This document shows positions 1 through 37,967 of a stretch of 37,967 nucleotides of DNA, in pieces. How positions within the stretch are numbered: position 1 is the stretch's first letter; each line of letters opens with the position of its first letter. The stretch is from Clostridia bacterium (lineage in GTDB: Bacteria > Bacillota > Clostridia > DUPQ01). The notes below the pieces were generated by a model. It searched no databases. It saw nothing but the letters and a program-made list of their open reading frames with translations, and was not told the DNA's origin. Made by a program: the position numbers and the translations under genes. The stretch covers positions 1 through 37,967 of the forward strand of contig JAUUZE010000003.1 in NCBI GenBank assembly GCA_030590175.1, read 5' to 3'.

Positions 1-2
1 AT

Positions 3-506
3 GAAGAGTTTATATATGAAAATGAAGAGAGACAATTAAACTTTATAATGGACGCTATTAAAGGAATAAGAAATACTAGAAGTAATATGGATGTTAAACC
101 ATCTAGGAAAGCTTCACTAATTTTTATAACTGATGATAAAGATATTAAAAAATTGCTTATTAGTTCTTCAAACTATTTTGAAAAATTAGCATATGCTAGT
201 GATGTATCAATTATTGATTCTACACAACCAATTCCAGAAAAAGCAGTTTCTCTTGTATTAGATAAAACAACACTGTATATACCTCTATCAGATTTAATTG
301 ATTACAAGGCAGAGCTTGCTAGGTTACAAGGAGAAAAGAGTAAATTAGAAAATGAAGTAAAGCGAGCTTCTTCAAAATTAAATAATGAGCGATTTGTTAG
401 TAAAGCTCCAAAAGATGTGGTTGCTGAAGAGCGAGAAAAATTAACAAAGTATGAAGAGATGTTAAGTAGAATTATTATACAAATTGACACATTAAAAAAC
501 CAATAA
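3..506 (+). CDS. valS: Valyl-tRNA synthetase, C-terminal fragment (5' truncated by window edge)
   Basis: Frame open from nt 3 (EEFIYENEERQLNFIMDAIKGIRNTRSNMDVKPSRKA...). Typical ValS C-terminal anticodon/coiled-coil tail (LxxYKAELARLQGEKSKLENEVKRASSKLNNERFVSKAPKDVVAEEREKL). Confidence 0.93.
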   Translation, partial: EEFIYENEERQLNFIMDAIKGIRNTRSNMDVKPSRKASLIFITDDKDIKKLLISSSNYFEKLAYASDVSIIDSTQPIPEKAVSLVLDKTTLYIPLSDLIDYKAELARLQGEKSKLENEVKRASSKLNNERFVSKAPKDVVAEEREKLTKYEEMLSRIIIQIDTLKNQ

Positions 507-538
507 TATACCTAAAAAAATTATATTAAAATTCTTAA

Positions 539-562
539 AACTCCCCTAGAAATAGGGGAGTT
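539..562 (+). terminator. Strong hairpin, candidate valS terminator
   Basis: Perfect 10-bp stem AACTCCCCTA-GAAA-TAGGGGAGTT with a GAAA tetraloop, in the valS to mrpE gap. The downstream T-tract is weak on the + strand. Confidence 0.55.
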
Positions 563-625
563 ATTGGCATATACTCACAATAATAGTATCTGTAAATATT
601 TGCTAAAAAAAATATTGTTAAAAAA

Positions 626-654
626 TTGACACAGTGTTTATTTGATGGTAGATT
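626..654 (+). promoter_or_regulatory. Candidate sigma70 promoter for the Mrp/Mbx-like operon
   Basis: TTGACA (626-631), 17-nt spacer, TAGATT (649-654). The -10 is imperfect. Confidence 0.45.
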
Positions 655-660
655 ATAAGT

Positions 661-692
661 ACATATTATCATATTAGAATATGATGATATGT
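661..692. promoter_or_regulatory. 32-bp near-perfect dyad (candidate operator or 5'UTR hairpin)
   Basis: ACATATTATCATATT-AG-AATATGATGATATGT: 15-bp arms with one T/G mismatch (wobble in RNA), just downstream of the candidate -10. Confidence 0.55.
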
Positions 693-721
693 GGAAGATT
701 TTACATAAAAGGGGGGATAAT

Positions 722-1207
722 GTGAAAAGATATTTTTCAACATTTATACTCTGTTTTGGTGTTTGGCTTCTCTTAGCAGGAGTACAACCAGTGGAACTCA
801 TTGTTGGCGCAATCGTATCTGCGATTATCGCTTTCATAGCAAAAAGTATATTTACTTATGAACTGACTTGGAAATTCCCAGTCAATTTATTACTGTTTAT
901 TGTTTGGTACATACCAATATTTTTAGTTGAACTAATCAAAGCAAATATTGATGTTGCTATTAGAGTACTAAATCCCAAAATACCAATTAATCCAGGGTTT
1001 GTAAAAGTAGATACCAAGGTAACAAATGAACTTGGCAAATTAACATTAGCAAATTCTATTACTTTGACTCCAGGAACGATTACAGTTGATGTAGCCGAAG
1101 ATGGATTATTTGTTCATTGGATTGATGTCAAAGGAAAAGACCGCGAAGATATATCTTCACGTATTGCTGGAAAATTTGAAAAAGTGTTAAGGAGGATATT
1201 TCAATGA
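722..1207 (+). CDS. Na+/H+ antiporter subunit E (MrpE/MnhE; MbhA/MbxA-like)
   Basis: VKRYFSTFILCFGVWLLLAGVQPVELIVGAIVSAIIAF... MnhE family. GTG at 722 follows a GGGGGG RBS; the listed ATG at 689 lies inside the dyad. Confidence 0.88.
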   Translation: MKRYFSTFILCFGVWLLLAGVQPVELIVGAIVSAIIAFIAKSIFTYELTWKFPVNLLLFIVWYIPIFLVELIKANIDVAIRVLNPKIPINPGFVKVDTKVTNELGKLTLANSITLTPGTITVDVAEDGLFVHWIDVKGKDREDISSRIAGKFEKVLRRIFQ

Positions 1208-1455
1208 GTACAATTATTTTCTTATCTTTAGCAGGACTAGGTGTAGTTTTTTCTGTTTTTCGTTTAATTGTAGGGCCTACTCCATTTGATAGAATAGTAA
1301 GCCTTGATGCAATGAATATTTTAATAACTGGGTTATTAGTAGTTATTGCTTTAATACTTGATAGATCTTTATATCTTGATATTGCCATTGTTTATGCAAT
1401 TTTAGCATTTTTAGAAACTGTGGTATTTGCCAAGTTTTTGGAGGGTAAATCATGA
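1204..1455 (+). CDS. Na+/H+ antiporter subunit F (MrpF; MbhB/MbxB-like)
   Basis: RLIVGPTPFDRIVSLDAMN motif typical of MrpF. ATGA overlap with the upstream gene. Confidence 0.9.
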   Translation: MSTIIFLSLAGLGVVFSVFRLIVGPTPFDRIVSLDAMNILITGLLVVIALILDRSLYLDIAIVYAILAFLETVVFAKFLEGKS

Positions 1456-1793
1456 ATATAGCAGGAATTATTTTATTAATAGCTGGAGGCTTTTTCTATG
1501 CTATTGGTGGTCTTGGATTAGTCAGAATGCCAGATATTTATAACAGAGCACAAGCTGCGACTAAGGCTACAACTTTAGGAACAATTTTTACATTAATAGG
1601 AGTAGGGCTTTATCAACCAACTTGGTTCCCGAAACTTGCAGTTATAATTATATTTATTCTAATCACCAATCCCATAAGTAGCTCAACCTTAATAAGATCA
1701 GCTTATAAGAGTGGTGTTAAGGCAACTGATAAAACAGGTGTCGATGAATTGAAAGATTATTATGAAAAGGAGGAAAGTGATGCAAATAGTTAA
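1452..1793 (+). CDS. Na+/H+ antiporter subunit G (MrpG; MbhC/MbxC-like)
   Basis: GLVRMPDIYNRAQAATKATTLGT motif typical of MrpG. ATGA overlap. Confidence 0.92.
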   Translation: MNIAGIILLIAGGFFYAIGGLGLVRMPDIYNRAQAATKATTLGTIFTLIGVGLYQPTWFPKLAVIIIFILITNPISSSTLIRSAYKSGVKATDKTGVDELKDYYEKEESDANS

Positions 1794-2034
1794 TATTATC
1801 GAAATAGCTGTTAGTGTTTTTCTAGTATTATTTGCACTTGTAGCAGTATTTTCTAAAAACCTTATAAATAGTATTATTTTTCTATCAATCATGAGTATGT
1901 TGGCTGTTGTTGCTTTTGCATTATTTAGAGCACCTGATGTTGCGATTACTGAAGCAGTTATCGGTTCTGGTTTAATAACCTTCATTTTTATTATTACCAT
2001 AAAAACTGCGAAGAAAGCAGGTAAAGAGAAATGA
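1780..2034 (+). CDS. MbhD-like (DUF4040) hydrogenase/antiporter subunit
   Basis: NLINSIIFLSIMSMLAVVAFALFRAPDVAITEAVIGSGLITFIFI matches the MbhD/MnhA C-terminal region. Start moved to 1780 on the basis of the AGGAGG RBS. Confidence 0.82.
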   Translation: MQIVNIIEIAVSVFLVLFALVAVFSKNLINSIIFLSIMSMLAVVAFALFRAPDVAITEAVIGSGLITFIFIITIKTAKKAGKEK

Positions 2035-2774
2035 AAAAAATATTTATTGGAATCTTTGTAATTGCTTTTAGCGTAGTATTTTTACTAGCTATTTCAAATA
2101 GTGTTGATTTGTTTACGTATAATGATTCTTTATCAAGTGATAGTGTGTCAAATGGTTATATCAATAAAAACGTAACAAAAAATCAAAGTGAAGTTATTTT
2201 TAATGAAACTACTGATGCAGAAACAGGTTCTGCAAACATTGTAACTAGTATAATAGTAAATTATCGTTCTTTTGATACTTTAGGAGAGGTTACAGTTCTG
2301 TTTCTTTCTGCTATTGGAGTATCACTATTATTTGGTTCAACAGGAAAATTAGCTGAGAGGAAAAAAAGTGGTTTTATTCTACGAACAGCTGCTAGAATTA
2401 TTTTTCCAATGTTATTAGTAACAGGAACATATTTGTTTACTCATGGACATTTAACACCAGGTGGAGGTTTCCCAGGTGGTGCCATGATTGCAGCATCCTT
2501 TTTATTACTTTATTTAGCTGATGAAAAATTTGTTACAGCTATTGAGAAAATTAAACTAGTAGAAGGTAGTGCTGGTACACTTTATGTTCTTATTGGAATA
2601 ACAGGATTAGTAACTGGAGGATATTTCTTAGCAAACTTCATACCAACTGGAACAGTTGGTCAGTTAATTAGTTCAGGAATTATTCCTTTAATATACGTAT
2701 TAATTGGATTAAAGGTAGGCGCTGAAATTACTTCAGTTGTTAGCCGTTATTTACAAGAGGAGGTAACTTCATGA
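2031..2774 (+). CDS. MbhE+MnhB fusion (MbxF-like) subunit
   Basis: N-terminal NYRSFDTLGEVTVLFLSAIGVSLL (MbhE) followed by MnhB signature THGHLTPGGGFPGGAMIAASFLLLYLA. Confidence 0.87.
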   Translation: MKKIFIGIFVIAFSVVFLLAISNSVDLFTYNDSLSSDSVSNGYINKNVTKNQSEVIFNETTDAETGSANIVTSIIVNYRSFDTLGEVTVLFLSAIGVSLLFGSTGKLAERKKSGFILRTAARIIFPMLLVTGTYLFTHGHLTPGGGFPGGAMIAASFLLLYLADEKFVTAIEKIKLVEGSAGTLYVLIGITGLVTGGYFLANFIPTGTVGQLISSGIIPLIYVLIGLKVGAEITSVVSRYLQEEVTS

Positions 2775-3115
2775 TTAGAGTAGCCTCATTACTATTATTA
2801 ATGATTGGATTGTATGGATTATTATCTACTAGAAATGTTATTAAAATGATTATTTCTATTAATATCATGGAATTAGGTGTAAATATCTTTATTGTCTCCA
2901 TTGGTTTTGTTACAAATGGTGTTGCACCAATTTTAACTAGTCAGGTCAATTCATCACTTAGTAATTTTGTAGATCCTTTACCACAAGCATTAGTATTAAC
3001 ATCTATTGTTATTGGTTTAGGGATAACAGCATTAGGGTTAGCATTTGCTAGAAAGCTATACAAAAAGTATGGCACCTATGATTTAGCAAAGATAGGAGGT
3101 ATGAAAGATGAATAA
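2771..3115 (+). CDS. Na+/H+ antiporter subunit C / NuoK-like (MbhG/MbxG-like)
   Basis: LYGLLSTRNVIKMIISINIMELGVNIFIV...DPLPQALVLTSIVIGLGITALGLA, a MnhC signature. Confidence 0.92.
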   Translation: MIRVASLLLLMIGLYGLLSTRNVIKMIISINIMELGVNIFIVSIGFVTNGVAPILTSQVNSSLSNFVDPLPQALVLTSIVIGLGITALGLAFARKLYKKYGTYDLAKIGGMKDE

Positions 3116-4544
3116 TCCTGTATTATTAATTGTCATACCGTTATTATTAGCATTTTTATCTGTAATTATTAAAAAAGCAGGTAAATGGCTATTATTAGTT
3201 GGTTTACTTTTCAACACAGCATTGGCATTCTTTATTACAACGGGTGAAACTATTATTGGTGGATTTGCTCCTCCATATGGAATAAATCTTGTTGTCGATC
3301 AATTTACTTTAGTAGGAGTTATCTTAATAAACACATTAATGCTCATTACAATTGTTGTGTCATTTGATTTAGTGGGTAAATATTCCATTGTTTTATTAAC
3401 AGCATTAGCAGGTATTAATGGTATGCTTTTGACAGGTGACTTATTTAATCTGTTTGTCTTTATGGAAATTACAGTTATTGCAGCATATATTTTAAGTGCT
3501 CAAGCTAAAAAGTATCACCACACAATAACCTATTTGGTAATTGGTTCAGTTGGTTCAGTTTTATACTTGCTAGGTATTATATTATTGTATAACTTAACAG
3601 GTAGTTTAAATATGGCTGATGTAGCAGCAAAATTACCTCTATTAACTACTAAAGAACTTTTAGTTCCAGTCTTATTGATTTTCATTGGGATTGGTGTTGA
3701 AGTTAAATTAATGCCTGTAAGTGGATGGGTTAAAGGAGTTTATTCAAATGCAAATAGACTTATTGCTCCATTATTCGCATCAGTAATTGCAGGAACTGCT
3801 CTATTTGTTTTTGGTAAATTATTCGTAAGCGTCTTACCAGTTAGTGATACTTTAACATTATTAATGTTAATTATGTCAGTTATGACTTTTGTCTTTGGTG
3901 AGTTTGCAGCATTTAACCAGAAAAGAGTAAAAAACATTCTACTTTATTCAAGTATTGGACAAGCTGGTTTAGTTACTGCTTTGTTTATATCAGGTTTAGT
4001 ATATGCAGCTGTGATTTTACTAATTAGTAATGTTATTTCTAAATTAATTATGTTTACCATTGCAGGTGCTTTTACTGAAAAATATGAAACTGATGACTAT
4101 GAGTCATTAAACGGTGTATTTGTTCATAATAAATTTACTGGGATAGCATTTACAATTGCAGCTTTATCTATGGCAGGTATTCCACTATTAATTGGTTTCT
4201 ATGCTAAGCTAAATATCCTTATTGGATTTTTCCAAGCGCAGAACTATGTTCTTCCAGCAATCATTTTACTTATGGCTATAGTTGAAGGGGCATATATTAT
4301 TAAGTTATTACTAGCTCTTTGGGCACCTGGAAAAGAAGGACAAGTTTCAGAAAAATCATTTGCAGTAGAGAAAAAACAATTATTATCAGTTAAAAATACA
4401 ATAATCTGTTTAATAGTTGCCTTAGTTATTATTGCAGGTGGAGTATTAATAGATATAACAGAAAAAGTTGTAACAGATGGACAACCACTATTAGGTGATC
4501 AATCACCATCATTTACAATATCTCAAAGTAAAGGAGGGGAATAA
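3108..4544 (+). CDS. Antiporter-like subunit (MrpD/NuoN type; MbxH-like)
   Basis: Multi-TM protein with DLFNLFVFMEITVIAAYILSA (TM5 Glu) and VEVKLMP (TM7 Lys) motifs. Confidence 0.88.
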   Translation: MNNPVLLIVIPLLLAFLSVIIKKAGKWLLLVGLLFNTALAFFITTGETIIGGFAPPYGINLVVDQFTLVGVILINTLMLITIVVSFDLVGKYSIVLLTALAGINGMLLTGDLFNLFVFMEITVIAAYILSAQAKKYHHTITYLVIGSVGSVLYLLGIILLYNLTGSLNMADVAAKLPLLTTKELLVPVLLIFIGIGVEVKLMPVSGWVKGVYSNANRLIAPLFASVIAGTALFVFGKLFVSVLPVSDTLTLLMLIMSVMTFVFGEFAAFNQKRVKNILLYSSIGQAGLVTALFISGLVYAAVILLISNVISKLIMFTIAGAFTEKYETDDYESLNGVFVHNKFTGIAFTIAALSMAGIPLLIGFYAKLNILIGFFQAQNYVLPAIILLMAIVEGAYIIKLLLALWAPGKEGQVSEKSFAVEKKQLLSVKNTIICLIVALVIIAGGVLIDITEKVVTDGQPLLGDQSPSFTISQSKGGE

Positions 4545-6367
4545 TGACTTTAATTACTGTATTAATCACCCTGCTTACCTTAGCAGCAGTTACATATTTA
4601 TTATCACTTGTTAATAGCAAATTAGGAGCTTACTTTACTATTGTAACTTCACTAGCTACGATTGTTATGCTATTTTTAATAAAAGATAGTATAGGTCAAT
4701 CTTATAGCTTGTCGTTTTTCACTTTTAAATTAACAACTGTTGGATGGTATTTTTCCATGGTTATGGTGACAGTATATTTCACAACAGCTTTTCTAAATCC
4801 ATTTTGGATAAAAAAAATGATTTATCCTGCTGCATATAACTTATTCTTTTTAGTTTCATTAATTGGAACAATTGGAATGTTTTTTGCCAGAGATTTCATT
4901 ACTTTATTCATTTGTTGGGAAACAGTGGTATGGACATCTACTTTCATTATACAGATGGGAAAATCTAGAAAATCATCTTATGTATACTATGTAGTTAGTG
5001 CAATTGGTTCAATGGTAACACTTTTTGCAATGATGTTAGTTTATCAAGTTTCTGGAACATTAGAAATTTCAACAGCATTTAGTGCGCTTTCTGGACAACC
5101 AGTATTAGCTTTAATTGTATTCTTTACATTTATATTAGCTGGACTTAGTAAAATTGGTATATTCCCATTTCATGTATGGTTACCAATGGCACATGGAAGT
5201 GCTCCACATACCTTTTCACCGGTATTATCAGGTGGACTAGTAAAAATGGGAGCATTTATCGCTTATCTAAGTGTTACAGCATTTGCAGCTTATGAAGTTT
5301 TTGCTAATACATTCACTATTATGGGAATACCAGCACCTTTATACATAATTATGGTGCTTGGTGCAATTTCAATTGTTGTGGGAACAGTGATGGCCATTAG
5401 GCAAGATGATGCTAAAAAGTTATTAGCATATTCCTCTGTAGCAAATGGAGGATATATATTAATTGGAATTTTATTATATGATCAAATAGCTTTTGCAGGT
5501 GGAATGCTTCATTTAATTTCCCATGCATTAGCTTCAGCTACAGCTTTTATTACAATTGCCATAGTGGCATATCGTACTGGAACAACAAAAATGTCAGAAT
5601 TAGGTGGCATGATTCATAGAATGCCAGTAACTTATACTGTTTATTTAATTGCAATTATATCCATGGCAGGAATACCTCCAATGGGTGGATTTGTTTCTAA
5701 ATGGTTAATATTACAAGGACTTGCAGATCGTGGGTTATTATTCCTAGCGGCAGCTGCTTTCTTTGGTTCAATTGGTTCATTTATGTATGTGTTTAGACCA
5801 CTTAGTGCTGTATTCTTAGGTCAATTAGCTCCAAAATATGAAAAAATAAAAGAAGCTAATATAATGATGCAAATTCCAATGTACTTATTAACTATAGCAA
5901 CATTATTAGTTGGAGTATTCCCAAATGTTGTATTACGTGTCATAGCTGATATTCAACTTGAAGCTGGAATACAAGAAATAGTATTAGTTGGAAACACAAT
6001 TGTAGTATCAAATGGTGTATTAGACGCTTTAAGAGTATTTATTGTATTCGGATATGGTTTCTTAATTGCTTTAGTAATATTCATCTTAAGGAGAAAGAGC
6101 AGAAGGGTAACTTTAATGGATACCTATACTTCAGCTGAGTTTATTCATACACCAGAGTTATTACATTATTCAAGTAATTTTTATGCTCCTTTTGAGCGAT
6201 TAACAAAAAAACCTTATCCAGTACTTAACTTATATGAAAAAGTATCAATTAAGATAAAAGAGATTGGGCATATGGCAGAGAGCCTATTTTCAAGTTCTAA
6301 ACCGGCAATTACCATATTCTGGATTATCATTGTGTTTGCAATATTTTTCTTAGGAGGTGTTCTATAA
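4544..6367 (+). CDS. Second antiporter-like subunit (MrpA/NuoL type; MbxH'-like)
   Basis: LFICWETVVWTSTFII, GLSKIGIFPFHVWLPMAHGSAPHTFSPVLSGGLVKMG, proton-conducting transporter family. Confidence 0.9.
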   Translation: MTLITVLITLLTLAAVTYLLSLVNSKLGAYFTIVTSLATIVMLFLIKDSIGQSYSLSFFTFKLTTVGWYFSMVMVTVYFTTAFLNPFWIKKMIYPAAYNLFFLVSLIGTIGMFFARDFITLFICWETVVWTSTFIIQMGKSRKSSYVYYVVSAIGSMVTLFAMMLVYQVSGTLEISTAFSALSGQPVLALIVFFTFILAGLSKIGIFPFHVWLPMAHGSAPHTFSPVLSGGLVKMGAFIAYLSVTAFAAYEVFANTFTIMGIPAPLYIIMVLGAISIVVGTVMAIRQDDAKKLLAYSSVANGGYILIGILLYDQIAFAGGMLHLISHALASATAFITIAIVAYRTGTTKMSELGGMIHRMPVTYTVYLIAIISMAGIPPMGGFVSKWLILQGLADRGLLFLAAAAFFGSIGSFMYVFRPLSAVFLGQLAPKYEKIKEANIMMQIPMYLLTIATLLVGVFPNVVLRVIADIQLEAGIQEIVLVGNTIVVSNGVLDALRVFIVFGYGFLIALVIFILRRKSRRVTLMDTYTSAEFIHTPELLHYSSNFYAPFERLTKKPYPVLNLYEKVSIKIKEIGHMAESLFSSSKPAITIFWIIIVFAIFFLGGVL

Positions 6368-7287
6368 TGACTGTGATGAATTTTGTTTATGGCTTTATTG
6401 TCTTATTGGCAGCATTTATTTTTCAGACAGCTTTAACAGGTGTTAATAGAAAAGTAACTGCACGTATACAAAAGAGATATGGACCTAGATGGTATCAACA
6501 GTTTTTAGATATCTTCAAAGCGCTACGTAAAGGTTCAATTACTCATGGATGGGTATTTGACTTTGGTGTAATAATGGCACTTGGAGGAATTATGGCAACG
6601 GTTATTTTCATTCCTGTTGCTGGATTTGAAGCATTCCCAAATATGGATAATGTATTTGTAATTTCTTATCTACTAGCTGTTGGAATGCTAGGAATGGCTA
6701 TGAGTGCAGCAGGTTCTGGTAACCCTTGGGCAAGTATAGGTGTATCTAGAGCACTAACCAATATGGTTGCTTATGATGTTCCATTAATGATTGTAATCTT
6801 TACATTAATATTTGCCTTTGATACAGCCTCTGTATCAGAAATTGCCGCTATGCAACAAGGAATGGGTGTTCTAGGTTGGAATGCCGTTAGAATGCCTTTA
6901 GGAGGCATTGTAGCCTTTATAGCATTGTTTGGTATGTTGGGTAAAAAACCCTTTGACTCTTTCATTGCTCCTGCTGAAATTGCTTCAGGACCAATGGTAG
7001 AATATGGTGGAAAACATTTAGGATTTATGTTCATTTTACATGAACTAATGACATTTATTGAAGTATCATTAATTTTAAGTTTATTCTTTGGTGGTGGAAG
7101 TTCAATTTTAGTATATGCCATCAAATATGCAATATTATATACTCTGGTCAATATAATATCTCAGGTTATGCCTAGATTTAAAATTGATCAAGCTGTTAAA
7201 TTTTTCTACAGAGTTCCGTTAGTTTTCGCAATTATTCAGGGCTTAGTAGTCATCTTCTTAGGATGGGGGGTATCTGTATGGTTTTAG
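6367..7287 (+). CDS. NuoH-like membrane anchor (MbhM/MbxM-like)
   Basis: NRKVTARIQKRYGPRWYQQFLDIFKALRKGS...GSGNPWASIGVSRALTNMVAYDVPL...PFDSFIAPAEIASGPMVEYGGKHLGFMFI, complex I ND1/HycD family. Confidence 0.93.
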   Translation: MTVMNFVYGFIVLLAAFIFQTALTGVNRKVTARIQKRYGPRWYQQFLDIFKALRKGSITHGWVFDFGVIMALGGIMATVIFIPVAGFEAFPNMDNVFVISYLLAVGMLGMAMSAAGSGNPWASIGVSRALTNMVAYDVPLMIVIFTLIFAFDTASVSEIAAMQQGMGVLGWNAVRMPLGGIVAFIALFGMLGKKPFDSFIAPAEIASGPMVEYGGKHLGFMFILHELMTFIEVSLILSLFFGGGSSILVYAIKYAILYTLVNIISQVMPRFKIDQAVKFFYRVPLVFAIIQGLVVIFLGWGVSVWF

Positions 7288-7829
7288 AAAATCAAGATAA
7301 CAGAAACTTATGGGAAAAAATCGGTGATTTTTTCAGTGCCAACTCAATTTGGATGAAATGGTATTGTACTGGTTGTGGAGCAATTGAATTGCCTCCAACA
7401 ATGACATCACGATTTGATATGGAACGTTTAGGAATGGGGCCAATGGCTACACCTAGACAAGCAGATGTACTGCTTATTACAGGTTACTTAAGTAGCAAAA
7501 CACTAAGAAGGGTTATCTACTCTTATGAGCAGATGCAAGATCCTAAATATATTGTAGCTTTTGGTTCATGTACAATCAATGGAGGAATCTACTATGATTC
7601 CTATGCAACTATTAATCAGTTAGATAAATATATACCTGTTGATTTGTATATTGCAGGATGTATGCCACGTCCAGAAGGAATTATGAATGCTTTTGCTGAT
7701 TTAATTACCATGATAAAAAAAGGGCAAGCCAATGGATGGCGCCATTACCAAGAAAATTATGAATGGTATAAGCAAAATCAACTAGACTCATTAAAGGAGG
7801 TAATTATACATGATGAATTCCATGAATAA
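7278..7829 (+). CDS. NuoB-like small subunit (MbhJ/MbxJ-like), one [4Fe-4S]
   Basis: WYCTGCGAIELPPTMTSRFDMERLGMGPMATPRQADVLLITG...AFGSCTINGG...YIAGCMPRPE: four conserved Cys. Start set to ATG 7278 after GGGGGG RBS. Confidence 0.92.
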   Translation: MVLENQDNRNLWEKIGDFFSANSIWMKWYCTGCGAIELPPTMTSRFDMERLGMGPMATPRQADVLLITGYLSSKTLRRVIYSYEQMQDPKYIVAFGSCTINGGIYYDSYATINQLDKYIPVDLYIAGCMPRPEGIMNAFADLITMIKKGQANGWRHYQENYEWYKQNQLDSLKEVIIHDEFHE

Positions 7830-8328
7830 TATTATCAAACAAATTGATGATGTCTTAACAATTACAAATAGTGAAATTATTACCAATAGACAGTTTGCTA
7901 TTGATATAAATAGTGGCGATGTTCATCAGTCATTAGCATATTTAAAATCAATTGGATTTACTCAATTAAGTATTCTTACTTGTATTGATTTGATTGCTAA
8001 TAACGAGTTCCAATTAATCTACATTCTTAATAACTGGGAACTAGGATTGTTTGTTATAGTTAGAACCATAATACCTAGAGACAATCCAGCATTTGTTACA
8101 ATAATAAATATTTTTCCAGGTGCAAAGTATTATGAGCGAGAAGTACATGAGTTCTTTGGAGTGACCTTTGAAGGAAATGATTCCTATTCTAAACCATTAC
8201 TACTAGAAATTTGGGATGATATACCTCCACTTAGAAAAGATTTTGATCCCCAAGTATATTCAGATAGTAAGTTTCCAAAGCGTGATTTAGATAAAATATA
8301 TCGCTCTAAAATAGGAGGTGTTGACTAA
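7810..8328 (+). CDS. NuoC-like subunit (MbhK/MbxK-like)
   Basis: NPAFVTIINIFPGAKYYEREVHEFFGVTFEGND...PPLRKDFDP, complex I 30-kDa signature. Confidence 0.9.
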   Translation: MMNSMNNIIKQIDDVLTITNSEIITNRQFAIDINSGDVHQSLAYLKSIGFTQLSILTCIDLIANNEFQLIYILNNWELGLFVIVRTIIPRDNPAFVTIINIFPGAKYYEREVHEFFGVTFEGNDSYSKPLLLEIWDDIPPLRKDFDPQVYSDSKFPKRDLDKIYRSKIGGVD

Positions 8329-9438
8329 ATGAAAGAAGTAAAACTGTTTTTAGGTCCTCAGCATCCTGGAATGCATGGAAACTATAGTGTTCATATGTAT
8401 GTTGATGGAGATATAATAAAAAAAGCACGTCCTACACCTGGGTTTTTACACCGTGGTTTTGAAAAACTTATGGAGAGAAGACTTTGGATGGGTAATTTAG
8501 CTTTAATTCCTAGAATTTGTGTTGTGGAACCAGATATTAATGAAATGGTTTATGCACAAGGAATTGAAACCCTAGCTAATGTAGAAGTTCCTGAAAAAGC
8601 ACATTGGATTAGAATGTTAATTTTAGAAATGGCTCGTTTAGCTATTCATATTATGGGGTTAGGAGGCATTGGTGGACCTACTGGAATGTACACAATCACT
8701 TATTGGGCTATTGCACAGCGTGATTTGATTTTAGATTTATTTGAAGAAATAACTGGAGCTAGAGTTTATCATATGTATATTGTACCAGGTGGTGTTAGAA
8801 AGCAATTACCAGTTGGGATTTTAGATAAAGTTAGTAAGTTATTAGACGAATTAGATGTTAAAATTCCAGAGTATAAAGAATTAGCACTAAAACATCCTAT
8901 TATTCATAAACGTATTAAAGATAATATTATGTTACCAGCTGATGTTGTATGGGAACTAGGTGTAACTGGTATTGGAATGAGATCTGCAATAGGAAAAGAA
9001 TATGACCTTAGAAAAGTTCAACCATATGCTAGATATGATCAAGTTGAATTTGATGTACCAATTGCAAATTATTCAGATGGGTTAACTAGAATGAATACTA
9101 AGTATAAGGAAATTTTCCAAAGTATTAGAATTCTTAGGCAGGTTATTGAAAAAATGCCAAAAGAAGGCGAAGTTAGAACTAGAGTTTCTACTGGAAGTGC
9201 ACTGCGTTGGACAGTTCCAGCTGGAATGGTCTATTCTGCTATTGAATCAAGCAGAGGAGAATATGGATATTTCATTGTATCAGATGGAAAAGAAATGCCT
9301 TATCGTATAGCTGTTAGAGGCGCGTCTTTCCCACAGGGGCTATTAGGTATTGAAAAATATTTAGTAGGTCATAGAATTGATGATGCATCCCTTTGGATGG
9401 ATACAATGGGTGTTTGCTCACCAGAGATAGATAGGTAG
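8329..9438 (+). CDS. NuoD-like catalytic subunit with CxxE/CxxE in place of NiFe CxxC motifs (MbxL-like)
   Basis: FLGPQHPGMHGNYSVHMYVDGD...GFLHRGFEKLMERR...RICVVEPDIN...GGVRKQLP...MDTMGVCSPEIDR. Confidence 0.92.
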   Translation: MKEVKLFLGPQHPGMHGNYSVHMYVDGDIIKKARPTPGFLHRGFEKLMERRLWMGNLALIPRICVVEPDINEMVYAQGIETLANVEVPEKAHWIRMLILEMARLAIHIMGLGGIGGPTGMYTITYWAIAQRDLILDLFEEITGARVYHMYIVPGGVRKQLPVGILDKVSKLLDELDVKIPEYKELALKHPIIHKRIKDNIMLPADVVWELGVTGIGMRSAIGKEYDLRKVQPYARYDQVEFDVPIANYSDGLTRMNTKYKEIFQSIRILRQVIEKMPKEGEVRTRVSTGSALRWTVPAGMVYSAIESSRGEYGYFIVSDGKEMPYRIAVRGASFPQGLLGIEKYLVGHRIDDASLWMDTMGVCSPEIDR

Positions 9439-9446
9439 GTGATTAT

Positions 9447-11270
9447 ATGAATGAAAGAAAAAGTTTTTTTGCACCAGTAAAAGCATGGAAATATCTACTA
9501 AGAAGACCAGTTACAATACTTAAAAAAGATATTTTTGAGAATCCTAGAGAAGGTTCAGATATGTATCGTGGTTTTCATCAGAACGACTGGGATAAATGTG
9601 TTGGTTGTGGTACCTGTGAGTCTATATGTCCAACTAATGCTATTAGTATGGTTGAAATTGCATCACTAGAAATAGAAGATGGCAAAAAAAATGAGCGACC
9701 TGGTTTTGATTACGGTCGATGTTCTTTTTGTGCTCTTTGTGTTGATATATGTGTATCAGACTCATTAAAAATGTCAAAAGAATATTTACATTTATCAAAG
9801 GATGCTGAAAGTTTTTACTTTATACCAGATATTAATGGTATTCACAATAATAAAGCAAAACAAGGTTATGTTCGCGATGAAACATCTGAATTGCTTGATT
9901 TAGTGCGAGTGAAAATGGAACATGAAGATGTTAGTAGAAAAAATTCTTTCATAGAAATCGTAAAAGGTTATTCAATGGAAATGGCATTAGCTGAAAGTGC
10001 TAGATGTGTAGAATGTGGTATTTGCACTGATACATGTCCTGCTCACATGAATATACCTGAATACATTAGAAGTATTTATGAAAATGATTTAAAGGGTGCC
10101 ATAACTCATCTATATAAAACTAATCCACTATCAAACGTATGTGGACGAATTTGTACCCACTTATGTGAAGGCGCTTGTTCGTTAGCAATCAGAGGTGAAG
10201 CAATTTCAATAAGATGGTTAAAACGATATATTGTTGATAACACACCTATGGAAGATTATGAAGAGGCTGTATTATCATTTGTTACTGAACCTGTTAATGG
10301 AAAAGTAGGAATTGTAGGCTCTGGACCATCTGGTTTATCAGCAGCTTATTACTTACGTACATTAGGATATGAAGTTGATGTATATGAACAACGTGCAATA
10401 CCAGGTGGTGTTATTAGCTATGGTGGACCTGAATATAGATTACCAGAAGCTAGTGTACAAAAAGATATTTCTATGATTGAAAAAACTGGTGTTAACTTTA
10501 TTACAAATACTAAAGTTGGAACAGATATTACTCTTGCTCAACTAGAAGAAAAGTATGATGCTGTATTTTTAGGAATTGGATTTTCTTTATCTAGAAAATT
10601 AAATATTCCTGGAAACGATCATGGTGATGTGGAATATGCAATTCCATTTTTAGCGCAAACAAGAGACTATTTAAGAGATGTATCTAAAATGCCTGATATT
10701 CATGAAAAAGTTGTTGTTATTGGTGGTGGTAATGTTGCATTTGATGTTGCAAGAACATTATTAAGACTACAGATTGAAAAATATGGTAAAGCTGATGTTA
10801 AAATGGCATCATTAGAACATCGAGATATCTTACCTGCTGACTTAGAAGAGTTAGAAGAAGGGGAAGAAGAAGGAATTATTGGTAGCTTTGGGTATGGACC
10901 AGAAGAGATTGTTATTAAAAATAATAAAATTGTTGGTTTAAAAGTAAACAAAGTATTATCAATCTTTGATGAAGATAATAATTTTAACCCAAGTTATGAC
11001 AAATCTGATAGTCATGTTATAGAGGCAACACAGGTATATATTTCAACAGGACAAATGCCAGAATATGACATGATTACCGATGAAATAAAAGAAAAAATGG
11101 AAATTGTTAGAGGTAAAATAATTACTGCTGAAAATGGCCAAATTGTTAATGTTCCTTGGCTATTTGCAGGTGGTGATATTGTTAGAGGCCCTGATATTAT
11201 TAATGGGGTAGCCAATGGCCATGATTCGGCAGTTGGAATTGATAAGTATTTACAATCTAAAAAGAAATAA
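9447..11270 (+). CDS. NuoI-like 2x[4Fe-4S] ferredoxin fused to GltD/NfnB-type FAD/NAD(P) oxidoreductase
   Basis: CVGCGTCESICP and CSFCALCVDIC, then CVECGICTDTCPAHMNIPEYI...CGRICTHLCEGAC (DPYD-type Fe-S), GIVGSGPSGLSAAYYLRTLGYEVDVYE (FAD), VVVIGGGNVAFDVARTLLRL (NAD(P)). Confidence 0.93.
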   Translation: MNERKSFFAPVKAWKYLLRRPVTILKKDIFENPREGSDMYRGFHQNDWDKCVGCGTCESICPTNAISMVEIASLEIEDGKKNERPGFDYGRCSFCALCVDICVSDSLKMSKEYLHLSKDAESFYFIPDINGIHNNKAKQGYVRDETSELLDLVRVKMEHEDVSRKNSFIEIVKGYSMEMALAESARCVECGICTDTCPAHMNIPEYIRSIYENDLKGAITHLYKTNPLSNVCGRICTHLCEGACSLAIRGEAISIRWLKRYIVDNTPMEDYEEAVLSFVTEPVNGKVGIVGSGPSGLSAAYYLRTLGYEVDVYEQRAIPGGVISYGGPEYRLPEASVQKDISMIEKTGVNFITNTKVGTDITLAQLEEKYDAVFLGIGFSLSRKLNIPGNDHGDVEYAIPFLAQTRDYLRDVSKMPDIHEKVVVIGGGNVAFDVARTLLRLQIEKYGKADVKMASLEHRDILPADLEELEEGEEEGIIGSFGYGPEEIVIKNNKIVGLKVNKVLSIFDEDNNFNPSYDKSDSHVIEATQVYISTGQMPEYDMITDEIKEKMEIVRGKIITAENGQIVNVPWLFAGGDIVRGPDIINGVANGHDSAVGIDKYLQSKKK

Positions 11271-11274
11271 AAAT

Positions 11275-11310
11275 AACAAAACCTCGATATTATACGAGGT
11301 TTTGTTTTGT
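11275..11310 (+). terminator. Rho-independent terminator of the Mbx-like operon
   Basis: Perfect 12-bp stem AACAAAACCTCG / CGAGGTTTTGTT, loop ATATTATA, followed by a T-rich tail. Confidence 0.9.
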
Positions 11311-11311
11311 G

Positions 11312-11340
11312 TTTACATATATATTGAAAAGCAATATAAT
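11312..11340 (+). promoter_or_regulatory. Sigma70-type promoter
   Basis: TTTACA, 17 nt, TATAAT immediately after the terminator. Confidence 0.75.
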
Positions 11341-11363
11341 CAAATTATATGAAAGAGAGTAAT

Positions 11364-12248
11364 ATGCATACTATAAAAGCTTATCAACATACATTGAATA
11401 AAACAATCAATATACAAAACGCATTAGTTTCTTGGCAATCATATAGTGATGAGATGTATAAAATTTATAAACCCTATCTTTTAAATAAAAAAGTAATAAT
11501 AATTGGAGCAGGACATATAACAGATTTTCCAATGGAAAAAATTCTTAATCAAGTTACAAGCATTTCGCTATATGATATTGATAAAGAGGCCATGTCGTTA
11601 GGGTTAAAAGCACAAAATATTAGTAGTAATAAGGTAACCTTTATAACCAAAGATATTACATGTCTAGATGATGTTGGTTTTTATAAACAAGTAATCTTGT
11701 TATTACAAGCTAAAGATTTAGAAGGCATAAAGAGGTTTTTTAGAATAGTAAGCCATATGAACATTGATGTTTCAATCGATTCAAAATATGATTTACTTAT
11801 TATTTCTCCGTTTTATACCCAATTATTATTACCACAATACTTAGCTTATCTTAATGAATTTATTGAAGATACCCTACATAATGAGTACATAGAACCCTTA
11901 TTATCATTATTAAGTTTATTTATTGATAAAATTAATAATCAATTACTTTTTTGTCTAAATGAAAGTGGTAAAATAATTGTAATAAGTGATTACTTAGAAT
12001 TTATGCTAGATGATTCTAAGTATATTGCATTAAAAAATAAAAATAATCAATCTTCTATTGATAAATATTATGAAGATTACTTGATGAAGTATGGACAAGG
12101 GCTTGGTCCGTATGGACTAGAGGACTTAGTTGAAAAGACAAGATTAATTCATCAATCATGGCACTGGTGGCCATTTAATGGAGAAAAAGAACTTTTAGTG
12201 AAAATAGGTATTATGGGAAAAATGAAAGTAGAAGAAAATGACATATAG
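11364..12248 (+). CDS. Uncharacterised protein with methyltransferase-like Rossmann motif
   Basis: KKVIIIGAGHITDFPMEKIL...ISLYDIDKEAMSLG resembles SAM-MTase motifs I/II. Start moved from 11349 to ATG 11364 because 11349 sits about 9 nt after the -10. Confidence 0.55.
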   Translation: MHTIKAYQHTLNKTINIQNALVSWQSYSDEMYKIYKPYLLNKKVIIIGAGHITDFPMEKILNQVTSISLYDIDKEAMSLGLKAQNISSNKVTFITKDITCLDDVGFYKQVILLLQAKDLEGIKRFFRIVSHMNIDVSIDSKYDLLIISPFYTQLLLPQYLAYLNEFIEDTLHNEYIEPLLSLLSLFIDKINNQLLFCLNESGKIIVISDYLEFMLDDSKYIALKNKNNQSSIDKYYEDYLMKYGQGLGPYGLEDLVEKTRLIHQSWHWWPFNGEKELLVKIGIMGKMKVEENDI

Positions 12249-13455
12249 TGCTATTAGAAAACTATCAGGAACTTATGATGGTAAAAAGGTTACGTTGCAA
12301 TTTTATCGTTCACAGCGAGCTAGTAAATCAAATAAACCTATTGTGTTTACTATTTTTCGTCAGATTTGTAATGATTTTTTATTTGGACGTGATTATGAAG
12401 AATTTGCATATTCACTAGACATTAAAGATGCAACAGTAATTTATGAAGGAATATTACAAGTTGATGTTGATATTAGTTTTTATACGTATGAAGATAAAGA
12501 TGTAAAAGAAGGGATTACCTATGCATACTATATAGGGTCACTTTTAAATGATATTGTATATGGACCCCTATTAATTAAACCGCGAAATCAGAAATTATGG
12601 TTACCATATGAAACAATAAAAAGCGAATTATCACAATTGGCTTGTGATTATCCTGATTTAGTTAAAATATCAAACCATGGTCATTCAGTTTTAGGAAGAG
12701 ATATTGACAGTATTACAATTGGAAATCGTCAACATATTAAGCTTGGGTTTGTAGGACTTATTCATGCTGGTGAGTCAGGACCAGAGTTAATGCTTTATAC
12801 CATAAAAAAATTATTAAAGTCGCAATCTTCATTACTTAAAAAAATTGGATTATCTTTTTTAGTAAATGCTAATCCTGATCAACGAGAAAAACAAGTTAAA
12901 GGTGTACCATGGTATTTGAGAAAGAATGCAAATGGTGTGGATTTAAATAGAAATTTTGATGCACAATTTGATATAGTAGAATTAGGGTATGGCTTTAGAA
13001 CAGATGTTTTAACATCTCCTACCTATAGAGGGAAAAATCCTGAATCAGAACCTGAAACTAAAGCACTAATTGATTTTATTGAATTTGCTATGCCACAAGT
13101 TGTATTTGTTTTTCACAGTCTATCAAGTATATGTACTGATAGCTTTTTATTGTCTAAATATTCTAAAGATGATACGTTATATATTAATAAATGTATGAAG
13201 TACCTTAAACCTTATACAAAAGGGTTTGGTGTTAAAAAGAAACCTTCTATTTACTTTGGTACTAGTTATGGTTCGTTACCTCATTATCTATATAAAAAGT
13301 ATGGTATTCCTGCCTTTGATATGGAATTAGGAGAGGTAGATGATGAAACAAAACAGATGGTTATTCATGATAATGTAACTAATCAATTAATGGAATATTA
13401 TCAAGAGAGACACTATCAAGGAATAAGCGAGGTAATAAAATCATGTATATCGTAG
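12238..13455 (+). CDS. M14-family zinc carboxypeptidase-like protein
   Basis: HGHSVLGRDIDSITIG...IHAGESGPELMLY (HxxE), NANGVDLNRNFD, FDMELGE near the C-terminus. No obvious signal peptide. Confidence 0.82.
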   Translation: MTYSAIRKLSGTYDGKKVTLQFYRSQRASKSNKPIVFTIFRQICNDFLFGRDYEEFAYSLDIKDATVIYEGILQVDVDISFYTYEDKDVKEGITYAYYIGSLLNDIVYGPLLIKPRNQKLWLPYETIKSELSQLACDYPDLVKISNHGHSVLGRDIDSITIGNRQHIKLGFVGLIHAGESGPELMLYTIKKLLKSQSSLLKKIGLSFLVNANPDQREKQVKGVPWYLRKNANGVDLNRNFDAQFDIVELGYGFRTDVLTSPTYRGKNPESEPETKALIDFIEFAMPQVVFVFHSLSSICTDSFLLSKYSKDDTLYINKCMKYLKPYTKGFGVKKKPSIYFGTSYGSLPHYLYKKYGIPAFDMELGEVDDETKQMVIHDNVTNQLMEYYQERHYQGISEVIKSCIS

Positions 13456-14363
13456 ATGGTCATTGTGATACTTTGTTAGCATTACAAGAAAAAAAAGAGA
13501 CACTTAAAGAGAATTCATTACAAATTAGTCTAAATAGAATAAAAAAAACTAGTAGTGACTATTTGCAATTTTATGCAGTTTTTGTATCTCCTAGCATTAA
13601 AGGTTTAGAAGCAATTAATCAATATAAGAATATGGTTAGTATTTTACAAAATGAATGTGAAAAAAATAATATACCTAGGATATTAACAAAAAGTGATTTA
13701 AATTTTAAAGGACATGGGGCATTATTATCAGTTGAGGGTCTATATTTCCTAGATGAAAAACAAATAACTTTAGATGACTTATATAAGGATGGAGTTAGGT
13801 GTTTATCTATGACATGGAATGGTAGTAACTCATATGCTGGAGGAGTGTTAGGTAAATTATCTCATGGGCTAACTAAAAAAGGGGCGAACCTAGTTAAAAA
13901 AGCTGAAAAATTAGGAATTATTCTTGATGTATCGCACTTAGATGATAGAAGTTTTTATGATTTAAGTGAAATATCTTCTAACCCTTTTGTAGCTACTCAC
14001 TCAAATGCGCGTGCAATATGTGAAAATAGCAGAAATTTAACTGATGACATGTTAGTTACACTAAAAAAACATGGTGGTTTAGCTGGTATAAATATGTATG
14101 GACGATTTTTAAAAGAACAAGGTGATACTTCAGTAGTTGATGTAATTAGACATATTGAACATATTTGTACAGTGGCATCTGTAGATACAGTAGGTTTTGG
14201 GACTGACTTTGATGGGATACCAAGGGAACACTCAGCAATTGATAGTCCTATTGCATTAATTGCTGTTTTAGAGCAATTAGCGATACTTAATTATACACAA
14301 GAGCAAATTGATAAAATCGCTGGTGGTAACTATTTACGTGTCTTAACAAGAGTGCTTAAATAA
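13443..14363 (+). CDS. Membrane dipeptidase-like (M19, renal dipeptidase family)
   Basis: VDGHCDTL, LDVSHLDDRSFYDL, ATHSNARAICENSRNLTDDML, GFGTDFDGIP. Confidence 0.92.
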   Translation: MYIVDGHCDTLLALQEKKETLKENSLQISLNRIKKTSSDYLQFYAVFVSPSIKGLEAINQYKNMVSILQNECEKNNIPRILTKSDLNFKGHGALLSVEGLYFLDEKQITLDDLYKDGVRCLSMTWNGSNSYAGGVLGKLSHGLTKKGANLVKKAEKLGIILDVSHLDDRSFYDLSEISSNPFVATHSNARAICENSRNLTDDMLVTLKKHGGLAGINMYGRFLKEQGDTSVVDVIRHIEHICTVASVDTVGFGTDFDGIPREHSAIDSPIALIAVLEQLAILNYTQEQIDKIAGGNYLRVLTRVLK

Positions 14364-14371
14364 TAAAATTA

Positions 14372-14380
14372 TGGTACAAT
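14372..14380 (+). promoter_or_regulatory. Extended -10 element upstream of nadE
   Basis: TGG-TACAAT about 15 nt upstream of the nadE start. Confidence 0.35.
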
Positions 14381-14394
14381 ACCCATGAGGTATT

Positions 14395-16314
14395 ATGATG
14401 AATTATGGATATGTCAAAGTAGGGACCTACTCACCAGAAATGAAAATTGCAAATTGTCAGTACAATAGTGCTGTCATAATAAAAGCTGTAAAAGAATATG
14501 ATGGACAACTATCATATTTGCTTTTTCCAGAACTTAGTGTAACAGGGTATTCTTGTGGAGATTTGTTCTTTTCACAGCATTTATTAGATCAAGCGCAATT
14601 ACAATTAGAAAATATTTCTAAAAGCACCAAATATAGCAACATGGTTATTATATTTGGAATGCCAATACGTCACAAAAATCAATTATTTAATGTGGCAATT
14701 GTTATGCAATCAGGAAAAATACTAGGTGTAGTTCCAAAATCATATATACCAAACTATGCTGAGTTTTACGAAGAACGATGGTTTTCATCAGGAAAAGATC
14801 TTAATGAAAGTATCTCACTACTTGGCAATGATGTTCCTTTTTCGCCTAATACAATATTTAAAGCAATAGGTAATGAGAAAGCTTCTTTTGCCATTGAAAT
14901 ATGTGAAGATTTATGGGCAGGTATTCCACCTAGTTCATATCATGTTAAAAAAGGTGCTCATATGATTTTTAACTTGTCTGCTAGTAATGAACTAGTTGGT
15001 AAGGTAGATTATAGAAAGCAATTAGTTATAGGGCAGTCAGCTAGTGGGATATGTGGCTATATTTATTGTTCAGCGGGTCCTAATGAATCATCTACTGATT
15101 TGGTATATGGTGGTCACACATTAATAGCTGAAAATGGTAGATTACTTGCTAAAGGGAAACGATTCTCATTTGAATCAACAATAACTATAGGTGAGATTGA
15201 TTTATCACTATTAGCCCATGATCGTATGAAAAATACAGTATATATGGAAGATGATATTTCACTATCTTATCAATATGCTTCATATAATTTAGAAGAGTTA
15301 ACTATTACAAAACTAATAAGACAAATAAATAAAACACCTTTTGTACCATCAGATGAAAGAAAACTACATCAAAGATGTGAAGAGATATTTGCAATACAAG
15401 CAACTGGATTGGCCAGAAGAATTAGCCACATTGGTTGTAAAAAAGTAGTTTTGGCCATTTCAGGAGGTTTAGATTCCACCTTAGCCTTATTAGTAACAAA
15501 TAAAGCATTTGAAAAACTTGGGTTGGATAAAAAAGGTATTATTGCAATTACTATGCCAGGTTTTGGTACTACTAATAGGACATATGATAATGCTGTGGCA
15601 TTAATTAAAGAAGTGGGAGCTACTTTTAGAGAAATTGACATTAAAAAAGCGTGTTTATCTCATTTTGAAGATATAGGACATGACCCATCAATTCATGATA
15701 CTACATATGAAAATGTACAAGCTAGAGAACGTTATCAAATCGCCATGGATATCGCTAATAAAGAAAATGGTATTGTGGTAGGTACTGGTGATTTAAGTGA
15801 ATTAGCACTTGGATGGTGTACATATAATGGAGATCATATGTCTATGTATAACGTCAATTGTTCTATACCAAAAACACTTGTTAAATATTTAATTGATTAT
15901 GTTAAAAATTTCGAAGTTGATAAACATGCAAGTAATATTTTATCTAGTATAATGGACACTCCTATATCACCTGAACTATTACCACCAGATAATGATGGAA
16001 ATATATCTCAAAAAACAGAGGATATTTTAGGACCTTATGAAGTCCATGATTTTTACTTATATAACATGATAAGAAAAGGATTTAGCCCTAAAAAATTATT
16101 ATTCTTAGGAAAACAAGCTTTCTTAGAAGTGTATCATGAAGATGATTTGAAGAAGTGGCTAATAATTTTCATAAAACGATTTTTTACTCATCAATTTAAA
16201 CGTTCTTGTATTCCTGATGGTCCAAAAGTTGGTTCTATTAATTTATCTCCAAGAGGAGATTGGAGAATGCCATCTGACGTCAGTGCAAAATCTTGGCTTG
16301 ATGAATTGGAGTAA
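14395..16314 (+). CDS. nadE: Glutamine-dependent NAD(+) synthase
   Basis: N-terminal nitrilase-type amidase (LLFPELSVTGYSCGDLF, ICEDLW) and C-terminal synthetase (LAISGGLDSTLALLV, GTGDLSELALGWCTYNGDHMSMYNVN). Confidence 0.95.
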   Translation: MMNYGYVKVGTYSPEMKIANCQYNSAVIIKAVKEYDGQLSYLLFPELSVTGYSCGDLFFSQHLLDQAQLQLENISKSTKYSNMVIIFGMPIRHKNQLFNVAIVMQSGKILGVVPKSYIPNYAEFYEERWFSSGKDLNESISLLGNDVPFSPNTIFKAIGNEKASFAIEICEDLWAGIPPSSYHVKKGAHMIFNLSASNELVGKVDYRKQLVIGQSASGICGYIYCSAGPNESSTDLVYGGHTLIAENGRLLAKGKRFSFESTITIGEIDLSLLAHDRMKNTVYMEDDISLSYQYASYNLEELTITKLIRQINKTPFVPSDERKLHQRCEEIFAIQATGLARRISHIGCKKVVLAISGGLDSTLALLVTNKAFEKLGLDKKGIIAITMPGFGTTNRTYDNAVALIKEVGATFREIDIKKACLSHFEDIGHDPSIHDTTYENVQARERYQIAMDIANKENGIVVGTGDLSELALGWCTYNGDHMSMYNVNCSIPKTLVKYLIDYVKNFEVDKHASNILSSIMDTPISPELLPPDNDGNISQKTEDILGPYEVHDFYLYNMIRKGFSPKKLLFLGKQAFLEVYHEDDLKKWLIIFIKRFFTHQFKRSCIPDGPKVGSINLSPRGDWRMPSDVSAKSWLDELE

Positions 16315-16318
16315 TTAA

Positions 16319-17308
16319 ATGGATATAATAACTATCAGATTAAGTGATAATAAACTGATTATGTTAGATCAAAGAAAATTACCGTTAGAAATTTCATATT
16401 ACATTGCTAAAACTAAAGAAGAAGTTTTTTATGCTATTAAAGAAATGGTTGTAAGAGGTGCACCGCTAATTGGTGTAACCGCAGCTTATGGTATGTATAT
16501 TTCATATTTAAATGGTGAAAACTTAGAAGAAGTTGCAGATTATCTAGCTAAAGCAAGACCAACTGCTGTTAATCTTACATGGGCAATTGATAAAATGATG
16601 AAGGCTCATTATGAAGAACGAGGTCTTTTAGAACAAGCAAAAGCAATACATCAAGAAGATGTGGATACGAATTTTTCTATTGGTAATCATTTAATAAAAT
16701 TATTAGGGAAGAAGCGTAATATTTTAACACATTGTAATGCAGGTATATTAGCTACAACAAAATATGGGACAGCTACTTCACCATTTTATATTGGAAAAGA
16801 TTTAGGTATAAATTACAAAGTTTATGCAGATGAAACTAGGCCACGATTACAAGGTGCTAGCTTAACAGCTTTTGAATTAATGGAATCAGGAATTGATGTA
16901 ACTGTTATTACTGATAATATGGCAGCCTATCTAATGAGCAAAGGTTTAATTGAAGCTGTTATTACAGGTTGTGATAGAGTAGCTGCAAATGGTGATGTAG
17001 CAAATAAAATTGGTACATTAAATGTATCTATTATTGCTAAATATTATAATATTCCCATGTATATTGCTGCACCTTCATCAACTATTGATATGTCTCTAAA
17101 AAGTGGTGAGTTAATACCTATTGAAGAGCGAGAGTCTTGGGAAGTTACTAGTCGTTTTGGTAAACAAATGACACCTAATGAGACTAAAGTCCTAAATCCT
17201 GCATTTGATATAACACCAGCTTGTAATATAACCGCTATTGTTACTGAAAAAGGGATAATCTATCCACCATATAGTAAAAACCTAAAGGAGCAATATGAAC
17301 AAAGTTGA
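16319..17308 (+). CDS. mtnA: S-methyl-5-thioribose-1-phosphate isomerase-like
   Basis: MVVRGAPLIGVTAAYG, RPTAVNLTWAID, THCNAGILATTKYGTA, ADETRPRLQGA, VITGCDRVAANGDVANKIGT. Confidence 0.93.
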   Translation: MDIITIRLSDNKLIMLDQRKLPLEISYYIAKTKEEVFYAIKEMVVRGAPLIGVTAAYGMYISYLNGENLEEVADYLAKARPTAVNLTWAIDKMMKAHYEERGLLEQAKAIHQEDVDTNFSIGNHLIKLLGKKRNILTHCNAGILATTKYGTATSPFYIGKDLGINYKVYADETRPRLQGASLTAFELMESGIDVTVITDNMAAYLMSKGLIEAVITGCDRVAANGDVANKIGTLNVSIIAKYYNIPMYIAAPSSTIDMSLKSGELIPIEERESWEVTSRFGKQMTPNETKVLNPAFDITPACNITAIVTEKGIIYPPYSKNLKEQYEQS

Positions 17309-18038
17309 TATAAATTGTGATATGGGTGAAGGTGGATTATTTGATGAATCCATTATGAAATATATTAAAAGTGCAAATATTGCCTGTGGATATCATGCAG
17401 GTAATGAAGAAATAATGAAAAAAACAATTTATATGGCAAAGGAACAAAATGTTATTGTAGGCGCACACCCTGGGTATGATGATTTAGAAAATTTTGGTCG
17501 TAAAGAATTAAATTATGAATACGATTTAGTTATTGCCATTGTGCTTCAACAATTACATACATTTTATAAAATAGCCTGTGCAGAAGGTGCAAGTATGGCT
17601 TATGTGAAATTACATGGAGCCTTATACAATAGAGTAGCAGATGATGATAAATTAGCAGAAAAATTGCTTTACTATATAACCTTAGAATATCCTGGAATTT
17701 CTTTTTTATCATTAGCGTTATCTCCAATGCAACGTGTTGCAGAGAAAATGGGGATTTCTTGTTATCATGAAGTATTTGCAGATCGTGCATATGAAAATGA
17801 TGGTACATTAGTTTCTAGAAGCAAAAAGGGCGCAATTATTACTGATGTAGATGATGTGAAAAAGCGAGTATATCAGATGGTATCAGAGCAAACAGTAAAT
17901 AGTATTAACTTAAAAGACATTCCAATTATTTGTCAATCAATATGTGTTCACGGTGACTCTTTACAAGCGCTATCTTTGTGTCAGGGTATTTATGAACATC
18001 TATCATTAAAAGGAGTAATTATTGAAAGTTACATGTGA
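17295..18038 (+). CDS. pxpA: 5-oxoprolinase subunit A (LamB/YcsF family)
   Basis: VDINCDMGEGG, SANIACGYHAGNEE, VGAHPGYDDLENFGRKEL, VKLHGALYN, CVHGDS. Confidence 0.95.
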   Translation: MNKVDINCDMGEGGLFDESIMKYIKSANIACGYHAGNEEIMKKTIYMAKEQNVIVGAHPGYDDLENFGRKELNYEYDLVIAIVLQQLHTFYKIACAEGASMAYVKLHGALYNRVADDDKLAEKLLYYITLEYPGISFLSLALSPMQRVAEKMGISCYHEVFADRAYENDGTLVSRSKKGAIITDVDDVKKRVYQMVSEQTVNSINLKDIPIICQSICVHGDSLQALSLCQGIYEHLSLKGVIIESYM

Positions 18039-18675
18039 ATATGCAAAGATGGGAAGTAATCATGTATTTGTGCGATTTTCTCATGTGATAGATAAATTAA
18101 TTAATCAACAAATTCGCCAGGTATATCAAACACTGATTACAAAACAACCACTAGGGTTTATTGAAGCATATTTTGCTTATGGCAGCTTAACTGTTCAATT
18201 TGATTTAACAATTACTACTTATAAAGCCATGAAAAAAGCTATTTCTCTTATTATTAGTGATACAACTATAACGAAAGTTACAAGTGGAAATGAAGTTATT
18301 ATTCCAGTTACTTATAATAACGAAACAGGACTTGATTTAGATTATGCAAGTGATTACTTAAAATTATCAAAAGATGAAATTATTGATATTCATAGCAGTG
18401 GCCAATATTTGGTATATATGATTGGTTTTTTACCTGGGTTTTGTTATTTAGGTGGGCTAGACAAAAGAATCCATATACCAAGAAAAAAGACACCGCGATT
18501 AATAGTACCAAAAGGAAGTGTGGGCATAGCAGCTTCACAAACGGGTGTATATCCTTTAGATAGTCCAGGAGGTTGGCAGATTATTGGTCGAACAAACCTA
18601 AAACTATATAAACCATATGACAAATCGCCATTCTTAATACTACCAGGTGACAAAGTGAGGTTTATTAAAAAATGA
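18022..18675 (+). CDS. pxpB: 5-oxoprolinase subunit B (KipI-like)
   Basis: YMIGFLPGFCYLGGLDKRIHIPRKKTPRLIVPKGSVGIAASQTGVYPLDSPGGWQIIGRT. TTG start with AAAGGAG RBS. Confidence 0.95.
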   Translation: MKVTCEYAKMGSNHVFVRFSHVIDKLINQQIRQVYQTLITKQPLGFIEAYFAYGSLTVQFDLTITTYKAMKKAISLIISDTTITKVTSGNEVIIPVTYNNETGLDLDYASDYLKLSKDEIIDIHSSGQYLVYMIGFLPGFCYLGGLDKRIHIPRKKTPRLIVPKGSVGIAASQTGVYPLDSPGGWQIIGRTNLKLYKPYDKSPFLILPGDKVRFIKK

Positions 18676-19526
18676 TAAGACAAGTATTTTTAATAAAGAA
18701 TCCAGGAATGTATACATTGATTCAAGATGGAGGGAGAATAGGTTTTCGTCACTATGGAGTACCTGTTTCTGGAGCCGTTGATAAAAAAGCGCTAAATCAA
18801 GCAAATTATCTAGTTTATAATTCAAAAGATTGCCCATGCCTTGAAATATTATCAACTGGTATTGAGTTATTAGCATTGGATGATTGTTATATTGCTTTTA
18901 CTGGGGCTTTAGCTACTATACTAGTTGATCAACAAGTTGTTAATTCCTTTCAAACTCTATTAATAAAAAGTGGACAAACTATTATAGTAAAAGCACTGAA
19001 AAGTGGTTTGAGAACATATTTAGGAGTACATGGGGGTTTTGTATCTGACATATTAATGGGTTCAGCTTCAGTGGATGAGCGAATTTTAATAGGAAGCCGC
19101 TTAAAAAGAGATGATATCTTAACAACCAATGAACCGCTTACTAATTTATCTATTCGTACCATTAAAAGACCAGTTTATGATAATCATTATAGAGTTATAA
19201 TAGGCCCTGATAAACATAAATTTTCACCAAAAGAAATTAAAAAATTCTTTAATAATTCATATAAAGTAACTGCTAAATTAAGTAGAATGGGAATCAATTT
19301 AAAAGGGAATAAAATTGAGCATATAGATGGAGCAGATGTTCTTAGCCACCCTGTGATATTTGGATCTATACAAATACTAGCAAATGGACAACCAATAATT
19401 TTATTAGCTGATGGGCAAACAACAGGTGGTTATGCAGTTATTGGTAATATATGTGATGATGATTTATATAAATTAGGTCAAGTAAAAACAGGTGATTTAA
19501 TAACATTCTCAAAAATAAAAGGATAA
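18672..19526 (+). CDS. pxpC: 5-oxoprolinase subunit C (KipA-like)
   Basis: NPGMYTLIQDGGRIGFRHYGVPVSGAVD...AYLGVHGGF-like...IIGPDKHKF...RMGINLKG. Confidence 0.95.
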   Translation: MIRQVFLIKNPGMYTLIQDGGRIGFRHYGVPVSGAVDKKALNQANYLVYNSKDCPCLEILSTGIELLALDDCYIAFTGALATILVDQQVVNSFQTLLIKSGQTIIVKALKSGLRTYLGVHGGFVSDILMGSASVDERILIGSRLKRDDILTTNEPLTNLSIRTIKRPVYDNHYRVIIGPDKHKFSPKEIKKFFNNSYKVTAKLSRMGINLKGNKIEHIDGADVLSHPVIFGSIQILANGQPIILLADGQTTGGYAVIGNICDDDLYKLGQVKTGDLITFSKIKG

Positions 19527-19530
19527 TTTA

Positions 19531-19773
19531 TTAATTGTTTTTTTTATTAGGATCTTTAGAACCTGAAAGATTAAAGCTACTATTAACGCTATGCTCAACA
19601 TTTTTGTAGCCTTCATTTTTATGTTTCTTTCTAATTAAACCATAATATAATAATACTAATGCACACAAAGTGGCTGCAACACCATAGAAGATATCTCCTA
19701 TTTGAAACAAACTAAATGCAAAAATACCAACGATGATTCCACCAATAGTCATGGTGATTGATTTACCTTTCAT
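19531..19773 (-). CDS. Small two-TM hypothetical membrane protein
   Basis: Two hydrophobic segments, AGGAGG RBS on the minus strand just upstream (revcomp AGGAGGTCTATATG), convergent to pxpC. Confidence 0.65.
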   Translation of the reverse strand: MKGKSITMTIGGIIVGIFAFSLFQIGDIFYGVAATLCALVLLYYGLIRKKHKNEGYKNVEHSVNSSFNLSGSKDPNKKNN

Positions 19774-19854
19774 ATAGACCTCCTAATTTCATATAATTAT
19801 ATCATAAAAGATAGATATTTACTTAAATTAGTAGGTTAATTGTAAAATTTTGTA

Positions 19855-19863
19855 TGGTATAAT
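19855..19863 (+). promoter_or_regulatory. Extended -10 promoter element
   Basis: TGG-TATAAT upstream of the small DUF4177-like gene. Confidence 0.45.
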
Positions 19864-19895
19864 TAACACATATTTTTTACAAAGGAGAAATATAA

Positions 19896-20051
19896 ATGAA
19901 GTATGAATATAAAGTTGTTAATATCGTGAAATTTAAGCTTGAAAAATATGCTGAAAAATTAAATGAATATGGCTATGAAGGATGGAAATTAGTTTGCGTT
20001 GATAATAGTATGCATTACTTTATAAAAGAGCTAAAGGAAGGGACTTTTTAA
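19896..20051 (+). CDS. Small DUF4177-like protein (51 aa), absent from the ORF track
   Basis: AAAGGAG RBS; MKYEYKVVNIVKFKLEKYAEKLNEYGYEGWKLVCVDNSMHYFIKELKEGTF*. TAATG overlap with the next gene. Confidence 0.82.
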   Translation: MKYEYKVVNIVKFKLEKYAEKLNEYGYEGWKLVCVDNSMHYFIKELKEGTF

Positions 20052-20392
20052 TGGAAAAAGTTTTTTTAATTACTGCTACTGATCAATTAGAAGCATTTTT
20101 AATTGAATCAATATTGAAAAAAAATGAGATTTCATCAAATATTCAGCTTATTCCTCAAGAAAGCAAACCAAAATATAATCAAGAAGCTAATAAAGCTAAT
20201 ATATTTGTTGATGAAGAAAACTATGAACAAGCTATCAAATTAATGGATGTTATTGTTAATGAGCGACTGGAAAAAGAAGAGAAAAAAGAAGAATCACGTT
20301 TATTTACAAAAAAACAGCTATTTTTTGCAATTTTAACAACAAGCATATTTCTAATAATGGTTATTTGGATTGTTGTATATGCTATGAAATAA
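20051..20392 (+). CDS. DUF2007-like small protein with C-terminal TM segment
   Basis: MEKVFLITATDQLEAFLIESILKKNEIS...ANIFVDEENYEQAIKLMD pattern, then a C-terminal hydrophobic helix. Confidence 0.65.
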   Translation: MEKVFLITATDQLEAFLIESILKKNEISSNIQLIPQESKPKYNQEANKANIFVDEENYEQAIKLMDVIVNERLEKEEKKEESRLFTKKQLFFAILTTSIFLIMVIWIVVYAMK

Positions 20393-20413
20393 GCATGAAA
20401 ATGAGAGGGTTTT

Positions 20414-22255
20414 ATGGAGACTATTAACTGGAAAAATGTTGCAGAAAAGATAAGCAAAGAATCATGGGCAAGTACCATGTATCAAACAATGAAAGATAAT
20501 GTTGATGATTATATCAAGACATATCATGATGATGCTAGTGATGTGGCAGGGTGGGGACATAATTATCACTGTACTGAATGCTCGGGACGATTACAATTTG
20601 ATATTAATAAAAGAAATAGCCATGTGTGTAGTGTTTGTGGCAAAGTTAACAGTGGTAACCAAGGACAAGATGATTCTTGGACAGCTACATACCGTGGGAA
20701 AAGTTGTACAACTGCATATCAAGCAGCAATTATATATAATATTAATGGGGGACAACAGTATATAAACTATATAAAAAAAGTAGTTAATTTCTTTGCTGAT
20801 CATTATGATGAATTTAAAGCATGGTCTCCAGCGAAACGATTTGAAGGAAAATTAACAGGTATTAATTTAACAGATGCTGCTCATATGATTCAAATTTTAT
20901 TTGCATTAGATATGACACGTACTCAATATTCACAAAGAGAATTAGATAAATGGTATGAGAAATTATTTGTAAGACAAGCTGCAATGTATGAGCAATATTC
21001 AAATAAAATATATAATATTCCAGTATGGATGAAATGTGCTGAGGGAATGATTGGGATTTTCTTTAATAAGCAAGTTACGATTGATAATGCATTTCACTCA
21101 CGCTTTGGAATAATGGATCAATTAAGAAGAGGAGTAACAAAAGATGGCATGTGGTTTGAAGCTTCACCACATTATCATTTTTATTGTGTACAACCAATAA
21201 CATATTTATTATATTTTGTAAAAAAATATGATAGAGAAATTAGTACACAACAAGAATTAGTTGATTATGTTGAACAGTTATATTTATTTCCATTAAAAAA
21301 TTCTTTTAGAAATGGTTTTACACCTAATCCATGTGATGGATGGCCAGGTACTTATATTGAAAAATATCGTGCTCAATATGAATATGCTGCTATGTTATTT
21401 GATAATCCATATTTTAAACAAACTGTTGGAACATTTTATAAAGGAAATGATTTACCAACTATAGAACGATTATTATTTAATCAAGGATATCAATCAGATG
21501 GGCTACCTAAGTTTGGATCACAGAATTTTGAAGATTCCTTTAGTGTAATGCTTAAAAATGATATAACAGAAGTTTATCTAAAAACAGGTATAAAAACTAT
21601 TTGTCATGCTCATCCTGATGTTATGACTTTTGAGCTTTGTTTTTATGATGACTTAGTGTCTACGGATCTTTCTAGTAATGGATATGGTAGTAAAATATTT
21701 AATGAATGGCAGCGAAAAAGTATTAGCCATAATACTGTTGTGATTAATCAAATAGATCAACGATATGAACCAGTTGGAGAAGGTATATGGCCTGAAGGTA
21801 TTGTTGAATATTTTGATGATAAAACGATTAAAGCAAAATCAAAAAATGTATATGAATGTTGTGATTATACTAGAGAGTTTAATATAAATGATAATGTAGT
21901 TAGCGAAAAGTTTTTAGTTAAAGGTGTTGAAGATTATACTATTGATTGGTGCTTTTATTGTAAAGGTGAAGTGAAAATAAGTAGCCCATATAAAAAAATT
22001 GATAGTTTAGGTGATGAAGAGGGATATCAACACTTATTTGACATAAAAGAGATTGATGGTAGTAGAAATCAGCGGATTTCCTTTGTTTTACCAGATAAAG
22101 TAATTCATTTAGATATGAAAGGTCATAACGATAGCAAAATCTATATAGTTAATAGTTATACAAAAACTTTCCAAGAAACAAGGTATGGGGTTATAGTTAG
22201 AAGACATGGAGAAAGCACATTGTATGAATGTACTTATACTTGTGAGCTTACATAA
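20414..22255 (+). CDS. Heparinase II/III-family polysaccharide lyase-like protein
   Basis: Alpha/alpha-toroid region with SPHYHFYCVQPITYLL, then GLPKFGSQNF...CHAHPDVMTFELCFYDDLVSTDLSSNGYGS...SHNTVVIN; N-terminal zinc ribbon CTECSGRL...CSVCGKV. Confidence 0.87.
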   Translation: METINWKNVAEKISKESWASTMYQTMKDNVDDYIKTYHDDASDVAGWGHNYHCTECSGRLQFDINKRNSHVCSVCGKVNSGNQGQDDSWTATYRGKSCTTAYQAAIIYNINGGQQYINYIKKVVNFFADHYDEFKAWSPAKRFEGKLTGINLTDAAHMIQILFALDMTRTQYSQRELDKWYEKLFVRQAAMYEQYSNKIYNIPVWMKCAEGMIGIFFNKQVTIDNAFHSRFGIMDQLRRGVTKDGMWFEASPHYHFYCVQPITYLLYFVKKYDREISTQQELVDYVEQLYLFPLKNSFRNGFTPNPCDGWPGTYIEKYRAQYEYAAMLFDNPYFKQTVGTFYKGNDLPTIERLLFNQGYQSDGLPKFGSQNFEDSFSVMLKNDITEVYLKTGIKTICHAHPDVMTFELCFYDDLVSTDLSSNGYGSKIFNEWQRKSISHNTVVINQIDQRYEPVGEGIWPEGIVEYFDDKTIKAKSKNVYECCDYTREFNINDNVVSEKFLVKGVEDYTIDWCFYCKGEVKISSPYKKIDSLGDEEGYQHLFDIKEIDGSRNQRISFVLPDKVIHLDMKGHNDSKIYIVNSYTKTFQETRYGVIVRRHGESTLYECTYTCELT

Positions 22256-22273
22256 TAGCTTAAGGGGAGATTA

Positions 22274-25069
22274 ATGAAAAATTGGATTTGGGTGAAAGAT
22301 GGCTCACCAAGTGAAAATGTAGTTGCTTGTTTTAGAAAGCAATTTATTTGTAAAACCAATATAAAAACCATGGTTTCTATTAGCGCAGATACTCGATATG
22401 TTTTGTATATAAATGGCCATGAAGTAGGACAAGGACCTATTCGTTCCACAAAAGAGAGATGGTTTTATGATGAATATGATATCACTCCGTATTTAGATGA
22501 AGATTATAATGTTATTGCTATTAGTGTGTGGGACTATGGCATGTCTACCTACCAGAGTATTGCTAATCAAGGTGGGGTTATTTTTTCAGTTAAACAAAAT
22601 GAAACATATATTTGCCAATCTGATGACAGTGTAAAAAGTGCTATTAATACTGGTATTAAATCCAAAACTGTAAAACGTAATGTTAATTTAGGATTTATGG
22701 AATATTTTAATGCAAATAAATTTGATTCTATGTGGATGAAAAAAAGCTTTGATGATAGTGGCTGGAATAATAGTATAAATATAAAAGATGATTGGGGAAA
22801 TTTACACCAAAGACAAGTAAAGTTTATGGATCATCAATTAATAAGACCACAAAATATTTATTCAATTAAAGAAGTAATTCCAACTATAAAAAATATTTCA
22901 GTTAATTTGCGACCAACTATGTTTCCAAATAGAAAAGATGCTAATGCATCTATATTTTCTGGATTTTTAGGGTTTTATATTACAAGTGCAAGTGATCAAT
23001 CAGGATTTATTAACTTTCCTAACAATAAATGGAATGGTGTTTTTGGTGATTTAAAAATTGATCAAACATATTATAATGTGGATAATATTAATCGTAAAAC
23101 TGCCATAAAAATTAAAAAGGGGAAACAACTATTATTAATGAATATTGCTGCAAAGCATGATGACTTATATTCGCATATGGAATTTTCATTTGATGAAGAA
23201 CTTGTTTATTCTGATTTTTTTACCATTGGACCTACTACGTATATTGAAAATAAAACAGATGGTTATAATAAAATATACGGTGGATTAGAAAATTATGAGC
23301 GTTTATCAGATTTAAGTGATACACATAAAAACATATATGAATTAGCACCTAATTTAGAATCTGTACGTAAATTAATTAAACCTATTAGTAACGAATATGT
23401 ATTTTTTGATGAATATATTTTATCGCTGGTTGAAAATAAGAAAGTAGTTAATGAACGTATAGTTTTATCTAAAGATAATGGACTATTACATGGAAATACC
23501 TTGCCAACTATTTTAGAACCACCTACGAATGGAACTGATTTAGAAGTTGTAGTTGATTTTTATGATATGTTTGTTGGAAATATTGGTTTTTCCATAAAAA
23601 GTGATGCTAATATAATATTAGATATATATGGGTTTGAAAATCTATTTGAAGATGAAATTGACTTTACTTTTGGATTAAATAATGGGATTAGATATATTAC
23701 AAAAGAAGGTTATCAGCAATATACAACTTTTACTCGTCTAGGATTTAGGTATCTGATGTTAACTTTTAGAAATATGACAAAACCAATAGAAATATATTCG
23801 CTAACTGTTAATCAAAGAAGTTATCCTGTAGGACGGAATGGGCATTTTAGATGTGATGACTACCTGTTAAATAAAATATATGATATATCTAGACGAACAA
23901 ATCAACTTTGTTCAGAAGATACATTTACTGATAGCCCAACCTATGAGCAGGCTTTTTGGTCAGGAGATGCACAAGTCTCTTCAATGGTTAGTGCATATTA
24001 TTTTGGAGAAAAAAACTTAGTTAAAAACTGTATTATGCAAGTACCATTATCAAGGGGAAATACTAAATTATTAGCAGCATTAATGCCTACTGATTGGGAA
24101 ACTGCAATTCCACTTTGGACAATGAATTGGATAATTACCATAGATGAATACATATTTAATACAGGAGATGACAGTGTAATAGAAGAACTATATGAACCTG
24201 TAAAAGAAACACTTAAGTATTATACAAATTTTATTGAAGAAGATGGTGCTTTTAATATTTCTGCTTGGAATATGATTGACTGGGCACCTATGGATATACA
24301 TAATCAAGGAGTTATGACAGCACAGCAAGGACTCTTGGCTCATTGTTTTGAGATATTTGAAAAGATGGCTATTAGATTGCAAAAAGATGAAGCAAAGTTA
24401 TTCAATGAAGAAAAACTTAGATTATTAACATATCTTGATACAAAATTATGGTTAGAAAATGAGCAAGAGTTTGTTGATGGTTATACGCATAAATATGGAT
24501 TGTCTAAAACTGTTGGTATGCAGACTCATGTAATGCTTTATCAATATGATTTAATAAAAGATAGCGTAAAAAAAGAAATAGTTTTAAAGAAAATACTAAA
24601 CAAACCAAAACATTGGCTAGATGTAGGCTCACCTTTTATGCTTTTTTATCTATTCGATATATATAATAAACATGGAAAACATCAAAGGATATTAGACGAG
24701 ATAAGAAACAGATGGGGAATGATGTTACGTTATGATTCTTCAACCTGTTGGGAAGTATTCCCTGGTTTTTATGAGAATTCTAGAACAAGGAGTTATTGTC
24801 ATTCATGGTCATCTTCGCCTGGATATGTTTTTATTAAATATTTATTAGGATTTTTACCTATAGAAGAAGGATTTAATAAAATATCGCTAAAAATCCCAGA
24901 TGTTGATATAAAATGGTGTGAAGGAAGTATACCTACACCGCATGGTAGAATAGATGTTAGGTGGAGCACAGAAAATAATCAACAAGTTTTCCATGCTAAA
25001 GTTCCAAAAACTATTGAAATCGTTTTGCAAATAAATGATAATTGGAATATAGAAATTGAAAGGATTTAA
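22274..25069 (+). CDS. Alpha-L-rhamnosidase-like glycoside hydrolase (GH78-type)
   Basis: N-terminal [91 protein letters not shown]. Confidence 0.88.
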
Positions 25070-25071
25070 TT

Positions 25072-25887
25072 ATGTATGATTGGTTTATAGGGTTATCCCA
25101 TATTACACAAGCTTTAATAGGAACATTATTTACATGGTTTGTAACAGCAGCTGGGGCATCACTAGTCTTCTTTTTTAAGACAATTAATAAAACAATATTA
25201 AATTTTATGTTGGGAATTGCTTCAGGTGTTATGATTGCAGCTTCATTTTGGTCTCTATTAGCCCCAGCTATTGAATTGGCTGAAGAAACAAGTAATAAAC
25301 CATGGCTTGTTGCGGCTATAGGATTTTTATTAGGTGGTCTCTTCTTATTCTTAGCTGATAAGTTGCTACCGCATATTCATGCAAATGCACATAATCAGCA
25401 AGCAGAAGGAGTTAAGACCTCTTGGTCTCGTAGTACATTATTAGTATTATCAATTACATTACATAACATACCAGAAGGACTAGCAGTAGGAGTAGCCTTT
25501 GGGGCTGTTGCATCTGGGATACCAAATGCTTCTATAGCAGCTGCTATTGCTTTAGCAATAGGTATTGGGATACAAAACTTCCCAGAAGGTGCAGCTGTTT
25601 CAATTCCTTTAAGACGAGAAGGAATGTCTAGAAGAAAAGCTTTTATGTATGGCCAACTATCAGGTGTGGTTGAACCAATTGCAGGGGTTTTAGGAGCTTT
25701 TGCAGTTATAAGTATGAGATCAATCTTACCATATGCTTTAGCATTTGCTGCTGGCGCCATGATTTATGTTGTGGCGGAAGAATTAATTCCAGAAGGAAAA
25801 ATTGGTGGGAAAATTAGTGATATAGCAACTATTGGTGTTATGATTGGATTTGCAATTATGATGACCCTTGATGTTGCGTTAGGATAA
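25072..25887 (+). CDS. ZIP-family metal transporter
   Basis: [15 protein letters not shown] (HNxPEG) and [25 protein letters not shown]...[10 protein letters not shown]. Confidence 0.95.
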
Positions 25888-25889
25888 AA

Positions 25890-26612
25890 ATGAAAAAGAT
25901 TACAGAAAAATTACAGGTAAGTGAAATACATAGTGACTATCGATCATCAATGAAAGTGTCACAAATATTTTTAGTTATGCAAGAAATGGCTGAAAAAGGA
26001 GCAAATGAGTTAGGAATGAGTCGCGAGTCAATGATTGAAAATCATCAGACTTTTGTTCTATCTAGAATGTCCTTAGAAATTGGTAGGTTACCTAAACTTT
26101 ATGAAAGTATTGAGGTGACTACTTGGCCTAAAAAAACAATTAAGCTTTTCTATATTAGAGATTTTATTTTCACTCATCAGGAAAAAATTACCATGAGAGC
26201 TTCATCTGTCTGGGCAATACTAGATTTAAAAAGTAGAAAAATTGTTAGACAGCAAGCCACTGTACATTCATCTGATAAACAGCATGTAGATGAAGCATTA
26301 TCTTATATGCCCCCACGAATAAAACTACCAGAACAAATGGATGAAGTTGGACAGGTATTAGCTACTTATTCTATGACTGACCCTAATGGACATATTAATA
26401 ATATAAGATATATTGAATGGGTTTATGATTATTTACCAAAAGAAGTGATAGAGTTTTATAATCCTTACACAATGGACATTAACTACATAAATGAGGTATA
26501 TTATAAAGACAAAATTTCCATTGAGATGGGTAAAAAAGATAATAAGATAATCTTTTGTGGGAAGGTAAATGAAAAAATCTGTTTTATGGTACAAATTAGA
26601 GAAAATCAATAG
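25890..26612 (+). CDS. Acyl-ACP thioesterase-like protein
   Basis: FVLSRMSLEIGRLPKLYESIEVTTWPKKTIKLFYIRDF, DPNGHINNIRYIEWVYD; FatA/FatB hotdog family. Confidence 0.88.
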   Translation: MKKITEKLQVSEIHSDYRSSMKVSQIFLVMQEMAEKGANELGMSRESMIENHQTFVLSRMSLEIGRLPKLYESIEVTTWPKKTIKLFYIRDFIFTHQEKITMRASSVWAILDLKSRKIVRQQATVHSSDKQHVDEALSYMPPRIKLPEQMDEVGQVLATYSMTDPNGHINNIRYIEWVYDYLPKEVIEFYNPYTMDINYINEVYYKDKISIEMGKKDNKIIFCGKVNEKICFMVQIRENQ

Positions 26613-26622
26613 AGGAGATATT

Positions 26623-27789
26623 ATGTATAAAATTAGAACGTATAACAAAATAGCTAAAGAAGGAATTAATAAATTTGATAAGCAATTATTTTCTGTAACT
26701 GAAGATGGTAAAAATGTAGATGCTCTTTTATTAAGAAGTGCAAAATTAAAATCAGATGATATTGAAGATACAATTAAGGTTATTGCTAGGGCAGGAGCAG
26801 GTGTTAATAACATTCCTGTAAATGAATGTAGCCAAAAAGGTATTGTTGTTCTTAATACACCAGGTGCCAATGCTAATGCTGTAAAAGAACTAGTAGTAGC
26901 TGGATTATTAATGGCTGCTAGGGACATTAGTGGAGCAATTATATATGCAAAAACATTAAAAGGAGAAAAGAGTCAAGTTCCTGTATTAGTGGAAAAGAAT
27001 AAATCTCGTTTTAAAGGTAGTGAATTAGCAGGAAAAAAATTAGGAGTTATTGGATTAGGAGCTATTGGTATAATGATAGCTAATAGTGCTAGTTCACTTC
27101 ATATGGATGTTATTGGTTATGATCCATATTTATCAGTTAAGTCAGCATGGGGATTATCAAGAAGAATAAAGAGAGCAGACAACTTAGATGAGTTATTTGA
27201 AAATTGTGATTATCTTACAATTCATGTACCTTTGATTGATGCGACAAAAGATATGATAAATAGTGAATCAATTAAAAAAATGAAAAAGGGAATGAAAATT
27301 TTAAACTTTTCCCGTGGTGGTCTAGTAAATAATAGCGATATTCTAAAAGCAATTGATTCTGGTAAAGTGGAACAATATATTACTGATTTTCCATCAGATG
27401 AACTACTTAATGTTGATGGGATTACTTGTATTCCACATTTAGGTGCTAGTACAAATGAAAGTGAAATAAATTGCGCAATTATGGCTACTAAACAAATATC
27501 TGAGTTCCTATTACATGGAAATATTGTGAATTCAGTTAATATGCCAAATTGTTTGGTTAATAGAACATCTGATTATCGTATTACAATTGTTCATTTGAAT
27601 AATCCTGATATACTTACTAAGTTATCTACAATTATTGGAGATGAAAAGTTAAATATTTCAAATCTTTCTACTCATATAAAAGGGGAGTATGGGTATACAA
27701 TTTATGATATAAACAGTCAAGTTAATGAAGATATTTTACAAAAACTTAATAAAATAACTGGAGTATTATCAACAAGACTTCTTAAATAA
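26623..27789 (+). CDS. serA: D-3-phosphoglycerate dehydrogenase-like, with C-terminal ACT domain
   Basis: GKKLGVIGLGAIGIMIANSA, INFSRGG-like NFSRGGLVNNSDI, IPHLGASTNESE, C-terminal ACT. Start set to ATG 26623 (AGAGGAG RBS) instead of 26569. Confidence 0.87.
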   Translation: MYKIRTYNKIAKEGINKFDKQLFSVTEDGKNVDALLLRSAKLKSDDIEDTIKVIARAGAGVNNIPVNECSQKGIVVLNTPGANANAVKELVVAGLLMAARDISGAIIYAKTLKGEKSQVPVLVEKNKSRFKGSELAGKKLGVIGLGAIGIMIANSASSLHMDVIGYDPYLSVKSAWGLSRRIKRADNLDELFENCDYLTIHVPLIDATKDMINSESIKKMKKGMKILNFSRGGLVNNSDILKAIDSGKVEQYITDFPSDELLNVDGITCIPHLGASTNESEINCAIMATKQISEFLLHGNIVNSVNMPNCLVNRTSDYRITIVHLNNPDILTKLSTIIGDEKLNISNLSTHIKGEYGYTIYDINSQVNEDILQKLNKITGVLSTRLLK

Positions 27790-27816
27790 ACAAAAGAATA
27801 AACAAATAATGTCATG

Positions 27817-27844
27817 AAACAGCCTTTTAAAGGCTGTTTTCTTA
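27817..27844 (+). terminator. Rho-independent terminator
   Basis: AAACAGCC-TTTTAAA-GGCTGTTT followed by T-rich sequence. Confidence 0.85.
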
Positions 27845-27870
27845 TATAAATTAAACAAATTGATGAAAAT

Positions 27871-27912
27871 ATTAATAATGTTAATAAATATATTAATAAT
27901 ATTAATAAAAGT
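27871..27912. repeat. Two tandem 21-bp AT-rich direct repeats upstream of promoter
   Basis: ATTAATAATGTTAATAAATAT and ATTAATAATATTAATAAAAGT, 18/21 identical, abutting the -35. Confidence 0.65.
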
Positions 27913-27913
27913 G

Positions 27914-27942
27914 TTGACAATGCTAAATTTATTTAATATAAT
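27914..27942 (+). promoter_or_regulatory. Consensus sigma70 promoter
   Basis: TTGACA (27914-27919), 17 nt, TATAAT (27937-27942). Confidence 0.9.
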
Positions 27943-27968
27943 GCTGGTATACAAAAGGAGGAGAGATT

Positions 27969-28358
27969 ATGAAAAAGCATAAAGCACCAGGACAATGTCC
28001 CGTATGCAATGAAGAATTTGCTATTACTAAATTGACTTGTCAAAGCTGTGGTAGCGAATTAACTGGTTTCTTTGAGAAGGGGCGATTCTCTTCATTATCA
28101 GAGAATGATCAGTATTTTATAGAAGTATTTATTAAGTGTAGAGGATCTATTAAAGATGTTGAAAAAGAATTAGGAGTATCTTATCCAACTGTCAGAGGAA
28201 AATTAGACGACGTGATTAAAAAGTTAGGATATCAAGTATCTAATCAACAAGATGAAAGTGATAAAAAAGCAGCTTCTATTTTAGATCAAGTGGAGAAAGG
28301 TGAATTATCACCATCAAAAGCTGCAGACATGCTAAAGAAGATTAAAAGAGGAGTATAA
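27969..28358 (+). CDS. DUF2089 family zinc-ribbon/HTH-like protein
   Basis: CPVCNEEFAITKLTCQSCGSELTGFFEKGRFSSLSENDQYFIEVFIKCRGSIKDVEKELGVSYPTVRGKLDDVI. Confidence 0.9.
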   Translation: MKKHKAPGQCPVCNEEFAITKLTCQSCGSELTGFFEKGRFSSLSENDQYFIEVFIKCRGSIKDVEKELGVSYPTVRGKLDDVIKKLGYQVSNQQDESDKKAASILDQVEKGELSPSKAADMLKKIKRGV

Positions 28359-28360
28359 TT

Positions 28361-28486
28361 ATGAGAACAAACAGAAAAAGATGGGAAAAAAATCTAAACA
28401 CAAAATGTTATGGTAGTAATTGTATAAAAGAAGTTTATAGCAATGGCATTCCAAACCGTGCCTGCGTTAACTTTATTATTATTTAG
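28361..28486 (+). CDS. Cys-containing 41-aa small ORF, absent from the ORF track
   Basis: AGAGGAG RBS; MRTNRKRWEKNLNTKCYGSNCIKEVYSNGIPNRACVNFIII*. Fills the gap between two cotranscribed genes. Confidence 0.5.
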   Translation: MRTNRKRWEKNLNTKCYGSNCIKEVYSNGIPNRACVNFIII

Positions 28487-28497
28487 AGGTGAATAAA

Positions 28498-28920
28498 ATG
28501 AGTGATGAGCGAAAAAAAATTCTAGAAATGTTAGAAAGCGGTAAGATTAAAGCTGATGAAGCATTAGAATTACTAAATGCAATTGGAGAAGAAGAAGTAA
28601 TAGAAGAACCAACAAAAAGCAAACCTGGAAAAGCTAAGTTCTTGAGAGTAAGAATTGATGCAGCTGGAAAAGAAGGTAAAGAAAAAGCTAAAGTAAATGT
28701 TAATATTCCTTTATCTGTTGCTAAGAAGGTTACATCATTAAAAGGATTGATTCCTAAAAGTGCTAAAAAAGAAATGGAAAAAGAAGGATTTAATATTGAT
28801 GACATTGATTTACAAGAATTAATTAAAGCATTTGAAAATGGTGAGATGGATGAAAATTTAGTTGATATTGAAGCTGGAGATGGTGATGATCGTGTTGTGG
28901 TGAAAGTTTATGTCGATTAA
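28498..28920 (+). CDS. SHOCT-like/YvlB-type protein
   Basis: N-terminal SDERKKILEMLESGKIKADEALELLNAIGEEE helical hairpin. Start set to ATG 28498 (AGAGGTG RBS). Confidence 0.7.
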   Translation: MSDERKKILEMLESGKIKADEALELLNAIGEEEVIEEPTKSKPGKAKFLRVRIDAAGKEGKEKAKVNVNIPLSVAKKVTSLKGLIPKSAKKEMEKEGFNIDDIDLQELIKAFENGEMDENLVDIEAGDGDDRVVVKVYVD

Positions 28921-29197
28921 TTTTGGGATACTACTAGTATATATTAGAGTTAAGAAATTCGTCATAGCAATACCATTTTCAACATATTTTCTAACTGATC
29001 TAATTCGTGGATTTATAGATTTATTTGACTTAATTGGTTGGAAAAAATTGAAAAGTGAAGACATTACCAAAAACGGACTACTGACACTTTGCACTATCTT
29101 ACAATTTACAAGGAATACAGGAAGTTATGATTTAGTAGATATTGAGGTAGGTAGTAAAAAAGATGGAAAGGTACGAATCAAAATAAAGGTGATATAA
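28910..29197 (+). CDS. Uncharacterised protein, possibly paralogous to the C-terminal half of the preceding protein
   Basis: Overlaps the upstream gene by 11 nt; C-terminus DLVDIEVGSKKDGKVRIKIKVI parallels NLVDIEAGDGDDRVVVKVYVD. Confidence 0.65.
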   Translation: MSINFGILLVYIRVKKFVIAIPFSTYFLTDLIRGFIDLFDLIGWKKLKSEDITKNGLLTLCTILQFTRNTGSYDLVDIEVGSKKDGKVRIKIKVI

Positions 29198-29198
29198 T

Positions 29199-29552
29199 AT
29201 GAGAAAATTAATTATAAGATCAGCAGTATATTTTACAGTTCTTTTTGTCCTTAGCTTAATATTAAAACGATTTAATGTTACAACACCTGCGATTTTAATA
29301 GGCGGAGCAGTAGTATTAGCATTGTTTAACACAATACTACGACCACTACTTAATTTATTGGCACTACCTATTAATATTTTGACATTGGGAATTGGTGTAA
29401 TATTTGTAAATATTTTGACTTTGTTAATTACAGATGGAATATTTGATAAAATCACAATTAGTGGATTTTGGGTTTACACACTGATTGCCATATCGATAAT
29501 GATGGCTGATGGATTTATTAGGCATAGAAGAATAGAAGAGAAGCTGTCTTAG
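29199..29552 (+). CDS. YvlD-like (phage holin family 4) membrane protein
   Basis: GAVVLALFNTILRPLLNLLALPINILTLGIGVIFVNILTLLITD, four TM segments. Confidence 0.88.
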   Translation: MRKLIIRSAVYFTVLFVLSLILKRFNVTTPAILIGGAVVLALFNTILRPLLNLLALPINILTLGIGVIFVNILTLLITDGIFDKITISGFWVYTLIAISIMMADGFIRHRRIEEKLS

Positions 29553-29566
29553 AACAGCTTCTTTTT
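29540..29566. terminator. Terminator hairpin between convergent genes
   Basis: GAAGCTGT-CTTAGA-ACAGCTTC-TTTTT; both stop codons lie in its loop. Confidence 0.8.
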
Positions 29567-30802
29567 AAATGCATTTTTAATTGTGTCATCAATACCTTTC
29601 TTAAAAGGTCCTCTAAATCCTGAATAAGTAGGTGCATCAATACCTTCGTAACCACCTTCATCAATAATCTTATCTGATGGTATGTAGGTTAGGGCTTCAT
29701 GATAACCTAAGAAAATAATATCTTTATCCTTAAACACTTCTTTAACTAATAATTTAACTTCATAGCATATTTCTCCACCCATATATACTATATATAAATC
29801 ATCTGTCATTTTAATAAAACCTGAATGAATAGTTACATTATCATCTTGTTCATCAAAATGTTCTAAAAGATCAGCTATTACAGAAGTAATATAACCAGAA
29901 ACTTGGGTTAGACGTTTTTTAAAAAATTCTTTATCAAGTGGTTGTATTTTAGCGTTAATGGGGAAAGCACATCCTTTGAAAATAGGGAAAATTTCTTTGT
30001 ATTGGCTATTAATAATCAACTTGTTGATTGTATTTTCTATGGATTTTGCAAACTCATCAACCTCATTAAAAGTACAAGGTTTAAAGCGTTCGTAGTTTGC
30101 AGTTATTTTAGGTCGCATATTTCCTGCAGCTCCTTGTAAAAAGAAACAAGTGGATCCATAATATTTTGCTTCAATTAACTGATTAACTCTACCTGGAAAT
30201 TCAGAGGAAAGATGAAGTGTACCTGCTAAAGTTACAGGGTGACACGAGTAATTGTATACAACACCTTTAATGTTTTTTTGACTATCTTTAATTATTAATA
30301 CACTGACCTCATCATCTGTGATTCCTTCATAATTAGGAGCAAGTTTAATTCCATCAGGTGTAACTCGTCGTCTATTAATATTCCATCTACCACTTGTTAC
30401 ACCATAATATATTGTTCCTTCTTGTATATTAATAAAAGTTCTGTCAATACATAGAAGGGTTCGCTCAAGATAATAACTTTCTAATGGTGATTCATCGAAA
30501 CGTTCTGTGTGTGAAGAAACCTTAGGTCCAGCATGTGTATGGGAATAGGAAATAATAATCTGTTCTTTAGTAATTTTATATTTTGATTGTAAATAATCAA
30601 ATATTTTTTCATTAAAAGGATAGTTATAATGAAGAAGATCAAAAGCTATAACAAATAACTTAGTTTCATTACTATCAATATATAAACATTTAACATAAAA
30701 ATCATCGTGTATAGTTAAAAATTCTTCTTCTCTAGAGGCATAGCCTGACATGGTTGTTTTTTTATATGGAGTAATTAACTCTCTAGCAATAGCAAATTTC
30801 AT
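29549..30802 (-). CDS. Neutral/alkaline ceramidase N-terminal domain-like protein
   Basis: ITPYKKTTMSGYASR...LFVIAFDLLHYN...ISYSHTHAGPKVS...NYSCHPVTL...FLQGAAGNMRPKI. No signal peptide evident. Confidence 0.78.
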   Translation of the reverse strand: MKFAIARELITPYKKTTMSGYASREEEFLTIHDDFYVKCLYIDSNETKLFVIAFDLLHYNYPFNEKIFDYLQSKYKITKEQIIISYSHTHAGPKVSSHTERFDESPLESYYLERTLLCIDRTFINIQEGTIYYGVTSGRWNINRRRVTPDGIKLAPNYEGITDDEVSVLIIKDSQKNIKGVVYNYSCHPVTLAGTLHLSSEFPGRVNQLIEAKYYGSTCFFLQGAAGNMRPKITANYERFKPCTFNEVDEFAKSIENTINKLIINSQYKEIFPIFKGCAFPINAKIQPLDKEFFKKRLTQVSGYITSVIADLLEHFDEQDDNVTIHSGFIKMTDDLYIVYMGGEICYEVKLLVKEVFKDKDIIFLGYHEALTYIPSDKIIDEGGYEGIDAPTYSGFRGPFKKGIDDTIKNAFKKKLF

Positions 30803-30886
30803 AGTTTTAAATTTCCTTTCATTGTTATTTTTATTTTAGCAAATATTTGTTATATAATATATATAAATATATAAAAGGAGTTTAAA

Positions 30887-31207
30887 ATGATTACAACAAC
30901 GACACCAAGCATTGAGGGAAAGAATATTATTGAGTATAAAGGAATTGTTTTTGGAGAAGTAATAAATGGAGTAGATTTTATAAAAGATTTTGCAGCAGGT
31001 ATTACTAATTTCCTTGGTGGACGAAGTGGCTCTTATGAAGGAGAACTAATTGACGCTAGAAAAAATGCAATAAGAGAAATGGAACAGCGAGCTATTAATT
31101 TAGGTGCTAATGCTATTGTATCTGTAGATATTGATTATGAAGTTCTTGGTCAAAGTAATAATATGTTAATGGTCACAGCATCTGGAACAGCGGTTATAGT
31201 GAAATAA
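30887..31207 (+). CDS. YbjQ/UPF0145 family protein
   Basis: [32 protein letters not shown]...[43 protein letters not shown]. Confidence 0.92.
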
Positions 31208-31213
31208 TATCAG

Positions 31214-31243
31214 TTGAACTATAGAGACAATATGTGTTATACT
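31214..31243 (+). promoter_or_regulatory. Candidate promoter for the T-box/pheST transcript
   Basis: TTGAAC, 18 nt, TATACT. Confidence 0.5.
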
Positions 31244-31259
31244 ATTTTACAGTAAAATG

Positions 31260-31490
31260 CGATGAATAAGACAAGTAATATCTAACGACTATTAAGGGAA
31301 TTAATACATTTACTGAGAGTATTAAATAGATCGATTTATGAACATTCACTTAGGAGCAAATGTCACTGAAATAATGTAGGGGACATCGTAATAAGACACG
31401 ATATAGTCTGTTAAGAAGTCAATTTATTGAAAATTGGGTGGTACCGCGGAGAATCCCTTCGTCCCTTGCTGGATGGAGGGTTTTTATATT
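31260..31490 (+). promoter_or_regulatory. T-box leader riboswitch upstream of pheST (Phe-type)
   Basis: T-box core GGGTGGTACCGCGG (31436-31449), stem I closing CGATG (31260-31264)/CATCG (31384-31388), leader terminator CCCTTCGTCC-CTTGCT-GGATGGAGGG plus T-tract (31455-31490). Candidate UUC specifier at 31345-31347 (inference). Confidence 0.92.
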
Positions 31491-31510
31491 TTTTTAAAGG
31501 AGTTTCTATT

Positions 31511-32530
31511 ATGAAACAACAACTACAAAACATATTACATCAAGTTACACTACAAGCAAGTGATGTAAAAAGTTTACAGGATATTGAGCAATTACGCATC
31601 AAGTTCTTAGGGAAAAAAGGAGAATTGACAACTGTTTTGCGTGGTATGGGAGCTTTGTCCAAAGAGGAACGACCTATTATTGGAAAACTAGCTAATGAGG
31701 TTAGAACCAATATAGAAAGCTTAATAAAGCAGGCAAATGACAAATTAGTTTCAATTGAAAAAGAAATTACACTAAAAAAAGAAAAGCTAGATGTTACTAT
31801 GCCTGGGAAAATATATGAAATAGGTAAAAAACATCCTCTTACTTTAGTAATTGAAGAAGTTGAAAATGTTTTTTTAGGATTAGGTTATCAAATTGCAGAA
31901 GGACCCGAAATTGAACTTGTACATTATAACTTTGAAGCATTAAACATCCATGAAGGTCATCCTGCTAGAGATGAACAGGATACTTTTTACATTCAACCAG
32001 ATGTTGTGCTTAGAACACAAACATCACCTGTTCAAATTAGGGTAATGGAAAATTCACAACCACCAATTAAAATCATATGTCCAGGTAGAGTGTATCGTTC
32101 AGATGCTGTAGATGCCACGCATTCACCTGTTTTTCATCAAATTGAAGGATTAGTAGTTGACAAAGGAATTACTATGGGAGACTTACGTGGGACGCTGGAG
32201 GTGTTTGCAAAAAGCATGTTTGGTGAAGACACAAATATTCGTTTTAGACCACATCACTTCCCATTTACTGAACCTAGTGCAGAAGTAGACGTTTCTTGTT
32301 GGAATTGTAATGGTGAAGGCTGCAAGGTATGTAAGGGTGAAGGCTGGGTTGAAATCTTAGGTGCTGGTATGGTACATCCAAAGGTTTTAAAAAACTGTGG
32401 TATCGATCCTGAAATATACAGTGGGTTTGCATTTGGTTTAGGCGTTGAGAGAACAGCCATGGGGCGTTTTGGCATTGATGATTTACGACTGTTATATGAA
32501 AATGACGTTCGTTTCTTAAAACAGTTTTAG
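31511..32530 (+). CDS. pheS: Phenylalanyl-tRNA synthetase alpha subunit
   Basis: [91 protein letters not shown]. Start ATG 31511 after AAAGGAG. Confidence 0.97.
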
Positions 32531-32539
32531 GAGGATAAC

Positions 32540-34924
32540 ATGAAAGTACCTATTAGTTGGTTAGCAGACTATGTAAAAATAGAAGAAAATATAAAAAATT
32601 ATAGTGAAATGATGACTATGTCAGGCTCTAAAGTAGAAGGCTATGAAAAACCATTTCACGAAATTACAAATGTTGTAACAGGTAAGATAACTGAGGTAGC
32701 TTCCCATCCAGATGCAGATAAATTAATTGTCACAAAGGTGGATGTTGGAGAAGAAATAGTACAAATTGTAACTGGGGCTAAAAATGTTTCTAAAGGAGAC
32801 ATTATTCCAATTGCACTAGATAATTCCACATTACCAAATGGAGTAATTATTACAAAAGGAAATTTACGTGGCGTGCAATCAAATGGAATGATGTGTTCAA
32901 TTGCTGAACTTAATCTAACAAAAAATGATTTCCCAACTGCTAGTGAAGATGGAATATTTATTTTACCTAAAAACACACCATTAGGAGTTGATATTAAAGA
33001 AATATTAGGATTAGATGATACAGTAGTTGAATTTGAAATTACACCTAATAGACCTGATTGCTTATCTATTATTGGTTTAGCAAGAGAATCAGCTGTAACA
33101 ATTGGAAAGAAATTTGTAGTACCTAATGTTTCTCTTCAGGAGAAAGGTAAGGGAACAGCCACAGACTATGTAAAAGTAACTATTGAAGATTATGATTTGT
33201 GTAAACGATATGCAGGGAAAATTGTAACAGATGTTTTGATAAAAGAATCACCATTATGGATGAGAAAACGTTTACGGGATGCAGGAGTTAGACCTATAAA
33301 TAACATTGTTGATATTACTAATTATGTAATGTTAGAATATGGACAACCAATGCATGCTTTTGATTTAAATTATTTACAAGAAAAAAATATTATTATAAGA
33401 CGAGCAAAAAAAGGCGAGATTATTCATACTCTTGATGATCAAGAAAGAATGCTAAATAACCAAAATTTAGTTATTGCAGATGGTGATAAAGCTATTGCAG
33501 TAGCCGGAGTTATGGGTGGAGCTAATTCAGAAGTAAATAATGATACAACCAAAATATTATTTGAATCAGCAAACTTTGATGGAGTATCTGTTAGACTAAC
33601 TGCTAAACAGTTAGGTTTACGAACTGAATCATCAGCTAGATTTGAAAAAGGACTAGATCCACACAATGCAAAACCTGCTTTATTAAGAGCTTGTGAGCTT
33701 GTTGAAAAACTAGGTGCTGGTAAAGTTGTTCCTGGTATTATTGACTGTCATAGTGAGTTACCAACAAAAAACATAATACCATTTAGACCTAAAAAAATGA
33801 ATGAATTTTTAGGAACATCTATTGAAGAGAAAACTATGGTTGATATTTTAACTTCTCTGGAATTTGAAGTAAATATGGAGAAAATGGAAATTGCTGTTCC
33901 ATCTTTTAGACCTGATGTGGAAGCTTGGGCAGATATTTCAGAAGAAGTAGTTCGCTTTTATGGATATAATAATATTAAAGCATCCTTACAATCAGGTAAC
34001 CGAGCAACACAAGGAATAAAAACCTATGAACAGCGAATTAGAGATACCATAAGAGAAGCTATGTTAGCCATGGGATTAATGGAAATTTATACTTATTCAT
34101 TTACCTCACGAAAAGTATTTGATAAATTATTATTAAAAGATGATTCACCATTACGAGAGACTGTGGTTATTACTAATCCATTAGGAGAAGATTTCAAAAT
34201 TATGAGAACTACTACCATTCCTGAAATGCTACAGGTTATTTCACATAACTTTAATCGTCGTATTCCACAAGCTGGATTTTTTGAGACATCAAAAACCTAT
34301 CATCCTATAAAAGGGGAAAAATTACCAAATGAAAAAAATGTACTAACTATAGGATTGTATGGAGATTATGATTTTTATGCAATAAAAGGAATTGTTGAAA
34401 AATTAGTTGATACATTAGATATTCCTGATGTTAAATATGTAATAGATAGTAATAATCCAAGTTATCATCCAGGTCGTTGTGCACTTATAACTGTTAATGG
34501 AAACACCATAGGTACAATTGGTGAAATACACCCTGATGTAGCTGATAATTTTGAAACACCTAAGAGAAGCTATATTGGTGAATTGGATATTGAAAAACTA
34601 TATAAATTAACAAATGTTTTAAAAAGTTATAAAGGATTACCTAAATATCCTGAAGTAGATAGAGACTTAGCAATGGTAGTTGATGAAGAGATTATTGCAT
34701 ATGATATAGAGCAAGTTATCAAGAACAGTGGAGGAGACTTGTTACAAAAAGTTACATTATTTGATGTTTATAGAGGAGAGCAAGTGGGAGAAAACAAAAA
34801 AAGTATGGCCTATGCATTATCCTTTAGAGCTGATGATCGTACACTTACTGATGAAGAAGTTAACAAAGCAGTCACAGAGATACTATCAAAACTAGATAGT
34901 GAAATAGGAGCGATATTACGCTAA
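32540..34924 (+). CDS. pheT: Phenylalanyl-tRNA synthetase beta subunit
   Basis: MKVPISWLADYVKI, VTGAKNVSKGDIIPIALD, EFEITPNRPDCLSIIGLARE, C-terminal FDX-ACB domain. Confidence 0.97.
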   Translation: MKVPISWLADYVKIEENIKNYSEMMTMSGSKVEGYEKPFHEITNVVTGKITEVASHPDADKLIVTKVDVGEEIVQIVTGAKNVSKGDIIPIALDNSTLPNGVIITKGNLRGVQSNGMMCSIAELNLTKNDFPTASEDGIFILPKNTPLGVDIKEILGLDDTVVEFEITPNRPDCLSIIGLARESAVTIGKKFVVPNVSLQEKGKGTATDYVKVTIEDYDLCKRYAGKIVTDVLIKESPLWMRKRLRDAGVRPINNIVDITNYVMLEYGQPMHAFDLNYLQEKNIIIRRAKKGEIIHTLDDQERMLNNQNLVIADGDKAIAVAGVMGGANSEVNNDTTKILFESANFDGVSVRLTAKQLGLRTESSARFEKGLDPHNAKPALLRACELVEKLGAGKVVPGIIDCHSELPTKNIIPFRPKKMNEFLGTSIEEKTMVDILTSLEFEVNMEKMEIAVPSFRPDVEAWADISEEVVRFYGYNNIKASLQSGNRATQGIKTYEQRIRDTIREAMLAMGLMEIYTYSFTSRKVFDKLLLKDDSPLRETVVITNPLGEDFKIMRTTTIPEMLQVISHNFNRRIPQAGFFETSKTYHPIKGEKLPNEKNVLTIGLYGDYDFYAIKGIVEKLVDTLDIPDVKYVIDSNNPSYHPGRCALITVNGNTIGTIGEIHPDVADNFETPKRSYIGELDIEKLYKLTNVLKSYKGLPKYPEVDRDLAMVVDEEIIAYDIEQVIKNSGGDLLQKVTLFDVYRGEQVGENKKSMAYALSFRADDRTLTDEEVNKAVTEILSKLDSEIGAILR

Positions 34925-35307
34925 TGAAAGAAATATATGAAAGGTTTTCTAAAGATCGTTTTTCCAAGCTTTGTGGGATTATTATTGATGACATCCAATT
35001 AGGATATGCAAAAACATCAGTAATGGTAAAAGAACAGCATTTAAACGGTGTAGATATTACACAAGGTGGATTAGTATATACTCTTGCAGATGTGGCTTTT
35101 GCTTGTGCATCAAACTCCTATGGACCTATAGCTGTAGGATTAACTACTAATTTTTCATTTTTAAAATCTACTACAGCAGGACATGAACTAACAGCCATTG
35201 CTAAAGTTGATTCACTAACAAGAAAAACTTGTACAGTTACAGTAGAAGTTTTTCAACAAGATGAATTAATTGCTAAAATGTTAGGGACAGCTTATGTCAA
35301 AGGATGA
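34924..35307 (+). CDS. PaaI-like hotdog thioesterase
   Basis: LNGVDITQGGLVYTLADVAFACASNSYG...VGLTTNFSFLKSTTAGHELTAIAKV. TAATG overlap with pheT. Confidence 0.87.
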   Translation: MKEIYERFSKDRFSKLCGIIIDDIQLGYAKTSVMVKEQHLNGVDITQGGLVYTLADVAFACASNSYGPIAVGLTTNFSFLKSTTAGHELTAIAKVDSLTRKTCTVTVEVFQQDELIAKMLGTAYVKG

Positions 35308-36214
35308 AAAATATAAGCTTACACTAGTTCATGAGCATCCTGTTATTGACGATCCTAAAGGCCATATTAGAATGGTGGCAGGCTATCGTGATTTAAATGG
35401 GATGTATCATGTATTTTGTGATTTTATTGATTATTCTTTTCACACAATTCATTCTTGGCAAGCTTCAATTAAATATTATAAAGGTAAGAGTTTAACTAAT
35501 TTGTATGATCAGGGAATATTAATTTCATCAAATGATTATGGCGTTGGTTCACCTGGAGTAGTAGTTTATCAAAAAAAAGTCTATCTTTTTTATTCTAATC
35601 ATAAAATATATGGAGATACTTCTGTATTTAATGGATATTCTAAACCAGGGGAAACAGGGTATGTTAGTTCAGATATTCATGTAAATATTTATAAAACAGA
35701 TAAACAGTTAGCAATTGATACAACCTCTAATGAACATTTTGAAGTTCTTAATAGAGATAATGGCTGGAAATCAATGAGAGTTGATGATCCAAGTCCTATT
35801 ATTATTGATAACCAATTGATTGTTTATTATAAAGGATTTGATGATAATCGTGATAAAAGCCATATACAAGTTGGGGTAGGTACTTTTTTGAATAATCACT
35901 TAATAGAACAGGGGATTATTTTATCATCGACATATGGTTTTGAAATGCCTCGTCCATTTATAAAAGATGGGAAAAAACAGTTGTTTGTAAGAAATTTCAG
36001 TCACGATATTAGTTCGTGGAGTCATTATATTTTTAGAAATAATAAGTATATTCTTCATGACAATCAATTTTTTTATGGCCATCCTAATTCAAAGGCAATG
36101 GATGTTAGTTTCATTTGTGATACCTTTGGAAATCTAACAGGTGATGTGTTGGCTTGTGGAACTAATAACAACCAATTAAAACAATGGGCTTATAGTTTGT
36201 CTATCAAATCATAA
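35294..36214 (+). CDS. Five-bladed beta-propeller glycoside hydrolase-like protein (GH43/GH32/GH68-like fold)
   Basis: MYHVFCDFIDYSFHTIHSWQASIKYYKG, VGSPGVVVYQKKVYLFYSNH, RVDDPSPIIIDNQLIVYYKGF, EMPRPFIKDGKKQLFVRNF repeats. Confidence 0.6.
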   Translation: MSKDEKYKLTLVHEHPVIDDPKGHIRMVAGYRDLNGMYHVFCDFIDYSFHTIHSWQASIKYYKGKSLTNLYDQGILISSNDYGVGSPGVVVYQKKVYLFYSNHKIYGDTSVFNGYSKPGETGYVSSDIHVNIYKTDKQLAIDTTSNEHFEVLNRDNGWKSMRVDDPSPIIIDNQLIVYYKGFDDNRDKSHIQVGVGTFLNNHLIEQGIILSSTYGFEMPRPFIKDGKKQLFVRNFSHDISSWSHYIFRNNKYILHDNQFFYGHPNSKAMDVSFICDTFGNLTGDVLACGTNNNQLKQWAYSLSIKS

Positions 36215-36247
36215 TATGGTACTATTTTAGTAATAGAGGTGGGTATA

Positions 36248-37576
36248 TTGAGTAGTATCTATAGTACATTTTATAATGATGGGAAATTGCTAATCTTTGC
36301 ATTACTCATGTTTTCTATGTTTTTAACTGTATATGTTACTGTAATTATTTTAACAAATCTTCGTCAAAATAAATTAATATATCCATATATGATGTATCAA
36401 TCGATTGCATTTATTGTCCAATTTTTTACATTGATGAAATTATTAGCAATGCCTGAGCAATTTATCTTCTTAACAAGAATTAGTGCAATAATGTCAGTTT
36501 ACCTTGAAAGTTTATTCTTAATATTAATATTTTCACTTGTTCTGGAAAAAACACCATCTTTACCATTTATGCTTTCAATGATTGCAATACCTTTTGTTCT
36601 TATGAATATTATTATAATTGAACCCACATCACTTTTGACAAGTACAGTACCTTATCAAATTAATTATGGCTTAATTTATTATGCTAAAGGGATTTTTCAA
36701 TATGTGGTAGCTTTTATTTCATTAATAATTGTATATGTGTTCATCTATAGGATAAAAGGAAAACTAGAAATTAAAGATATATGGCTATCTTTGTTGATTT
36801 TATTACCTATATGTTTTGATATTTATTCAAGCTTTTTTAAAAATGGTGCGTATGAAGAAGTTTTGTATTTTCTGCTTTTTACAAAACAGTTAATTCTATT
36901 ATATACAATTTCACAAAAATGGGCTTTTAAAATGATTGGAAATATTCAAAAAAATACTTTAAATATTATTAGTGGTGGTGTAATAATTGTTAATAATTAT
37001 GGTACAATAGTTTATTCAAATGGAAATGGTTTGTTAGGAAAAATCCAATCTGTAGAAAGTGAAAACCAGTTAAAAGTTGAATTAAATAAACAGCTTCTTG
37101 AACCATCACTTTCTCTTGAGGGATTAACTTTTTCATTAGTTGATGAAAATATTCAATTTGATTTTCAAACAAAAGATTATTTGTATTATTTGTGTTCAGT
37201 TAACAAACTGCTTGGTGAAAGAAATACAGTAGTAGGAGTTATTGTTTCATTCACTGACATTACAGAGTATAAATTGTTGATTGAAGAGCTTACAGAAAAG
37301 AATTTAAATCTTGATAAAGCAAATACAGAACTAGAAAATCAAGAAATAATAATTAGAAATATAAGTAAAATGAAAAAACAGGAGAAAATTTCTCAAGATA
37401 TAAGAGATTTATTAGCGAATACTATGACACAGATACTAACTAGTTTGGAAGCTAGCGAGATACTAATATCTTTAGATAAAGAAAAGGCAAAAGCATCACT
37501 AGAAGATGTTATGAATTTAGCTACAGAATATTTAGCTAAAGTACGAAAAATGGTATCTAGTCTTAAAGAATGGTAG
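36248..37576 (+). CDS. Membrane sensor protein with PAS-like region and degenerate HisKA_3-like helix (pseudo-histidine kinase)
   Basis: Several N-terminal TM segments, PAS-like IISGGVIIVNNYGTIVYSN...VVGVIVSFTDITEYK, then QEKISQDIRDLLANTMTQILTSLEASEILISLDKEKAKASLEDV...VRKMVSSLKEW*. TTG 36248 favoured over GTG 36239 by RBS spacing. Confidence 0.72.
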   Translation: MSSIYSTFYNDGKLLIFALLMFSMFLTVYVTVIILTNLRQNKLIYPYMMYQSIAFIVQFFTLMKLLAMPEQFIFLTRISAIMSVYLESLFLILIFSLVLEKTPSLPFMLSMIAIPFVLMNIIIIEPTSLLTSTVPYQINYGLIYYAKGIFQYVVAFISLIIVYVFIYRIKGKLEIKDIWLSLLILLPICFDIYSSFFKNGAYEEVLYFLLFTKQLILLYTISQKWAFKMIGNIQKNTLNIISGGVIIVNNYGTIVYSNGNGLLGKIQSVESENQLKVELNKQLLEPSLSLEGLTFSLVDENIQFDFQTKDYLYYLCSVNKLLGERNTVVGVIVSFTDITEYKLLIEELTEKNLNLDKANTELENQEIIIRNISKMKKQEKISQDIRDLLANTMTQILTSLEASEILISLDKEKAKASLEDVMNLATEYLAKVRKMVSSLKEW

Positions 37577-37586
37577 GAGGAAAGAA

Positions 37587-37967
37587 ATGATAAAAATAGT
37601 TATTGTAGATGACCATGTTTTATTACTTGAAAGTTTAAAAACTTTTATTGAGCAAAATGAAGAGTACAGAATAGTTGGTGAGGCTAAAAATGGTATTGAA
37701 GCTATTGAAGTATGTAAAAAAGTGTATCCTGATGTTGTATTGATGGATGTGAAAATGCCAGAATTAGATGGTATTAAAGCCGCCAAAGAATTGAAACGAG
37801 AATTTCCACGTATTAAAATTATTATTCTAACCTCATATGAAGATAATGAAAGTATTTTTGAAGCTTTTGCTATGGGAGTCGATGGATACTTACTTAAAAA
37901 TACTAACCCAAAAGATTTGATGGAAGCCATCAGATTGACTGTAAATGGATTATGTGTAATTCAGCGG
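37587..37967 (+). CDS. NarL/LuxR-type response regulator, 3' truncated by window edge
   Basis: MIKIVIVDDHVLLLESLKTFIEQNEEYRIVGEAKNGIEA...DVVLMDVKMPELDGI...IIILTSYEDNESIFEAFAMGVDGYLLKNTNPKDLMEAIR. Open at window end. Confidence 0.9.
   Translation, partial: MIKIVIVDDHVLLLESLKTFIEQNEEYRIVGEAKNGIEAIEVCKKVYPDVVLMDVKMPELDGIKAAKELKREFPRIKIIILTSYEDNESIFEAFAMGVDGYLLKNTNPKDLMEAIRLTVNGLCVIQR

Follow-up and report, generated by a model that had tools for sequence, protein, structure and literature searches.

The window, the whole stretch of 37,967 nucleotides of Clostridia bacterium DNA that was analyzed, contains an operon that, on gene order, sequence motifs, and a tree, is nearly certain to encode a bacterial ion-pumping complex of the Mbx/Mbs type. 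Its NuoI subunit is fused to a nicotinamide flavoprotein module. We favor a reading in which NADH, perhaps together with ferredoxin, feeds the reduction of sulfane sulfur or disulfides at the MBS site, over a Na+-pumping ferredoxin:NAD+ oxidoreductase, while recognizing that sequence alone cannot decide between the two. Taken with its donor, acceptor, and direction, this favored reading is tentative and is given slightly less than an even chance.

Gene order and identity of the complex

Thirteen contiguous open reading frames on the forward (+) strand, overlapping or nearly so, span 689/722..11270 in exactly the mbs/mbx order, ABCDEGHH'MJKLN, and a profile search gave each a strong match to its expected family. 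A promoter-like site (TTGACA-17-TAGATT with a TG extension, a consensus match only) lies at 626..654. The first gene, mbxA (MrpE-like, MNHE family, 722..1207), has an in-frame ATG upstream at 689, but the GTG at 722 is the better start because it is preceded by an AGGGGGG Shine-Dalgarno sequence. It is followed by mbxB (MrpF-like, MrpF, 1204..1455), mbxC (MrpG-like, PhaG/MnhG, 1452..1793), mbxD (MbhD, 1762..2034), mbxE (a fusion of MbhE and MnhB, 2031..2774), mbxG (MrpC/NuoK-like, Oxidored_q2, 2771..3115), and two antiporter-like genes matching Proton_antipo_M, mbxH (3108..4544) and mbxH' (4544..6367, with a C-terminal extension). The remaining genes are mbxM (NuoH-like membrane anchor, NADHdh, 6367..7287), mbxJ (NuoB-like, Oxidored_q6, 7263..7829), mbxK (NuoC-like, Complex1_30kDa, 7810..8328), mbxL (NuoD-like, Complex1_49kDa, 8329..9438), and mbxN-flavo (NuoI/MbsN fused to an NfnB/GltD-like module, with NuoI, Fer4_20, and Pyr_redox_2 matches, 9447..11270). 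An intrinsic terminator-like hairpin of 12 pairs (11275..11306) closes the operon. The preliminary description, made from the DNA letters, had thus read the 13-gene mbx order, the Mrp module, and the two antiporter-like subunits correctly. The same order is complete in two loci from relatives (L010 and L015) and holds in four more (L011, L016, L017, and L009) as far as the contig or stretch extends. Three close relatives were recovered in a scan of named genomes, along with one short match that is a stray.

Nine subunits were searched against solved structures. Among complex I-like chains, the Pyrococcus furiosus MBS (PDB 6u8y), whose 13 subunits follow the same order, was the best match for eight of them and for the NuoI part of the remaining one. 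A phylogeny of the NuoD-like subunit, which the preliminary description had named as a check, groups MbxL with MbsL with a support of 100/99, in a tree with long branches where Mbh, HycE, and Ech fall elsewhere. Of the four NiFe-ligating cysteines, MbxL carries exactly the two that MBS keeps (in RICV and CSPEID) and lacks the others, a pattern that is not that of MBH or complex I. Both the earlier claim that the NiFe site is missing and the assignment to a type distinct from Ech and Nuo are therefore borne out. An H2-evolving hydrogenase of the Mbh/Ech type would have the Mrp-derived membrane arm in common with this complex, but it is already refuted by the missing ligands and by the tree, and its probability is negligible.

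MbxJ aligns without a gap to MbsJ around CTGC (C25/C28 in MbsJ), the MBS-type proximal cluster motif. This short feature of MbsJ has been connected to a proximal cluster that is itself the site of catalysis (PMC7684303), and in MbxJ it predicts a cluster held by three cysteines. The adjacent CC of complex I NuoB is absent, MbxJ having CxxC instead, and no NuoEFG genes lie within the operon. Membership in complex I was rejected on this CxxC, the missing quinone tyrosine of MbxL, the MBS-type cysteines, and the grouping with MbsL.

The same features weigh against reading the complex as a complex I-like NADH:quinone oxidoreductase whose NADH module is unusual. Such an enzyme would account for an NADH-type input module and for the HxxxHG histidine, which is present in complex I, absent in MBS, and kept in the MbxL of the window group (G252 is without it). 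Set against it, besides the tyrosine, the cysteines, and the tree, is the lack of a detectable UbiA prenyltransferase in this genome (77% complete) or in most Mbx-bearing relatives. This makes quinone an unlikely acceptor, a point that is only suggestive given incomplete genomes, and NADH:quinone oxidoreduction is accordingly rated very improbable.

The fused NuoI-flavoprotein subunit

MbxN-flavo is a single uninterrupted frame of 607 codons, and residues 4-606 of its protein cover positions 8-610 of the 611 in the NCBIfam profile NF010590/PRK13984. The fusion is therefore real, and an assembly accident was rejected as its source. The NuoI plus NfnB/GltD-type fusion was found in nine genomes. 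The window protein scores 878 bits, below the NF010590 cut-off of 946, unlike the Thermotoga maritima protein, which scores above it and by that score belongs to the same fused family. The T. maritima Mbx has 13 subunits and, as here, occurs together with Rnf (PMC9431562). Bacterial 13-gene mbx clusters in Thermoanaerobacter clade 3 (PMC3608648) and Caldanaerobacter subterraneus yonseiensis (PMC4596419) were proposed to encode a ferredoxin:NAD(P) oxidoreductase. Since NCBIfam already has a family for the fusion and the proposal is in print, the combination of a bacterial mbx with a fused nicotinamide flavoprotein is not new, as the remark in the preliminary description that close relatives may already be known had anticipated.

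The NuoI/MbsN part carries 4Fe-4S motifs at residues 51-61 and 92-102, and the flavoprotein part has cysteine motifs at 187-197 and 232-244 followed by FAD and NAD domains. The Fer4_20, FAD, and NAD(P) domains are shared with NfnB/NfnL, StnC, GltD, and DsrL, but the module here is fused behind NuoI and differs at several positions. At the second Rossmann fold, the YRR of NfnB that binds the NADP phosphate is replaced by SLE at 455-457, and xLE stands in its place in every homologue, which sets the module apart from the NADP(H)-specific NfnB group. In the related DsrL, replacements of this kind go with NAD(H) (PMC7596348), and the flavin module is predicted to be NAD(H)-specific as well. The earlier assignment of an NAD(P)-type flavoprotein fused to NuoI thus stands as to the nicotinamide flavoprotein, while the cofactor is narrowed to NAD(H). 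The fused subunit was also modelled with AlphaFold. At a mean pLDDT of 57.8, and below 50 in the NuoI part, the model backs the Nfn fold of the second half but nothing beyond it, and it yields no distances between clusters.

The closest solved relatives of the flavin module are the bifurcating Nfn, NfnABC, and Stn, and R331, the arginine linked to the low-potential FAD in Nfn/Stn, is kept. These features would suit a bifurcating or confurcating enzyme, in which an NfnB-type FAD splits or combines electrons among NADH, ferredoxin, and an acceptor in the chamber. However, the operon contains no NfnA-like partner with a second flavin for the high-potential branch, and the non-bifurcating DPD and GltD have the same domain layout. 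In addition, a lysine replaces the glutamate that ligates the proximal cluster in NfnB, and an extra invariant cysteine (C232) is present, so the cluster environment differs from that of NfnB. Bifurcation is considered improbable.

Electron donor, acceptor, and pumping

Of the two antiporter-like subunits, MbxH keeps E138, E219, and K393 (MbsH numbering) but has lost the central lysine (K250 to G) and histidine (H330 to L) in all six genomes compared, which come from three families. MbxH' keeps all five pump residues and lost none in the same comparison. The full residue set in both pump subunits, absent here, is a property of the P. furiosus MBS that may not define the family. The MbxH channel looks disabled on these substitutions. 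MbxC keeps MbsC P83 of the Na+ path, and MbsD E58 and MbsG E37 are kept in MbxD and MbxG, so that the Na+ module residues are shared with MBS. Other differences from MBS are that E104 and E193 of MbxM are A and K here and that MbsN has no flavoprotein. The fused module and the disabled-looking MbxH together suggest an energy drop smaller than that of archaeal MBS, and the loss of the channel fits a drop smaller than ferredoxin-to-sulfur.

The preliminary description had also proposed that the complex functionally replaces Rnf. This was rejected, since a complete rnfCDGEAB cluster is present in the same genome (L013) and RnfC in eight of the nine Mbx-bearing genomes. In Thermoanaerobacter, by contrast, mbx and Rnf are described as complementary between clades, a distribution that speaks for a ferredoxin:NAD+ energy-converting oxidoreductase. 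In such an enzyme, ferredoxin would reduce NAD+ by way of the fused flavin while Na+/H+ is exported, which would give the cell a second coupling site of the Rnf kind. The ferredoxin-to-NAD+ span is ample for pumping, and an NAD-type flavin module is fused to NuoI. In this superfamily, the electrons that power pumping finish in the J/L/M chamber, and a flavin carried by NuoI is located where electrons enter. If electrons both entered and left through NuoI, they would bypass the chamber that drives the pump in studied relatives, and the MBS-type catalytic-cluster motif would be left without a function. Rnf is present alongside, and the P. furiosus archetype behind the earlier bacterial proposals (PMC3608648, PMC4596419) proved in later work (PMC7684303) to be a sulfane reductase. 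Ferredoxin:NAD+ oxidoreduction is regarded as a serious but somewhat less likely alternative to the favored reading.

In the favored NADH-fed reading, the NfnB-type FAD module would be an addition at the electron-input end, on the MbsN-like subunit. NADH, possibly joined by reduced ferredoxin bound at the NuoI part, would feed the FAD, and electrons would pass through two 4Fe-4S clusters of the NfnB type and two of the NuoI type to the three-cysteine proximal cluster of MbxJ, a path drawn from the motifs. This cluster would reduce sulfane sulfur or a di- or polysulfide in the MbxL/J/M chamber, as in the P. furiosus MBS, and electron arrival would drive the Mrp-type Na+/H+ module together with MbxH', the only proton channel that is intact, MbxH being apparently disabled.

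This reading is favored because subunit set, order, best solved match, and MbxL grouping are those of MBS, the catalytic-cluster motif and the two MbxL cysteines are kept, and the flavin module sits on the electron-entry subunit with an NAD(H)-type motif. The one-sided loss of K250 and H330, the Rnf that already serves ferredoxin:NAD+ in the same genomes, and the doubtful role of quinone point the same way, as does a 4.36-fold increase of T. maritima mbxA on S0 (PMC9431562). Counting against it are the HxxxHG histidine, the retained R331, which leaves room for bifurcation or reverse flow, a neighborhood in which no sulfur gene is shown, and a literature in which no biochemistry of a fusion-bearing member was found. 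Electron transfer from NADH to polysulfide is only slightly downhill near standard potentials, so NADH alone would leave little for pumping, and the complex would require ferredoxin as well or a disulfide of higher potential. A more specific version, rated unlikely, is a geared-down MBS. This would be a sulfane/disulfide reductase that is fed by NADH and translocates Na+, and the lysine and histidine losses would have shut one of its two proton channels because NADH offers a smaller energy drop than ferredoxin does.

The ion stoichiometry of complex I and its relatives is still debated, and a complex that has kept its architecture while the central residues of one pump were lost and the donor module was changed offers a natural experiment on pump number versus redox span. 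The earlier proposal of a ferredoxin:NAD(P) oxidoreductase function for bacterial Mbx can now be put to a direct test, in which the cofactor is predicted to be NAD and not NADP. If the geared-down reading is true, this would be a relative of complex I whose module for NADH input is not related to NuoEFG.

An MBS-type complex encoded in one operon

The mbx operon comprises 13 genes on one strand (722 to 11270), and its family matches run in the order MrpE, MrpF, MrpG, MbhD, MbhE/MnhB, MrpC, two antiporter-like proteins, NuoH, NuoB, NuoC, NuoD and a NuoI-flavoprotein fusion, so that the preliminary description of a 13-gene Mbx/Mbs-like cluster was correct. The first gene starts with a GTG at 722 (+ strand) that has an AGGGGGG Shine-Dalgarno sequence, with an in-frame ATG at 689, and the operon is framed by a promoter-like site upstream (626-654, + strand) and a 12-pair terminator downstream (11275-11306, + strand). 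The window itself, contig 121, belongs to a genome assembled in 190 contigs (1.9 Mb, 77% complete).

Nine subunits (C, D, G, H, H', M, J, L and N) were compared with solved structures. The best match of each of the first eight was the P. furiosus sulfane reductase MBS (6u8y), and residues 1-118 of N matched MbsN. When aligned, the large subunit MbxL reads RICV...CSPEID, like MbsL, but unlike the R(I/V)CGIC...DPCxxC of hydrogenases or the RxDY...GEVD of complex I. Phylogeny of this NuoD-like subunit, which had been proposed as a check, agreed: in a tree of 31 large subunits, albeit with long-branch warnings, the window and its relatives joined MbsL with support of 100/99, apart from Nuo and hydrogenases. 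MbxJ aligned with MbsJ free of gaps across CTGC; in MBS, the shortened J motif leaves one iron of the cluster without a cysteine, and this cluster is catalytic (PMC7684303). The residues corresponding to MbsC P83, MbsD E58 and MbsG E37, which lie on the Na+ path and the composite proton path, are conserved here. MbxL of the window and of four mbx loci in related genomes (L010, L011, L016 and L017) keeps a histidine, within HPGMHG, that corresponds to the quinone histidine of complex I; it is missing in MbsL and in genome G252.

A flavin module and an altered pump subunit

Unlike its MBS counterpart, N bears an extra module of the NfnB/GltD type, some 450-490 residues long. Its closest solved relatives by sequence are Nfn and related enzymes, as they are by fold comparison with a weak predicted model. 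Every homologue aligned has [SAIV]LE in place of the NADP-phosphate motif YRR. Because kinetics of the related DsrL enzymes link YRR to the use of NADP(H), and loss of that motif to the use of NAD(H) (PMC7596348), we predict that the module uses NAD(H). One further invariant cysteine (C232) is present in the module, the Glu cluster ligand of NfnB is replaced by Lys, and the arginine that Nfn and Stn associate with low-potential FAD is retained.

The second departure from MBS is in MbxH. Across the six genomes compared, its central Lys, K250, has without exception become G, P or L and its central His, H330, has become L, V or Q, whereas MbxH' retains the full set of five pump residues. The loss looks derived, since MrpD of a plain Mrp antiporter aligns with both residues present. 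MbxM carries E104A and E193K in 6/6 genomes.

Distribution and genomic setting

Among 399 genomes sampled from the phylum, 4 carried the fused protein, an existing NCBIfam family with no function attached (NF010590). A sample of 292 genomes from the class gave 6 carriers, all belonging to the window's own family, and 5 of 11 sampled members of that family lacked the protein. This patchiness suggests that the gene was either acquired by transfer or lost repeatedly. Thermotoga maritima gave the sole match among 14 control genomes, above the curated cut-off, and mbx operon transfer between archaea and Thermotoga is on record (PMC2246101).

A conserved gene for a 299-aa protein (11349-12248, + strand), matching no Pfam or NCBIfam family, is linked to mbx but lies behind the terminator. 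Homologues sit directly 3' of the fused flavoprotein in L010 and L009 (68-70%), L016 (30%, other family) and L011 (26%), and its AlphaFold model (pLDDT 73.5) has a weak likeness to SAM-dependent methyltransferases. Peptide and pyroglutamate utilisation genes follow (12238-19526, + strand: M14 carboxypeptidase, M19 dipeptidase, NAD synthetase-like and 5-oxoprolinase-like), matching the order after mbx in L010. A T-box leader (31253-31469, + strand) lies immediately 5' of phenylalanyl-tRNA synthetase-like genes.

The earlier suggestion that Mbx replaces Rnf fails here: rnfCDGEAB is present in the same genome (L013), and RnfC in 8/9 Mbx carriers, the carrier without a match being an 89% complete genome. 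The window's genome also holds a NuoE/NuoF/HydA-type [FeFe] hydrogenase cluster (L014), two more [FeFe] hydrogenase genes and two V-type ATPase clusters, L021 (G000:C164) and L022 (G000:C22). The c subunit of L021 has a PSTQG motif, which we take to resemble that of Na+-binding V-type rings; that of L022 lacks it. A check for NiFe hydrogenases, also proposed in the preliminary description, found no PF00346 protein besides MbxL in this 77% complete genome, and so gave no sign of a NiFe group 4 enzyme or of Nuo. UbiA was found neither there nor in most Mbx carriers.

Electron flow through Mbx

Bacterial mbx clusters and a proposed Fd:NAD(P) role are already published (PMC3608648 and PMC4596419), and a sulfur role has been proposed for T. 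maritima MBX (PMC9431562). It is well established that, in the complex I superfamily, pump-driving electrons end in the L/J/M chamber and NuoI is the entry side (see also PMC7684303), so a flavin fused to NuoI is more likely to be an electron input than an output. Transfer from ferredoxin to NAD+ by Mbx is attractive in energy terms but gives no role to the chamber or its catalytic cluster, and we regard it as a rather doubtful reading. The intact MBS cluster motif points instead to reduction of sulfane or disulfide in the chamber; flavin-fed input coupled to this reduction is ranked higher, and we favour it tentatively, at somewhat short of an even chance. T. maritima, in which mbxA rises 4.36-fold on S0 (PMC9431562), also carries the fused-protein family. 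Loss of one pump's residues would fit a smaller energy drop. Against the favoured reading, electron transfer from NADH to polysulfide yields hardly any energy near standard conditions, so ferredoxin may still supply part of the electrons, or an acceptor of higher potential may be used.

The literature searched, with most subscription papers outside it, contained no description for Mbx of the NuoI-flavoprotein fusion, of the xLE motif or of the missing pump residues. The Mbx of the window is a variant of a known complex type and is of interest for its NAD motif and altered pump.

Follow-up and report, generated by a model that had tools for sequence, protein, structure and literature searches.

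The last gene of a 13-gene operon in the window (the whole stretch of 37,967 nucleotides analyzed here) encodes a single 607-amino-acid protein in which a NuoI/MbsN-type iron-sulfur part is continuous with an NfnB/GltD-type flavoprotein. On balance, we consider it probable that this protein is a subunit of a pump of the MBS/MBX type, and that its flavin module would serve as a non-bifurcating port for NAD(H), replacing ferredoxin or the NuoEFG subunits.

The frame at 9447-11270 runs from an ATG start to a TAA stop and its translation contains no internal stops. Only 8 bases separate it from nuoD, which makes the fusion the final gene of a tight operon, and AGGTGA, which resembles a Shine-Dalgarno sequence, lies 5 bases upstream of the fusion ATG within the end of nuoD. 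Pfam assigned a Fer4 dicluster domain to residues 47-104, Fer4_20 (DPD domain II) to residues 165-266 and Pyr_redox_2 to residues 286-583. In the PDB, MbsN matched residues 3-118, and NfnL and Xfn matched residues 163-605. The original prediction that a NuoI-type part and a GltD/NfnB-type FAD/NAD(P) part lie on one 607-amino-acid chain is thus confirmed by the intact frame and by the Pfam and PDB matches, and all the motifs that it quoted were located in the translation. The protein has the following features:

9447-11270, + strand: fused NuoI/MbsN - NfnB/GltD-type protein, 607 aa (Pfam, NCBIfam and PDB matches)
9447-9881, + strand: NuoI/MbsN module, residues 1 to ~145; best solved match 6u8y_N (MbsN)
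9597-9629, + strand: [4Fe-4S] motif CVGCGTCESIC, residues 51-61, followed by P; all cysteines invariant in 10 homologues
9720-9752, + strand: [4Fe-4S] motif CSFCALCVDIC, residues 92-102; every cysteine invariant
9873-9941, + strand: fusion junction, residues ~143-165; invariant residues, purifying selection
9942-11267, + strand: NfnB/GltD-type module, residues ~166-607, with predicted sites for two [4Fe-4S] clusters, FAD and NAD(H) (Fer4_20, Pyr_redox_2, fold searches)
10005-10037, + strand: CVECGICTDTC, residues 187-197, followed by P; distal and proximal cluster cysteines, equivalent to NfnB C39, C42, C47 and C51 in the alignment to NfnL
10152-10178, + strand: C236, C240 and C244, equivalent to NfnB C90, C96 and C100
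10221-10223, + strand: Lys259, predicted fourth ligand of the flavin-proximal cluster, in the column of NfnB Glu117 and StnC Lys170
10317-10337, + strand: FAD dinucleotide-binding motif GSGPSGL, residues 291-297
10722-10757, + strand: NAD dinucleotide-binding motif GGGNVAFDVART, residues 426-437
10809-10817, + strand: S455-L456-E457, in place of the NADP 2'-phosphate motif YRR

Because the window genome is a draft (77% complete, 190 contigs), one may suspect that two adjoining genes were joined by the assembly or by a missed frameshift. The probability of such an artifact is negligible. Uninterrupted full-length homologues occur in G002, G003, G004, G006, G008, G244, G307 and G719, the last being a complete, single-contig genome of 3.1 Mb from the same class; a further copy, in G269, is cut off by a contig end. 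In all, ten loci from five genera carry the fusion, with identities to the window protein of 96% and 90% in two more species of the same genus, 72% in three species of the sister genus, 65% and 46% in two other families of the phylum and 58% in G719. About 21 residues are invariant between positions 123 and 174, a stretch that spans the junction (alignment of 10 homologues); those at the junction are R143, D144, S147, E148, L149, L150, D151, L152, R154, M157 and R164. Between the window and G003, pN is 0.011 in the NuoI part, 0.019 in the junction and 0.027 in the flavin part, and the corresponding pS values are 0.25, 0.41 and 0.33. All three parts are under purifying selection. The fusion is genuine because ten loci share it, with a conserved and selected junction, and Thermotoga maritima adds a full-length match to the same protein family.

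This family, NF010590 (PRK13984, an equivalog named 'putative oxidoreductase'), aligns with residues 4-606 of the fusion over model positions 8-610/611 (E 1.7e-264). Among 14 named control genomes, T. maritima alone reached the curated cut-off of 946 bits, and none of the phylum and class genomes searched with the model scored at or over this value. The window protein shares the full-length domain order of the T. maritima protein, which belongs to a 13-gene MBX. Its score of 878.6 bits is under the cut-off, and this full-length match places it by sequence beside the family as a divergent sister, outside the curated membership. The statement that the two parts are not one chain in ordinary Mbh, Mbx or Nuo complexes therefore needs correction: the architecture, but not its function, was already in databases. 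The accessible parts of the MBX papers that we found treat MBX as a ferredoxin-linked homologue of MBS and make no mention of a flavin fusion, and no title retrieved under 'TM1217' concerns the fused protein; the search was not exhaustive and an earlier account is possible. What is new here is the reading of the fusion's chemistry, that is, the hypothesis of an NAD(H)-linked, non-bifurcating, quinone-free MBS variant, and not the architecture.

The twelve genes that precede the fusion are:

689-1207, + strand: MnhE (PF01899)
1204-1455, + strand: MnhF-like (sequence and operon position; order conserved)
1452-1793, + strand: MnhG (over cut-off)
1762-2034, + strand: DUF4040 / MbxD-like (NCBIfam search)
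2031-2774, + strand: MbhE and MnhB in one protein (PF20501 and PF04039)
2771-3115, + strand: MnhC-like (sequence and operon position; order conserved in other operons)
3108-4544, + strand: antiporter-like subunit of the MnhD/NuoN type (Pfam, NCBIfam)
4544-6367, + strand: antiporter-like subunit of the NuoM/MbsH' type (NF006419 / PRK08668 over cut-off)
6367-7287, + strand: NuoH/MbsM-like membrane anchor (NADHdh)
7263-7829, + strand: NuoB/MbsJ-like subunit with CTGC (C35, C38), C103 and C133 (MbsJ match)
7810-8328, + strand: NuoC-like subunit (Complex1_30kDa)
8329-9438, + strand: NuoD/MbsL-like subunit (site residues His16, Val65, Cys64 and Cys363)

The order mnhEFG-mbxD-mnhBCD-nuoMHBCD-fusion is identical in every locus whose contig reaches far enough. 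According to the parts of the sources consulted, MBX also comprises 13 genes in T. maritima (PMC9431562) and Thermoanaerobacter (PMC3608648). We sampled 398 genomes evenly across the phylum. The fusion was found in four of them, one being the window genome, and an MBX-type NuoB (E <= 1e-40) in precisely these four; NuoB was also not found in the relatives that lack the fusion (G001, G005, G007, G009 and G010). The apparent lack of NuoB in G003 arises because its contig (locus L025) begins inside nuoC. Thus, the fusion always sits in an operon with Mrp and NuoBCDH genes, a co-occurrence that the original prediction had left to be checked. None of the 13 genes is NuoE-, NuoF- or NuoG-like, and no NfnA-like partner was found in the operon.

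The joining of MbhE to MnhB at 2031-2774 is a second fusion within the same operon. Just upstream, at 48-506, lies the C-terminal end of a valyl-tRNA synthetase (Val_tRNA-synt_C), as is also the case in locus L026. Downstream, at 11349-12248, an orphan gene encodes a 299-amino-acid protein with a Rossmann-like start (GAGxxxDF / YDID) and conserved GLGSYGL and W..WPF motifs; Pfam and PDB searches found no relative of it. In two families, loci with the fusion carry this orphan immediately after it (24-70% identity), so a link to the complex is possible. Further on, at 14395-19526, genes on the same strand resemble, by eye, a glutamine-dependent NAD+ synthetase, an MtnA-like isomerase and a PxpABC-like 5-oxoprolinase set.

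MBX operons of the same 13-gene order with a stand-alone NuoI also exist (L081 in G719 and L090 in G491). In a tree of concatenated NuoD and NuoB (LG+G4, 12 taxa, complex I as outgroup, Thermotoga left out), the fused forms make up one clade (UFBoot 87) that is sister to these two unfused bacterial operons (92), and archaeal MBS falls outside. One fused clade with unfused sister operons suggests, with moderate support, that within this sample a functional MBX probably acquired the flavin module in a single event. The tail of the 162-amino-acid stand-alone NuoI in the second operon of G719 resembles the first part of the fusion linker (tblastn of residues 5-161 against L070/L065). In that operon (G719:C1:2537001-2556900, positions 1821-15672) the genes mnhE to nuoD and the NuoI gene are followed directly by rnfC, D, G, E and A, an MBX-Rnf supercluster; the unfused MBX of G491 has no adjoining rnf.

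By sequence comparison, the core of the complex is of the type of archaeal MBS, the membrane-bound sulfane reductase, and not of the complex I or hydrogenase type. The nearest solved relative of NuoB is MbsJ (226 bits; the best chain of the complex I type scored 120), that of NuoD is the MBS subunit (284 vs 232 bits) and that of the NuoI half is again an MBS subunit (6u8y_N, 88 bits). The site residues were compared with those described for MBS (PMC7684303). NuoB lacks the tandem Cys-Cys of cluster N2 and instead has a CxxC, as CTGC, plus two further cysteines that match MbsJ C25/C28/C93/C123, while Cys64 and Cys363 of NuoD occupy the positions of MbsL C85/C385. This MBS-type cavity site is strictly conserved. 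The single Cys64 and Cys363 stand where a group 4 [NiFe]-hydrogenase has two CxxC pairs, and such a hydrogenase was rejected. The quinone Tyr (Nqo4 Tyr87) is replaced by Val65 and is absent from all forms. The His of the quinone headgroup (Nqo4 His38, here NuoD His16) is kept in 9 of the 10 fused and in both unfused bacterial forms; archaeal MBS has neither the His nor the Tyr.

For the flavin module, Foldseek matched NfnL (5jca, E 1.5e-35), and a VIA comparison with 9bov_A gave Z 31.1 and rmsd 4.0 over 401 aligned residues; NfnL and StnC scored equally well, within Z 1. These searches span residues ~150-607 of an AF2 model built from ten sequences (mean pLDDT 63.9, with residues 1-175 under 50). 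The modeled fold is that of NfnL, StnC and GltD. Every NfnB cluster cysteine is retained in the fused proteins, C187, C190, C193 and C197 are invariant across the fused homologues, and CGRICTHLCEGAC is present at residues 232-244. Cys232 was considered as a family-specific cluster ligand and dropped, since 39 of 42 other GltD-type proteins carry it.

Two sites bear on the chemistry of the module. The column of NfnB Glu117 holds Lys in all 10 fused proteins, and an equal-length match (query 12-83 to StnC 104-175) sets K259 on StnC K170. In StnC, this lysine coordinates the cluster next to the non-bifurcating FAD; activity dropped severely when it was exchanged for Ala or Cys, and half remained with Arg (PMC10482914). 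YRR occurs in NfnL, Xfn, StnC and the two NfnABC chains; at its site, 9 of the 10 fused proteins have x-L-E (S-L-E in the window). In DsrL, kinetics show that replacement of YRR by triplets of the S/T-L..-E type goes with a preference for NAD(H), as in the NAD(H)-preferring DsrL-1 (PMC7596348). As an internal control, the same genome encodes a canonical NfnAB pair (L002, G000:C169, 663-2868) that keeps both YRR and Glu; it also has rnfC (C177). We thus regard NAD(H) as a well supported candidate for the nucleotide, and the predicted lack of bifurcation at the fused flavin as equally well supported. The expected dinucleotide motif is present, but S-L-E in place of YRR speaks against NADP(H), so the part of the original prediction that allowed either nucleotide narrows to a probable NAD(H) site. 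Among the 42 other GltD-type proteins, Lys occurs in 32 and C-L-E in 27, mostly very large ones, and the stand-alone NfnB-like ones have YRR and Glu. These features are therefore marks of a non-Nfn group and not of the fused family alone. The G719 fused protein (L070) has A-R-K, so the NAD(H) type need not hold for every member, and this one is possibly NADP(H)-type or of dual specificity.

In the mechanism that we propose, the N-terminal MbsN/NuoI part would pass electrons to NuoB, and the C-terminal NfnB/StnC-type module would be the pyridine-nucleotide port, the role of NuoEFG in complex I or of docked ferredoxin in archaeal MBS. NADH would transfer hydride to FAD. Single electrons would then leave FAD through the proximal [4Fe-4S] cluster (three Cys and Lys259), the distal [4Fe-4S] cluster and the two NuoI-type clusters to the MBS-type NuoB cluster beside the NuoD/NuoH cavity. 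This cavity would be the site where a small acceptor is reduced, the likeliest being sulfane sulfur in the form of polysulfide or persulfide, and the cavity chemistry would power the MnhD/NuoM-type antiporter subunits. The ligands point to FAD and five [4Fe-4S] clusters, of which the flavin module and NuoI would hold two each and NuoB one. The suggestion of a direct wire from a quinone/NiFe-like cavity to a nucleotide-binding flavin is upheld in part: the cofactor set is such as this wire needs, but the cavity is of the MBS type.

Sulfane sulfur may be the acceptor, and electrons may flow from NADH toward it, although the reverse direction is possible. Electron transfer from NADH to S0 or polysulfide provides little energy, roughly 50-60 mV at standard conditions, which counts against this acceptor. 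We suggest it because the site is of the MBS type and because T. maritima mbxA responds to S0, being up 4.36-fold in the part of the study consulted (PMC9431562). That part also reports that T. maritima membrane fractions, when given NAD(P)H or reduced ferredoxin, did not produce H2S from S0, which again counts against it. As to direction, Rnf is present in 9 of the 10 fused genomes, so a second ferredoxin:NAD+ pump would be redundant, and MBX more likely acts downstream of NADH. We give somewhat less than an even chance to the full proposal of an energy-conserving NADH:sulfane-sulfur oxidoreductase (in reverse, thiol/sulfide:NAD+), with its flavin fused to NuoI, that would act downstream of Rnf in quinone-free anaerobes including Thermotoga. 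Three further points run against our preferred reading: the A-R-K triplet of G719, the quinone His that is kept here unlike in MBS, and the occurrence of x-L-E and Lys in large proteins that contain GltD but have another function.

MBX has been labeled or proposed, for Pyrococcus, Thermoanaerobacter and Caldanaerobacter, as a ferredoxin:NAD(P) oxidoreductase (PMC3608648, PMC4596419, in the parts consulted), a label that also counts against our reading. An ion-pumping enzyme of this kind would oxidize ferredoxin, reduce NAD(P)+ at the fused flavin and pump through the membrane arm, and the predicted nucleotide-binding domain of the fused module would suit it. We nevertheless find this unlikely. 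If both substrates react at the peripheral arm, electrons may skip the NuoB/NuoD cavity, so that coupling is hard to see; moreover, Rnf already covers the reaction in the nine genomes mentioned, flavin-less MBX variants exist, and the MBS-type cavity site shows strict conservation. The NfnB fold of the module could also mean that the enzyme bifurcates or confurcates, splitting the electrons of NAD(P)H between ferredoxin and the MBX chain. This is very unlikely, given that the Glu ligand is replaced by Lys, as beside the non-bifurcating FAD of StnC, and that NfnA is missing from the operon, with the canonical NfnAB encoded separately elsewhere in the genome.

A variant of complex I that reduces quinone, with the fused flavin module standing in for NuoEFG, would agree with the NuoB/C/D/H/I homology and with the retained quinone-site His. 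We consider it extremely improbable. Known quinone pathways require a prenyltransferase of the UbiA family. UbiA was not found in the complete G719 genome nor in 8 of the 10 MBX-bearing genomes, with 14 of 14 controls positive. Together with the Val at the position of the quinone Tyr and the CxxC of NuoB, the missing UbiA makes quinone unlikely as the acceptor, and a quinone-type complex I was rejected on these grounds.

The NAD(H)-linked MBS variant that we favor combines features of several known systems. With the MBS of P. furiosus (6u8y) it shares the CTGC/C/C cysteines of NuoB, the NuoD equivalents of C85/C385, the Mrp-type membrane arm and the NuoI half. However, MbsN of P. furiosus is a stand-alone, ferredoxin-fed protein of 208 amino acids, whereas the window NuoI is fused to an FAD/NAD module and the complex keeps the quinone-site His. 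StnC of the Stn transhydrogenase (8oh5) likewise carries a GltD/NfnB-like module on a Nuo-type iron-sulfur protein, with a Lys ligand and a non-bifurcating FAD. In StnC the fusion is to NuoG, within the bifurcating, NADPH-linked StnABC (YRR), while in the window it is to NuoI, in a Mrp/Nuo-type membrane operon and with S-L-E; Pfam and NCBIfam found no NuoG-like domain on the 607-amino-acid chain. The C-terminal half has the same predicted fold and both [4Fe-4S] sites as NfnB (NfnL) but lacks its Glu ligand, YRR and NfnA. Respiratory complex I has the NuoB/C/D/H/I and antiporter-like core in common with the window operon, which is without NuoEFG, the tandem Cys-Cys and the quinone Tyr.

There is no agreement on what donates electrons to bacterial MBX and what accepts them: the gene set figures in papers as a ferredoxin:NAD(P) oxidoreductase, as a reductase of sulfur or as an NADH dehydrogenase that was mis-annotated. 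With its fused flavin, Lys ligand and NAD-type pocket, the protein makes the substrates of MBX directly testable in cultured T. maritima, and G719, with both a fused and an unfused operon, provides a natural comparison. Our analysis suggests that a pump once supplied by ferredoxin came to take its electrons from NADH instead. If true, this would be an independent route to NADH entry for a complex I-like pump, and would give quinone-less fermenting anaerobes a second ion-coupling site after Rnf.
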